A stretch of DNA of 53,656 bases from Opitutia bacterium Tous-C4FEB (GTDB lineage Bacteria > Verrucomicrobiota > Verrucomicrobiia > Opitutales > Opitutaceae): positions 1 to 53,656 of the forward strand of contig NEVA01000008.1 of the NCBI GenBank assembly GCA_002304445.1, in the 5' to 3' direction. Under the pieces are notes generated by a model, which worked only from the letters and a program-made list of their open reading frames with translations, had not been told where the DNA came from and ran no database searches. Of the stretch, positions 1 through 53,656 are shown piece after piece. Positions within the stretch are counted from its first letter, which is position 1. Each line of letters begins with the position of its first letter. The position numbers and the translations under genes are program-made.

Positions 1-584
1 TTGCGCGAGTGGATGATGTTGCCGTTGGGCCGGCCTGGCTCGAAGACAAAACCGAATTGATGGTCGCGCGCCGCGGCACGGAAGAGGTGCGCGGTGCCAT
101 GCGAACCGGTTTCTTCGTCGGGCGTGAGCAGGACTTCCCAACCGACACTCGCGGCGTGCGGCGTGGCTTCGAAGGCCTGGAGCGCGGCGAGGATCGTGAC
201 GAGACCGCCCTTCATGTCCGCGACACCCGGGCCGTTGAGCGTGGTGGCATCGAGCCAGCGACAGACTTGAAACGCGTCGTCAGCTTCGTAAACGGTGTCG
301 TAGTGACCGCAGAGAAAAACTTGGGTCGGCGCGGCCGGACGCAATCGGATACGAAGCGCACGCGAGCCGGGCGGATTGAAACCCGGCGCGTCGGTGTTGA
401 TTTCCTCGATGGTCGCGGGAAACGCGCGGGAAAAATCGGCGCGCAGGGTGTCGGCCATGCGGGCAAGACCGGCGGCGTGACCGGAGCCGGAGTTGATATT
501 CGCCCAGCGCTCAAGGAGCGCGCCGAGTTCGGCGGTGCGGGCGGGAAGGGCGGCGATGGAGGGAGGGACTGAAGATGAGATCAT
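1..584 (-). CDS. M20-family zinc metallopeptidase (carboxypeptidase G2/ArgE/DapE-like), N-terminal part
   Basis: The gene reads leftwards from an ATG at 584 and is cut by the window edge, leaving 194 codons. The fragment shows M20 peptidase signatures in order: GHYDTV at residues 93-98, where the His and Asp are metal-bridging ligands; GPGVADMKGG at 118-127, with the second metal-binding Asp; and DEETGSHG at 156-163, with the catalytic Glu. These enzymes are cytoplasmic di-zinc hydrolases that remove an N-acyl group or a C-terminal amino acid. The GPGVADMKGG wording resembles the glutamate carboxypeptidase branch more than DapE, but the missing C-terminal half leaves the substrate open. The family call is firm and the substrate is not. 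Confidence 0.9.
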   Translation of the reverse strand, partial: MISSSVPPSIAALPARTAELGALLERWANINSGSGHAAGLARMADTLRADFSRAFPATIEEINTDAPGFNPPGSRALRIRLRPAAPTQVFLCGHYDTVYEADDAFQVCRWLDATTLNGPGVADMKGGLVTILAALQAFEATPHAASVGWEVLLTPDEETGSHGTAHLFRAAARDHQFGFVFEPGRPNGNIIHSR

Positions 585-1002
585 GCGAGACGGGAGGAAA
601 ATTTAGGCGTGGTTTTGCAGACTGTAAACCCGACCGTTGGTCGGGCTCCGGACACAGGCAACCGACAACACCACCGGTCGGTTCTACAACGGAGCAGGAA
701 GGAGGGAGTTTACCCCCGCAGCTCCAGCATCACCACGAACCGGTGATGCAACGCCCGGCCGCCCGACGCTGGAAGCACACGAGGTTGTCGGGCAAAATCA
801 ACGCCTTGGCCGAGCGACCCTGCAACTGGTGCAACGGTTGGGGTAGGCGATCGACGAGCTGGCCGAGATCGGGCGCGGAAGAACTTGGCATAAACGTTAA
901 AAACTTCGTCATTTTTGCCATTTGTGCCGCTGCCCGCCAGCCCTATTATCCACCCAACTTTTTCCTCTTTCCCTCCGATCACCCTTAGTCCCTCCAAAAC
1001 CC
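585..1002. other. Intergenic stretch between the divergent M20 peptidase and nagB genes
   Basis: No convincing intact gene lies here. Two things are visible. At 629-645 a short palindrome has arms CCCGACC and GGTCGGG around a GTT loop, resembling a small REP unit. On the minus strand at about 710-891 there is a possible gene relic, listed separately. A pyrimidine-rich stretch at about 950-1000 leads into nagB without a clear Shine-Dalgarno sequence. Short open frames in this stretch look like chance frames of GC-rich DNA. Confidence 0.5.
710..891 (-). pseudogene. Possible relic of an AraC-type regulator N-terminus
   Basis: Reading leftwards from an ATG at 891, one frame gives about 54 codons starting MPSSSAPDLGQLVD and ends near 730. 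A neighbouring frame continues with GRALHHRFVVMLELRG before stopping at 710. The phrase 'HHRFVVMLELRG' resembles the start of the cupin-like sensor domain of AraC-family regulators, where a pair of His residues precedes a run of hydrophobic residues and an RG turn. Joining the two frames needs one frameshift, and no DNA-binding domain follows. This may be a decayed fragment or a chance resemblance. Confidence 0.27.
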
Positions 1003-2967
1003 ATGCTTTCGTCGCACCTCCTCGCCCGCAGCCGCTACGAACAGGCCGCCATCGCCGTTCTCCCCGGCAGTCTGGCCGCCTCGCGCGCCGTCGCCGCCGA
1101 AATCGCCGCGCTCATCCGCCAACGCCACGCCGAGAAACGCCCCGTCGTCCTCGGCCTCGCGACCGGCTCAACCCCCGTCAGCCTTTACGCCGAACTGGTG
1201 CGCCTGCACCGCGAGGAGGGCCTTAGCTTCGCCAACGTCACCACCTTCAACCTCGACGAGTATTACCCGCTCTCGCCCGAGCACGCGCAGAGCTACCGTT
1301 CGTTTATGCGGCGGCATCTTTTTGACCACGTCGATCTCGACCCGGCCCGCACCCACTTGCCTTCGGGCACCGTCACCAAACACGATGTCGACGCCCATTG
1401 TGCCGCCTACGAAGCCGCGATCCGCGCCGCCGGCGGCATCGATTTTCAAATTCTCGGCATCGGCCGCACCGGTCACATCGGCTTCAACGAACCCGGCAGT
1501 CCTCGCCACTCGCTCACCCGCCTGGTCACGCTCGACCCCCTCACCCGCCGCGACGCCGCCGGCGACTTCGGCGGCATCGATTCCACCCCACGCCACGCCC
1601 TCACCATGGGCGTGCGCTCCATCCTCGATGCCCGCCGCGTCGTTCTCATGGCTTGGGGCCAGCACAAAGCCGAGATCGTCCGCACCGCCATCGAGGGCGA
1701 GGTCAACGCCCACGTCTCCGCCTCGTTCCTCCAGGAACATCCCGCCGCGCTCTACGTGCTCGACCCTGCCGCCGCCGGCGCTCTCACCCGCAACCGCACT
1801 CCTTGGCTCATCGGCGCGCTCGAAGACCAAGGCCTCGCTTGGGACGAGCGCATGACCCGCCGCGCCATCCTCTGGCTTTCGCAACTCAAGGCGAAACCCA
1901 TCCTGAAACTCACCGACGACGACTACAACGAGGCCGGCCTGCAGGATCTGCTCCGCACCCATGGATCTGCCTATGAGGCCAACCTCGTCGGCTTTTACCA
2001 GATGCAGCACACGATCACCGGCTGGCCCGGCGGCCGGAATCCCGCCAAGTCGAAACCCGGCGACGCGCCCGTGCGCCCGCTCCGCGCCGCCTCCGCCCCG
2101 GTGTTTCCCAAGCGCGTGCTGATTTTTTCTCCGCATCCCGACGACGACGTGATCTCGATGGGCGGCACCCTCTGTCGCCTCGTCGAGCAGGGCCACGAGG
2201 TCCACATCGCCTACGGCGTCTCCGGCGCCAGCGCCGTCTCGGACGACGTGGTGGGGAACCAACTCGCCTTCGTGCGCGCCAGCGGCCTCGCCGATCCGAC
2301 CCGCATCGCGCACCTCGACTCCCTCACCGCGGGCCTCCACGCCGGAGCCGGCCTGCCCCACTCCGCCGAACTCACGGATTGGAAAGGTCTCATCCGCCGC
2401 CACGAGGCCATCGCCGCCGCCCGCGTCTGCGGTGTGAACGAGTCCTGCTTACACTTTCTCAACCTGCCCTTTTACCACGCCGCACCCCGCAGCCGCGCCT
2501 ACTCCGCCGACGACGTCACCCTGATGAGCACGCTGCTGGCCGAGGTGCAACCGCACCTCATCTACGCCGCGGGCGATCTCGATGATCCGCACGGCACCCA
2601 CCGCCTCTGTCTCCACGTGCTCCGCGACGCCCTCGCCGCCGCCGCGCAGGCCCCGTGGCTCGCCGCCGCCGAGCTCTGGCTCTACCGCGGCGCCTGGGCC
2701 GACTGGCCGCTCGACGAGATCGACCTCGCCGTGCCGCTCAGCCCGCACGAAGTACTCCGCCGCCGCCGCGCGATTTTCCGCCACGAGACGCAAAAAGACC
2801 AAGCGCTCTTCCTCGGCGAAGACCGCCGCGAATTCTGGCAACGCACCGAGGACCGCAGCCGCCGCCTCGCCCAAGCCTACAACGCCCTCGGCCTCGCCGA
2901 ATACGAAGCCATCGAAGCCTTCAAACGCTACGCCCCGGCCGACCTCCTCAAGTCCGGGGCTTTCTGA
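1003..2967 (+). CDS. nagB: Glucosamine-6-phosphate deaminase fused to a PIG-L/LmbE-type deacetylase domain
   Basis: This 654-residue protein has two domains. Residues 1-330 are NagB, which converts glucosamine 6-phosphate to fructose 6-phosphate and ammonia. ATGSTP at 53-58, NLDEYYPL at 83-90 and GIGRTGHIGFNEPG at 152-165 are its sugar-phosphate and catalytic signatures. From about 368 a PIG-L/LmbE domain begins, with the zinc motif PHPDDD at 378-383 and a later DPHGTH. That family removes N-acetyl groups from amino sugars. The pairing suggests one protein that deacetylates and then deaminates an amino sugar, which is inference. Similar long NagB proteins are known in Bacteroidetes. The ATG at 1003 was chosen because upstream codons do not look like protein. 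The convergent neighbour is a NagX-like acyltransferase, in keeping with amino-sugar use. Confidence 0.93.
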   Translation: MLSSHLLARSRYEQAAIAVLPGSLAASRAVAAEIAALIRQRHAEKRPVVLGLATGSTPVSLYAELVRLHREEGLSFANVTTFNLDEYYPLSPEHAQSYRSFMRRHLFDHVDLDPARTHLPSGTVTKHDVDAHCAAYEAAIRAAGGIDFQILGIGRTGHIGFNEPGSPRHSLTRLVTLDPLTRRDAAGDFGGIDSTPRHALTMGVRSILDARRVVLMAWGQHKAEIVRTAIEGEVNAHVSASFLQEHPAALYVLDPAAAGALTRNRTPWLIGALEDQGLAWDERMTRRAILWLSQLKAKPILKLTDDDYNEAGLQDLLRTHGSAYEANLVGFYQMQHTITGWPGGRNPAKSKPGDAPVRPLRAASAPVFPKRVLIFSPHPDDDVISMGGTLCRLVEQGHEVHIAYGVSGASAVSDDVVGNQLAFVRASGLADPTRIAHLDSLTAGLHAGAGLPHSAELTDWKGLIRRHEAIAAARVCGVNESCLHFLNLPFYHAAPRSRAYSADDVTLMSTLLAEVQPHLIYAAGDLDDPHGTHRLCLHVLRDALAAAAQAPWLAAAELWLYRGAWADWPLDEIDLAVPLSPHEVLRRRRAIFRHETQKDQALFLGEDRREFWQRTEDRSRRLAQAYNALGLAEYEAIEAFKRYAPADLLKSGAF

Positions 2968-3020
2968 ACCGGTCCGACCGGTGGAGCCCGTTCTCCGAGC
3001 GGGTTCCAACTGATCGAAAT

Positions 3021-3100
3021 GTAGGAGCCCGCTTGCGGGCGAACGCGTGGCCCGTCCAGCCCGCGAGGCACCCTTCCATCGCGCGCAAGCGCGCTCCTAC
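3021..3100. repeat. Pair of inverted REP-like palindromes (GTAGGAGC family)
   Basis: The left unit starts at 3021 with GTAGGAGCCCGCTTGCGGGC, where GCCCGC and GCGGGC pair around TT. The right unit, at 3081-3100, is the same design in reverse orientation: GCGCGC-AA-GCGCGC followed by TCCTAC. The two units face each other across about 40 bases, as in BIME arrangements of REP sequences. They lie between the convergent 3' ends of nagB and the acyltransferase gene, a typical REP location, and may stabilise or terminate both transcripts. No REP-associated transposase is present in the window. Confidence 0.7.
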
Positions 3101-3117
3101 CTTCAGCCTGTCCCCGC

Positions 3118-4278
3118 TCACACCTTCACAAACCACCGCTTTCGCCAGAGCACCCAGCCGAAGCCCAGAAACGCCCCGACGAACGCCAACGCAAAGGCCA
3201 GCGAGGCGTTGACCGGACTCAGATACGGCGTGAACCCGTTCGCATAGATCCAGCCTTTCAACGTGACCTTGGCCCCGGCCGCGTTTTGCCACGCGATCAA
3301 GCCCATCGTCTTTGCCACCAGACCCGCGCCCACGAAAATCACGATCGCATTCATCCCGTAGATGACAAACGGCGTCGCCCACGCGCGCCAACCGCGCACG
3401 TCGATCAACCAATAAAACACCGCGAACAGCACCGCCGACCACCCCGCCATGAACAGGGCAAAGGCGCTCGTCCAAAGGTTCTTGTTGATCGGCTGCCAGA
3501 GCCCGAGCAGCGCCCCGGCCAACAGCAACGCCGCGCCCAATCCAAACAACCGCGTCGCCCGCACCGCCCCGGGCTGCGGCCCGCGCAACACCGCGCCCGC
3601 GAGCGCCCCGAGCAACGTGGTCGCGATCGCCGCCAACGTGGAAACAATGCCCTCCGGATCAAATCCCGGCGCCGGCGCGCCGCTCCACGTGTGCCCGGCG
3701 AGCAGGTTCGAATCGATCCACCACGGCAGACTGCCCGTAGCCTCGTCGATTCTCCCGGCGCCGTGCCCCGGCACCGGAATAAACTCCAGCATCAAAGCGT
3801 AGCCCGCCAACAACCCCGCCGTCCAAGCGATCTGCCCGCGCCATCGCCACCGCAGACAAATCGCACCCGCGACCAAATAGCACAGGCCGATGCGCTGGAG
3901 CACGCCGGGTATCCGCATTTTCTCGAGGGAGAAATTGTGCGCCGGCAACCATCCAAACGGAAACGCCGTCAGCAACAGCCCGAGCCCGAAAATAATCGCC
4001 GACCGCCGCAACACGTGGCGGAAGAGCTCACCCGTATCTCCGCCCGCCTCGACGCGTTTGGCGAAAGAGAGCGTCATCGCCACGCCCACGATCCACAAAA
4101 ACGCCGGGAAAATCAGATCGGTAAACGTCCATCCGTGCCACGGCGCGTGCAGCAGCGGCGGATAAACCGTGCTCCACGAACCCGGGTTATTGACGAGCAA
4201 CATTCCGGCGGTCGTCGCGCCGCGAAACGCATCCAGAGAAACCAAGCGCGTTGACGGTTTAGGTGCAGGACTGCTCAT
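3118..4278 (-). CDS. NagX-like membrane acyltransferase (heparan-alpha-glucosaminide N-acetyltransferase family, COG4299)
   Basis: This 386-residue integral membrane protein has about ten hydrophobic segments. It opens with RLVSLDAFRGATTAGMLLVN, the hallmark start of the DUF5009/HGSNAT group, where a conserved Asp and Arg precede the first membrane helix. Other family features are WHGWTFTDLIFPAFLWIVG near residue 50 and long Trp- and Gly-rich transmembrane helices. Relatives transfer acetyl groups across the membrane to glucosamine units, and bacterial genes of this type near nag genes are often called nagX. The neighbouring nagB-LmbE gene, converging tail to tail, supports a role in amino-sugar processing. 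Enzyme activity is inferred from family only. Confidence 0.82.
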   Translation of the reverse strand: MSSPAPKPSTRLVSLDAFRGATTAGMLLVNNPGSWSTVYPPLLHAPWHGWTFTDLIFPAFLWIVGVAMTLSFAKRVEAGGDTGELFRHVLRRSAIIFGLGLLLTAFPFGWLPAHNFSLEKMRIPGVLQRIGLCYLVAGAICLRWRWRGQIAWTAGLLAGYALMLEFIPVPGHGAGRIDEATGSLPWWIDSNLLAGHTWSGAPAPGFDPEGIVSTLAAIATTLLGALAGAVLRGPQPGAVRATRLFGLGAALLLAGALLGLWQPINKNLWTSAFALFMAGWSAVLFAVFYWLIDVRGWRAWATPFVIYGMNAIVIFVGAGLVAKTMGLIAWQNAAGAKVTLKGWIYANGFTPYLSPVNASLAFALAFVGAFLGFGWVLWRKRWFVKV

Positions 4279-4332
4279 GAAACCTCGCCAGCCGTAGGCC
4301 GCCCCGCTTTCCCCGACAAGGCGATTGTGCCC

Positions 4333-5880
4333 CTACTTCCCGCCATACCGCGCCAACAGCAGCGGAATCTCGTCCACCTCCCGGCTCGCCGGCCGCTCCG
4401 CCGTGCCGACGTGGCGGTTCAACATCACGGAAAACACCAGCCGTTCGCCGTTCGCCGCCGTCACATAACCTGAAAGCGACGCCACCCAGCGGAGCCCGCC
4501 GGTCTTTGCGCGCACGTTGCCCTCCGCCGCCGTGCCTTTCATTCGGCGCCGCAGCGTCCCGTCCACCCCCGCCACCGGTTGGGCCGCCACAAACGCCGCC
4601 TCCTCCCGGTGCGTCGCCATGAACTGCAACAGCGCCGCCGTCGCCGCCGTCGTCGTGAGATTGTTGCGGGAAAGCCCCGAGCCTTCGTCGAAAATCACTT
4701 CGTCCACGCGCAGGCCGTGGCGGGCCAAAAACTCCCCGAGTGCTTTCACCGCCAGCTCATCCGTGCGCGCCCCAGTCGGCGTGGCCGCGCCCCGCCGCGC
4801 TTCGCCGACTTGGGCAAAAATCAAATCCGTCTGCAGATTCTGCGATTCCTTCATGAAGTGCGCCACGAGCTCGCGCAGCGGCGGCGAAACGATTTCACCG
4901 AGCGCCACCGCACCCGGGCCCACCGCCGTCGCCTCAGGCCAGCGCACGTCGCGCGCCCGGCCTCCGACCGCGATCCCCGCGCGCTCCAGCGCTGCTTTCA
5001 ATCCATGGGCAAACCACTGCGCCGGCCGCGGCACCGTCGCCTCGGTCAACCACTCCTGTCCGCCCAGCGGCAACTCGCCGAAGATCTGCACCGTCATCTC
5101 GCCCGGCACCCGTAGCACGCGGATGCGCCGCGCCCCGCCCGCCGCCGTGGTCACGCTGCGGTTGTCGATCACCAGTCCCGTGTGCGGCTGGAGCAGCTCG
5201 ACCACGCACGGCGCGCCCGCCGTCGCTGCCGGCACGACGCGCAGATCGACAAAATTGTCGTTGAGCGTGATCGCCGCAATCTCCGCGCCGTAATCGTCGT
5301 TCATGTCGTCCACCGTCCAACTCGCGCCCTGCGGCGTACCTTGGTAAAACGTGCCGTCCGCCACGAGATCGCCCGCGATCCGGCGCACCCCGGCCTTTTT
5401 CACCGCCGCGACGAACGGGTCAAACACCGTCATGAACTCCTGTTTCGCCCGCCGCGGATCCCAGCTCGGATCACCGCGCCCGCTTACGATCAGATCGCCC
5501 AAAAGTTCGCCCGCGGCATTCACCGCCACCGACCCCAACAACGGCGTGCGAATCCGAAAATCGCCGCCCAACGCGTCGAGTGCGAGCGCGCCCACATAGA
5601 GTTTGCTGTTCGAGGCCGGACTCATCCGCCGCGTCGGCGCGTGTTCGTAGAGCGTGCGTCCCGAATCGAGCGACACCACCTTCACGCTCCACAACGCGCC
5701 GAGAAACTTCGGTTGGCTCACCTGCGCCTCAAGCGCCGCTTGCAACTCCGTCAATGTGGTCATCGGCACCGTCGGCACCACCGGTGCGCCGGGCGCCGCT
5801 ACTTCCGCCGCGCCCCACGCCAGTCCCACGATGAGCAAAACCAAGAAAAAACAACTCCACCGCAGACGGCCGGTTTTCAT
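4333..5880 (-). CDS. dacB: D-alanyl-D-alanine carboxypeptidase/endopeptidase (PBP4, peptidase S13)
   Basis: The product is a 515-residue periplasmic penicillin-binding protein that trims D-Ala from, or cuts cross-links in, peptidoglycan. All three active-site motifs are present: SNSK at 90-93 with the nucleophilic Ser, SRN at 404-406, and KTG at 459-461. A hydrophobic signal peptide occupies about residues 9-25. The large insert between the first and second motifs is usual for the S13 family. The ATG at 5880 gives a clean basic-hydrophobic signal sequence. An in-frame start at 5934 would put 18 unlikely residues in front of it. It points away from purC, with 254 featureless bases between them. 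Confidence 0.93.
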   Translation of the reverse strand: MKTGRLRWSCFFLVLLIVGLAWGAAEVAAPGAPVVPTVPMTTLTELQAALEAQVSQPKFLGALWSVKVVSLDSGRTLYEHAPTRRMSPASNSKLYVGALALDALGGDFRIRTPLLGSVAVNAAGELLGDLIVSGRGDPSWDPRRAKQEFMTVFDPFVAAVKKAGVRRIAGDLVADGTFYQGTPQGASWTVDDMNDDYGAEIAAITLNDNFVDLRVVPAATAGAPCVVELLQPHTGLVIDNRSVTTAAGGARRIRVLRVPGEMTVQIFGELPLGGQEWLTEATVPRPAQWFAHGLKAALERAGIAVGGRARDVRWPEATAVGPGAVALGEIVSPPLRELVAHFMKESQNLQTDLIFAQVGEARRGAATPTGARTDELAVKALGEFLARHGLRVDEVIFDEGSGLSRNNLTTTAATAALLQFMATHREEAAFVAAQPVAGVDGTLRRRMKGTAAEGNVRAKTGGLRWVASLSGYVTAANGERLVFSVMLNRHVGTAERPASREVDEIPLLLARYGGK

Positions 5881-6134
5881 GGGCGCAGACCGTGGCGGGC
5901 CGGGCGCCAGAGCACAACTACGGAGCACGCTCACCCACCAAAGTGGCCCGGACGCCTATGCACGAGCGGGTATCTTGCCGGGTCTTTTCCAAGCGCAAGG
6001 GCGGGACTCCTCGGCCACGCCAAGCCCACGCCCGCCTCCTCCCGTCGTCGCCTACCGCCGCTCCCTCCGCGCACCGCGACGCACCCGAGGCTTGTTTTCC
6101 CTTTTCCTCCGCGCCTCTCTGGAGCCCGCCGCCC

Positions 6135-7046
6135 ATGCAATTTTCCGCCATCGCCGCCGCCCTGCCTTCCACGGCCGTCACCCGTTTTGATCACGTCCCG
6201 TTTCCCTTGGTCGCCTCGGGCAAGGTCCGCGAAATCTTCGACCTCGGCGACGCCTTGCTGCTCGTCGCCAGCGACCGACTTTCCGCGTTCGATGTGATCT
6301 TGCCCGACGGCATTCCGGGCAAGGGCATCGTCCTCACCCAAATGAGCAACTGGTGGTTCGCCCAGACCTCGGCGCTCATCGCCAACCACCTCCTGCCCGA
6401 TCAGCCGGGCGAATTTGCCCGCCGCGGCCTGCACGACCGCGACCTGCAACTCCGCAGCATGATCGTGAGAAAACTCACGCCGCTCACCATCGAGTGCGTC
6501 ACCCGCGGCTACCTCATCGGCAGCGGTTGGAGCAGCTACCAAAAAACCGGCGAGGTCTGCGGTATCCGTCTTCCCGCCGGCCTCCGCCAAGCCGAGCGCC
6601 TGCCCGAGCCGATCTTCACGCCCACGACCAAAGCCCCCAAAGGCGAACACGACGAACCCATCAACGACGCCCAGGCCGCCGCCCGCATCGGCCCCGCGCT
6701 CTACGAAAAAGTGAAGGCGGCGAGTCTCGCGCTCTACCGCTTCGGCCACGACCGCGCACGCGCCGCCGGTATGATCTTGGCCGACACAAAATTCGAATTC
6801 GGCACGGATGCCGCCGGCAACCTGATCCTGATCGACGAAGTCCTCACGCCCGACTCGTCGCGCTACTGGCCCGCGGAGAGCTACGTCCCCGGCGGCTCGC
6901 CGCCGAGCTACGACAAACAATTCGTCCGCGACCACCTGCTCGCGCTGCACTGGAACCAGCAGCCCCCCGCCCCGCACCTGCCCGCCAAGGTCATCGCCCG
7001 CACGCAGGAAAAATACCTCGCCGCACTGAAGAATCTGCTCGGTTAA
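6135..7046 (+). CDS. purC: Phosphoribosylaminoimidazole-succinocarboxamide synthase
   Basis: This 303-residue cytoplasmic enzyme of de novo purine synthesis joins CAIR with aspartate using ATP to make SAICAR. The start shows the family pattern SGKVREIFDLGDALLLVASD followed by RLSAFD. Later blocks are ECVTRGYLIGSGWSSYQKTG, the substrate region with PIFTPTTKAPKGEHDEP, and FEFG with LIDEVLTPDSSRYWP near the C-terminus. Length fits the longer (about 300 residue) form found in Bacteroidetes and eukaryotes. The ATG at 6135 was preferred because upstream in-frame sequence lacks protein character and precedes a conserved N-terminus. It has no purine-gene neighbours here. Confidence 0.95.
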   Translation: MQFSAIAAALPSTAVTRFDHVPFPLVASGKVREIFDLGDALLLVASDRLSAFDVILPDGIPGKGIVLTQMSNWWFAQTSALIANHLLPDQPGEFARRGLHDRDLQLRSMIVRKLTPLTIECVTRGYLIGSGWSSYQKTGEVCGIRLPAGLRQAERLPEPIFTPTTKAPKGEHDEPINDAQAAARIGPALYEKVKAASLALYRFGHDRARAAGMILADTKFEFGTDAAGNLILIDEVLTPDSSRYWPAESYVPGGSPPSYDKQFVRDHLLALHWNQQPPAPHLPAKVIARTQEKYLAALKNLLG

Positions 7047-7090
7047 GCGCCCGAATTGACGCCAGCCATAAATATGGCTTTGTGGCGGCA

Positions 7091-7348
7091 ATGAAGACCA
7101 CGCTGGAAATTCCCGACCCGCTCTACCGCCAGCTCAAGGTGACCGCCGCTCAGCAGGGGAAAACCGTGCGCAGCTTCGTCAACGACGCTCTCGTCGAGAA
7201 ACTGCGCGCTCCGGCCCTCAGCCCGAATTCGCGACCGGCTTGGACCCGGGCGGTTGGCGGCCTCAATCACCTCCACGCCGAAACCCGGCGCATTGAAAAA
7301 ACCATTCTCACCGAGTTTTCAAAAATCGATTCGGCGGACTGGAAATGA
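7091..7348 (+). CDS. VapB-type antitoxin (ribbon-helix-helix)
   Basis: This is an 85-residue protein. Residues 1-40 (starting MKTTLEIPDPLYRQLKVTAA, then QGKTVRSFVNDAL) fit a ribbon-helix-helix DNA-binding fold with a short beta strand and two helices. The C-terminal half is variable and Arg-rich, as expected for the toxin-wrapping tail. Its stop overlaps the next gene's start in ATGA (7345-7348), so the pair is translationally coupled. Known antitoxins of this type neutralise the PIN nuclease and repress their own promoter. It follows purC by 44 bases but is unlikely to be functionally linked to it. Confidence 0.85.
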   Translation: MKTTLEIPDPLYRQLKVTAAQQGKTVRSFVNDALVEKLRAPALSPNSRPAWTRAVGGLNHLHAETRRIEKTILTEFSKIDSADWK

Positions 7349-7722
7349 TCCTCGATACGAACGCTCTGTCCGCGTTGGCCGACGGTGATTCCGCACTCGT
7401 TGCAAAACTCGGCAATACCTCTCGGCTCGCGCTGCCGGTGATCGCGTTGGGCGAATATCGGTTTGGCGTCACGGCCTCACGGCATCGAAAAACCTACGAG
7501 GCCTGGCTGACGGAGCACCTCCCGCTTTTTGAAACGCTGCCGGTCGATGCTCACACGACCGCCCACTACGCCGCGCTGCGGCACGAGCTAAAACGCTTGG
7601 GCCGCCCGGTGCCGGAAAACGACCTCTGGATCGGGGCCCTCGCGCTCCAACACCGTTTGCCGGTCGTAAGCCGCGACGCCCACTTCGCCACCATGCCCGG
7701 CGTGCGCGCCGTGACTTGGTAG
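7345..7722 (+). CDS. VapC-type PIN-domain ribonuclease toxin
   Basis: This 125-residue single PIN domain carries the four acidic metal-binding residues of active VapC toxins: D4 in MILDTNALSA, E37 in ALGEYRFG, D93 in ENDLWIGA and D111 in SRDAHF. VapC proteins are magnesium-dependent RNases that usually cut tRNA or rRNA and stop translation until neutralised. The gene overlaps the upstream antitoxin by four bases. The catalytic set is complete, so the toxin is probably functional. Confidence 0.9.
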   Translation: MILDTNALSALADGDSALVAKLGNTSRLALPVIALGEYRFGVTASRHRKTYEAWLTEHLPLFETLPVDAHTTAHYAALRHELKRLGRPVPENDLWIGALALQHRLPVVSRDAHFATMPGVRAVTW

Positions 7723-7753
7723 CGCTCCATTGGCCGGTTCGCGGCCCCGCCCG

Positions 7754-9079
7754 TCACTGCCGCGCGCCCAGCGGGGCCGTCACCGCCCCGCGCCCCGCCC
7801 GCACCAACTCGCGCCGCAACCAGTCGAGCGCCGCGTTCACCGCCCGCACTTTGACCGTCGTGCGCGGTCCGGGATAGCTCAGCTTTTTCGACCACACGCC
7901 GTGTGGCGCATGCAGCGCCAAATAAAACGTCCCCACGGGATTCTCCGCCGTCCCGCCGCAGGGACCGGCAAATCCCGTGATCGCGATCCCGTAATCCGCC
8001 CCGAGGATCTCCGCGGCGCCCGTAGCCATGGCGACGGCGTTTTCCGCGCTCACCGCCCCGTGCTGCGCGAGCAGGCACTCCGGCACATCGAGCAACTGCA
8101 TCTTGGACTCGTTGGAATAGCACACCACTCCGCCCGAGAAAAATTTGGACGCACCGCAAATGTCCGTAAACGAGTTTGCCAGCAACCCGCCGCTCGCCGT
8201 CTCCGCGCACGCGAGCGTCTTCTCCTGCCCCCGCAACAGATCCGCACACACCCGCGCCAGCGGGTCGTGCCCGTAGCAGACAAAATCTTCGCCCAACAGC
8301 GCCGCGCATTCCTCCGCGACCGCGTGCAGCCGCAGGTCATCCAACTGCCCGGTCGGCGAGCTCAACCGGCAATCGACATGGCCCGAGTGCGCGCAAAACG
8401 CGATGCTCAGCGCCGCCCCGAAACGGTCAAAGATCGGCTGCAGCTTCGTCTCGAGCGCGCTCTCGCCCACGCCCGACGTGCGGATCTGCACATAGGCCTC
8501 GCGCTCGGTCAGCAAGCCCCGCGCCGCCAGCCGTGGCACGACTTGCTCGGTGAACATCGGTTGCAACTCGTTCGGCGGTCCGGGCAACATCACCAGAATC
8601 TTCCCGTCCTGCTCCACCCAGAGACCCGGCGCCGTGCCGTTAGCGTTGATCAACACTTCGCCTCGCTCGAAAACCTGCGCCTGCTTGAGATTGTTCGGCG
8701 TCATCTTGCGGCCCAGGCGCTCGAACCGCGCCTCGATGCTCGCTTCGACCTCGGCGTTGCGCACGAGTTTTTGCCCCAACACCTCCGCAATGCACTCGCG
8801 CGTGCGGTCGTCGCACGTCGGCCCGAGCCCCCCCGTCGTGATCACCACATCCGCCCGCGACCAACTCTCGCGGAACTGCGCCACAATCGCATCGGCCTCG
8901 TCGGTGATGGTGATGTTTCGCCGGAGCGTCACTCCCCGCCGCCCAAGCTGCGCACCGACGAAGGTGAGATGACCGTTGGCCGTCAGGCCCAACAGCAGTT
9001 CGTCCCCAAGCGTGAGGAGCTCGTAATAGAGTTGGGCGACGGGTTTGGAGGCGGCGGAGGAGTTGCTGGATGAAACCAT
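7754..9079 (-). CDS. cinA: CinA family protein: molybdopterin-binding-like domain plus nicotinamide-nucleotide amidohydrolase domain
   Basis: The 441-residue protein has the standard CinA layout. The N-terminal MoaB/MogA-like domain shows GDELLLG and TTGGLGPTCDDRTRE near residues 23-110. The C-terminal domain, from about residue 270, shows CAETASGGLLANSFTDICG, YSNESKMQLL and ITGFAGPCGGTAENPVGTF, which belong to the PncC-type amidohydrolase that deamidates nicotinamide mononucleotide. The likely role is pyridine nucleotide repair, with the N-terminal domain possibly acting as an ADP-ribose pyrophosphatase. It is divergent from uvrC with only 36 bases between the start codons, so promoters must overlap or lie within the genes. 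Confidence 0.94.
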   Translation of the reverse strand: MVSSSNSSAASKPVAQLYYELLTLGDELLLGLTANGHLTFVGAQLGRRGVTLRRNITITDEADAIVAQFRESWSRADVVITTGGLGPTCDDRTRECIAEVLGQKLVRNAEVEASIEARFERLGRKMTPNNLKQAQVFERGEVLINANGTAPGLWVEQDGKILVMLPGPPNELQPMFTEQVVPRLAARGLLTEREAYVQIRTSGVGESALETKLQPIFDRFGAALSIAFCAHSGHVDCRLSSPTGQLDDLRLHAVAEECAALLGEDFVCYGHDPLARVCADLLRGQEKTLACAETASGGLLANSFTDICGASKFFSGGVVCYSNESKMQLLDVPECLLAQHGAVSAENAVAMATGAAEILGADYGIAITGFAGPCGGTAENPVGTFYLALHAPHGVWSKKLSYPGPRTTVKVRAVNAALDWLRRELVRAGRGAVTAPLGARQ

Positions 9080-9115
9080 ACTTGCGAGATCCGACGTAAG
9101 GCGGATTCTCCGAAA

Positions 9116-10663
9116 ATGCCAACCGGCGAAACCGTAAATCTAAAAGAGAAGGTCCGCCATCTCTCCGACAAGCCCGGCGTCTACCTCATGAAGGACCGCC
9201 TCGGCCGCATCATTTACGTCGGGAAGGCCAAAAATTTAAAAAAACGCGTCTCCACCTATTTTACGCCGTCACGCGCGATGACGTGGCACCCGAAAATTCG
9301 CGCGCTCATCGAGATGATCGCCGACTTCGATGTGCACGAAGTGAAGTCCGAACCCGAGGCCCTCATCCTCGAGGGCAAGCTGATCAAGCAGTGGAAACCG
9401 AAATACAACACCGACTTCACCGACGACAAACGCTTCCTCCTCGTCCGCGTCGATCTGGCCGAAGAACTCCCGCGCTTCCGCCTCACCCGCTTTAAAAAGG
9501 AAGATCGCTCCCGCTATTTCGGCCCCTTCGCCCACAGCGGACTCCTGCGCAAATCGCTCGCCCAGATGCGCCGCCAGTTCGGCATTCTGCTCGGCGATGC
9601 CACCCCGCAGAAACGCCCCGACGGCTCCTGGCAACTCTACGACGACGTGCGCCAGGAACTCTACGGTTTCGAAAACACCGTCACGCCCGACGCCTACCGC
9701 GCCCGCGTGGACGACGCCTGCACCTTCCTCGAAGGCAAGTCCCGCGAATGGCTCGAAACCCTCCGCGCCGAAATGCTCGCCGCCGCCGAAAAACAACAGT
9801 TCGAAAAAGCCGCCGAGCTCCGCGATATCGTCTTCGCCCTCGGCAAGACCCTCGCGAAAACCCGCAACTTCGAGCGCACCGATCCCACCCAGGCGCTCCC
9901 CGATGCGAGCACCGAAACCCTGCGGCTGCTCGGCGAGGCCCTCGCGCTCAAATCCCCGCCGCGCACGTTGGAGTGCTTCGATATCTCCCATATTTCCGGC
10001 ACCTTCGTCGTCGCCTCGATGGTCGCGTTTTCCGACGGCCGCCCCGACAAGGACAACTACCGGCGTTTTCAGATCAAAAGCTTCATGGGCAACGACGATT
10101 TCCGCGCGATGGAGGAAGTCGTCGGCCGCCGCTACCGCCGCCTCCGCGACGAGGGCAAACCGCTGCCCGATCTCGTCGTGATCGACGGCGGTCGCGGCCA
10201 GATCGGCGCCGCGCTCAAAGCCTTCGTCGCCCTCGATCTCGAGCCGCCCCCGCTCATCGGCCTCGCGAAAAAACACGAGACGATCATCTTCCCCGACGCC
10301 CGCCCGCCGCTGAATCTCTCGCTGCATTCACCCGCGCTCAACTTGCTCCAGCGCCTGCGCGACGAAGCCCACCGCTTCGCCAACACCTACAACGCCGATC
10401 TCCGTTCGCGTAAAATCCGCGAGAGCGTGCTCGACGATTTTCCGGGGCTCGGCGCCGTCCGCCGGGCGGCGCTGCTCGCTCATTTTGGCGACATCGAGAA
10501 ACTCCGCGCCGCACCCAGCGAAGCCATCGCCGAAGTCCCCGGCTTCGGTGGCAAACTGGCCGCCGAGCTGCACGCGTTTCTCCACCGCGCCGCGCCCGCC
10601 ACGTCCTCTTTCCCGGCTTCACTACCAGCTCCGGATTCAGAGGTGAAATCCGTGGTGAACTAA
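9116..10663 (+). CDS. uvrC: Excinuclease ABC subunit C
   Basis: UvrC makes both incisions in nucleotide excision repair. The 515-residue protein shows a GIY-YIG nuclease domain (GVYLMKDRLGRIIYVGKAKN, residues about 22-41), a UVR motif (EKQQFEKAAELRDIVFAL, about 230-250) that binds UvrB, the RNase H-like second nuclease (ECFDISHISG and VVIDGGRGQI), and C-terminal helix-hairpin-helix repeats (DDFPGLGAVRRAALLAHFG, then IAEVPGFGGKLA). It is about 90 residues shorter than E. coli UvrC, mostly in the linker regions, while every catalytic module is kept. It ends 227 bases before cas3 on the same strand. Confidence 0.95.
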   Translation: MPTGETVNLKEKVRHLSDKPGVYLMKDRLGRIIYVGKAKNLKKRVSTYFTPSRAMTWHPKIRALIEMIADFDVHEVKSEPEALILEGKLIKQWKPKYNTDFTDDKRFLLVRVDLAEELPRFRLTRFKKEDRSRYFGPFAHSGLLRKSLAQMRRQFGILLGDATPQKRPDGSWQLYDDVRQELYGFENTVTPDAYRARVDDACTFLEGKSREWLETLRAEMLAAAEKQQFEKAAELRDIVFALGKTLAKTRNFERTDPTQALPDASTETLRLLGEALALKSPPRTLECFDISHISGTFVVASMVAFSDGRPDKDNYRRFQIKSFMGNDDFRAMEEVVGRRYRRLRDEGKPLPDLVVIDGGRGQIGAALKAFVALDLEPPPLIGLAKKHETIIFPDARPPLNLSLHSPALNLLQRLRDEAHRFANTYNADLRSRKIRESVLDDFPGLGAVRRAALLAHFGDIEKLRAAPSEAIAEVPGFGGKLAAELHAFLHRAAPATSSFPASLPAPDSEVKSVVN

Positions 10664-10803
10664 ATTCTGCGTTTCCGCCGCCAGGCCAACGGATCGACGA
10701 CCTCGAAAAAAACGAAGCCGGAAACACCCCCGCGATTTCCGCCAAAAACCGGTTGCCTCGGTCGGATGCGCCCGCCTCGCTCCGAACTGCGCCACCCCCG
10801 CCC

Positions 10804-10826
10804 GAAAATTTCCAAAAAAAATTTTC
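10804..10826. promoter_or_regulatory. AT-rich inverted repeat upstream of cas3
   Basis: GAAAATT at 10804-10810 and AATTTTC at 10820-10826 form a 7-bp inverted repeat around nine bases. It is an A/T block in otherwise GC-rich DNA about 65 bases before the cas3 start codon. It may be part of the cas promoter or a binding site for a nucleoid or regulator protein. No clear -35/-10 pair could be assigned. Confidence 0.4.
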
Positions 10827-10859
10827 CCTATCCCAGCCAATGTCCCACCCCCGTCGCTA

Positions 10860-10897
10860 AGATCATGCGCAATTCGACGCCCTTTTGCGCATGATCT
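10860..10897. promoter_or_regulatory. Perfect 13-bp inverted repeat covering the cas3 start codon
   Basis: AGATCATGCGCAA at 10860-10872 and TTGCGCATGATCT at 10885-10897 are exact reverse complements separated by 12 bases. The cas3 ATG (10891) lies inside the right arm. As DNA this has the size and symmetry of a dimeric repressor operator. As RNA it would fold into a 13-bp hairpin that hides the translation start. Either would place the whole cas operon under control at its first gene. No autoregulator gene was recognised beside it, although the Phd-like antitoxin in the operon is a conceivable partner. Confidence 0.6.
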
Positions 10898-13179
10898 ATC
10901 ACGCCCACACCGCCGACGGCCCCGACGGAAACCCCCTGCCCGAATCCTCCAAGAAATGGCAGCCGCTCCGCACGCATTTAGAGAACGTCGCCACCCTCGC
11001 CGCCAAATTCGCTGAGCCATTCAACGCCAGCACCGAAGCCCGTCTTGCCGGTTTGCTGCATGACCTCGGAAAATACCGCACCGAATTCCAATCCTACCTG
11101 CGCGGCGAACGCTCCAGCAGCACCGAGACCCAACACGCCATCTTTGGAGCCGCGTGGGCCGCCGACGAACTGCGCCATATTCCCTGCACCGCTCTCGCTA
11201 TCGCCGGCCACCACGCCGGCCTGCACAATCAATGTGACATCGAGGCCATGTGCGCCAAACGCGGCCTTCGCATCCCGGAAACCCTTCCAGTCCTCATCGC
11301 ACTGCTCGAAAGCGAACTCGGTCCGCTTCCTTCACTTCCCGCGCCGCCATCGTGGATTCACGACGAGCACTCCGCCGAGTTCTACACGCGCCTAATTTTC
11401 TCCTGCATCGTGGATGCTGATCGCCTCGACACCGCCCATTGGCCCGCGTCGCCACCAGCCGACACGCCGCTCGACGCCTCCACTTTACTCGCCGCCGTCC
11501 ACGCCGAACGCACCTATAAAACCACCAACGCCAAAAACCCAGGCAGCCCTCTGGCCGCTCTCCGTAACCGCATCTTCGACACCGCCCTCAAACGCGCCAC
11601 GCTCCCCACTGGCTTCTTCTCCCTCACCGTCCCCACCGGCGGCGGCAAGACGCTTGCTTCGATGGCCTTCGCTCTCGCCCACGCCCACACGCACGGCCTG
11701 CGCCGCATCATCGTCGTCATTCCCTACCTCTCAATCATCGAACAAAACGCCGCCGAGTATCGCCGCATTTTCGGCGCCGACGTCGTTCTAGAAAATCACT
11801 CGGGCGTCGCCCCCAATGACGATGCCGCCGAAGAGGAAAAATCTCGCCTCGAACTTGTCTCTGAAAATTGGGACGCCCCCGTCATTATCACCACCTCCGT
11901 CCAGTTTCTCGAATCCCTCTTCGCCGCCAGCCCTTCACGCTGCCGTAAGCTCCACCGCATCCCGCGCTCTGTCGTCATCTTTGACGAAGTCCAAACACTG
12001 CCAGCCCACCTGCTCGCCCCTACTTTCAACGTTCTCCGCGAACTCGCCGCCAACTATGGCGCTAGCTTTGTTTTTAGCTCCGCCACCCAGCCCGCATTCC
12101 GCCGCTGCACCGCTCTGCCCGACGGTTTTCTCACCTCCGAACTGCGCGAGATCGCCCCGGCCCCTGACGAACTTTTCCGCGCTCTCCGTCGCGTCACCTA
12201 CCGCCTGCCCTCCCCCGACGAAACCTTCGACTGGCCCGCGCTCGCCACCCGCCTCGCCGCCACCTCGCAGGTGCTGTGCGTGCTCAACCTCACCCGCCAC
12301 GCACGAGAACTCTGGGACCAGCTCACCCAACACCTCCGCGACCTTCACGGGCCGAACCTCCCCGCCAACGAAGCCCCCATCCACCTCTCCTCTGCGATGT
12401 GCGCCCAGCATCGCCTCGACCTCATCGCCCGCATCAAGGAACGTCTTCGTCTCGACCAACCTTGCCGCGTCGTCTCCACCCAGATGATCGAGGCCGGTGT
12501 GGACGTTGATTTCCCCGAAGTCTGGCGCGCACTTGGCCCGCTCGATTCCATCGTTCAAGTCGCCGGTCGCTGCAACCGCGAAGGTCGCCGCCCGACCGGC
12601 ACCGTCCACGTCTTCAAACCCGCCGACCATAAACTCCCGCGTGGAGTCTACAGCTCCGCCTCCGATCAAGCCGCCATCACGCTCGCCGCCCTCGGCGACC
12701 CCGCAACCGCCGCCGAACACCTCGCCACTTCTTCTGACATTTTCTCCGGCTATTTCCAGTCGCTCTACCAAGTCGTCAACACCGACCACGCCAAACCCGG
12801 CGAGCCCACCATTCAGGAAGATCGCAGCTATCTCCGCTACCGCGAAGTCGCTCGAAAAGCCCGCGTCATCGAAGATTCCGGCACCCCTGTCATCATCTCC
12901 GGCGACCTGCGCGGGGGCCGATGGGCTGAGCCGCTCATCGCCGAACTCCGCACCCGTGTCCTTGCTCCTGGCCAGCGCCGTTTCGACCGAGATGATATTC
13001 GCCGCCTGCAGCGTTACATGGTCAACGTGAGGCATCACAAATTTCAGCTCCTCCTCGCCCGCCAGCTTATTCGCCCCCTCCTGCCCAACCTCGAACTCTA
13101 CGTTCTCGACACGGCCTGCTACCACCCAGCGCTCGGTCTCATCTTGGACAACCTCGCTCCCGACGACTTCCTTCTATGA
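10891..13179 (+). CDS. cas3: CRISPR-associated nuclease-helicase Cas3, type I-C
   Basis: Cas3 is recruited by the Cascade-crRNA complex and unwinds and degrades target DNA. The 762-residue product has the HD nuclease domain first (H29, H57-D58 in GLLHDLGKY, and AGHHAG at 105-110). The superfamily 2 helicase follows: Walker A TGGGKT at 249-254, the DEVQ box at 365-368, SAT at 397-399, and the motif VI block QVAGRCNREGR near 555. A TTG at 10885 is also in frame, but the ATG at 10891 is a stronger start. Both lie in a perfect inverted repeat. The stop overlaps the cas5 start in ATGA, so it heads a coupled operon. All catalytic motifs look intact. Confidence 0.96.
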   Translation: MIYHAHTADGPDGNPLPESSKKWQPLRTHLENVATLAAKFAEPFNASTEARLAGLLHDLGKYRTEFQSYLRGERSSSTETQHAIFGAAWAADELRHIPCTALAIAGHHAGLHNQCDIEAMCAKRGLRIPETLPVLIALLESELGPLPSLPAPPSWIHDEHSAEFYTRLIFSCIVDADRLDTAHWPASPPADTPLDASTLLAAVHAERTYKTTNAKNPGSPLAALRNRIFDTALKRATLPTGFFSLTVPTGGGKTLASMAFALAHAHTHGLRRIIVVIPYLSIIEQNAAEYRRIFGADVVLENHSGVAPNDDAAEEEKSRLELVSENWDAPVIITTSVQFLESLFAASPSRCRKLHRIPRSVVIFDEVQTLPAHLLAPTFNVLRELAANYGASFVFSSATQPAFRRCTALPDGFLTSELREIAPAPDELFRALRRVTYRLPSPDETFDWPALATRLAATSQVLCVLNLTRHARELWDQLTQHLRDLHGPNLPANEAPIHLSSAMCAQHRLDLIARIKERLRLDQPCRVVSTQMIEAGVDVDFPEVWRALGPLDSIVQVAGRCNREGRRPTGTVHVFKPADHKLPRGVYSSASDQAAITLAALGDPATAAEHLATSSDIFSGYFQSLYQVVNTDHAKPGEPTIQEDRSYLRYREVARKARVIEDSGTPVIISGDLRGGRWAEPLIAELRTRVLAPGQRRFDRDDIRRLQRYMVNVRHHKFQLLLARQLIRPLLPNLELYVLDTACYHPALGLILDNLAPDDFLL

Positions 13180-14042
13180 ACAATTCCAACCTCATCACCC
13201 TCCGCGTCTGGGGCGACTTCGCCTGCTTCACTCGACCCGAGATGAAAGTGGAGCGCGTCAGCTATCCCGTCATGACGCCCTCCGCCGCCCGCGGCATCCT
13301 CGAAGCCGTCTTCTGGGAACCGCAGATGTATTACCTCATCGACTCCATCCGCGTCGTAAAACGCGGCCAGTGGATTTCCATCCGCCGTAACGAAGTCACC
13401 CGCGTAATCAGCCTCGATAGCGCAAAGACTTGGATGCACTCGCCCGAGAAAACCTCACCCATCCAAGCCGGCGGCGGGGCCGAGGACGGCACCCAGCGCA
13501 ACATGCTCGCGCTGCAAGGCGTCGAATACCTCATCACCGCCGAGGTGCGCCTCACCCCGCTCTCTCAACCTCCTCGTGACAATCTCGCCAAATATCTCCG
13601 CGAAATCGAAGGCCGCGCTCGCGCTGGGAAATGTTTCCACCGCCCCGGCCTCGGAATGCGCGAATTCGCCGCCGATTTCGACTGGGAACCCGACGCCGAT
13701 GCCGCGCTCGCTCGCCGCGCCAGCGAACTCGACCAACCTATTCCCCAAGCCAATGAACCCCTCGGCCTCATGCTCTACGATCTCTTCGACCACCGCGCCC
13801 GCGCCGCCGGTTTCCGTTGGCTAACACCCGACGAAGAAGCCCGCCAAGTCGCCGACTTCGATCAAACTCTCACCGATCTAAAAAAAGGCGAGCAGACCAA
13901 AGCCCGCAAAGAATTCGCCTCGCAGCGTCTCCGCTCAACCGCTCCCGCGATCAAACCCGCGCCTCTGTTTTTCAACGCCACCCTGAAAAACGCCCGCCTC
14001 GACTGCCACCCCGACCGCGTCCTCGCCCAAGGAGGCAACTGA
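13176..14042 (+). CDS. cas5c: Cas5c (Cas5d) pre-crRNA endonuclease and Cascade subunit
   Basis: In type I-C systems, which lack Cas6, Cas5c cuts the repeat hairpin and stays bound to the 5' handle of the crRNA. The 288-residue protein shows the family start (LRVWGDFACFTRPEMKVERV), the block SYPVMTPSAARGILEAVFW, which forms the RAMP-type fold, and the later GKCFHRPGLGMREF with its conserved His and Gly-rich loop. Its start overlaps the cas3 stop by four bases. The array repeat has a stem and 11-nt 3' tail that match what this enzyme family is known to process. Confidence 0.95.
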   Translation: MNNSNLITLRVWGDFACFTRPEMKVERVSYPVMTPSAARGILEAVFWEPQMYYLIDSIRVVKRGQWISIRRNEVTRVISLDSAKTWMHSPEKTSPIQAGGGAEDGTQRNMLALQGVEYLITAEVRLTPLSQPPRDNLAKYLREIEGRARAGKCFHRPGLGMREFAADFDWEPDADAALARRASELDQPIPQANEPLGLMLYDLFDHRARAAGFRWLTPDEEARQVADFDQTLTDLKKGEQTKARKEFASQRLRSTAPAIKPAPLFFNATLKNARLDCHPDRVLAQGGN

Positions 14043-14044
14043 CC

Positions 14045-15949
14045 ATGCTCCTCAAACACCTCTACGATTTCGCCGTTTCGCGAAACTTGCTCGACGATCC
14101 GGCCTTTCGCCGAAACCAGCCCGTCCGTTGGATTATCCACCTCGACCGCACAGGGAAGCTCCTCGGGAATGGGCCACAACAGACAGAAGGGCCGCGCAAA
14201 AACAAGGGTCACGAATACGACGTGCCCAAGACCAGTCGCGCTACCAACTCAGGAACCGTCGCCGATTTTCTCGTCGATGACATAGGCGCGATTTTTCGCC
14301 TCTCGGGTGATCCGAGCGAAGAGCGGAACGAACGCGCGGCCGCAAAGCTCGCCGCAAAACACGAAGACTACTGGCGTCAGATAGTCGCCGCTCGCGAGAC
14401 GACAGGGGATCAACGTTTCGATGCACTCCTTACTTTTCGCGCCTCGTTGAGTGGCGCTGCGCCCGCATTTCTAGTTCCTGACGCCAAGAATACGGGATGG
14501 ATGGTCATAACTTCTAGCGGCGAAGAAATACCACTTGGCAGCGACATGCTTACCTTCGCCGTCGGCACTACGCTATTTCTCGACGACTCTATTCGTGAGC
14601 ATTGGCGCGGCGTTCACGCCAAAGAAACGTCCGACGCTGAAGGCGCGGCAGTCGTTGGCGCGTGTATCATCACTGGGCAAACAAACGTCGCGCTCGCACG
14701 CACACACACGCCAATGGTCACAGGTCTCCCAAAACCAGCGAAGGGAACGGGCGCGGGAGTTGTCGGCGTCGAGAGCGATGCTTTCCGTTCCTACGGCTTC
14801 GAGAAAGGCTACAACGCTCCTACCTCAATCATCGCGTCACGCGCCTACCTCCTCGCGCTTCAGTTCCTCTCTCGGAATCAAAATCACTGGCTGCCGCTCG
14901 GGCCGGCTTGGCTTTGCTTCTGGGCGGTCGAGAGCAAGGACGCTACCGATGTGTTCGCGCGCTTGTTAAGGAAACCCGATCCCCTGACAGTTCGAAAATT
15001 CTTCACGTCCCCTTGGGCGGGCCTCGAAAAACAGCCACCCGCATCGGACAAGTTTATCGCCGTCACGCTCAGCGCTGCTGGCCCGCGTATCGTCATCAAG
15101 GATTGGGTTCAAATGCCGCTCATCGAAGCCGCTGAGCATTTCAAAAATTGGTTCAATGACCTGACTCTAGAAAACGCTTCTGACGAATCCTCCGTAGCAG
15201 ATACGGGCGGCGAGGATGAGTTCGCACCGCTGGCCGTCCGGCGACTCGCAGGATGCACGGCTCCACTCACAAAGAAAGGGGGACGCTTTATCCCGGACTT
15301 CGACAAATTGCAGCCGGATGTTGTTACCCAGCTCTACCGCGCCGCCCTCGAAGGCACCGCGCCCTCGCTTTCGCTGCTCAAACCCATCCTCAACCAACTC
15401 CACTCCCGCCTCGTCCGAGACGACACCTACAACCTCCTCTACGACGAAAGTCGCTTCGCCCTCCTCAAGCTTATCCTCAACCGCCAACCCAATCGTTCCA
15501 TGAAAATCCAGCCCACCCTCACCGCCGACACCGAGGACGCCGCCTACAACTGCGGCCGCCTCCTTGCCATCCTCGCCGCCACCCAGGCCAAGGCCCACGA
15601 CTTCAAACTCGAAGGTGCCGGCGTCTCCGAGCGCTACTTCGGAACCGCCAGCGTTTCCCCGTCGAGCGTGCTTCCGCTGCTCATTCGCCTGAATCGCCAT
15701 CACCTAAATAAAATCCGCAAGTCTGAGCGCTTCGGCGGTCACGAGCGCTTTATCCAGGAGCAGATCGAAAGCGTGCTCGTGCTCTTCAAGCCTGCTCGCA
15801 CCGGCCTTCCGCCTACCTTCCCCCGCACGCTCGACTTCCAAGCCCAGGGTCGCTTCGCCATCGGCTTCTACCAACAACACGCCGCCGACGCGGCCGCCCG
15901 CCAAGCCAACAAAAAAGACCAAACTCCAGCCCTCGCCCCCGCCTCCTAA
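14045..15949 (+). CDS. cas8c: Cas8c (Csd1), large subunit of type I-C Cascade
   Basis: Cas8c is the large effector subunit that reads the PAM and contacts target DNA. The 634-residue protein starts MLLKHLYDFAV, followed by WIIHLDRTGKLLG, a typical Csd1 opening. The start at 14045 is backed by a good Shine-Dalgarno (GGAGG at 14031-14035) at the end of cas5c, two bases after its stop. The family is very divergent, so no catalytic motif is expected. Codon use changes inside the gene: about 14150-15330 uses many A/T-ending and G-ending codons unlike the C-ending ends of the same gene and its neighbours, hinting at recombination. Confidence 0.92.
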   Translation: MLLKHLYDFAVSRNLLDDPAFRRNQPVRWIIHLDRTGKLLGNGPQQTEGPRKNKGHEYDVPKTSRATNSGTVADFLVDDIGAIFRLSGDPSEERNERAAAKLAAKHEDYWRQIVAARETTGDQRFDALLTFRASLSGAAPAFLVPDAKNTGWMVITSSGEEIPLGSDMLTFAVGTTLFLDDSIREHWRGVHAKETSDAEGAAVVGACIITGQTNVALARTHTPMVTGLPKPAKGTGAGVVGVESDAFRSYGFEKGYNAPTSIIASRAYLLALQFLSRNQNHWLPLGPAWLCFWAVESKDATDVFARLLRKPDPLTVRKFFTSPWAGLEKQPPASDKFIAVTLSAAGPRIVIKDWVQMPLIEAAEHFKNWFNDLTLENASDESSVADTGGEDEFAPLAVRRLAGCTAPLTKKGGRFIPDFDKLQPDVVTQLYRAALEGTAPSLSLLKPILNQLHSRLVRDDTYNLLYDESRFALLKLILNRQPNRSMKIQPTLTADTEDAAYNCGRLLAILAATQAKAHDFKLEGAGVSERYFGTASVSPSSVLPLLIRLNRHHLNKIRKSERFGGHERFIQEQIESVLVLFKPARTGLPPTFPRTLDFQAQGRFAIGFYQQHAADAAARQANKKDQTPALAPAS

Positions 15950-15987
15950 TCTTCACCCACTTTTTCCACCATCCATCCCATCCAACT

Positions 15988-16983
15988 ATGAGCTCAAATA
16001 TCCTCACCAACCGTCACGATTTCCTCCTCCTCTTCGAAGTCACCAATGGCAACCCCAACGGCGACCCCGATGCTGGCAACATGCCGCGTCTCGATCCCAA
16101 CACCAATCGCGGTCTCGTTACCGACGTTTGCCTCAAACGCAAAGTCCGCAATTTCTTCGACCTTTTCCCACCCGCCCGCGTGAGCGACACCGCCAACGGC
16201 TACAACATCCTCATCAAGCAGGGTGCCGTGATCGAGACCGAGCAGAAGAAGAGTATCAAAGCAGCCGTCGAAAGCCTCCCAAAAGATGCTTCCGATTCGA
16301 AGAAAGCCGAGACCGCCAAAAACTGGCTCTGTCGCGAATTCTTCGACGTCCGCACTTTCGGCGGAGTGCTCTCCACCGGTGACGACGTGCTCAAAGGCTC
16401 CGCCTTCGGGCAAGTGCGCGGCCCTGTGCAGTTCACCTTTGGGCAATCGTTCCACGCCATCACGCCATTGGAAGTCACGATTACGCGTTGCGCCGTCACG
16501 AAGGAAGAAGACGCCAAAAAGGAGCGCACCATGGGCAACAAACACATCGTCCCCTACGGCCTCTACGCCGCCAAAGGCTACATCTCTCCCGCGTTCGCCG
16601 AAAAAACCGGCTTCACCGACGCCGACCTCGCGCTCCTCTTCCAAGCTCTCCTCTCCATGTTCGAGCACGACCGCTCCGCCGCCCGCGGCGAAATGATCGT
16701 GCGCGGCCTCTACGACTTCGAACACGTCGGCACCCAGCACGCCAACAACGCCGACCAAAACAAACGCGAAGCCCGCCTCGGCTGCGCTCACGCCCACATC
16801 CTTATCGAAGGCGTCAAAGTCGCGCTCTCCGACGAAGCCAAGGCCGCCGGCAAAACCTTCCCGGAATCATTTGCGGACTACGCGGTGAACAATACATGGA
16901 CCGCAGAGAATCTACCCAAAGGCATCAAACTCCACCTCCGCCACGTCGGCCCTGATGCCGCCATCGGCCCACGCCAAAGCTGA
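15988..16983 (+). CDS. cas7c: Cas7c (Csd2), Cascade backbone subunit
   Basis: The 331-residue Cas7 protein coats the crRNA spacer in several copies. It has the Csd2/Csh2 hallmark opening HDFLLLFEVTNGNPNGDPDA, then RGLVTDVCLKRKVRNFF, and later EHDRSAARGEM and LYDFEHVGTQHANNADQNK. It lies 38 bases after cas8c in the usual I-C order cas3-cas5-cas8c-cas7. In most I-C loci cas4 follows directly. Here a toxin-antitoxin module intervenes. Confidence 0.95.
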   Translation: MSSNILTNRHDFLLLFEVTNGNPNGDPDAGNMPRLDPNTNRGLVTDVCLKRKVRNFFDLFPPARVSDTANGYNILIKQGAVIETEQKKSIKAAVESLPKDASDSKKAETAKNWLCREFFDVRTFGGVLSTGDDVLKGSAFGQVRGPVQFTFGQSFHAITPLEVTITRCAVTKEEDAKKERTMGNKHIVPYGLYAAKGYISPAFAEKTGFTDADLALLFQALLSMFEHDRSAARGEMIVRGLYDFEHVGTQHANNADQNKREARLGCAHAHILIEGVKVALSDEAKAAGKTFPESFADYAVNNTWTAENLPKGIKLHLRHVGPDAAIGPRQS

Positions 16984-17004
16984 TCGCAGCCTCCCCCTCC
17001 CCCC

Positions 17005-17037
17005 GCGCCCAACTTGACCACTTGTCCAGTTGGGCGC
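17005..17037. promoter_or_regulatory. Inverted repeat between cas7c and the Phd-like gene; possible operator
   Basis: GCGCCCAACT at 17005-17014 and AGTTGGGCGC at 17028-17037 are perfect 10-bp arms around 13 bases. It sits 12 bases before the Phd-like antitoxin start. Phd/YefM proteins repress their own operons by binding palindromes in this position, so an operator is likely. A stem alone could weaken read-through from cas7c, but no T-run follows, so it is not a standard terminator. Confidence 0.5.
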
Positions 17038-17048
17038 AGCCTAGCCCC

Positions 17049-17282
17049 ATGTCCACCACCCTCACCATCGGCGAATTCAAGGCCCGCCTGTCCGACGCCC
17101 TCGCCCTCGTCGAAAAAGGCGAGACCATCACCGTGACCTACGGCCGCAACAAAACCCCCGTTGCCGTCTTCGGCCCGCCGCCCGCCGCCCCCAAACGCAA
17201 ACTCGGTCACCTCGCGGGAAAATTTCGCGTCACCATCCGTCCCAATTGGAAAATGACCGAGGAGGAATTTCTTGGCTCATGA
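17049..17282 (+). CDS. Phd/YefM-type antitoxin inside the cas operon
   Basis: This 77-residue protein has the Phd fold signature TIGEFKARLSDALALVEKGE followed by TITVTYGRNKTPVAVFGP, the N-terminal dimerising DNA-binding domain. The tail (residues 45-77, ending NWKMTEEEFLGS) is the expected toxin-binding part. The start at 17049 was chosen over an upstream in-frame ATG at 17022 that lies inside the inverted repeat. Its stop overlaps the PIN gene start in ATGA. It probably neutralises the PIN toxin and represses the promoter at 17005-17037. Location between cas7c and cas4 is unusual. Confidence 0.88.
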   Translation: MSTTLTIGEFKARLSDALALVEKGETITVTYGRNKTPVAVFGPPPAAPKRKLGHLAGKFRVTIRPNWKMTEEEFLGS

Positions 17283-17680
17283 AACTCCTGCTCGACACCT
17301 GCTCCGCGCTCTGGGCCTTGCAAGACTCCGGCCAACTCTCCGCCCCGGCCCGGCGGGCGCTGAAAAACCCGGACAACTCGGTTTCCGTCAGCGTGGTTTC
17401 GTTTTGGGAAATCAGCCTCAAATCTGGGCTGGGCAAACTCGCCCTCCACGGTGCCGAGCCCGAAGATTTCCCCCGCTTCGTCGTCGAAGCCGGTTGGAGC
17501 ATCCTGCCAATTTCCGAGGAAATCGCGGCCAGTTCCGGCCGCCTTCCCCGCCTAGCCGAGCATCGCGACCCGTTTGACCGGTTGCTCATCTGGACTGCGA
17601 TCAACGAGGGTTTTGCCCTCGTCTCGGGCGACGATGATTTCCCTGCTTACGCGCCCCACGGCTTGAAAATCTGTTGGTAG
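17279..17680 (+). CDS. PIN-domain toxin (VapC-like) inside the cas operon
   Basis: This is a 133-residue PIN-domain RNase of the type paired with Phd-like antitoxins. Acidic residues of the active site are visible: D6 in LLLDTC, E44 in SFWEISLKSG, D97/D100 in HRDPFDRLL and D118-D120 in SGDDDF. Family members cleave RNA and arrest growth when not neutralised. The four-base overlap with the antitoxin points to coupled translation. The module splits the effector genes from cas4-cas1-cas2. It may act as an addiction element for the locus or as a back-up abortive defence, both inference. The active site is complete. Confidence 0.9.
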   Translation: MKLLLDTCSALWALQDSGQLSAPARRALKNPDNSVSVSVVSFWEISLKSGLGKLALHGAEPEDFPRFVVEAGWSILPISEEIAASSGRLPRLAEHRDPFDRLLIWTAINEGFALVSGDDDFPAYAPHGLKICW

Positions 17681-17720
17681 CGCGCCCTCGACCCACCGCC
17701 GCACCGGCATTTTCGCCTCC

Positions 17721-17960
17721 ATGAAAACCGTCATCCTCTCCGCTACATTCGACGGTCAACACATTCAGCTGGACGAACCCTATGCCCTGCCTCTCCACGC
17801 GCGCCTCTTGGTAACCTTGCTTCCCACCGAGCCGGACCCCGAGGGAGAAGCATTTCTCCGTCTCGCTGCCCAAAACCTCGCTCGCGCCTACGGCGCAAAC
17901 GAACCGGACTACACTCTCGCCGACCTGAAAGAGATAAATCCGCTCTATGAAGGCAAGTGA
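17721..17960 (+). CDS. Small antitoxin-like protein without a partner toxin
   Basis: The protein has 79 residues. Its N-terminal part (MKTVILSATFDGQHIQLDEP, then YALPLHARLLVTLL) resembles the beta-rich opening of DUF104/AF2212-like and DUF2281-like putative antitoxins. The tail (NEPDYTLADLKEINPLYEGK) matches a pattern I recall from cyanobacterial genes that precede toxins. Here no toxin follows: the stop overlaps a GTG (17957) in GTGA, as it would before a coupled toxin, but that frame only runs into cas4. It could be the leftover of a second toxin-antitoxin pair. Function is not established. Confidence 0.6.
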   Translation: MKTVILSATFDGQHIQLDEPYALPLHARLLVTLLPTEPDPEGEAFLRLAAQNLARAYGANEPDYTLADLKEINPLYEGK

Positions 17961-18011
17961 CCGCGTCACCGCCCGGCAGACGATCTGATCCGAGGAGGCA
18001 AACAACGCTCG

Positions 18012-18632
18012 ATGGACCCCCTCCCCCTCAGCGCCCTGAATCATTTCCTCTACTGCTCGCGCCGCGCCTACCTCATCCACGCCGAGCGCGTCTTCGTCGA
18101 CAACGAGCACACCCTCCTCGGCAATCTCGCCCACGAGGCCGTCGACACCCCCGGCTACGAACACCGCGCGGGTTGGGAACTCCTCCGCGCCCTCCCGCTC
18201 TTCTCGGATAAGCTCGGTCTCACCGGCAAAGCCGACCTCGTCGAGGTCCGCCGCGACCCCGCCGACTCCACGCGCATCGCCGAGGCCCGCCCCGTCGAAT
18301 ACAAAAAAGGCCCCGCCCGCCGCTGGTCCAACGACCACGTGCAGCTCTGCGCCGAGGCCCTTTGCCTCGAAGAAATGCTCGGCCTCTCCATCGCCTCCGG
18401 CCTCATCTTTCACGCCGCCTCCGCCCTCCGCACGACCGTAGAATTCGACTCCGCCCTTCGTGCCCTCACCCGCGCCACGCTCGCCGCGCTCCGCCTCACG
18501 CTCGCGCAGCCCACCGCTCCGCCCGCCGTGCTCAAGCCCCAGTGCGACGGCTGCTCCCTGCGCGGCGTCTGCCTCCCCGAGGCTACCGCCTTGCGCCGCG
18601 CCCGTCTTTTCGACCCCCGCGACTACACCTGA
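18012..18632 (+). CDS. cas4: Cas4 iron-sulfur exonuclease, type I-C
   Basis: Cas4 trims prespacer ends and helps select PAM-proximal spacers together with Cas1 and Cas2. The 206-residue protein has the four cysteines for a 4Fe-4S cluster: C15 in LYCSRR and C178, C181, C187 in CDGCSLRGVC. RecB-like nuclease residues are also present: H41, D75 in GKADLVEV, E96 and K98 in VEYKKG. A strong AGGAGG at 17993-17998 supports the start. It follows the orphan antitoxin-like gene by 51 bases and precedes cas1 by 48. Confidence 0.95.
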   Translation: MDPLPLSALNHFLYCSRRAYLIHAERVFVDNEHTLLGNLAHEAVDTPGYEHRAGWELLRALPLFSDKLGLTGKADLVEVRRDPADSTRIAEARPVEYKKGPARRWSNDHVQLCAEALCLEEMLGLSIASGLIFHAASALRTTVEFDSALRALTRATLAALRLTLAQPTAPPAVLKPQCDGCSLRGVCLPEATALRRARLFDPRDYT

Positions 18633-18680
18633 GGCCCGCGCCCGCACTCCGCCTGCCAGACTCTCCGCTCTCAGCCCATC

Positions 18681-19718
18681 TTGGCCCAAACCCTCCAAAA
18701 CGTTCTCTATCTGCTCACCCCCGGCCTCTCGCTGCGCCGCGACGGACTCGCCTTGCGCGTCGAACACGAGAAACAGCTCAAGCTCTCCCTTCCCGTCCAT
18801 AATTTAGAATCCGTCTTCGTCTTCGGCGCCGATATCTACGTTTCCCCCTCAGCGATGCGCCTCTGCTGGGAACACGGCGCAAGCGTCTGCTACTTCACCG
18901 ATTGGGGCCGCCTCGAAGCCCGCGTCGAAGGCGTGCCGCAAGGCTCAATGATGCTCCGCCGCGCCCAACATGCCGCCGCCAGCGATCCCGCGCGCACCGC
19001 AAATCTCGCCCGCAGCTTTGTCGCCGGGAAACTCCACAATGTCCGCTGGCTACTCGCCCGCAGCGCCCGCGACGCCGCCACTCCGGAAGACGGCGACCTC
19101 CTCCGCACCGCTGCCGAATCCCACGCCTTCTTGCTCCGCGAACTCGGCCGCACGCCCGACGATCCCGACGTGATCCGCGGCGTCGAAGGGCGCGCCGCCG
19201 CGCTGCACTTTGACGTGTTCGCCCGCCATCTGCGGCCCACCCTGCGGGCGGCGTTTCCTTTCGGCGGACGCAACCGCCGTCCGCCGCGCGATGCGATCAA
19301 CGCTCTGCTTTCTTTTCTCTACGCTCTGCTCCGTCACGACTGCGTCTCCGCGCTCACCGCCGTCGGCCTCGATCCCTTTGTCGGCTTTCTGCACACGGAT
19401 CGCGCCGGCCGCGAGTCGCTCGCCCTCGACCTCATGGAAGAATTTCGCCCGTGGGTCGAACGGCTCGGCCTCACCTTGCTCAACCGGGGCGAGTTGAAGG
19501 CCCCGCAGTTTGTCGCGCGCGACGGCGGCGCGGTGGAATTGACGGAGATCGCCCGCAAGACCCTCGTCGCCGCCTACCAACAACGAAAACTCGAAGAAGC
19601 CGTGCATCCGCTGTTTCAGGAGAAAGTGCGCCACGGCCAGCTCGTGTTTATCCAAGCCAAACTGCTGGCCCGCGCCCTCCGCGCCGAAGCTGACTACACC
19701 CCGCACCTGTTTGCCTGA
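18681..19718 (+). CDS. cas1: Cas1 integrase, type I-C
   Basis: Cas1 and Cas2 form the complex that inserts new spacers at the leader end. The 345-residue protein carries the conserved metal site: E169 in GVEGRAA, H238 in GFLHTDRAG and D250 in SLALDLMEEFRP. The start appears to be TTG at 18681, giving AQTLQNVLYLLTPGLSL, which fits the normal Cas1c N-terminus. No in-frame ATG lies at a suitable place and no clear ribosome site is visible, so expression may be weak. It lies between cas4 and cas2, as usual. Confidence 0.95.
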   Translation: MAQTLQNVLYLLTPGLSLRRDGLALRVEHEKQLKLSLPVHNLESVFVFGADIYVSPSAMRLCWEHGASVCYFTDWGRLEARVEGVPQGSMMLRRAQHAAASDPARTANLARSFVAGKLHNVRWLLARSARDAATPEDGDLLRTAAESHAFLLRELGRTPDDPDVIRGVEGRAAALHFDVFARHLRPTLRAAFPFGGRNRRPPRDAINALLSFLYALLRHDCVSALTAVGLDPFVGFLHTDRAGRESLALDLMEEFRPWVERLGLTLLNRGELKAPQFVARDGGAVELTEIARKTLVAAYQQRKLEEAVHPLFQEKVRHGQLVFIQAKLLARALRAEADYTPHLFA

Positions 19719-19827
19719 TTCCCGCTCCCAGCCCGTTCCCCGCTGCTCCGCCTCACTCCGAAAACATCCGCGCTTCCGTCGCCTGACCACTGATCTCTGA
19801 CTCCTGACTTCTCATCCCTGTCCCCCG

Positions 19828-20124
19828 ATGTTTCTCCTCATCACCTACGACGTCAGCACCCGGGAAGAACGAGCCGGTGCGCGCCGACTCCGCCGAGTCG
19901 CCAAAGCCTGCACCTCGTATGGCGTGCGGGTGCAAAAGTCGGTCTTCGAAATGCAGCTTGGGCAGAAAGAATGGGTGGAGTTAAAAGCACGGTTGCTGGC
20001 CGAGATCGATCCGACGCAGGATTCGCTCCGGGTCTACTACATCGATCAAAGCGGGAAGGATAAAATCGAACATCATGGCACCCAAATTCCCGTAAACGTC
20101 GTGGAAGACACCCTGAGCCTGTAA
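19828..20124 (+). CDS. cas2: Cas2, type I-C
   Basis: This 98-residue ferredoxin-like protein bridges two Cas1 dimers in the spacer integration complex. It has the usual first strand with the conserved Asp (FLLITYDVST, D8), then an Arg-rich helix (GARRLRRVAKAC), VQKSVFEMQLG, and DSLRVYYID. The 109-base gap after cas1 contains degenerate TGAC-type short repeats (about 19785-19815). The CRISPR leader follows directly. Confidence 0.96.
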   Translation: MFLLITYDVSTREERAGARRLRRVAKACTSYGVRVQKSVFEMQLGQKEWVELKARLLAEIDPTQDSLRVYYIDQSGKDKIEHHGTQIPVNVVEDTLSL

Positions 20125-20325
20125 CCCGATCAGGCGACGCGAGCCCTCCTGCGAACCTGAAGCCTCGCCGCAGGCCGGACGCCTTCGCAAAGTTCCCAAG
20201 GCGCTAACGGTGAGAGAAAAAAAGCCGCCGAATAGGACCGATACTGGTCCAAGTTTTCCGATCTTTGACAGTTTCGCAGAAGCACGACAGAACCCCTTCG
20301 CGATCAGCCTCAAAAACAGGTCGTG
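20125..20325 (+). promoter_or_regulatory. CRISPR leader
   Basis: About 200 bases between cas2 and the first repeat hold no gene. The stretch is the expected leader for spacer insertion and array transcription. It contains GCGAACCTGAAG-like sequence near the start, a small palindrome GGACC-GATACT-GGTCC at 20235-20250, and a TTGACA at 20265-20270 about 55 bases before the first repeat that could be a -35 box. No good -10 was found. The repeat ends in GATTGAAAC on the plus strand, which agrees with the leader on this side. Confidence 0.7.
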
Positions 20326-21499
20326 GTCGCCCCGCTCTCACGAGCGGGGCGCGGATTGAAACATGCGCCTAGACTTATGCGCGAGGGCGGGGGGAGTCGC
20401 CCCGCTCTCACGAGCGGGGCGCGGATTGAAACAACCACTACGGCAAGGGCAAATCCGACGAGTATAGTCGCCCCGCTCTCACGAGCGGGGCGCGGATTGA
20501 AACGAGATGCTGGCCAGAATTCACAACGGTGGGCCTCGGTCGCCCCGCTCTCACGAGCGGGGCGCGGATTGAAACATGTGTGTGCCTATCGCTTTTGACG
20601 CGCAGCGCTGTCGCCCCGCTCTCACGAGCGGGGCGCGGATTGAAACGCGGAGGTTTCCGCGACCAGCGACGAGGATTGGGTCGCCCCGCTCTCACGAGCG
20701 GGGCGCGGATTGAAACAAGACCATGACGACCTTTATCTTCGGCGATCCGAAAGGTCGCCCCGCTCTCACGAGCGGGGCGCGGATTGAAACATGTGTTGCT
20801 GCATCGCTTTTGACGCGCAGCGCTGGTCGCCCCGCTCTCACGAGCGGGGCGCGGATTGAAACATCAACGGCAGGCCGGCCATCTACGGAGACGCGGCGTC
20901 GCCCCGCTCTCACGAGCGGGGCGCGGATTGAAACTGACGCGACGATTGCGCCGCGCTCGCCGACCTTGGTCGCCCCGCTCTCACGAGCGGGGCGCGGATT
21001 GAAACCGGCTTGCTCACGTGGCAGACCGGCGCGCTTGCCTGTCGCCCCGCTCTCACGAGCGGGGCGCGGATTGAAACCTCCACGAACAGCTGCAAAAACT
21101 TGCGGCTTTAAGTCGCCCCGCTCTCACGAGCGGGGCGCGGATTGAAACACCGACCCGAAGCTTTCCCGCGCATTTCGCCTAAGTCGCCCCGCTCTCACGA
21201 GCGGGGCGCGGATTGAAACTCCTATGCCGTCGCTTTGTGCGTTGGCGATGGGGTCGCCCCGCTCTCACGAGCGGGGCGCGGATTGAAACCCTTCCGCCAC
21301 GTCATCTCGGGGTGACCGTCGTGTCGCCCCGCTCTCACGAGCGGGGCGCGGATTGAAACTGTGCCGTGCTCGCCTCTGCCCTTTGGGATTGGGTCGCCCC
21401 GCTCTCACGAGCGGGGCGCGGATTGAAACCATGTGTGTGTTGTGTGTTTTTCCTGCGAGATTGTCGCCCCGCTCTCACGAGCGGGGCGCGGATTGAAAC
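20326..21499 (+). CRISPR. Type I-C CRISPR array, 17 repeats and 16 spacers
   Basis: Seventeen 37-base repeats start at 20326, 20396, 20467, 20539, 20610, 20680, 20754, 20826, 20898, 20969, 21041, 21112, 21183, 21253, 21323, 21393 and 21463. By eye all are identical, including the last. Each has a 10-bp perfect stem (CGCCCCGCTC with GAGCGGGGCG), a TCAC loop and the 11-base tail CGGATTGAAAC, matching the handle left by Cas5c. Spacers are 33-37 bases long. Spacers 4 and 7 share their first 6 and a run of 22 bases. The repeat is a few bases longer than the 32-base type I-C repeats of other phyla because the stem is longer. Identical repeats and intact cas genes suggest a recently active array. 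Confidence 0.99.
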
Positions 21500-22043
21500 T
21501 GCGGGGGCTTCGAAGGGGTCTGGCCGTTTTTTGTTAGTTATTGGTTTAAAAATGCAGGGCGGACCGAATTTATTCATTCATCACGGGAACAGATATTTGA
21601 ATTGGGCGTGGCGGAGACGCAGCGCCATTATTTCGCCGCTCAAACTAACTGTAAAACTGGCAAAATACGGCCAGACCTAAGTCGGACCCTTGCTTCATAT
21701 TTGAAAATCCGAACGTGCCGACGGATCCTGTCGCAAGTGCGAGAAGATAAAATCCGGCGTGCCCACCAATCGCCCGACCCTTTTGCGTCTTTGTAGAGGA
21801 AGCCGAAAGTGACATGTTACATGATCCTTTTTCACGTCCGGCCCGGTGATAAAACCCGATTGACTCCATTGGAATTGTACAACGCATTCGCGGAACCCCG
21901 TCGTCAGCTCACGCGCAACTCAACCCCAAATGTGTCATAGGCCGACGTCCACTTCGGCTGATTCCCACGCTGCCTTAGTCCCGTTCGTCTAGAGTTGGTC
22001 TAGCCTCCCTATTTTGACCGACCACCCCAATACCGCAGAAACA
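21500..22043. other. AT-richer intergenic stretch between the array and the TonB-dependent receptor
   Basis: No gene was recognised. The first 30 bases after the last repeat look like a trailer or a spacer without a closing repeat and run into six T residues (21527-21532) that could help end array transcription. Small palindromes are present (TCGCA-AG-TGCGA at 21731-21742). GTCTAG occurs twice, at 21987-21992 and 21999-22004, shortly before the receptor gene. A TTGACT at 21860 has no well-spaced -10. Base composition is clearly less GC-rich than in the cas genes. Confidence 0.5.
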
Positions 22044-25000
22044 ATGAAGACTCCCATCTCTATCTGGTTAACCTCCCTCACGGCTTTGCTCGCGCCCTCA
22101 ATTGCAACGAGTCAGACCGTCCCACCTCCGACGGATTCGGTGGTAGCACTCTCGCCCTTTATCGTCGGCTCAGAGAAAGATCGGGGCTATGTAGCCACGT
22201 CATCCCTCGCAGGAACACGCATCCGGACGGACCTCAGAGATCTGGCTAATTCCATCTCCGTCGTCACCCGTGAATTCATGCAAGATATCGGCGCCACGGA
22301 CCCGGTGGACTTGCTGGTTTACACCGGAAACACGGAAGCGGGAGGAATGGGCGGAAATTACTCCGGTGCCAGCATCGGCAGCCCGGCCATTTTTACCGGT
22401 GTTACGCGGCAACCACAAAACAATAACCGCGTCCGCGGCCTCGCGCGTGCCGACCTCACCCGGGATTATTTTCCCACGGCCATCGTTTTTGACGGTTATA
22501 ACACAGCACGCGTCGAAATCAATCGGGGCCCCAATGCGACGCTGTTCGGCTTGGGCAGCCCCGGCGGTATCATCAACAATCAACTGATCCAGCCCACTCT
22601 CACCAACGCTGCATCCGCCGAATTCACGTATGACTCATTCGGCTCCATGCGAACGGTGCTGGACGTCGATCGCGTCCTGATCCCGGGCCGACTCGGCATC
22701 CGCGCGGCCATCATGACGGACCGCGAACAGTTCGAGCAAAAATTCGCATTCGAACGAGATCGCCGGATGTTTGCCGCCGTGCAGGCCGCTCCTTTCAAAG
22801 GTGGCTCGCTCCGAGCCAGTTTTGAAAAGGGCTCGGTGGACGCCAACCGGCCGCGCTCCGACGCGCCCCGCGATAACATCACCCGCTGGTGGGGTCCGTC
22901 CTTCAACAAGATCACCCACAGTCCCGCCACGGTGGAGTTTAACTCCGTCAATCGTGACCTTATCCGTGCTCCGGGCGAGTGGTTCGCCCAGCCCGCTGTC
23001 GTTTACGAATCCGCGTCCTCCAGCGATCCCGCGCGGATGATGCTGGCGTGGTATACCATGGTCGGCGTCCCACGGGCGCCAGGCGGTAATCCGGCACTGG
23101 GCTTTCAAGCCAATATGGTTTCCATCACCAAGGGTGATCAATGGTTCCCTTCCGCCACGGCCGCCGCTGCGGGGATTAAAAACGGATCCTTCTACGCTGA
23201 CGATGCCATCAATGATTTTTCCATCTTCGACTGGCGGAAACATTTGTTGGATGGACCTAACAAACGCGAATGGGAGGATTTCGACGTCTATAATGTAAGC
23301 TACGATCACAGCTGGAAGCATCCGCTCGGGTCGCTGGGTTTCGAAGCTGCAGTCAGCCGTGAGACGCTCTCGCGCAGTTGGTTTGATATGTTCCCCGGCG
23401 GGCGCGGCTATAATATCAACATCGACATCAATACCACACTGCCGTGGGGAGCACCCAATCCGAATTTTGGCCGGCCTTTTGTGGCGAGCGCCAATCAACG
23501 CAACACCAACGAGTCCGTGCGCAAAACGGAACGGCTGACCACCTACCTGGAGCTCGATTTTGCGCGTAATACCGAACGGCTCAAATGGCTCGGACGCCAC
23601 AACCTGACGGGATACATGAATCGGTACATGCTCGACGAAGGAAGCTACTCCGGGGCGTACAGCGCAGACGAGGGATGGACCCAGACCGTCCGCTCCACCG
23701 TCAATCCGGTCGCCGCACGCGATGACATCAACTCCGATCTCGGATTGGTGCGCACCGTGGTTTATATCGGACCCAATCTCGCCAATCTGAACAGTCCCAA
23801 GGGCATCAACCTCCAGGGAATCCAAGCTGAGTTGCGACCCTCACGCGCGACCGGCTGGTATTGGGATCCGGTGCAAAAGGCCTTCGCGACGCGCTCGGTC
23901 GGCATCTCAAATGTGATGGATGAAAATGAATTTCGCCGGACCACCACGGGCGCTTCGCTCACCCGGCAGGAGATCGACTCGAAGGCTTTCATCTATCAAG
24001 GTCGTCCCCTCAAACAGGAGTGGATCGTGGGCACGATCGGGTGGCGAAACGACCGGGTCAAAGACTTCAGAAACAACGGCGGTCAGGATGTGCGCGATCG
24101 GTTCAACTTCATCGATCGCGACAGTCCTAATTTCCGTTTACCGTCGACGCCGGGGTCCGTTTTTGAGGAGAGCATCTGGAGTAACGGCTTCGTTATCCAT
24201 AAGCCGCCATTCCTGCGGTACGCTCGAAGTGTGAATTTTTCCGTGCACTATAGTAAGTCGGAGAACTTCCAACCGGCCGACGCGCGCATCGACATGTTTG
24301 GCCGCGCGATCCAGCCTCCAGGCGGCACGACCGAAGACCGTGGCTTCAGCTTGTCCCTTTTCGATGGCAAGTTGCAGTCGCGGTTTAACTGGTATGAGAC
24401 GGCCTCGTCGCGTGCTTCCCTGGGCTACGAGGGCTTCCTCATCGAAACCGACGCCCGTATCGTCCGCTACAATACGCCGGCTGCCCTCGCCGCGGCCGGC
24501 TATCAAGGCCCACCGCAATTCCTAAAAAATCTCGTCAACTGGCAGCAAGTGCAGACGCCTTCGCAGGTGAGCGGGGTGAATGTAACGTTCCAGCGCCCCG
24601 GAAACCTTTCCGATACCCAGAGCACGGAGTCCAAGGGCTTCGAGTTTGAATCCACCTATAATCCCACCAACAACTGGCGGATCGCTTTGAATGTCAGCCA
24701 GCAGAAGGCCAGCCGGGCGGTGATTGCACCAGTGGCTCGTGAGTACCTCGCCTTACGGTTGGCCGAGTGGACCACCGGAGCGACCGGTAACCTGCTGGCC
24801 GATGAGTCCGGTCAGCCAGTCAGAATCCGCGTCTACGATACCCTGCTCAACACCCTCAATGCGACCATCGCCCGAGAGGGGCAGAATGTTTCTGAACTGC
24901 GCGAGTGGCGTTGGAACATTATATCAAATTACACCTTCCAGCGCACCTCGCGGCTGAAGGGCTGGAATCTGGGCGGAGCCGTCCGGTGGCAGGATAAGGT

Positions 25001-25292
25001 CGGAATCGGTTACCCAATCGTCGACGTTCCCGCTAGCGGCGGCAAGACGATCGCTCTCCCTGATCTCGCTCGTCCCTACACCGGCCCATCCGATCTAAAG
25101 TTCGACGCTTGGATAGGCTATGCAACCAAGCTCTGGCGCGACAAGGTCCGCTGGAAGCTCCAGCTGAACATCCGCGACGTGTTGAATGAAGACGGGCTGG
25201 TACCAGTTATGGCGCAACCCGATAGCTCGATCGCCGCGTGGGTCGCTCCCCAGGGGCGCCTTTTGACCTTACGGTCCACCTTCGAATTCTGA
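22044..25292 (+). CDS. TonB-dependent outer-membrane receptor
   Basis: This 1,082-residue outer-membrane transporter is powered by TonB-ExbBD. It begins with a signal peptide (MKTPISIWLTSLTALLAPSI, then ATS) followed by VVALSPFIVGSEKDRGYVA, the TonB-box-like start seen in many verrucomicrobial receptors. The plug domain comes next (LAGTRIRTDLRDLANSISVV, then INRGPNATLFGLGSPGGIIN). The rest is the 22-strand barrel, ending in LLTLRSTFEF with the terminal Phe needed for outer-membrane insertion. The ATG at 22044 gives a clean signal peptide, whereas a TTG at 22014 would add ten residues. No SusD partner, regulator or substrate gene is adjacent, so the ligand is unknown. GC content is lower than in the flanking genes. 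Confidence 0.92.
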   Translation: MKTPISIWLTSLTALLAPSIATSQTVPPPTDSVVALSPFIVGSEKDRGYVATSSLAGTRIRTDLRDLANSISVVTREFMQDIGATDPVDLLVYTGNTEAGGMGGNYSGASIGSPAIFTGVTRQPQNNNRVRGLARADLTRDYFPTAIVFDGYNTARVEINRGPNATLFGLGSPGGIINNQLIQPTLTNAASAEFTYDSFGSMRTVLDVDRVLIPGRLGIRAAIMTDREQFEQKFAFERDRRMFAAVQAAPFKGGSLRASFEKGSVDANRPRSDAPRDNITRWWGPSFNKITHSPATVEFNSVNRDLIRAPGEWFAQPAVVYESASSSDPARMMLAWYTMVGVPRAPGGNPALGFQANMVSITKGDQWFPSATAAAAGIKNGSFYADDAINDFSIFDWRKHLLDGPNKREWEDFDVYNVSYDHSWKHPLGSLGFEAAVSRETLSRSWFDMFPGGRGYNINIDINTTLPWGAPNPNFGRPFVASANQRNTNESVRKTERLTTYLELDFARNTERLKWLGRHNLTGYMNRYMLDEGSYSGAYSADEGWTQTVRSTVNPVAARDDINSDLGLVRTVVYIGPNLANLNSPKGINLQGIQAELRPSRATGWYWDPVQKAFATRSVGISNVMDENEFRRTTTGASLTRQEIDSKAFIYQGRPLKQEWIVGTIGWRNDRVKDFRNNGGQDVRDRFNFIDRDSPNFRLPSTPGSVFEESIWSNGFVIHKPPFLRYARSVNFSVHYSKSENFQPADARIDMFGRAIQPPGGTTEDRGFSLSLFDGKLQSRFNWYETASSRASLGYEGFLIETDARIVRYNTPAALAAAGYQGPPQFLKNLVNWQQVQTPSQVSGVNVTFQRPGNLSDTQSTESKGFEFESTYNPTNNWRIALNVSQQKASRAVIAPVAREYLALRLAEWTTGATGNLLADESGQPVRIRVYDTLLNTLNATIAREGQNVSELREWRWNIISNYTFQRTSRLKGWNLGGAVRWQDKVGIGYPIVDVPASGGKTIALPDLARPYTGPSDLKFDAWIGYATKLWRDKVRWKLQLNIRDVLNEDGLVPVMAQPDSSIAAWVAPQGRLLTLRSTFEF

Positions 25293-25527
25293 GGGGGTTC
25301 TCCCGTCAGATTCCGCGCAATCTCGCACGTCAGGCGCCTCCTCGCTTGCTTCGCGATCACCGGCAGAGCCTATGGGGCAGCACGGGAATCTTTCCTGCAA
25401 TTATAACCCTCATCGGCTCACCCCGGGAGCGCTGCTGCTTGAACCCGAATCGCAAAAAGCGGGGCCGATCTTTTTGGCAGCCCTCTGAGGTGCGCCCCCG
25501 GAAAAGGCAGTCAGCCAAGGAGCCGTG

Positions 25528-26832
25528 CTAGCTCGCTGCAGGGGTCGGTGTCTTGACCAAAGTGATCACGCACTCGAGATGCCGCGTCTGCGGGAAGAGA
25601 TCGAAGGGTTGGACATCTTTCAAACCATAGCCGGCGGCGAGGAAACCTTTCAGGTCGCGCATTTGGGTCGCGGGGTCGCATGAAACGTAAACGACCGTGC
25701 GGGGGGCGAAGGCGAAGAGTTGGGCGAGGAAGGACTCGTCGCAGCCTTTGCGCGGCGGGTCGATGATGACGGCGGTCTCGGCCGGCGCAAAAATCGGGTC
25801 GAGGCCGGCAAAAATCGTGGCGGCGTCGCCCGATTGGAAGGAGACATTGGCGATGGCGTTGGCGGCGGCGTTTTGGCGGGCGAAGCGGATGGAGGATTCG
25901 CTGAGCTCGATGCCGGCGACGCGTTCGAAGGCCGGGGCCGCGCTCAGAGCGAACAGGCCGCTGCCGCAGTAGGCGTCCACGAGGAACCGCGCGCCGGTCG
26001 CGGCGGCTTGGCGGCGGACGTAGGCGGTGAACGCGGGGAGTATAAACGGGTTATTCTGGAAGAAATCGCGGGCGAGAAAGCGGAGTTTCAGGTCGCCCAC
26101 GGTTTCGGTGACGATCGCCTCGTAGTCGGTCGTGACCTGACCATCGGCATCGCGGAGGAGAAGGGTGGAGCCGCGAAGAAACTCTCCGGCAGCGGCGCGG
26201 GCGTGAATCGCGGCGCGGGCGGTGGAGAGTTTTTCGTTGATGGCGTCGGTTGCGATGTCGCAGTGCGGGACATCGACGATGTCGAATCGCGTGCCCTGGC
26301 GGAGGAAGCCGATGGGCGGCGGCGTGGCGGGGTCGCGCGGCGGATTAAAATGCGGGGTAATCTTCGAGCGGTAGCCGTAGGGTTTGGGCGAGCCGATGAC
26401 GGGATTAACCGCGTGGGTGACGCCGGCCATGTGCTGAAGCAGCTCGGCGACCTGACGTTGTTTCCAAACGAGTTGTTCGGCGTAAGCGAAGTGTTGGTAT
26501 TGGCAGCCGCCGCAGCGGGCAAACAGCGGGCAAACGGGCGCGATGCGGTGGGGTGACGGGGTCAGGACGGATACGAGATCGGCCTCAGAGTAGTTTTTGT
26601 GGTTACGAAAAATGCGGGCGCGGACGCGTTCGCCGGGGAGGCAGAACGGGATCATGACCACCCAAGATCCCGCGACGGGGGCAGTTTCGGATTGCGGGAG
26701 TTGGGCGCCGGGTTGGGCCGGAAGCGGCACGCGGGCGAGGCCGACGCCGTGGTTGGTGAGCGTGACGATCTCGAGTTCGAGTTCGGTGTGATACGGGAAC
26801 GGGAGGTCGTTAGATTTAGATTTCTTGCCCAC
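25528..26832 (-). CDS. rlmD: 23S rRNA (uracil-5-)-methyltransferase, RumA/RlmD family
   Basis: This is a SAM-dependent RNA m5U methyltransferase of about 434 residues. An N-terminal TRAM-like segment is followed by the iron-sulfur cysteines in CPLFARCGGCQYQHF. The Rossmann-type methyltransferase core shows FQNNPFILPAF, YCGSGLFALSA, DPPRKGCDESF, and VSCDPATQMRDLKGF with the catalytic Cys. The start is uncertain: the open frame continues to 26925 through an inverted repeat that translates as NTRNTRN, so the GTG at 26832 is preferred. It is divergent from a second RNA methyltransferase. RlmD, RlmC and RlmCD cannot be told apart here. Confidence 0.88.
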   Translation of the reverse strand: MGKKSKSNDLPFPYHTELELEIVTLTNHGVGLARVPLPAQPGAQLPQSETAPVAGSWVVMIPFCLPGERVRARIFRNHKNYSEADLVSVLTPSPHRIAPVCPLFARCGGCQYQHFAYAEQLVWKQRQVAELLQHMAGVTHAVNPVIGSPKPYGYRSKITPHFNPPRDPATPPPIGFLRQGTRFDIVDVPHCDIATDAINEKLSTARAAIHARAAAGEFLRGSTLLLRDADGQVTTDYEAIVTETVGDLKLRFLARDFFQNNPFILPAFTAYVRRQAAATGARFLVDAYCGSGLFALSAAPAFERVAGIELSESSIRFARQNAAANAIANVSFQSGDAATIFAGLDPIFAPAETAVIIDPPRKGCDESFLAQLFAFAPRTVVYVSCDPATQMRDLKGFLAAGYGLKDVQPFDLFPQTRHLECVITLVKTPTPAAS

Positions 26833-26921
26833 AGAACACACGGAATACACGGAAACCGACGAGACCAAGAAAAGGATTCTGTATTTTTTCCGATTCCGTG
26901 TGTTCCGTGTGTTCCGTGGGC
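26828..26921. repeat. 28-bp near-perfect inverted repeat of CACGGAA units (NTRNTRN-type element)
   Basis: The left arm at 26828-26854 and the right arm at 26894-26921 are reverse complements with two mismatches. Each arm is built from three short units of the form TTCCGTGTG, separated by about 40 bases containing GATTCTGTATTTTTTCCGA. The element fills the gap between two divergent methyltransferase genes and covers the likely GTG start codons of both. Similar sequences that translate as NTRNTRN recur in intergenic regions of several bacterial groups. Folded as RNA it would make a long hairpin at the start of either transcript. Confidence 0.75.
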
Positions 26922-27782
26922 CCAACGATCGAAAAAATCACCAGTCTCCAGAATCCGCGCGTGAAGCAGCTCGTGAAGTTGCGCGACCGACGGCCACGGG
27001 ATGAGGCCGGGGTGTTTTTGGTCGAAGGTTATCGGGAGATTCGGCGGGCGCTGGAGAAGGGCGTCGCCTTGGAGGAAATCTATTTTTCGCCGGAATGGTT
27101 TCTGGGTGAAAACGAACCCGCGTTGATCGCCCAAGCCCAGGCGGCGGGGGCAACGGCGTGCGAGTTGACGAAGGATGTGTTCGCCAAGGTCGCGTATCGC
27201 GAGCGGCCGGACGGCTTGCTGGCGGTGGCGCCGCAATGGCGGCGAGCGCTCGGCGATTTGGATCATCTGTTTGGAACCGGGAGCGACTGGGTGGCGGGCG
27301 ATCCGACCGGGAATACCGCAAAGGCACCGTTTTTACTCGTCGTCGAGGCGATCGAGAAGCCGGGCAATCTGGGAACGATTCTGCGCAGCGCGGATGCCGC
27401 GGGGTGCGACGCGGTGATCGTGTGCGACCCGGTGACGGATATTTTTAATCCCAATGTGGTGCGGGCTTCGACCGGCGTGTTGTTTTCCGTGCCGTTGGTC
27501 GTCGAAGAAAGCACGCGGGTGCACGCGTGGTTGCGGGAAAAGGGAGTGCGTTCCGTGGCGACGACGCCGGCGGCGGAAAAAATCTACTCGGACGTCGATC
27601 TGCGCGGGCCGCTCGCGGTGGTGATGGGCAGCGAGCAATACGGGCTGAGCAAGTTTTGGCTGGAAAACTGCGATACGCCGGTGCGCATCCCGATGGCGGG
27701 TCAGGCGGATTCGTTGAACGTCGCGATGGCGACGATCATCACGCTGTTCGAAGCGGTGCGGCAACGCGGCGGGGCGGGTTAA
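26916..27782 (+). CDS. TrmH/SpoU-family RNA 2'-O-methyltransferase
   Basis: This is a SPOUT-class RNA ribose methyltransferase of about 288 residues. The N-terminal substrate domain starts TIEKITSLQNPRVKQLVKLR. The knotted catalytic domain carries the three SpoU motifs: VEAIEKPGNLGTILRSADAA, VVMGSEQYGLS, and IPMAGQADSLNVAMATIITL. The likely target is rRNA, as for RlmB-like and TsnR-like enzymes, but the exact site cannot be read. Start choice is hard because several GTG codons occur within the inverted repeat; 26916 is the last one before the conserved N-terminus. It points away from rlmD. Confidence 0.9.
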   Translation: MGPTIEKITSLQNPRVKQLVKLRDRRPRDEAGVFLVEGYREIRRALEKGVALEEIYFSPEWFLGENEPALIAQAQAAGATACELTKDVFAKVAYRERPDGLLAVAPQWRRALGDLDHLFGTGSDWVAGDPTGNTAKAPFLLVVEAIEKPGNLGTILRSADAAGCDAVIVCDPVTDIFNPNVVRASTGVLFSVPLVVEESTRVHAWLREKGVRSVATTPAAEKIYSDVDLRGPLAVVMGSEQYGLSKFWLENCDTPVRIPMAGQADSLNVAMATIITLFEAVRQRGGAG

Positions 27783-27891
27783 ACGGCCGGCGTCACCACG
27801 AACCTGCTCCGCGCCACAGCACTCTTGCCGAAACGCGAATCATCCGCCCCGATGGTCGGCCTCACGCTGGTCGCTCCCCTACCCTGCCCCT

Positions 27892-29622
27892 ATGACGCTC
27901 ATTCTTTTTCTCGCCGTTTCGGCGGTGATTCTCGGCCTCGCCTATCGCTGGATGGGCCGGTTGCTTTTTAAGGCCGCCGGGATCGGCGACGAGTCCCCGA
28001 CGCCGGCCCACACCCAGCGCGACGGCCTCGACTACGAGCCGGCCCGTTGGAGTTGGTTGTTGCCGCAGCATTTTTCCGCAATCGCCGCCGCCGGTCCGAT
28101 TGTCGGTCCGATTTTGGCCGCGACGTTGTTCGGGTGGCTGCCGGCGTGGATTTGGATCATTCTGGGCTCGATCTTCATCGGTGGCGTGCACGATTTCTTC
28201 ACCCTCGTCGCCTCGGTGCGGCACAGCGGAAAATCTATCGCCGAGGTGGTGCGACAACACATGAACCGGCGCTGCCACCTGTTGTTTCTGGCGTTCGTTT
28301 GGATTTCGTTGGTCTACGTGATCGTGGCCTTTGCCGATGTGACCGCGGGGGCGTTCACCCAAGCGGCGACCCCCAATCAAAGCGAGGCCCCTGGACCTGC
28401 CGTAGTGACCTCGTCGCTGTTATACCTCGGCCTCGCCGTCGCGATGGGTTGGCTGATGCGCAAACGCAACTGGAGCCAGGGCCGGGCGCAGGCGGTGTTC
28501 CTGCCGCTCGTGTTGGGCGCGATCGCGATCGGGCCGATGCTGCCGCTCGACCTCGCCCCGCTGTTGCCCGAGGGCATGCGGATCATGTCCGCCTGGAACG
28601 TGATTTTGCTCACCTATTGTTTCTTCGCGGCGATCGCACCCATGTGGCTGTTGATGCAACCGCGCGGCGCACTAGGCGGATATTTTCTCTACATCATCGC
28701 CGTGGCCGGAGTGGTCGGTGTGATCGTGGGCGGGTTGAGCGGTGACCTCGCCATCAACGCGCCGGCATGGGGTTCCGGGCCGCTCTTCACTCCCGGCGAG
28801 GCGCTGCCGCCGCTGTTTCCGATTTTGTTTATCACGATCGCCTGCGGGGCGTGCTCGGGGTTTCACGCGATCGTCGCCAGCGGCACGACCGCGAAACAAC
28901 TCAACCGCTTTGCCGACGCCCGGCCCGTGGCCTATGGCGGGATGCTGCTGGAAGCGTTTTTCGCCTGCATCAGCCTCGCGGCGGTCATGATCTTGGCCGC
29001 TCCGACGGGCCGACCCGACGCGATTTTTGCCAACGGTGTCGCGCTCTTCCTGCATCACGCAAGTTTCGGCCTGCTGCCCGTCAATATCGCCCATGGCTTC
29101 GCCCTGCTCTGTTTCGCGACGTTTATTTTCGACACCCTCGACGCCTGCACGCGGCTGGCGCGGTATGTCTTGATGGAATTGCTGGGCTGGACCGGTCAGG
29201 GCAAAGCGCTGATCGCGACCGGCCTGACGTTGGCGGGGCCGCTGGTGCTTGCGCTCCTGCCGCCCGCCGAGGTCAACGGCCAAGTTCTCCCGCTCTGGCG
29301 CGTTTTCTGGGGACTCTTCGGTTCTTCCAACCAACTGCTCGCGGCCCTCACCCTGCTCGGCCTCACCGTCTGGCTTTACCGGAGAGGTCGCGGGGCTTGG
29401 TTCACGTTGGGGCCGGCGGGACTGATGCTCACCATGTCGCTCTGGAGCCTCGCCCTGATGCTGAAGACCCACCTCGGGCGCATCAACGGCACCGCCCCGA
29501 TCGCCGTGGTGCACCATGTCGAGGCGGGCATCGCGGTGTTGCTGATGATCCTGGCCAGCTGGCTCGTGATCGAAACCTTGGTGCTGCGCCGCAGCCTGAC
29601 GCGAATTCCGGCGGCCGCTTAA
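27892..29622 (+). CDS. cstA: Carbon starvation protein CstA (peptide/pyruvate transporter family)
   Basis: This 576-residue inner-membrane protein has about 14-16 hydrophobic segments. CstA motifs are clear: RDGLDYEPARWSWLLPQHFS, AAAGPIVGPILAATLFGWLP, GGVHDFFTLVASVRH, and TIACGACSGFHAIVASGTT. Known relatives import peptides or pyruvate under carbon limitation. At 576 residues it is on the short side for the family. The stop overlaps the marC stop by four bases (TTAA, 29619-29622), so the two transcripts converge without a spacer. Confidence 0.94.
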   Translation: MTLILFLAVSAVILGLAYRWMGRLLFKAAGIGDESPTPAHTQRDGLDYEPARWSWLLPQHFSAIAAAGPIVGPILAATLFGWLPAWIWIILGSIFIGGVHDFFTLVASVRHSGKSIAEVVRQHMNRRCHLLFLAFVWISLVYVIVAFADVTAGAFTQAATPNQSEAPGPAVVTSSLLYLGLAVAMGWLMRKRNWSQGRAQAVFLPLVLGAIAIGPMLPLDLAPLLPEGMRIMSAWNVILLTYCFFAAIAPMWLLMQPRGALGGYFLYIIAVAGVVGVIVGGLSGDLAINAPAWGSGPLFTPGEALPPLFPILFITIACGACSGFHAIVASGTTAKQLNRFADARPVAYGGMLLEAFFACISLAAVMILAAPTGRPDAIFANGVALFLHHASFGLLPVNIAHGFALLCFATFIFDTLDACTRLARYVLMELLGWTGQGKALIATGLTLAGPLVLALLPPAEVNGQVLPLWRVFWGLFGSSNQLLAALTLLGLTVWLYRRGRGAWFTLGPAGLMLTMSLWSLALMLKTHLGRINGTAPIAVVHHVEAGIAVLLMILASWLVIETLVLRRSLTRIPAAA

Positions 29623-30200
29623 CCGGCCCAGCCTTTGCGGATCATGTTCACCGCGATGGCGGCGAGCAACATGGAGATGATTTTGGAAATCGCCCGCAGG
29701 CCCGTCGCGCCGATCATTTTTTCAAGCCGGTCACTGTAGGCGAAGGCCAACACCACCAGCAGCAGATTTGCCGCGAGCGCCGCGAGCGCGATCAGGTAAC
29801 CCACCGACTGCGCGATAACGATGAGCGTGGTGATCGAAGCCGGCCCGGCGATCAGCGGCATCCCCAGCGGAACCACCCCGAAATCGTCGGCGAGCTTGGG
29901 CGGCGCCTCGGCCGCCGAATGGACGAGATCCCGGGCGGCGAGGATGAAAAGGATGAGCCCGCCCGCAATTTGGAAATCGCTCGTGGTGATGCCGATCGCG
30001 GCGAAGATCGACTGGCCCAAAAAAAGGAAAAGCAGCGCCACCCCGCCCCCCGTCCACGTGGCCTGACGCGCGATCCGTCGGCGCAAATCCGGCGGCGTGC
30101 CCTGCCCCAACGCCAGAAACACGGCCGCCAAACCGATCGGGTCGATCGCCACAAAGAGCGGGATGAACGCCTTGACGAAATCTTCAAGCAGCGAAGGCAT
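29619..30200 (-). CDS. MarC/UPF0056-family membrane protein
   Basis: This 193-residue protein has six predicted membrane segments. The opening FVKAFIPLFVAIDPIGLAAV is the MarC signature, and MPLIAGPASITTLIV is the second conserved loop. The family's function is unsettled: the original link to multiple antibiotic resistance was withdrawn, and roles in amino acid export have been suggested. The ATG at 30200 was chosen because the upstream extension (to 30296) reads like intergenic DNA. It converges with cstA. Confidence 0.9.
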   Translation of the reverse strand: MPSLLEDFVKAFIPLFVAIDPIGLAAVFLALGQGTPPDLRRRIARQATWTGGGVALLFLFLGQSIFAAIGITTSDFQIAGGLILFILAARDLVHSAAEAPPKLADDFGVVPLGMPLIAGPASITTLIVIAQSVGYLIALAALAANLLLVVLAFAYSDRLEKMIGATGLRAISKIISMLLAAIAVNMIRKGWAG

Positions 30201-30305
30201 AGACGGATGCTCACTCTGCGGCGCCGGGGCCTGCAAGCTCGGGGCGGTGGGTAAAAAACATTCGTGCAGTCGGCCGCATTCGTGGTTTCTTCGCACCTTT
30301 CACCC

Positions 30306-31718
30306 ATGAAAATCAACGCCTCCCTCACCCCGGCCAAGCTCTCGAAGAAAACCGCCCGCGTGTTCGAACTCGCCGGTGAAAAAATCCGCGCGCTCGACGC
30401 CGCCTGGGACCCGAGCAAGGGCACGCCGGTCTTCACCGTCGCGGGCAAATACAGCTCGCGCGGCTGGACCGAGTGGACCCAAGGCTTCCAATTTGGCATG
30501 GCGTTCCTCCACTACGACGCCACCGGCGACACCGCGATGCTCGAGCGCGGGCGCGTGAAAACCGTGCGCCACATGGCCTCGCACGTCTCGCACGTCGGCG
30601 TGCACGACCACGGGTTCAACAACGTCTCCACCTACGGCAACCAACGCCGGCTCATGCTCGAGGGGAAAACCCGCTTCAACCAAGCCGAACTCGACTACAC
30701 CGAGGTGGCGCTCAAGACCTCGGGCGCCGTCCAAGCCGCGCGCTACGCCACCACCCAATATAAACAACCGTGGTCGCCCATTCCCGGTGCCGCCGGCGTC
30801 GCGCCGAGCGGATACGTCTATTCGTTCAACGGCCCACAATCGCTCTTCGCCGACACGATCCGCTCGATGCGGTCGCTCGTGGTCGCCCATCAACTCGGCC
30901 ACGTCCTCATGGGCGAGGGCGACAAGCCGACGAATCTTTTGCATCGCGCCATCGAGCACGCCGCCACGACCGCACGTTTCAATGTGTTCTTCGGTCAGGG
31001 CCGCGACAGCTACGACGTGCGGGGCCGCGTCGCGCATGAGAGCGTGTTCAACCGCAACGACGGCCAGTTCCGCTGCCCCAGTTCCCAGCAGGGTTACTCG
31101 CCGTTCACGACCTGGACCCGCGGTGCCGCCTGGATCATCACCGGTTACGCCGAGCAGCTTGAGTTCCTCGACACCGTCAAAGGCACCGACCTCGACGCCG
31201 TGGGCGGCCGCCGCGCCGTGACCGATCTCTTCCTCGAAACCGCAAAAGCCACGAGCGATTATTACATCGACGGCTATTCCGCGAAAGACGGCATCCCGTA
31301 TTGGGACAGCGCCGCGCTCAACACGCACCGGCTCGGCGATTTCACGAAACGCGCCGCCGACCCCTTCAACGCCCACGAACCCGTCGACAGTTCCGCCGCC
31401 GCCATCGCCGCGCAAGGTATGCTCCGCCTCGGCCGCTGGCTCGACGCCAACGGCGAAAAAGCCGCCGGCAAAAAATATTTCCAAGCCGGCCTCACCATTG
31501 CCGACACGCTTTTCGCCGAGCCCTATCTCTCGACCGACAAAAAGCACCAGGGCCTTTTGTTGCACAGCGTCTATCACCGCCCCAACGGCTGGGACCACAT
31601 CCCGAAGGGCCAAAAAGTGCCCTGCGGGGAGTCCTCGATGTGGGGCGATTACCACGCCATGGAACTCGCGCTGCTGATCCAACGCCTCGCGGAGAACAAA
31701 TATTACACGTTCTTCTGA
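30306..31718 (+). CDS. Glycoside hydrolase family 88-like (unsaturated glucuronyl hydrolase)
   Basis: The 470-residue protein looks like an alpha/alpha-barrel GH88 enzyme that removes unsaturated uronic acids from the ends of oligosaccharides made by polysaccharide lyases. Visible family blocks are WTEWTQGFQFGMAFLHY, SHVGVHDHGFNNVSTYGN with the likely catalytic Asp, SPFTTWTRGAAWIITGYAEQ, HEPVDSSAAAIAAQGML and CGESSMWGDYHAMEL. No signal peptide is seen, so it should act in the cytoplasm after oligosaccharide uptake. No lyase or sugar transporter gene is adjacent. It starts 105 bases from divergent marC. Confidence 0.88.
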   Translation: MKINASLTPAKLSKKTARVFELAGEKIRALDAAWDPSKGTPVFTVAGKYSSRGWTEWTQGFQFGMAFLHYDATGDTAMLERGRVKTVRHMASHVSHVGVHDHGFNNVSTYGNQRRLMLEGKTRFNQAELDYTEVALKTSGAVQAARYATTQYKQPWSPIPGAAGVAPSGYVYSFNGPQSLFADTIRSMRSLVVAHQLGHVLMGEGDKPTNLLHRAIEHAATTARFNVFFGQGRDSYDVRGRVAHESVFNRNDGQFRCPSSQQGYSPFTTWTRGAAWIITGYAEQLEFLDTVKGTDLDAVGGRRAVTDLFLETAKATSDYYIDGYSAKDGIPYWDSAALNTHRLGDFTKRAADPFNAHEPVDSSAAAIAAQGMLRLGRWLDANGEKAAGKKYFQAGLTIADTLFAEPYLSTDKKHQGLLLHSVYHRPNGWDHIPKGQKVPCGESSMWGDYHAMELALLIQRLAENKYYTFF

Positions 31719-31869
31719 GCCGGACGCCGGCTTGCGCATTTCCGCAGGGGCTCGGACCGACCGCGACCGCCGTTATCGTCCAACGACGCCCCTCCGGAAC
31801 TCTGCCAACCGGCGGCAGAACTGAAATGCCATTGCCCGACCGCAGGCCGCCGTTGAGCCTCGGTCCGCC

Positions 31870-32601
31870 ATGGCCCAAATTGAAAATGCCGATCCGACCG
31901 CACCGGTTTTCCACGCCCGGGCGTTGAGAAAAATCTACGGTGCCGGTGAGGCCGAAGTTTGTGCGCTCGACGGCATCACGCTCGATTGTCACCCGGGCGA
32001 ATTCTTGGTGGTGCTCGGGGCCTCCGGCAGCGGGAAGTCCACCTTGTTGAATCTTCTTGGCGGCCTCGACACACCCACCAGCGGCACCCTGCTCTATCGC
32101 GGTTGGGATCTGGGCGGCGCCGACGAAGCCTCGCTCACCCGCTACCGGCGCGACGCGGTTGGGTTTGTGTTTCAGTTCTACAATCTCATCCCGAGCCTGA
32201 CTGCGCGTGAGAATGTCGCGCTCATCACCGAAATCGCCGCCGACCCGATGTCGCCCGAGGAGGCGTTGCACCTCGTGGGTCTCGGCGCGCGCATGGACCA
32301 TTTCCCCGCGCAGCTCTCCGGCGGCGAACAACAACGCGTGGCCATCGCCCGCGCCATCGCGAAGCGCCCCGCCGTGCTGATGTGCGACGAGCCCACCGGC
32401 GCCCTCGATGTGCGCACCGGCATGGCGGTGCTGGAAGCCATCGAAAAGATCAACCGCGACCTCGGCACGCTCACCCTCATCATCACGCACAACTCCGTCA
32501 TGGCCGGCATGGCTGACCGGGTCCTCACGCTTTCCGACGGGCACATCACCGGCGAAAAACGCAACGCCACCCGCGCCGCCGCCTCAAGTCTCGCTTGGTA
32601 A
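31870..32601 (+). CDS. ABC transporter ATPase, MacB/LolD type
   Basis: This is a 243-residue ATPase subunit with Walker [13 protein letters not shown] (about residues 50-61), Q-loop [13 protein letters not shown], signature [14 protein letters not shown], Walker [14 protein letters not shown] and a switch His in IITHNS. The family partners FtsX-type permeases in lipoprotein release, macrolide export or DevBCA-like glycolipid export. It is the first gene of a three-gene operon, 18 bases before the permease. The C-terminal extension after the ATPase fold is short. Confidence 0.95.
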
Positions 32602-32619
32602 CGCCGCGCGTTACCCGTC

Positions 32620-34986
32620 ATGTCGCTGCTGGATCTCAAATTACTCCGCGATCTCAAGGCGCTGAAGTCGCAGGCGTTCGCCGTCGCGCTCGTGATGGCC
32701 TGCGGCCTGGCGATGATGATCATGACCCGCAGCCTGATCGCTTCGCTCGAGGCCACGCGCGCGGACTACTACCGCGACAACCGTTTCGCCGATGTGTTCT
32801 CCCGCCTGAAACGCGCGCCCAACGCCGTCGCCGCGCAACTGTCGGCCATCCCCGGCGTGGCGGCCGTGCAGACCGGGATCGCGTTGCCCGTGACGCTCGA
32901 TCTGCCCGGCGTGCTCGAACCCGCGACCGGATTGATCCTCTCGCTGCCCGAACAAGGCGAACTCACGCTCAACCGGCTTCATCTGCGCAGCGGACGAATC
33001 CTCGTGGGCCGTGAATCATCGGGTGAGATTCTCACCGGTGAAGCGTTCGCCGAAGCCAACCGCCTGCGACCGGGCGACGAGATCGCCGCGGTGCTTTACG
33101 GGCGGCGGCAAAATTTTCGCGTCGCCGGCGTGGTGCTCTCGCCGGAATTCATCTTCGAAGCGCCGCCGGGCGCGGCGTTGCCCAACAACAAAACCTACGG
33201 GGTTTTCTGGATGCCTTACAAAGAGCTCGCCACCGCGAGCAATCTCGACGGCGCCTTCAACAATCTCTCGCTGCGCCTCGCGCCCGGCGCTTCGGAGGCG
33301 GCCGTCATCGCCGCGGTGGACCGCGTGTTGAAGCCCTACGGCGGCCGGGGTGCCTACGGCCGCGAGTCTCATCCTTCGCATACGCGGGTGCGCGACGAGA
33401 TTCAGATTTTGCAAGGCCTCTCCGTCGGGTTCCCCCTGGTGTTCCTCAGCGTCGCCGCATTCATGACCAACGCGGTGATGAGCCGGCAGATCACGCTCCA
33501 GCGCGAACAGATCGCGATTTTGAAAGCGTTTGGTTTTTCCAACCGCGAGATCGGAGGACACTACCTGAAATTTTCGCTGATCATCGTCGTGAGCGGAATG
33601 GGTTTGGGCACGCTCGGCGGGATCGGGCTCGGGCACCAGTTGGTGGACATGTATACGTTGTTCTTTCGATTTCCCTCGCTCGAATTCCGACTGGCCACGC
33701 CGGTGGTGTTGGCCGCGATCGGCGTGAGCACGCTCGCCGCGGTGGTGGGCGTCGCGGGCGCGGTGAAAGCGGCGGTGCGATTGCCGCCGGCGGAGGCGAT
33801 GCGGCCGGAAGCACCATCGAGCTACCGACCCGCGTTGGTCGAACGACTCGGAGCCGGGCACGCGTTCACCGCGTCGTTTCGCATGGCGCTGCGCAACATC
33901 GAGCGGCGACCCGCGCGTTCCATGCTCACCATGGGAGCGCTCGCTTTGGCGACGGGAATTCTGATCGTGCCGAACGCTTTTCGCGACGGCATCGATTACG
34001 TGTTGAACTACCAATGGGACCTGATCCAGCGGCAGACCGTATTTGTGTCGATGATCGAACCGGGGCCGGCGCGCACGCTGGCGGATTTTCAAGCTCTGCC
34101 CGGCGTCGTGTTGGCCGAGCCGGTGCGCGGCGCGGCGGTCGAGCTGCGGTCGGGCAACCGTTTCCGCCGGCTCGCCATCACCGGCCTGCCGCCGCGGGCA
34201 GAGCTCTTTCGCGTGATCGACGCACAAGAGCGGCCCTTCACGCTTCCCCCTCACGGGATCGTATTGTCCTCGAAGCTGGCCGAAGTGCTCGCGGTGAACG
34301 TCGGCGATGAACTGGCCGTGCGCGTGCTCGACGGCCGACGACCCGAATTCACGGTGCCGGTCGCCGCGCTCTCGGAGGATTTCGCCGGGACCGCGGCCTT
34401 CATGGATATCGGTGCGCTCAATCGCCTGCTCGGCGAAGGCGATCGAATCAGCGGGGCCTACCTCACCGTCGCCGGGGGCAAGTGGGATGAGTTTTTGCGG
34501 GCGATGAAAGAGTCGCCGGTTGCCGGCGGCGTGGTGGTGAAGAACCGCATCCGCGAAGGGTTTCGCGAGACGACGGCGAAGAGCATCGGTTTGATTCAGA
34601 TGATCTACCTCACGTTTGCGACGGTCGTGGCGTTCGGCATCGTCTACAACAGCGCGCGTATTTCGCTCAGCGAACGCCAACGCGAACTCGCGACCTTGCG
34701 CGTCATCGGCTTTTCGCGGGGCGAAGTGGGCGCGGTGCTCGTCGGCGAGCTCGCGGTGCTCACGCTGTTGGCGTTACCGCTCGGGTTGTTGATCGGTTCC
34801 GGATTCGCGGCGGCGATCCTCACGACGGTCAACACGGAGTTCGTGCGGCTGCCGCTGATTTTGACGCCGTACAATTATGCCTTCGCCGTCCTGATCGTCA
34901 CCACGGCGTCGGTGATCTCGGCGTTGCTCGCGTGTCGCCGGCTGGATCAACTGGATCTCGTGGGCGCGTTGAAAGCCCGCGACTAA
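32620..34986 (+). CDS. ABC transporter permease with two FtsX-like domains
   Basis: This is a 788-residue integral membrane protein. One helix near residues 12-35 (SQAFAVALVMACGLAMMIMT) is followed by a periplasmic MacB-like domain. Three helices at about 265-390 form the first FtsX unit (FPLVFLSVAAFMTNAVMSRQ). Another helix near 430 leads to a second periplasmic domain, and a second FtsX unit closes the protein (IGLIQMIYLTFATVVAFGIV and YAFAVLIVTTASVISALLAC). It carries both membrane halves in one chain, like DUF214/LolCE-type duplicated permeases. Substrate unknown. It lies between its ATPase and a membrane-fusion protein. Confidence 0.92.
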   Translation: MSLLDLKLLRDLKALKSQAFAVALVMACGLAMMIMTRSLIASLEATRADYYRDNRFADVFSRLKRAPNAVAAQLSAIPGVAAVQTGIALPVTLDLPGVLEPATGLILSLPEQGELTLNRLHLRSGRILVGRESSGEILTGEAFAEANRLRPGDEIAAVLYGRRQNFRVAGVVLSPEFIFEAPPGAALPNNKTYGVFWMPYKELATASNLDGAFNNLSLRLAPGASEAAVIAAVDRVLKPYGGRGAYGRESHPSHTRVRDEIQILQGLSVGFPLVFLSVAAFMTNAVMSRQITLQREQIAILKAFGFSNREIGGHYLKFSLIIVVSGMGLGTLGGIGLGHQLVDMYTLFFRFPSLEFRLATPVVLAAIGVSTLAAVVGVAGAVKAAVRLPPAEAMRPEAPSSYRPALVERLGAGHAFTASFRMALRNIERRPARSMLTMGALALATGILIVPNAFRDGIDYVLNYQWDLIQRQTVFVSMIEPGPARTLADFQALPGVVLAEPVRGAAVELRSGNRFRRLAITGLPPRAELFRVIDAQERPFTLPPHGIVLSSKLAEVLAVNVGDELAVRVLDGRRPEFTVPVAALSEDFAGTAAFMDIGALNRLLGEGDRISGAYLTVAGGKWDEFLRAMKESPVAGGVVVKNRIREGFRETTAKSIGLIQMIYLTFATVVAFGIVYNSARISLSERQRELATLRVIGFSRGEVGAVLVGELAVLTLLALPLGLLIGSGFAAAILTTVNTEFVRLPLILTPYNYAFAVLIVTTASVISALLACRRLDQLDLVGALKARD

Positions 34987-35019
34987 TCGTTTAACGTTCA
35001 CACCTCACGTATCGCTTCG

Positions 35020-36291
35020 ATGAATTCCCCCCTGCCCTCGCCTGCCGCTTCGAGCAAAAAAAATCCGCAAGGCGCCGCCCCGCGGCGTTGGACGAGACGC
35101 CTGCCCTGGTTGGGCGGCGGGCTGTTGGCCGCGTTGATCGTCGTGGGCCTGTGGCCCAAACCGTTGCCCGCCGAGCTGGCCGTCGTCGCCCGCGGGGATC
35201 TGGCGGTCACGGTGAACGAAGAAGGTATGACGCGGGTGAAAAACCGCTACGTCATCGCGAGCCCGGTTGCCGGGCAATTGCGCCGGATCGAGTGGAAAGC
35301 CGGCGCGGTCGTTGAAGCCGGAAAGACCGTGCTCGCCGTGCTCGAATCAGGCGGCGCGGATCTGCTCGACACCCGCAGTCTCGCCCAAGCCGAAGCGCGA
35401 GTCCGCGCGAGTGAAGCGGCCGTCGCCCAAGCCCAGGCGCAGCGTGCCCGGGCCGGCGCGAGTGCGAAGATGCAACGCGATGATTTCACGCGGCAGCAGC
35501 GGTTGTTTGCGAGCGGGGCGTCGTCGCGGCAAGAGATCGACGGCGCGGAGATGCGGGCCACGGCCGCGGCCCAGGAAGAACGGGCGGCGGAATTTGCGGG
35601 CCAAATCGCGGAGTTCGAACTCGCCCAAGCGCGGGCGGTGTTGTTGCGCGGACGTCCCGCCGGTTTGGCCCCAAGTGCCAACGAACCCTTGGTGATCACC
35701 GCACCGGTGAGCGGACGGATTTTGCGGGTGTTGCAAGAGAGCGAACGCCTCGTGCCCGCAGGATTCCCGTTGGTCGAGATCGGTGACCCTACCGATTTGG
35801 AAGCGAGGATCGAGGTGCTCTCGCGCGATGGCGTCGCGATTCGGCCCGGAGCGCGGGTGAAATTGGAACAATGGGGCGGACCTGAGCCGCTCAACGCGCA
35901 AGTGCGGCTCGTGGAGCCGTCGGCATTCACGAAAATCTCAGCGCTTGGAGTTGAGGAGCAGCGGGTTTTCGTGGTCGTGGACTTAACCGACCCGCTCGCG
36001 ACGCGCCCCACGCTGGGCGATAATTTTCGCGTCGAAGCGAAAATCGAAACGTGGTCGGGCAAAGGAATTTTGAAAGTACCAGCCGGAGCGTTGTTTCAAC
36101 GCGGTGCGAATTGGCAAACGTTCGTCGTCGAGGGCAAATCGGCCAAATTGCAAAACGTGACGATTGGACGAAGCAATGGCTTGGAAACCGAGATCGTGGA
36201 AGGGCTGGGCGAAGGCCTGCGCATCATCGTATATCCGGGCGATCAAGTCACTGATGGTGCGAGAATTGTGGCGATCAATGGATCGAAGTGA
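35020..36291 (+). CDS. Periplasmic adaptor (membrane-fusion/HlyD-like) protein
   Basis: This 423-residue adaptor has an N-terminal anchor helix (LPWLGGGLLAALIVVGLWP, about residues 27-45). A split lipoyl/barrel-sandwich domain follows (VIASPVAGQLRRIEWKAGAV and VITAPVSGRILRVLQE) around a coiled-coil hairpin rich in Ala, Gln and Arg at about 115-205. A beta-barrel and a membrane-proximal domain end the protein. Such adaptors link the ABC permease to an outer-membrane channel. No TolC-like gene lies nearby, so the channel must be supplied from elsewhere. It is third in the operon, 33 bases after the permease. Confidence 0.93.
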   Translation: MNSPLPSPAASSKKNPQGAAPRRWTRRLPWLGGGLLAALIVVGLWPKPLPAELAVVARGDLAVTVNEEGMTRVKNRYVIASPVAGQLRRIEWKAGAVVEAGKTVLAVLESGGADLLDTRSLAQAEARVRASEAAVAQAQAQRARAGASAKMQRDDFTRQQRLFASGASSRQEIDGAEMRATAAAQEERAAEFAGQIAEFELAQARAVLLRGRPAGLAPSANEPLVITAPVSGRILRVLQESERLVPAGFPLVEIGDPTDLEARIEVLSRDGVAIRPGARVKLEQWGGPEPLNAQVRLVEPSAFTKISALGVEEQRVFVVVDLTDPLATRPTLGDNFRVEAKIETWSGKGILKVPAGALFQRGANWQTFVVEGKSAKLQNVTIGRSNGLETEIVEGLGEGLRIIVYPGDQVTDGARIVAINGSK

Positions 36292-36490
36292 AGGGCTGCT
36301 TGAAACGCGCCTGAGGTGACGCCGCGTCGGGTCGATGCGCGGCCCGGCTTGGGCGCTAAAGCGAAGACCGTTTAACGGAGCTTGATCGAGCTCAAGACCA
36401 AGGAGCTCGAATCAAACGCGGGGGCGAGAAGAGCGCCGGGCGGGCTTTTGACTTGGCGCGAGCCGACGGCGGGCGTTGGTTCGCGGTGAA

Positions 36491-37846
36491 ATGTCACGCT
36501 ACCTTGATACGATCGCCGCTCTGGCCACTCCCGTGGGCACCTCTGCGATCGCACTCGTGCGGGTGAGCGGCCCGGATTCGGCCCGATTGGTGACGGATAT
36601 CTTTGGGGAGGCACCTGCGCCACGTCTGGCGCGCCACGCCGATTATCGGGATCGGCAAGGTCTGGTGTTGGACGACGTGCTCTTTACGTTTTTCGCCGGG
36701 CCGGCCAGCTACACCGGAGAGGACTCGTTGGAGATCTCCTGCCACGGCAACCCGTACATTGCCCAACGCCTCGTTGAAGACCTCTTGTCGCGGGGTTGCC
36801 GATCGGCCGAACCTGGCGAATTTACGCAACGGGCATTTCTTCAGGGACAAATAGATTTAGCTCAGGCTGAAGCGGTTATGGACTTGATCCACGCCCGAAG
36901 CGAGCGGGCTTTGACGGCGGCCAACCGCCAGCTTCGAGGCGCCTTGGGCAAACAGATGACGGGGTTGATCGATGAACTGCTCATCGCGCTGGCCCGGGTA
37001 GAAGCGTATATCGACTTCCCGGATGAAGACCTGCCACCGGAGGATAGGAAGGTCGTAGAGACTCAAATCGCCAACGTTCTACGTGGAACCGACCGCCTTC
37101 TCGCCACCAGTCACTACGGCGACGTTTTGAGGCATGGCATCAAAACCGTGATCATCGGGGAACCCAACGCCGGGAAGAGTTCACTGTTGAACCGCCTCGT
37201 TGGAAAGGAGCGGGCCATCGTCAGCCCCGAACCCGGAACGACCCGCGACTTTATTGAAGAAGTTATCAATTTAGGGCCCCACTGTTTTAGGTTAATTGAT
37301 ACCGCCGGTCTAAATCCGAAGCCCGGAACCATCGAAGAGTTGGGCATCGGCAAAACCTACGAAATTGCTGCCGAAGCCGATTTTTTCTTGATCGTTTTGG
37401 ACGCCACCTCCCCTACTCCTTTGTTTGATAGTCGTTTAAGTGGCTTGTTTAGTCCCGACCGCGTTATCGTGGTGATCAATAAAATCGACCAACCGGGGTC
37501 GCCAGCGAACCTCAATTTTCTCCCTCACGCCCGATCCGTCGCCGTATCCGCAAAAACCGGATTAGGCCTCGGGGACCTCAGATCCGCCCTGATTGGCTTG
37601 GCCGATGGCTTGGCACCCCACATGGGCGACGAAGCCGTGGCGATCAACGCCCGCCATGCCCACGCCCTCAACCAAGCGAAGGGCGATCTGGCGTCTGCTC
37701 AATTGAAGCTGGCAGAAAACGCGGCTTCGGAACTGTTGGCCAGCGATCTCCGCGGCGCATTGGCGGCACTGGGAGAAATCTCCGGAAGAGTCGACAACGA
37801 GCGCATGCTGGACGCTCTTTTCGCCAATTTCTGCATCGGAAAATAG
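36491..37846 (+). CDS. mnmE: tRNA modification GTPase MnmE
   Basis: MnmE works with MnmG to put a carboxymethylaminomethyl or aminomethyl group on the wobble uridine (U34) of certain tRNAs. The 451-residue protein has the N-terminal tetrahydrofolate-binding domain (DTIAALATPVGTSAIALVRV), a helical domain, and an inserted G domain with GEPNAGKSSLLNRL near residue 223, DTAGL and NKID. The C-terminus is the canonical FCIGK with the essential Cys. The ATG at 36491 is the natural start. The mnmG gene follows after 21 bases, so the two partners are co-expressed. Confidence 0.97.
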   Translation: MSRYLDTIAALATPVGTSAIALVRVSGPDSARLVTDIFGEAPAPRLARHADYRDRQGLVLDDVLFTFFAGPASYTGEDSLEISCHGNPYIAQRLVEDLLSRGCRSAEPGEFTQRAFLQGQIDLAQAEAVMDLIHARSERALTAANRQLRGALGKQMTGLIDELLIALARVEAYIDFPDEDLPPEDRKVVETQIANVLRGTDRLLATSHYGDVLRHGIKTVIIGEPNAGKSSLLNRLVGKERAIVSPEPGTTRDFIEEVINLGPHCFRLIDTAGLNPKPGTIEELGIGKTYEIAAEADFFLIVLDATSPTPLFDSRLSGLFSPDRVIVVINKIDQPGSPANLNFLPHARSVAVSAKTGLGLGDLRSALIGLADGLAPHMGDEAVAINARHAHALNQAKGDLASAQLKLAENAASELLASDLRGALAALGEISGRVDNERMLDALFANFCIGK

Positions 37847-37867
37847 GCACTATAGCATTGATATACA

Positions 37868-39742
37868 ATGGTTTATAATAGCAAATTGTTCGATGTGATC
37901 GTGTGTGGCGCAGGGCATGCCGGCGTAGAAGCAGCCTTGGCCGCCTCCCGCATGGGCGCCTCTACCCTACTCCTCACGGGCAATATCGACACCATCGCCC
38001 AAATGAGCTGCAACCCAGCCATCGGCGGCCAAGCCAAGGGCCAAATGGTGCGCGAGATTGACGCCCTCGGCGGCGAGATGGCGATCAACACGGATGTTAC
38101 CGGCATCCAATTCCGCCTGCTTAACGAGTCCAAGGGTGCAGCGGTCCAGTCTCCCCGCGCTCAATGCGACAAAAAGGCCTATCAATTCCGCCTCAAACAC
38201 ACTCTTGAGCTCCAAGCTAACCTACAAATCTTTCAAGCCACGGTGACGGGGCTCATATTCGCCGCCGGCAAAGTGGTCGGCTGTCGAACCAATCTCGATA
38301 TCGATTTCATGGGAACGACCGTGGTTGTGACGACCGGCACGTTTCTTCGGGGCCTCATGCACATCGGGCAAAACAAGAACGAAGGGGGCCGCTTGGGCGA
38401 CTTCAGCGCCAAAACGCTGTCAAATAGCTTCCTTGAGGCGGGCATCGAGCTACAGCGCCTAAAAACCGGTACGCCGCCGCGACTACTCGGGCGAAGCTTG
38501 GATTTCGGAAAGATGCAGGAGCAGAAGGGCGATAACCAACCGACCTTATTCGCCTTTCACGATACCCGCGACGCTCAAGACTTGTTCCACGTGGAACAGA
38601 CCGGGGAACGTCGCTTGGGCTGGAAGCCCGGACACGAACAAGTTTCGTGCTGGATGACGCACACCACCGCCGAGACGGCCGATATTGTCCGTCGCAATCT
38701 TAGCAAGTCCGCGATGTATAGCGGGGAAATCGAAGGGGTCGGCCCTCGGTATTGTCCAAGTATCGAGGATAAATTCGTCCGATTCGCTGATAAACCACGG
38801 CACCTACTTTTCCTCGAACCCGAGGGGAGATCCACCAACGAGTTTTATGTAAATGGCTTGTCAACAAGCCTGCCGTTCGACGTTCAAATCGAAATGGTCC
38901 AAAGCATCCCTGGACTGGAGAAATCGGTTCTTTTGCGCCCAGCTTACGCCGTCGAATACGACTTTGCGCCACCCACGCAGCTCTACCCATCCCTAGAATC
39001 CAAGAAAGTCGAAAATCTGTTTTTTGCCGGCCAGATCAATGGCACCTCCGGTTACGAAGAAGCCGCCTCGCAAGGGCTAGTCGCGGGAATCAACGCCGTG
39101 CAAAAGGGCAGGGCAGGGGAGCCCCTAATCATGAAGCGGCACGAGAGTTACATCGGCGTCTTGATCGACGACCTTGTAACAAAGGGAACCAACGAACCGT
39201 ATCGAATGTTTACGAGCCGCGCTGAACACCGCCTCTTGTTCAACCACGGCAGCGCCGAGCTCCGATTACTGCATCACGCTCGCGCTTTCAATCTCCTCAG
39301 CCCCCAACGAATCGCCCGCGTCGAAGCGAAGAAAAACTCAATCAACACCTGGATCAAACGAATCGAAACAGAAAGGACCGCCGGCCATATTTTTGGTGAT
39401 CAGATCCGAAGTCAGGGCCTCGATTCGCCCACTCCAAATTCGTTTGATCTTGCGCCACCTGAAGTTCGTCAAGAGGTGTTGTATAACGTTCTATACAAGG
39501 GATATATCGAGCGTGAGCGTCGCCATGTGATGAAGCTGGAGCAAACCGAAAAAATTAAAATTCCCGCCGATCTTGATTACTCTTCCGTGAGAGGTCTGCG
39601 CCGCGAATGCGCCCAAAAGCTCGCTGCGTTTAAACCCTATACCTTAGGCCAAGCCTCACGCATCAGCGGAATAAATCCGGCCGATATCAGCGTCCTGCTG
39701 GTCTTGATTGAATCCACCCGGGCAGAGCAGGGGAGACCTTAA
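37868..39742 (+). CDS. mnmG: tRNA uridine-34 modification enzyme MnmG (GidA)
   Basis: MnmG is the FAD- and NADH-using partner of MnmE. The 624-residue protein opens with DVIVCGAGHAGVEAALAASR, the FAD-binding motif. Family blocks SCNPAIGGQAKGQMVREIDA, TGTPPRLLGRSLDF, RPAYAVEYDF and FFAGQINGTSGYEEAASQGL follow, then the helical C-terminal domain that docks MnmE. The ATG at 37868 sits in a short AT-rich stretch with no clear ribosome site. A perfect parS-type palindrome lies within the gene at 38583-38598, where it encodes LFHVEQ. This gene often lies near the replication origin. Confidence 0.97.
   Translation: MVYNSKLFDVIVCGAGHAGVEAALAASRMGASTLLLTGNIDTIAQMSCNPAIGGQAKGQMVREIDALGGEMAINTDVTGIQFRLLNESKGAAVQSPRAQCDKKAYQFRLKHTLELQANLQIFQATVTGLIFAAGKVVGCRTNLDIDFMGTTVVVTTGTFLRGLMHIGQNKNEGGRLGDFSAKTLSNSFLEAGIELQRLKTGTPPRLLGRSLDFGKMQEQKGDNQPTLFAFHDTRDAQDLFHVEQTGERRLGWKPGHEQVSCWMTHTTAETADIVRRNLSKSAMYSGEIEGVGPRYCPSIEDKFVRFADKPRHLLFLEPEGRSTNEFYVNGLSTSLPFDVQIEMVQSIPGLEKSVLLRPAYAVEYDFAPPTQLYPSLESKKVENLFFAGQINGTSGYEEAASQGLVAGINAVQKGRAGEPLIMKRHESYIGVLIDDLVTKGTNEPYRMFTSRAEHRLLFNHGSAELRLLHHARAFNLLSPQRIARVEAKKNSINTWIKRIETERTAGHIFGDQIRSQGLDSPTPNSFDLAPPEVRQEVLYNVLYKGYIERERRHVMKLEQTEKIKIPADLDYSSVRGLRRECAQKLAAFKPYTLGQASRISGINPADISVLLVLIESTRAEQGRP
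38583..38598. promoter_or_regulatory. parS-like ParB-binding site inside mnmG
   Basis: TGTTCCACGTGGAACA is a perfect 16-bp palindrome and matches the bacterial chromosomal parS consensus (TGTTNCACGTGNAACA) at every defined position. It is read in mnmG as part of LFHVEQ, a peptide typical of parS-bearing proteins near origins. Only one full copy was seen in the window. No parA or parB gene is present. Confidence 0.85.
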
Positions 39743-39745
39743 GCG

Positions 39746-40381
39746 ATGGCGAGCAATCCTACTATTTCGCCCTCACAAGAAACACCGGGACCGAGGGAAG
39801 CTCGATTCGCCTCCATGGCTGCCGCTCGGCTCCAAGAGCTCGAAGAGACTACCCGAAATCTATTTCTAGGAATGGAAACCTGCGTGCTAGAAATCGGGTG
39901 CGGACACGGACACCTGCTCACCGCTTACGCAGAGGCACATCCCGAGAAAACCTGCATTGGCATCGATATCATCGCCGACCGAATCACTCGCGCCAACCGC
40001 AAGAAGAACCGGGCGCGGCTGGCCAATGTGCATTTTATCAACACCAGCGCCGAGGATTTTTTCGCCATATTTCCTTCTCAAATATCTATCTCCGATTTGT
40101 TTATATTTTTTCCAGACCCTTGGCCCAAGCGACGGCACCACAAGAATCGCCTCATGCAGACCGAATTTTTGTCGAGACTATCGCGTTGGATTACCCCGAA
40201 CTCGCGCCTTTATTTCCGCACGGACGACCTCGCTTACTTTACCGCCACGGAAGCCATCGTCCGCGCGCATCCGGCTTGGGCGCTCCATTCATCACCCTGG
40301 GCATTCGAATTCACCACGGTCTTCCAAGCCCGCGCCTCCAGCCATTACTCCCTCGTCGCCGCTCCGCAAAAGCCGCTTTGA
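39746..40381 (+). CDS. trmB: tRNA (guanine-N7-)-methyltransferase
   Basis: TrmB methylates guanosine 46 of tRNA using SAM. The 211-residue protein has the SAM-binding motif VLEIGCGHGHLLTAYAEAHP, then IGIDIIADRI and the TrmB hallmark IFFPDPWPKRRHHKNRL, which carries catalytic Asp and tRNA-contact residues. Its start lies three bases after the mnmG stop, so it is in the mnmE-mnmG transcript. In many bacteria rsmG occupies this position; here another RNA methyltransferase does. Like mnmG it is less GC-rich than the later atp genes. Confidence 0.95.
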   Translation: MASNPTISPSQETPGPREARFASMAAARLQELEETTRNLFLGMETCVLEIGCGHGHLLTAYAEAHPEKTCIGIDIIADRITRANRKKNRARLANVHFINTSAEDFFAIFPSQISISDLFIFFPDPWPKRRHHKNRLMQTEFLSRLSRWITPNSRLYFRTDDLAYFTATEAIVRAHPAWALHSSPWAFEFTTVFQARASSHYSLVAAPQKPL

Positions 40382-40461
40382 GCCGAGTATCGGGTAAGTT
40401 TATCGATTCCATTAGCGGCGAGAAATCCAACCTGTATCCTCACCGAGCACCCTTTCCGGGG

Positions 40462-40491
40462 TTGACGGGGAAGGGGGAGGTTACCTATCTC
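40462..40491 (+). promoter_or_regulatory. Candidate promoter for the atp operon
   Basis: TTGACG (40462-40467) and TATCTC (40486-40491), separated by 18 bases, resemble a sigma-70 promoter with a good -35 and a weak -10. They lie about 40 bases before the atpB ATG, in the 147-base gap after trmB. This is a visual match only. Confidence 0.35.
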
Positions 40492-40528
40492 AAAACCTTT
40501 CAACACCTCCCAAGCACCTTTGCGCGTC

Positions 40529-41410
40529 ATGCTACGAGTCCCTACACTCGCCACTTTAACGGCCCTGTTTTTTTCAGGATCCATCGCTTTTGCGGGCGAA
40601 GGCGCAGGTGTGTCACCAAAGGCCAGCAAGTTAATCGATTTCGGTAACGGCTGGGCCATCACGAACAGCATGGTGACCGGTTGGGCCGTCTCGATCGCGA
40701 TCATCCTTTTTGTAATGTGGTTGATCGGCAAACCCTCGGTTTTGCCCTCTAAAGGGCAAGCCGTGGTCGAGTCGTTAATCAGCGGACTAAAAGACCTCCT
40801 CGAACCTATCGTCGGCCGGAAAGCGTTCCCTTTCGCGTTTCCTCTTCTCGTTACGTTTTTTCTCTTCATTCTCCTGCAAAATTGGACCGGACTCCTTCCG
40901 GGAGTCGGAACTGTCGGCATGGGCCACGACGTCGACGGGAAATTTCACATGACGGCACCGTTCGTCCGGCCATTCACCGCGGACTTTAACAGCACGATCG
41001 CACTCGCCATCGTTTCGTTCGGGGCCTGGTTGATTATCATTTTCAAATTCGCCGGGCCAAAAATCATCCTCCACGACATTTTTGGCAACAAAGCCGATAA
41101 ACGAGAGATCCCTGCCGCACTCTATTACGTTCTATCGGGTGTCTTTTTGATCGTCGGCCTGATCGAGATCGTTTCAATCTTCATCCGTCCTTTTACGCTT
41201 TCAGTGCGTCTTTTCGGCAACGTCTTTGGCGGCGAAAGTCTGTTGCACGGCACCGGATTTCTTTTCGTTTTCTATTTTCTGGAGCTGCTCGTGGGTCTGA
41301 TCCAAGCCTTGGTTTTCACCCTGCTCTCATCCGTCTACATCGGCCTAATCTGCAATCATGGCGATGATCACGACCACGCCGAAGGCCACGCCACCGACGC
41401 CCGCCACTAA
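40529..41410 (+). CDS. atpB: ATP synthase F0 subunit a
   Basis: Subunit a forms the proton half-channels beside the c-ring. The 293-residue protein has the essential Arg (R227) in SVRLFGNVFGG. Five to six membrane helices are visible, including FPLLVTFFLFILLQNW and ALYYVLSGVFLIVGLIEIVS. The N-terminus (MLRVPTLATLTALFFSGSIA, then FAGEG) looks like a cleavable signal sequence, which is found in some but not all bacterial a subunits. The C-terminus is His/Asp-rich (CNHGDDHDHAEGHATDARH). The ATG at 40529 is preferred to a TTG three codons upstream. It is the first gene of atpBEFHAGDC; no atpI precedes it. Confidence 0.96.
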   Translation: MLRVPTLATLTALFFSGSIAFAGEGAGVSPKASKLIDFGNGWAITNSMVTGWAVSIAIILFVMWLIGKPSVLPSKGQAVVESLISGLKDLLEPIVGRKAFPFAFPLLVTFFLFILLQNWTGLLPGVGTVGMGHDVDGKFHMTAPFVRPFTADFNSTIALAIVSFGAWLIIIFKFAGPKIILHDIFGNKADKREIPAALYYVLSGVFLIVGLIEIVSIFIRPFTLSVRLFGNVFGGESLLHGTGFLFVFYFLELLVGLIQALVFTLLSSVYIGLICNHGDDHDHAEGHATDARH

Positions 41411-41479
41411 TCCTTTCCCGTTGGGAGCGTGCCAACGAGTGCGCACAGCGGAAACCAAAACAAAAAATACATCCACATC

Positions 41480-41692
41480 ATGAACCTCATCCTCGCTGAA
41501 ATCTTCGGTAACGTCACCAGCGCCGCCGGTCTCCTCGGAGCCGCCATCGGCGTCGGTCTTATTGGCACCAAGGCCGTCGAAGCCGTCGGCCGTAATCCCG
41601 GCGCCGCCACCAAGATCCTTGTCCAATCCATCATCGGTATGGCGCTCGTCGAAGGTCTCGGCGTGCTCGCCTTGTTCCTCGCGACCAAGTAA
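41480..41692 (+). CDS. atpE: ATP synthase F0 subunit c
   Basis: This 70-residue hairpin of two membrane helices has the ion-binding Glu at E58 (IIGMALVEGLGVLALF) and the polar loop GRNPGAA near 37-43. The residues around E58 (Gly, Leu) and the Val in GAIGVGL-type helix 1 position are not the Gln/Ser/Thr set of known sodium-binding rings, so proton coupling is expected. The ATG at 41480 is chosen because the in-frame upstream 17 codons are not conserved in this family. Confidence 0.96.
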   Translation: MNLILAEIFGNVTSAAGLLGAAIGVGLIGTKAVEAVGRNPGAATKILVQSIIGMALVEGLGVLALFLATK

Positions 41693-41769
41693 GTCAATCG
41701 ACCGAGACGCGCCTCATTTTTTTGCGGCGCGTCTCTCCTTTTTAACCCTCGTAGTTCGAACTCCCCGTC

Positions 41770-42348
41770 ATGCTGCATTCGCTTTTTCTAGCAGTTGTTG
41801 AGGCTCCTGCCGTTGCCGTCCACGCCGCACATGCCGCTGCTGCCGAGCCCAACATCCTCGAACGCTTCGGAGTCGAGTGGAAATACGTCGTCGTCCAGAT
41901 CATCAGTTTCATCATTCTCTTCGGAGTGCTCTACTGGCGAGCCATCAAGCCCACGATCGCGGCGATGGACGAGCGCACGCACAAAATCGATGCCGGCCTC
42001 AAATACGCCGAGGAAATGAAGGCTCAGCTCGCCTCCACGCAGCAGCAAACCGAAGCCGCACTCAAGGACGCCCAACACAAAGCCCAAGCCATCGTGGCCG
42101 AAGCGCAAAAAACGTCCAAAGAGTTCGCCGATAAACAGCAAAAAGAAGCGATCGAAAGAGCCGCCGCCCTCCTGTCGAAAGCCCAAGAGGCCATCGAACT
42201 CGAAAAGAAGAAAATGCTCGCCGAGGCCCGCACCGAAATCGCCCGCCTCGTTGTCGCCACCACTGAACGCGTCCTCGCCAAGAAACTCACCGACGCCGAC
42301 CGCGCCGGCTACAACGAGTCCGCTGCCCGCGAACTCGCCGGCGTTTAA
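41770..42348 (+). CDS. atpF: ATP synthase F0 subunit b
   Basis: The 192-residue stator stalk subunit has one membrane helix at about residues 38-57 (YVVVQIISFIILFGVLYWRA) and a long charged, Ala/Glu/Lys-rich coiled coil to the C-terminus. Before the helix there is an unusual Ala/His/Val-rich stretch (AVVEAPAVAVHAAHAAAAEP) that may be a signal-like leader. Length is above the roughly 156 residues of E. coli subunit b. It lies 77 bases after atpE. Confidence 0.94.
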   Translation: MLHSLFLAVVEAPAVAVHAAHAAAAEPNILERFGVEWKYVVVQIISFIILFGVLYWRAIKPTIAAMDERTHKIDAGLKYAEEMKAQLASTQQQTEAALKDAQHKAQAIVAEAQKTSKEFADKQQKEAIERAAALLSKAQEAIELEKKKMLAEARTEIARLVVATTERVLAKKLTDADRAGYNESAARELAGV

Positions 42349-42379
42349 AGTTTAAAGCTCCCAACTCATCACGCTCCGC

Positions 42380-42775
42380 ATGGCCGCCGCCGCCAAACAA
42401 ATCCAGCTTCTCGCCCGCCAGCTCTTTAAATTGAGTGTGGTTGATGGGGTCGTCTCGCCCGATCGCGTGGCCGGAGTTCTTCAGTACATCGAAAAGAGCG
42501 CTCCCGCCCACTCGGTCCTCGCCCTCAAGGCTTACCGCCGGCTCATCGCCACCGAACTCGCCAAAAGCGAAGCATTGGTCGAGCACGCCGGTGCCGTAAC
42601 CGCACCCGCTCTCGGTGCCATCGCAACGTCCATGACCCAGAAATACGGCCGCCCGATCACCACCGCCACCCGAGCCAACCCCAAATTGCTCGCCGGCCTT
42701 CGAGTTCGTGTCGGCGACGATGTTTACGAATCCTCCGTCTCCAGCCAACTCGCCACGCTTTCTGTTTCCGTTTAA
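42380..42775 (+). CDS. atpH: ATP synthase F1 subunit delta, short form
   Basis: The 131-residue protein is in the delta position between atpF and atpA. The C-terminal part ([20 protein letters not shown], then VSSQLATL) matches the end of delta subunits, where the b stalk is contacted. Typical delta subunits have about 175-180 residues, so roughly 45 are missing, apparently from the N-terminal helical domain that binds the top of subunit alpha. No frameshift or upstream open frame was seen that would restore it, so the short form seems natural. Confidence 0.85.
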
Positions 42776-42813
42776 ATCCTGCCTCGCGCCCAACCCTTTA
42801 CGCTTTTTCTGAG

Positions 42814-44340
42814 ATGAGCACCGTCCTCGAACAAATCGAACAGCAAATCGCCAAACTCTCGACCAAAGCGGTCAAGAAGAACACCGGCAATATCCGCACC
42901 ATCGCCGACGGCGTCGCCAAAATCGACGGCTTGTCCGATGTCATGTATAACGAAATGGTCGCTTTCCCTGGCGGCGCCATCGGCATCGCCCTCAACCTTG
43001 AGGAAAGCGAAGTCGGCTGCGTCATCCTCGGCGACGTCTCCCAACTCAAAGAAGGCGACGAAGTTCAAACCACCGGCAAGCTTCTCTCGGTGCCCGTCGG
43101 TAAAGCCCTGCTCGGTCGCGTGGTCGACGCCCTCGGTAACCCGGCCGACGGCAAAGGCCCCATCGACTCGAAAGAAACCTATCCGGTCGAGCGCATCGCC
43201 CCCGGCATCATGGCCCGCAAATCGGTCAATCAGCCGCTCTTCACCGGCATCATGGCCATTGATTCCATGATCCCGATCGGCCGCGGCCAACGCGAACTCA
43301 TCATCGGCGACCGCGGCACCGGCAAGACCACCATCGCGATCGATACCATCATCAATCAGGCGAAGATCAACAAGGTCGGCCTCGCCAGCGGTGACGCCAA
43401 ATTTCGCCCCGTTTATTCTATCTACGTCGCCATCGGACAAAAGAGTTCCAACGTCGTCCGCACCGTCGCCGCCCTCGAGGCCGCCGGCGCGCTGGAGTTC
43501 ACCGTGATCGTCGCCGCCACCGCTGCGGATAATCCAGCCAACCAATACATCGCCCCATACTCCGGTGCCGCTATTGGCGAATGGTTCATGGAAAACGGCA
43601 TGGATGCCCTCATCGTTTACGATGACCTCTCCAAGCACGCCGTCGCCTATCGCCAAATCTCGCTCATCTTGAAGCGCCCTTCCGGCCGCGAAGCGTATCC
43701 CGGCGACGTCTTCTATCTCCACTCCCGCCTGCTCGAGCGGGCCGCCCGCCTCGACGGCAAAGGCTCGCTCACCGCACTGCCCATCATCGAAACCCTCGCA
43801 GGCGACGTCTCGGCCTACATTCCGACCAACGTCATTTCGATCACCGACGGCCAGATCTTCCTCGAAACCGACCTCTTTAACCAAGGCATCCGTCCCGCCG
43901 TTTCTGTCGGTCTCTCCGTTTCCCGCGTCGGTTCCTCCGCGCAGATCAAGGCCACCAAACAAGTTGGCGGCAAACTCAAGGGCGAGCTTGCCCAATTCCG
44001 CGAACTCGCGGCGTTCGCCCAATTCGGCTCCGACCTCGACGCCAAAACCAAAGCTCAACTCGATCGCGGCGCCCGCATCGTTGAACTCTTCAAACAACCC
44101 GCCTTTAGCCCATCGCCGATCGAGCTCCAAGTTTCCGTCCTCTTCGCGATGCAGAAGGGTTTCTTCGATCCCATCGATGCCAAAAAAGTCGTCGTCGCAG
44201 CAGCCAACATGAAGAACTTCTTCACTACCCGCAAAGACGCTCTCCTCACGGAAATCCGTACCAAGGCCGCCCTCGACAAGGACCTCGAAGCAAAACTTCA
44301 AGCCGCCTGCGACGATTGGAAATCCGGCTACACCGCCTAA
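42814..44340 (+). CDS. atpA: ATP synthase F1 subunit alpha
   Basis: This 508-residue non-catalytic nucleotide-binding subunit shows the P-loop [15 protein letters not shown] near residues 169-183, the block [20 protein letters not shown] and the alpha signature [17 protein letters not shown]. The N-terminal crown domain ([20 protein letters not shown]) is complete. Length is normal. It lies 38 bases after atpH and 92 bases before atpG, where a degenerate repeat is found. Confidence 0.98.
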
Positions 44341-44432
44341 TTCAATTTTGGATTTTCAATTCGCGATTTTCGATTCCGGCCCCCGCGTCGCTCGAAATCA
44401 GAAATTGAGAATCAAGCATCAAAAATAATTCG
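44341..44432. repeat. Degenerate inverted repeat between atpA and atpG
   Basis: The gap is AT-rich. On its left it holds repeated ATTTTGGATTTTCAATT and CGATTTTCGATT units, and on its right roughly complementary units (GAAATCAGAAATTGAG, AATCAAGCATCAAAAAT). The arms could fold into an imperfect hairpin of about 30 bp around a GC-rich loop. It may affect mRNA stability or the ratio of subunits made before and after it. There are many mismatches. Confidence 0.45.
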
Positions 44433-46774
<2,342 letters not shown>

Positions 46775-46843
46775 CTCGGTCGGCTGCGAACAACGCTTAA
46801 CTTATCAGGCGCTCGTTCCCCACCACTCGCTCCTTTCGACACC

Positions 46844-47251
46844 ATGGCCTTAACGCTTGAAATCGTCACCCCCGAAGCCCGGGTTTTCTCCGATACCATC
46901 GATACGGTCGTCATCCCGACCGTTGACGGTGAAATCGGCATCCTTCCCGGCCACATCCCGTTGCTGACGCAGGTTCAGGACGGGGAATTACGGGTGACCA
47001 AAGGCACCGTCGTTTCATTCCTCGCTGTCGGCGGTGGTTTTGCCCAAGTCTCCGGCGACAAAGTCTCCATTCTCGCCGAGCGCGCCATCACCGAAGATAA
47101 AATCGACGAAAAGGCGGTCGAAAACGCCATGCAACGCGCCGAACAAGCCATCAAAGACGCTAAAGACATGGACCCCGCCGAGTTCGAGCATCTGCAAAAC
47201 ATGGTGCGATTCTCCGGCACCCAACTCGCCCTCAAACGCCGCCGACGCTGA
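46844..47251 (+). CDS. atpC: ATP synthase F1 subunit epsilon
   Basis: The 135-residue epsilon subunit links gamma to the c-ring and can inhibit ATP hydrolysis. The N-terminal beta sandwich contains LEIVTPEARVFSDTIDTVVI and TVDGEIGILPGHIPLLTQVQ, and the C-terminal pair of helices follows (DEKAVENAMQRAEQAIKDAK). It is the last gene of the atp operon; an intrinsic terminator begins 60 bases after its stop. Confidence 0.96.
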   Translation: MALTLEIVTPEARVFSDTIDTVVIPTVDGEIGILPGHIPLLTQVQDGELRVTKGTVVSFLAVGGGFAQVSGDKVSILAERAITEDKIDEKAVENAMQRAEQAIKDAKDMDPAEFEHLQNMVRFSGTQLALKRRRR

Positions 47252-47310
47252 CGCATTTCAACCAAGTCGTGGGGCAGGGGAGACATCCTGCGCCCGCCCA
47301 TATCAACCCA

Positions 47311-47338
47311 AGCGCGACGTCATCCGTCGCGCTTTTTT
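47311..47338 (+). terminator. Intrinsic terminator after the atp operon
   Basis: AGCGCGACG (47311-47319) pairs perfectly with CGTCGCGCT (47325-47333) around the loop TCATC, and the stem runs straight into a T-run at 47333-47338. This is a textbook rho-independent terminator and marks the end of the atpBEFHAGDC transcript, separating it from the feo operon. Confidence 0.9.
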
Positions 47339-47369
47339 GTGAACTTCCGAAAAACCTGCAAGTTGCCCT

Positions 47370-47384
47370 TGAAACTCAATCTCA
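47370..47384. promoter_or_regulatory. Candidate Fur box upstream of feoA
   Basis: TGAAACTCAATCTCA has the 7-1-7 symmetry of ferric uptake regulator sites: five of seven positions pair across the centre. It lies about 35 bases before the first feoA start codon, where repression by iron-loaded Fur would be expected for a ferrous iron transporter. This is a pattern match without support from other copies. Confidence 0.4.
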
Positions 47385-47418
47385 TCGCGAGCACCGTCCC
47401 TCACCTAGGATGAATCGG

Positions 47419-47661
47419 ATGCCCTCACCCGAACCCATGCCACTCTGTCAGCTCCCCGCTGGAGCGACGGGTCGGGTGTGTTCGCTGACCGGAGACATTC
47501 ATTTTTGCCAACGCGTCCGAGAGATGGGATTCGGTGAATCTTCCTGCGTTACGAAAGTTTCCGGCACCACCACAATTCTGTGCCAAGTGAGCGGCACCCG
47601 AATCGCCCTGAGCCACGCTGCCGCTAGCCACATCCTCGTCGAGCCGTTGGCCCAGAAGTAG
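47419..47661 (+). CDS. feoA: FeoA-type SH3 protein, first copy
   Basis: FeoA proteins are small cytoplasmic SH3-like partners of the FeoB iron transporter. This 80-residue copy shows the family pattern LCQLPAGATGRV, FCQRVREMGFGESSCVTKVS, and GTRIALSHAAASHILVEPL. The start at 47419 has AGGA at 47407-47410 in good position; an ATG at 47410 and another at 47437 are alternatives. The stop codon TAG is part of a REP-like palindrome. A second, dissimilar feoA follows after 50 bases. Confidence 0.9.
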   Translation: MPSPEPMPLCQLPAGATGRVCSLTGDIHFCQRVREMGFGESSCVTKVSGTTTILCQVSGTRIALSHAAASHILVEPLAQK

Positions 47662-47682
47662 GGCAGGGTCTCCGACCTGCCC
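47659..47682. repeat. REP-like palindrome between the two feoA genes
   Basis: TAGGGCAGGGTCTCCGACCT begins at the stop codon of the first feoA and continues with GCCC. GGGCAGG (47661-47667) pairs with CCTGCCC (47676-47682) around eight bases. The wording matches a REP family distinct from the GTAGGAGC pair at 3021. Inside a polycistronic transcript the hairpin may shield the upstream message or reduce read-through. Confidence 0.6.
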
Positions 47683-47711
47683 GCAGCACCGCGAACCGCA
47701 TCCCCGCCGCC

Positions 47712-47981
47712 ATGCCCGACGCTCCCGCTCCACTCTCGTCGGACCCGTCCTCGATCCCACTCTCTCAACTCGCCGTGGGTGCCAAAGCGACCGTCCGCGA
47801 ATTTCCGAAGCTGGGTACGGCATTTCTTCGCCTCCGCGAAATGGGCCTGCTCACCGGCACACCCATCACCCTCGTCCGCGCCGCACCGCTCGGCGATCCG
47901 CTCGAAATCAAAATTCGCGGTTACCATCTCACCCTTCGCAAATCCGAGGCAGATCACATCCTCGTCTCGCCCGCTGCGTAG
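47712..47981 (+). CDS. feoA: FeoA-type SH3 protein, second copy
   Basis: The 89-residue protein shows IPLSQLAVGAKATVREF, FLRLREMGLLTGTPITLVRA and DPLEIKIRGYHLTLRKSEAD, the normal FeoA sequence. It is closer to the standard family pattern than the first copy, which has Cys residues where this one has none. Two tandem feoA genes before feoB are known in several phyla. It ends ten bases before feoB and should be translated with it. Confidence 0.94.
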   Translation: MPDAPAPLSSDPSSIPLSQLAVGAKATVREFPKLGTAFLRLREMGLLTGTPITLVRAAPLGDPLEIKIRGYHLTLRKSEADHILVSPAA

Positions 47982-47991
47982 AGTATCGATC

Positions 47992-50115
47992 ATGGCTCTG
48001 CCCACTCACATTTCATCCGGCCCCTCCGCATCACTCTCGCGCCAACCGGTGTACGCGCTCGTTGGAAATCCAAATTGCGGAAAAAGCACGCTCTTCAACG
48101 CCCTCACCGGTCTGAAGCAAAAAGTCGGCAACTACCCCGGTGTCACCGTCGAAAAGAAAGTCGGCACAGCCTATTCGCAGCACGGCCAACCCATCACCGT
48201 TATCGACCTGCCCGGTACCTACTCGCTCGCCGCCCGCTCGCCCGACGAGGCCGTCACCCGCGACGTGCTGCTGGGCCGCCGCGCCGACACCTCACCCCCC
48301 GACCGAATCCTTTGCATCGTCGACGCCACCAATCTTGAACGAAATCTCTATCTCGTTCATCAGGTTCTCGATCTGGGCCGCCCCGTTATCCTGGTGTTGA
48401 ACATGATGGATCTCGCTGCGCGCGCCGGTCTCAACGTCCGCGCCGCCCGCCTCGAAAAAGAACTCGGCATCCCCGTCATCGCCTGCGAAGCCGTTCACGG
48501 CCGCGGCCTCATCGAGCTCAAACTCGCCATGAGTCGCCCTGATCTCCCGCTCGCCCGTCATGCGTGGGATATCCCCGCCGCCATCGCCCCCGCCGTCGGC
48601 GAACTCCAAGCCTCGCTCATCGCCCACGACCGCAAAGCCCCGCTGCTGGCTCGCGCCGAAGCCCTCCTGCTCTTGACCGACCAAGACAGCGTGCGCGTCG
48701 CCGGTTCGTCTCCGCTCAGTTCGCGCACCGCCGAGCTCCTCCGCGCTTGGCAAGAACGCTGGTCCGCCGACGGCACGGACTGGGCCGGCACCCTCGTAAG
48801 TTCGCGCTACGATGCGATCGGCCAAATCGCCGCCGAGGTCGTCCTGCGCGACGGCACCGTCGGCCCGAGTGCTTCCGACAGAATCGACTCCGTCGCCACC
48901 CACCCGTTTTGGGGCTGGGCCGTGCTGGGCACCGTGATGACGTTGCTCTTTCTGAGCATTTTCACCCTCGCCGAAGTGCCGATGAACGGAATCGACACCC
49001 TCATCGCTTCGCTCGCCGACACCGTCAAGACGGTGATGCCTCCGGGTGATCTGCGCGATCTTATCACCGACGGCGCGATCGCCGGGGTAGGGGGAGTGAT
49101 CATTTTTCTCCCACAGATTCTGATTCTCTTTTTCTTCATCGGCCTACTCGAAAGCACCGGCTACATGGCGCGCGCCGCGTTCATCATGGACCGTCTCATG
49201 AGCCGGGTCGGCCTCAACGGGAAAAGCTTCATCCCCATGCTCAGCTCCTACGCGTGCGCCATCCCCGGCATCATGGCCACACGCACCATCGAGGATCCGA
49301 AAGATCGGCTCGTCACCATCCTCGTCGCGCCGCTCATGAGTTGTTCCGCGCGTCTGCCCGTTTATCTGCTCATGATCGCCGCCCTCGTGCCCGGCGACCG
49401 CGTGCCGCTAACGACCAAGGTCGGAATCATGATTCTCATGTATGCGCTCGGCACCTTCGGCGCGTTTTTCTTCGCCTGGCTCTTCAAGCGCACACTGCTC
49501 AAAGGCGCGCCGCCTCTCATGATCATGGAGCTGCCGCCCTACCGGCTCCCACGCCTCAAAGACGTCGCGCAACACATGGTCGAGCGTGGTTGGCTCTTCG
49601 TACGCCGCGCCGGGACCGTCATCCTCGGGATCAGCATCATCCTGTGGTTTCTCTCCGCCTATCCCAAGGCCCCCGAAGGCACGCCGCCCACCCAACAGCT
49701 CGCCCAAAGCTTCGCCGGCCAAGCCGGCCACGCCCTCGAACCTTTGATCAAACCCATCGGCTTCGACTGGCAGATCGGCATCGGCCTCATCACCTCGTTT
49801 GCCGCCCGCGAAGTCTTCGTGAGCACGATGAGTGTCGTCTTCAACGTCGAGACGACCGACGACGACACCACCCCTCTACGCCAAGCCTTGCTCGCCGCCA
49901 AATGGCCCGACGGTCGCCCCCTCTTCACGCCGCTCGTCTGCTTCACGCTCATGATCTTCTACGTCTTCGCGATGCAATGCATGAGCACCATCGCCGTCGT
50001 GAAACGCGAGACCAACGGCTGGAAGTGGCCGATCTTCCAAACCTGCTACATGACCGGCACCGCGTGGATTCTTTCCTTCGTCGTTTATCAAAGCGGCCGC
50101 GCCCTCGGCTTCTGA
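47992..50115 (+). CDS. feoB: Ferrous iron transporter FeoB
   Basis: FeoB is the inner-membrane Fe(II) transporter with a cytoplasmic G domain. The 707-residue protein has G1 GNPNCGKS at 25-32, G2 near GNYPGVTVEKK, G3 DLPGTYSL, and G4 NMMD. The membrane part has two Gate domains: YACAIPGIMATRTIEDPKDR and CSARLPVYLLMIAALVP in the first, ITSFAAREVFVSTMSVVF in the second, plus FFIGLLESTGYMARAAFIMD. The ATG at 47992 gives the normal N-terminus. Length is a little under E. coli FeoB (773). Confidence 0.97.
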   Translation: MALPTHISSGPSASLSRQPVYALVGNPNCGKSTLFNALTGLKQKVGNYPGVTVEKKVGTAYSQHGQPITVIDLPGTYSLAARSPDEAVTRDVLLGRRADTSPPDRILCIVDATNLERNLYLVHQVLDLGRPVILVLNMMDLAARAGLNVRAARLEKELGIPVIACEAVHGRGLIELKLAMSRPDLPLARHAWDIPAAIAPAVGELQASLIAHDRKAPLLARAEALLLLTDQDSVRVAGSSPLSSRTAELLRAWQERWSADGTDWAGTLVSSRYDAIGQIAAEVVLRDGTVGPSASDRIDSVATHPFWGWAVLGTVMTLLFLSIFTLAEVPMNGIDTLIASLADTVKTVMPPGDLRDLITDGAIAGVGGVIIFLPQILILFFFIGLLESTGYMARAAFIMDRLMSRVGLNGKSFIPMLSSYACAIPGIMATRTIEDPKDRLVTILVAPLMSCSARLPVYLLMIAALVPGDRVPLTTKVGIMILMYALGTFGAFFFAWLFKRTLLKGAPPLMIMELPPYRLPRLKDVAQHMVERGWLFVRRAGTVILGISIILWFLSAYPKAPEGTPPTQQLAQSFAGQAGHALEPLIKPIGFDWQIGIGLITSFAAREVFVSTMSVVFNVETTDDDTTPLRQALLAAKWPDGRPLFTPLVCFTLMIFYVFAMQCMSTIAVVKRETNGWKWPIFQTCYMTGTAWILSFVVYQSGRALGF

Positions 50116-50124
50116 GCGCCCGCC

Positions 50125-50283
50125 ATGTCCCCCGCCGTCCAATCCCTCGCCGCCCTCGTCCTCGTCGGCCTTACCGCGAGCTGGCTCGTGCTCCGGGCCT
50201 GCGCAAAAAAGAAAAGTCCTCGCTGCGGGGGAGACTGCGGTTGCTCGACGCCCGATCCCAAACTTCGCCCGCCCGCCCGCTGA
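50125..50283 (+). CDS. FeoB-associated Cys-rich membrane protein
   Basis: This small gene starts nine bases after the feoB stop and encodes 52 residues. A single membrane helix (AVQSLAALVLVGLTASWLVL, residues 4-23) is followed by a basic stretch (KKKSPR) and a Cys cluster, CGGDCGC at 34-40, then a Pro-rich tail. This is the layout of the FeoB-associated Cys-rich membrane proteins that take the place of FeoC in many phyla. The cysteines may bind iron or sense redox state; that is inference. The ATG at 50125 is the only sensible start. Confidence 0.85.
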   Translation: MSPAVQSLAALVLVGLTASWLVLRACAKKKSPRCGGDCGCSTPDPKLRPPAR

Positions 50284-50293
50284 TCAGGTCTCG

Positions 50294-50701
50294 CTAGAGG
50301 CACCCAGCGGCGACCATTACGCCGCGCGCGGTCCATGCCCCCGTCCGCACCCAATTCGTTGACACCAGCCGCCCGTGCACGCCCGCCTCAAAGCCTTGCT
50401 CCAACCTCCGGTGCAGCGGCACTTGCACGATCGCCGTCGAGAGCCAGTTGACCCCAATCAGCCCCAGCGAAATCAAAAACCAGCCGCTGCGTTCTCCGGC
50501 CCATAGAAGCCACGCCGCGCTCCCCAACTCCGCCAACATCAGAGGTCCGACGATCCACGAAATTCGCCGCGTGTAGTCCGCGTGATACGCTCCGAACTCC
50601 AACCGCCCCACCGCCCCGAACTGCGGATATATCACGACCTGCACCAGCCAGATCAGTCCGATCAAGGCCCAGGTCACCACCAGATGGATGAGTTCAACCA
50701 T
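50294..50701 (-). CDS. Small membrane protein of four predicted helices (DUF1772-like)
   Basis: The 135-residue protein has hydrophobic segments at about 5-27, 50-68, 73-92 and 118-135. The opening TWALIGLIWLVQVVIYPQFG, followed by a conserved YHADYTRRISWIVGPLMLAE, resembles a widespread group of uncharacterised membrane proteins related to DUF1772/anthrone oxygenase-like proteins. No catalytic residue can be assigned. It converges with the feo operon, ending 10 bases after the Cys-rich gene. Function unknown. Confidence 0.75.
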   Translation of the reverse strand: MVELIHLVVTWALIGLIWLVQVVIYPQFGAVGRLEFGAYHADYTRRISWIVGPLMLAELGSAAWLLWAGERSGWFLISLGLIGVNWLSTAIVQVPLHRRLEQGFEAGVHGRLVSTNWVRTGAWTARGVMVAAGCL

Positions 50702-50820
50702 CCAGCGATGTTACGGCCTTTGTCACTGGAAACAATCTCGGGTTATTCTAGGAACTTGCCCTTGTCCGAATCCTGACGGGCTTTTTGCTCTCGCGTCCCT
50801 CATTTCAAACTAACGCGCCC

Positions 50821-51861
50821 ATGGACCCGTCCGTCATCCTCTTTCCCTTCGCCGACTACTGGTGGTTCTACGCCGGTTTTACGCTCTTCGTGCTCGGCAT
50901 GTTGGCGCTGGATCTTGGTGTCTTTCACCGCGAGTCCCATGAAGTTAAATTCAAAGAGGCGCTGATCTGGAGCATCGTCTGGGTCAGTCTCGCGCTGGTC
51001 TTCTGCTACGGTTTTTGGCAATATGCCCAATGGAAGCTTCCCCAAGATCCCCGCCTGCTCGCCGCCGGTCTCACCGCGGCCCAAGCTACAATCTTAGCCA
51101 ACCAAACCGGCCTTGAATTTCTGACCGGCTACGTCGTCGAGAAATCCCTGTCCGTCGACAACGTCTTCGTCTTCGTCGTCGTGTTCACCTACTTCGCCAT
51201 CCCGGCCAAATATCAACACCGGGTCCTCTTTTACGGCATCCTCGGCGCCCTGATTTTCCGCATTATCTTTATCTCGCTCGGGGCCGTTTTGATGCAATTC
51301 CACTGGGTCATCTGGGTCTTCGGCGCGTTCCTGATTATCACGGGCATCAAGATCTTGTTCGCCCCGGAAAAGCCCATCGATCCAGAAAAAAATCCCGTCA
51401 TCCGGCTCCTGCGGAAAATGATCCCCGTCAGCCCGCAACTCGACGGCCAAAATTTCTTCACCCGAAAAAACGGCATCCTCCACGCCACCCCGTTATTTGT
51501 GTGTCTCGTCTTCCTCGAGGTCACCGACATCATCTTCGCCGTCGACTCCGTGCCCGCGATCTTCGCGATCACCAAGGAGCCGCTGATTGTTTTCACCTCA
51601 AACGTCTTCGCCATCCTCGGCCTGCGCGCGATGTTCTTCATGCTCGCCGGCGTCATGCACAAGTTCCGCTTCCTCAAATACGGACTTGGGCTGATCCTTG
51701 TCTTCGTCGGCCTCAAGATGGTCTGGCTCAACGACGCCTTCGGCGGAAAATTCCCCATCACTTGGTCACTCGGGATCATCGGCACGTTGCTCACGATTTC
51801 CATCGTGGCGTCGCTCGCCATCCCACCCAAGGCGGAGGCTAAACCCCCAGGTGCTGCCTGA
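50821..51861 (+). CDS. TerC/Alx-family integral membrane protein
   Basis: The 346-residue protein has about nine membrane helices. TerC-family motifs are ALDLGVFHR near the start, LEFLTGYVVEKSLSVDNVFV, and VCLVFLEVTDIIFAVDSVPA, both with conserved acidic residues inside helices. Relatives such as Alx export manganese or respond to alkaline pH, and TerC supports metal loading of exported proteins. The ATG at 50821 was chosen over one at 50785 because the latter adds non-conserved residues. No manganese riboswitch was seen in the short upstream gap. Its end overlaps exoD by 23 bases on the opposite strand. Confidence 0.92.
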   Translation: MDPSVILFPFADYWWFYAGFTLFVLGMLALDLGVFHRESHEVKFKEALIWSIVWVSLALVFCYGFWQYAQWKLPQDPRLLAAGLTAAQATILANQTGLEFLTGYVVEKSLSVDNVFVFVVVFTYFAIPAKYQHRVLFYGILGALIFRIIFISLGAVLMQFHWVIWVFGAFLIITGIKILFAPEKPIDPEKNPVIRLLRKMIPVSPQLDGQNFFTRKNGILHATPLFVCLVFLEVTDIIFAVDSVPAIFAITKEPLIVFTSNVFAILGLRAMFFMLAGVMHKFRFLKYGLGLILVFVGLKMVWLNDAFGGKFPITWSLGIIGTLLTISIVASLAIPPKAEAKPPGAA

Positions 51862-52477
51862 GGCGTAAAATCAGTTCGATGACGGCGGTCGCGAACAACG
51901 CGAAGTAAACGACCGTCGCGACCAAGAACCCATAGGCGGCGACCACCGTCACACCGTCGCGCTCCATCACGCCGAGCATTCCGAACACGATCACCAATGC
52001 CGGCAGTGTATTCGTGAGGGGGATGCCGCCCAACGGCAGCAATAGCAACCCGGCCCCGGCACAGACCATCCCCATGTGGACGAAACGCATCGCGTTACCC
52101 TCCGTCAGCCAGAGCCAGCGCGGCCGCAGTCTCTTTTCAATCCAACCGATCAGTTTGCTCGCCCCTTCGAGCACCGCCCGGAAAAATTTCGGCGGCAATT
52201 TTACCTTCAGCAAACGCTGCGGCAACCAGGGCGGCCGACCGAGCGCAAAGCACCCCGCCAAAGCCAGGATCGCCAAACCAAATGGCGTCGACAATCCCGG
52301 GATCGCAATCGGCGCACAGAAGGGCAGGGCAAGAATGATGATCAACAGCGCCGAAGCCCGCGCCCCGAGCGCATCGATGATCTCCTGCAGCGTTACCTGA
52401 TGGTCTTGGAATCGCGCCGCAAGCGCGTGCAACTCGTCGGAGAATTTTTTAAGCGGATCGGGCGTGGGCGTGGTCAT
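51839..52477 (-). CDS. ExoD-family membrane protein
   Basis: The 212-residue protein has about four membrane helices after a soluble N-terminus. ITLQEII-like start (VTLQEIIDALGARASALLII), ALPFCAPIAIPGLSTPFGLA, and GAGLLLLPLGGIPLTNTLPA are the ExoD hallmarks. ExoD was named for a role in exopolysaccharide production in rhizobia; its biochemical role is unknown. It is downstream of queE on the same strand with 41 bases between. It overlaps the 3' end of terC. Confidence 0.88.
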   Translation of the reverse strand: MTTPTPDPLKKFSDELHALAARFQDHQVTLQEIIDALGARASALLIIILALPFCAPIAIPGLSTPFGLAILALAGCFALGRPPWLPQRLLKVKLPPKFFRAVLEGASKLIGWIEKRLRPRWLWLTEGNAMRFVHMGMVCAGAGLLLLPLGGIPLTNTLPALVIVFGMLGVMERDGVTVVAAYGFLVATVVYFALFATAVIELILRLRQHLGV

Positions 52478-52518
52478 GAAAAAAGATCAAGCGGGGCAGG
52501 GCAGGGGAGAATCCACGG

Positions 52519-53217
52519 CTACGTGCCGCGCTTGTTGCCGTAGAGTTCGATGTGCAACCGGTGCGCATAGCGGTAACCGCGCGCTTTGCACACCTCGCCG
52601 AGCCACCCCGCCCGCTCACGCATCGCCTCCAGCGTGCGCGCCTCGGGCATCAATTGCACCTTATGGCGTGGAATATCCCGCTTCAACGAAGCCAACATTC
52701 CTTCCAGCTCCTCCACATCCGAAGGCGCCGCGACCACGAATTTAAACTGATAGTCGCAACCCGCATCGAGCCACGCCCGCACTACGGTCGGCTGCCAGCG
52801 CGTCGCCTCGTGTTTTTTCCGCCACACCCCGTGCTCCGTCCCCTGCGGCGCCGAATTGAGCAATTTCGGTGACATCGAGGCCAGATCGCACGCGATCGCT
52901 TCCGGAGCCACCGTCGCCGCCGTTTCGATCGTGATGTGATAGCCCAGCTCCTTGAGCGCCGCCGCCAGCTCGCGGATTTCCTTCGCGATCATCGGCTCAC
53001 CACCCGTCAGCACCACGTGCCGTGCCGTGCGGTGCGACTGCACCGCCGCCACGATGTTATCCACCCTCATCGTCGTACCCTCGGGATTCCAAGAGGCATA
53101 CGGCGTGTCGCACCACGCGCAGCGCAGATTACACCCGCTCGTCCGCACAAAAACCGACGGCACGCCGCTCAAAGCCCCTTCACCCTGCAACGAATAGAAA
53201 ATCTCCGAAATCAGCAT
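52519..53217 (-). CDS. queE: 7-carboxy-7-deazaguanine synthase
   Basis: QueE is a radical-SAM enzyme that contracts the pterin ring to make CDG in queuosine synthesis. The 232-residue protein has the start EIFYSLQGEGALSGVPSVFV and the cluster-binding cysteines in CNLRCAWCDTPYASW (CX3CX2C). TGGEPM is the SAM-binding GGE motif. The length and the unbroken cysteine loop fit a standard QueE. It lies 11 bases after queC on the same strand, so the two queuosine genes form an operon read leftwards. Confidence 0.96.
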   Translation of the reverse strand: MLISEIFYSLQGEGALSGVPSVFVRTSGCNLRCAWCDTPYASWNPEGTTMRVDNIVAAVQSHRTARHVVLTGGEPMIAKEIRELAAALKELGYHITIETAATVAPEAIACDLASMSPKLLNSAPQGTEHGVWRKKHEATRWQPTVVRAWLDAGCDYQFKFVVAAPSDVEELEGMLASLKRDIPRHKVQLMPEARTLEAMRERAGWLGEVCKARGYRYAHRLHIELYGNKRGT

Positions 53218-53228
53218 CGCTCGAAAAC

Positions 53229-53656
53229 TTAACTAACCCCCGGCTTGCCCGGCAACACCCCCGTCTCCGCATACACCGTCGGATCACTGATCCCGGCGAG
53301 TTCAAACGCCTCGCGGCGCTCCACACATGTCCCGCACTTCCCGCAATGCACCTCGCCGCCCTTGTAGCACGACCAGGTCCGCCCAAAATTTACGCCCAAC
53401 TTCGCTCCCGCCGCCGCGATCTCCGCCTTCGTCATCGCGATGAACGGCCGCAGCAACTTCACCTCCGCATACGTGCCGAGCCGCATCGCGTCACCCATCG
53501 CGCGCATAAATTCTTCACGGCAATCCGGGTAGATCGCATGGTCGCCGCCGTGCGCCGCGATCACCAGTCCCTCCGCCCCCCGGCTCTCCGCCAAGCCCGT
53601 CGCCACCGCCAACATGATCGCATTCCGAAACGGCACCACCGTCTGCTTCATGTTCG
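53229..53656 (-). CDS. queC: 7-cyano-7-deazaguanine synthase, C-terminal part
   Basis: QueC turns CDG into preQ0 using ATP and ammonia. The visible 142 codons begin inside the protein, just before [20 protein letters not shown], and run on to [15 protein letters not shown] and the zinc-binding end [20 protein letters not shown]. The N-terminal PP-loop ATPase motif is missing because the gene continues past the right edge. The Met at 53651 is internal, not the start. It is upstream of queE in the same operon. Confidence 0.95.

Follow-up and report, generated by a model that had tools for sequence, protein, structure and literature searches.

A conserved inverted repeat over the cas3 start codon of a type I-C CRISPR-Cas operon in Opitutaceae, a candidate operator

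In CreR-type autorepression, a guide RNA that combines a degenerate repeat with a seed match targets the promoter of the cas operon. Proteins can also act on defence genes through inverted repeats. The WYL-domain repressors BrxR and CapW control phage-defence operons that carry R-BOX inverted repeats, and BrxR, in what is described of it there, is a dimer encoded in the very island under its control, its repeats having arms of 11 bp and lying 5 bp apart (PMC9122601). CasR (Rv1776c), a regulator of the TetR type, is described as binding a 20-bp palindrome and repressing csm6 (PMC9953421). In the open-licence literature, we found nothing describing the present element and nothing on the promoter of a CRISPR cas3 gene in Opitutaceae, so that cas regulation appears to be little described in this family. 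Here, we describe an inverted repeat that covers the start codon of cas3 in an Opitutaceae genome, and which is probably a DNA operator of the promoter of a type I-C cas operon.

The window, that is, the whole stretch of 53,656 nucleotides that was analysed, carries on its forward strand cas3 (10891..13179, 762 aa, Pfam HD, DEAD and Cas3-like_C_2), cas5 (13176..14042, Cas_Cas5d), cas8c (14045..15949, 634 aa, Cas_Csd1) and cas7 (15988..16983, Cas_Cas7), and a CRISPR array of 17 repeats is found at 20326-21499. The operon is headed by cas3 and reads cas3-cas5-cas8c-cas7, and the presence of Cas3, Cas5d, Csd1 (Cas8c) and Cas7 in one direction assigns it to subtype I-C. Between cas7 and cas4 lie a PIN-domain gene and a small gene, antitoxin-like by eye and with no NCBIfam match. 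This pair has a 10-bp inverted repeat of its own just upstream (window 17005-17037, 17049-17680); it is also found in G091 and G160 and is absent from G178 and G122, and G091 has an additional 192-aa gene, with no NCBIfam match, between the PIN gene and cas4 (L123:13374-13952).

The cas3 frame opens at the ATG at 10891 and begins M-I-Y-H-A-H. An earlier note had reported a perfect 13-bp inverted repeat over this codon, and this description holds: the left arm AGATCATGCGCAA (10860..10872, forward strand) is the perfect reverse complement of the right arm TTGCGCATGATCT (10885..10897), from which it is separated by a spacer of 12 nt (10873..10884). The right arm holds the start codon and codon 2 of cas3, and the left arm likewise contains an ATG. 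The left arm includes the conserved core, ATCATGCGC followed by a purine (10862-10871), and the two 9-bp cores, ATCATGCGC and GCGCATGAT, have 16 nt between them. No other pair in the window has arms of more than 10 bp with a loop of 3-30 nt. The note had also judged the match to be far beyond chance at this spot. Taken as a bare coincidence, it is not overwhelming: when the whole 53.7-kb window was simulated with a first-order Markov model, 3 of 60 runs contained arms of at least 13 bp with such a loop, a chance of about 1 in 20 for the window, and a much smaller one for the precise spot of the cas3 start. We thus take the conservation of the repeat in relatives, and not the perfect match alone, as the decisive evidence for it.

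A cas3 similarity search in 200 genomes of the family gave a match in 29 of them, at 30 places. When read on the correct strand, the repeat with its common core is found upstream of cas3 in the window's own genome, G091, G160 (two copies), G178, G122, G109 and G043. The arms are therefore kept at the same place in relatives, and the lack of conservation that the note had named as fatal to its claim is not what is observed. A pattern search for ATCATGCGC-N16-GCGCATGAT found 14 places in 12 of 252 family genomes, at spacings of 15-17, while the reversed pattern found none in the same genomes. All but one of these places, which lies in an unrelated frame, are cas3 start regions, intact or remnant: nine open cas3 starts (own genome, G091, G160 twice, G178, G122, G109, G043 and G220), three truncated 5' remnants (G207, G174 and G010) and one remnant ahead of cas12b (G182). 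The spacing between the cores is of 16 nt in 11 of these 13 cas3-start places, of 15 in G178 and of 17 in G220. This search fixes the core, so variation of the core is invisible to it. Decayed repeats were also met, with one mismatch in G182:C210 and G171, and with two in G088 and at L063, the latter with TTG as its start codon. Among close cas3 relatives, the repeat has a patchy distribution.

Several of these loci are remnants of cas operons (L128, L130, L131, L133 and L135) in which the promoter region, about 20-108 residues of Cas3 and the repeat, either exact or with one mismatch, are still present; in L128, a CRISPR-repeat-like stretch lies within about 300 bp. At L132 (G182:C196), the repeat (7813-7846) belongs to a I-C promoter that is left with only the first few codons of cas3; some 215 bp further on comes a type V-B cas12b gene (3386-7597, minus strand), itself followed downstream by a cas4-cas1 fusion. 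A cas3-like start, recognised by eye, also lies about 120 bp upstream of cas12b in G005 (L139), with the repeat absent. In total, cas12b matches were found in seven family genomes, and among the five gene starts that were read, only that of G182 has the repeat.

As a control for bias, we considered 28 cas3 starts chosen by protein similarity, independently of the repeat. Among the 30 cas3 matches, eight (L030-L037) were excluded, their match beginning past the N-terminus or their start being unclear. Six loci (L056, L058, L060, L062, L063 and L064) were used from a second set of 44, in which six others come from contigs already in the 30-match set and 32 are distant loci left out, three of these after inspection. 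The named relatives in this second set with an identity of at least 71% belong to Opitutaceae, Opitutae and other Verrucomicrobiota, and the family is thus probably Opitutaceae. L058, on the same contig as L015, is a remnant of cas3 located upstream, and L014 has an upstream sequence of only 49 nt. The repeat is present at eight of the 28 starts, with an identical core each time. At the 20 others, the longest perfect stem over the start is of 5 bp and no stem of another sequence is found, a test that is weaker in seven of them because the match there does not begin at a start codon. An element that matters only by its structure should turn up with other sequences, and none was seen among the 28 starts, which favours an operator. 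On the coding side of the right arm, codon 2 is ATC or ATT in all nine repeat-bearing rows of the cas3 tree set, and none of the 10 rows that lack the repeat and have a match starting at the ATG shows a codon 2 with AT as its first two bases. This may partly reflect common descent, since the decayed rows L018 and L063 also have ATC.

A conserved promoter box, TGTCCCACCC (10841..10850, forward strand), lies upstream and is present with or without the inverted repeat. It is followed by a -10-like hexamer, TAAGAT (10858..10863, forward strand; TANNNT in relatives), the final two bases of which also open the conserved core. In the form TGTCC(A/C/T)ACC, the box was found upstream in 14 of the 28 similarity-chosen loci, of which eight have the repeat, one has a decayed copy (L063) and five have no repeat. 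The first TANNNT after the box starts 16-17 nt from the box start in all 14, while the distance from the box to the start of the cas3 match ranges from 39 to 107 nt. As this fixed spacing is also seen in the five repeat-less loci, the hexamer is independent of the repeat. The T and A at -4 and -3 are invariant in the 12 rows used, and TGTCCCACC followed by TANNAT occurs a single time in the 3.76-Mb own genome, at cas3. Scanning for consensus promoters gave no sigma-70 promoter that includes a -35, and no -35 hexamer is evident; the putative -10 and promoter are proposed from their conservation. With the usual sigma-70 spacing, the RNA is predicted to start at about 10869-10871, still within the left arm but close to its end. 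In three repeat-less relatives (L015, L017 and L021), the TGTCC box belongs, by eye, to another inverted repeat, TRGGAC-N7-GTCCYA, of which it makes up one half; L015 has a matched change. This other repeat may be a second type of operator upstream of cas3.

The history of the repeat has to be read along with that of the gene. In a midpoint-rooted tree of the cas3 bodies after residue 70, for which long branches call for caution, repeat-bearing genes fall into four main groups: one is the window's clade, one is the clade that holds G122 and G160b, which are not sister branches, one unites G043 and G220, and one is G109. The own cas3 is 70-87% identical to that of G091 or G160a in codons 1-60 and 93-100% identical after; conversely, the two G160 copies are 85-89% identical to each other in codons 1-60 and then 39-55%. 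The cas3 gene is thus a mosaic (10891 to about 11130, codons 1-80; L011, L038 and L022), in which the promoter remains linked to roughly the first 60 codons, the switch point falls in codons 60-80, and the rest of the gene differs in origin. From these identities, the promoter, the repeat and the cas3 start seem to form a block under which the operon bodies were exchanged. In G160 and G109, the promoter and the cas3 5' end look transferred as such a block, so the occurrences of the repeat are not all independent.

The earlier note had left the choice between an operator for a dimeric repressor and a hairpin blocking translation. We favour the operator, as the sequence of the half-sites is kept, no alternative stem is found and the left arm overlaps the -10-like hexamer. 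A symmetric putative protein, dimeric or tetrameric, would contact the two half-sites, ATCATGCGC followed by a purine and its mirror, one of which covers the end of the hexamer together with the predicted transcription start, and the other the start codon. Once bound, it would either block the access of RNA polymerase to the promoter or hold the polymerase there, so that the cas genes would be silent for as long as the protein stayed on the site. The repeat at cas3 shows two features expected of the operator of a dimeric factor: half-sites in two-fold symmetry, conserved in sequence and almost fixed in spacing, and an overlap with promoter elements, here those of a promoter predicted from conservation. 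On the other hand, the centres of the half-sites are about 25 bp apart, which is not a whole number of helical turns and speaks against an operator.

In the hairpin alternative, the cas3 mRNA would start upstream of the left arm, and the paired arms would bury the start codon and lower the translation of cas3. If it were wholly transcribed, the 38-nt element would indeed fold at -19.5 kcal/mol (z -5.9 against shuffles), and the 16-row alignment A1, from which the second G160 copy, having the same repeat, was left out, contains signs of covariation. The pairs 2-38 and 12-28, both at the edge, vary as complete pairs (A-U 7, G-C 6, other 3; and A-U 4, G-C 4, C-G 1, other 7), and a third pair has one cell changed on both sides. 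Paired cells amount to 83.2% against 79.9% in shuffles, and double-changed cells to 12 against 5.4, neither being reached in any of 500 shuffles; these ignore relatedness, and as the rows are related, the counts are not probabilities. However, the G-U form is absent from both edge pairs, the changes in the 9-bp core are uncompensated, and neither the pairs with changes in both partners (3 against 2.5 in shuffles, 255 of 500 being as high) nor the pair types (5 against 5.6) are in excess. Sliding by -2 leaves the covariation score nearly equal (0.092 against 0.096), and the repeat-less starts offer no stem of another sequence. Such edge-pair covariation could fit a symmetric operator as well as an RNA stem. 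DNA is preferred over RNA mainly because the hexamer, at its fixed spacing from the box, ends in the left arm, so that the RNA, whose start is itself a prediction, should begin within this arm; most of the arm would then be untranscribed, a stem of at most 4 bp would be left (z +1.4 and -0.8), and the hairpin could not form. We regard the hairpin as unlikely. No Rfam match at gathering scores was found, and the terminator scan showed none at the repeat.

The mosaic 5' end of cas3, apparently exchanged as a block in some genomes, and the patchy distribution of the repeat would also suit a palindrome that has no function, born from template switching during replication and spread by recombination along with the shared cas3 5' end. 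Such an origin is rather improbable, as the core is kept in G122, G043 and G220 despite an identity of 42-68% to the window's cas3 over codons 1-160 (20-codon steps), and the spacer varies. Much less credible is a leader peptide of nine codons, opened by the ATG of the left arm and closed by a TGA that overlaps the cas3 ATG (ATGA), with coupled translation. Its frame is kept at 11 of the 13 cas3-start places, but it is broken in G178 and G220, its inner residues vary, and its ATG lies upstream of the predicted transcript start; moreover, the opposite strand shows the same nine-codon frame at most places, as expected of a by-product of a palindrome with a 16-nt spacer. We give just as little credence to a CreR-like self-control, in which Cascade with a partly matching guide would bind the cas promoter. 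The box and hexamer do occur only once in the own genome, at cas3, but guide targeting needs no palindrome, and the array repeat has no close degenerate copy outside the array in the window (the best has 13 mismatches in 37 and lies within uvrC). Only one of the 16 spacers has an 8-nt seed match near cas3 (position 6 ignored), with nine identities in the 14 bases compared up to the end of the tested stretch, within the window.

For an operator, the number of targets is also informative. The scan for further half-sites that the note had proposed was run, and the own genome holds no exact half-site other than the two arms at cas3; the six half-sites with one mismatch are all inside frames of 243-769 codons. 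A global operator can thus be rejected. Allowing two mismatches at a spacing of 16 gives 33 repeats in the family, one of them at cas3 (G088); the 32 others all lie in stop-free frames of 175-892 codons, and one of these, in G082, is fully paired. With the reversed pattern, the two-mismatch search found 4 places instead of 46; as this pattern contains the letters of stop codons, it says little about what chance would produce in coding DNA. Across 384 genomes of the class, the own site was found together with four others, at spacings of 11, 12, 14 and 20, in frames that are not cas3-like. In a viral collection, the cas3 peptide patterns had no match, and the repeat pattern was found in 10 contigs, none with a spacing of 16 (nine in frames of at least 244 codons and one in a frame of 66). 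Having a single apparent target argues for a dedicated factor.

As to this factor, no gene next to the repeat-bearing operons was recognised as a regulator, and the operator was not found at a second gene, so that no autoregulated repressor is visible. The stop-to-stop frames of window positions 1-30000 were compared with six repeat-bearing loci, and those with relatives in at least two of the six all lie, among the matches listed, within 10640-21577, either in the cas/array stretch or in the Phd-PIN pair. Over 31 loci, some on the same contig and many ending before the cas7-cas4 gap, this pair was found in G091 and one G160 copy, and G182 has a fragment of the PIN gene. Two matches to the WYL domain are present in the own genome; they lie on contigs C26 and C1 and not on C38, and neither of these two contigs carries a half-site within one mismatch. 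It is conceivable, though doubtful, that the CRISPR-Cas machinery supplies the binding factor, in the form of a Cas protein or Cas complex that works as a dimer. This would fit with the single target in the own genome, with an occurrence in the family that is restricted to cas3 starts apart from one chance site, that spans several distinct cas3 lineages and includes one place ahead of cas12b, and with the fact that, among the matches listed, no non-cas gene of the window other than the Phd-PIN pair is common to at least two of the six repeat-bearing relatives. If true, it would amount to an autorepression of cas at the protein level, through a palindrome over the start codon. In any case, an element that has one target and preserves its half-sites could serve directly as bait in the search for a dedicated CRISPR regulator, with natural controls at hand in the relatives that carry or lack the repeat.

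How, then, does the proposed operator compare with the described systems? With CreR-type autorepression, it shares the promoter of the cas operon as a target, but CreR requires a degenerate repeat and a seed-matching guide, and none was convincing in the window. With CasR, it shares a palindromic operator at CRISPR-associated genes and a negative control, here proposed. The CasR site, however, concerns mycobacterial csm6, lies far upstream and has repeats 4 bp apart, whereas the cas3 site lies on the -10-like hexamer and the start codon; CasR also has a second site at its own promoter, and none was found in the window's genome. The closest known arrangement, by analogy with what is described of it, is the R-BOX of BrxR, an inverted repeat directly downstream of a predicted -10 box at a defence operon under a dimeric repressor. 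The two differ in their geometry, the R-BOX repeats being 5 bp apart against 16 between the 9-bp cores at cas3, and in their surroundings, as no WYL regulator of the BrxR/CapW kind was met at the defence locus, the own WYL matches being on C26 and C1.
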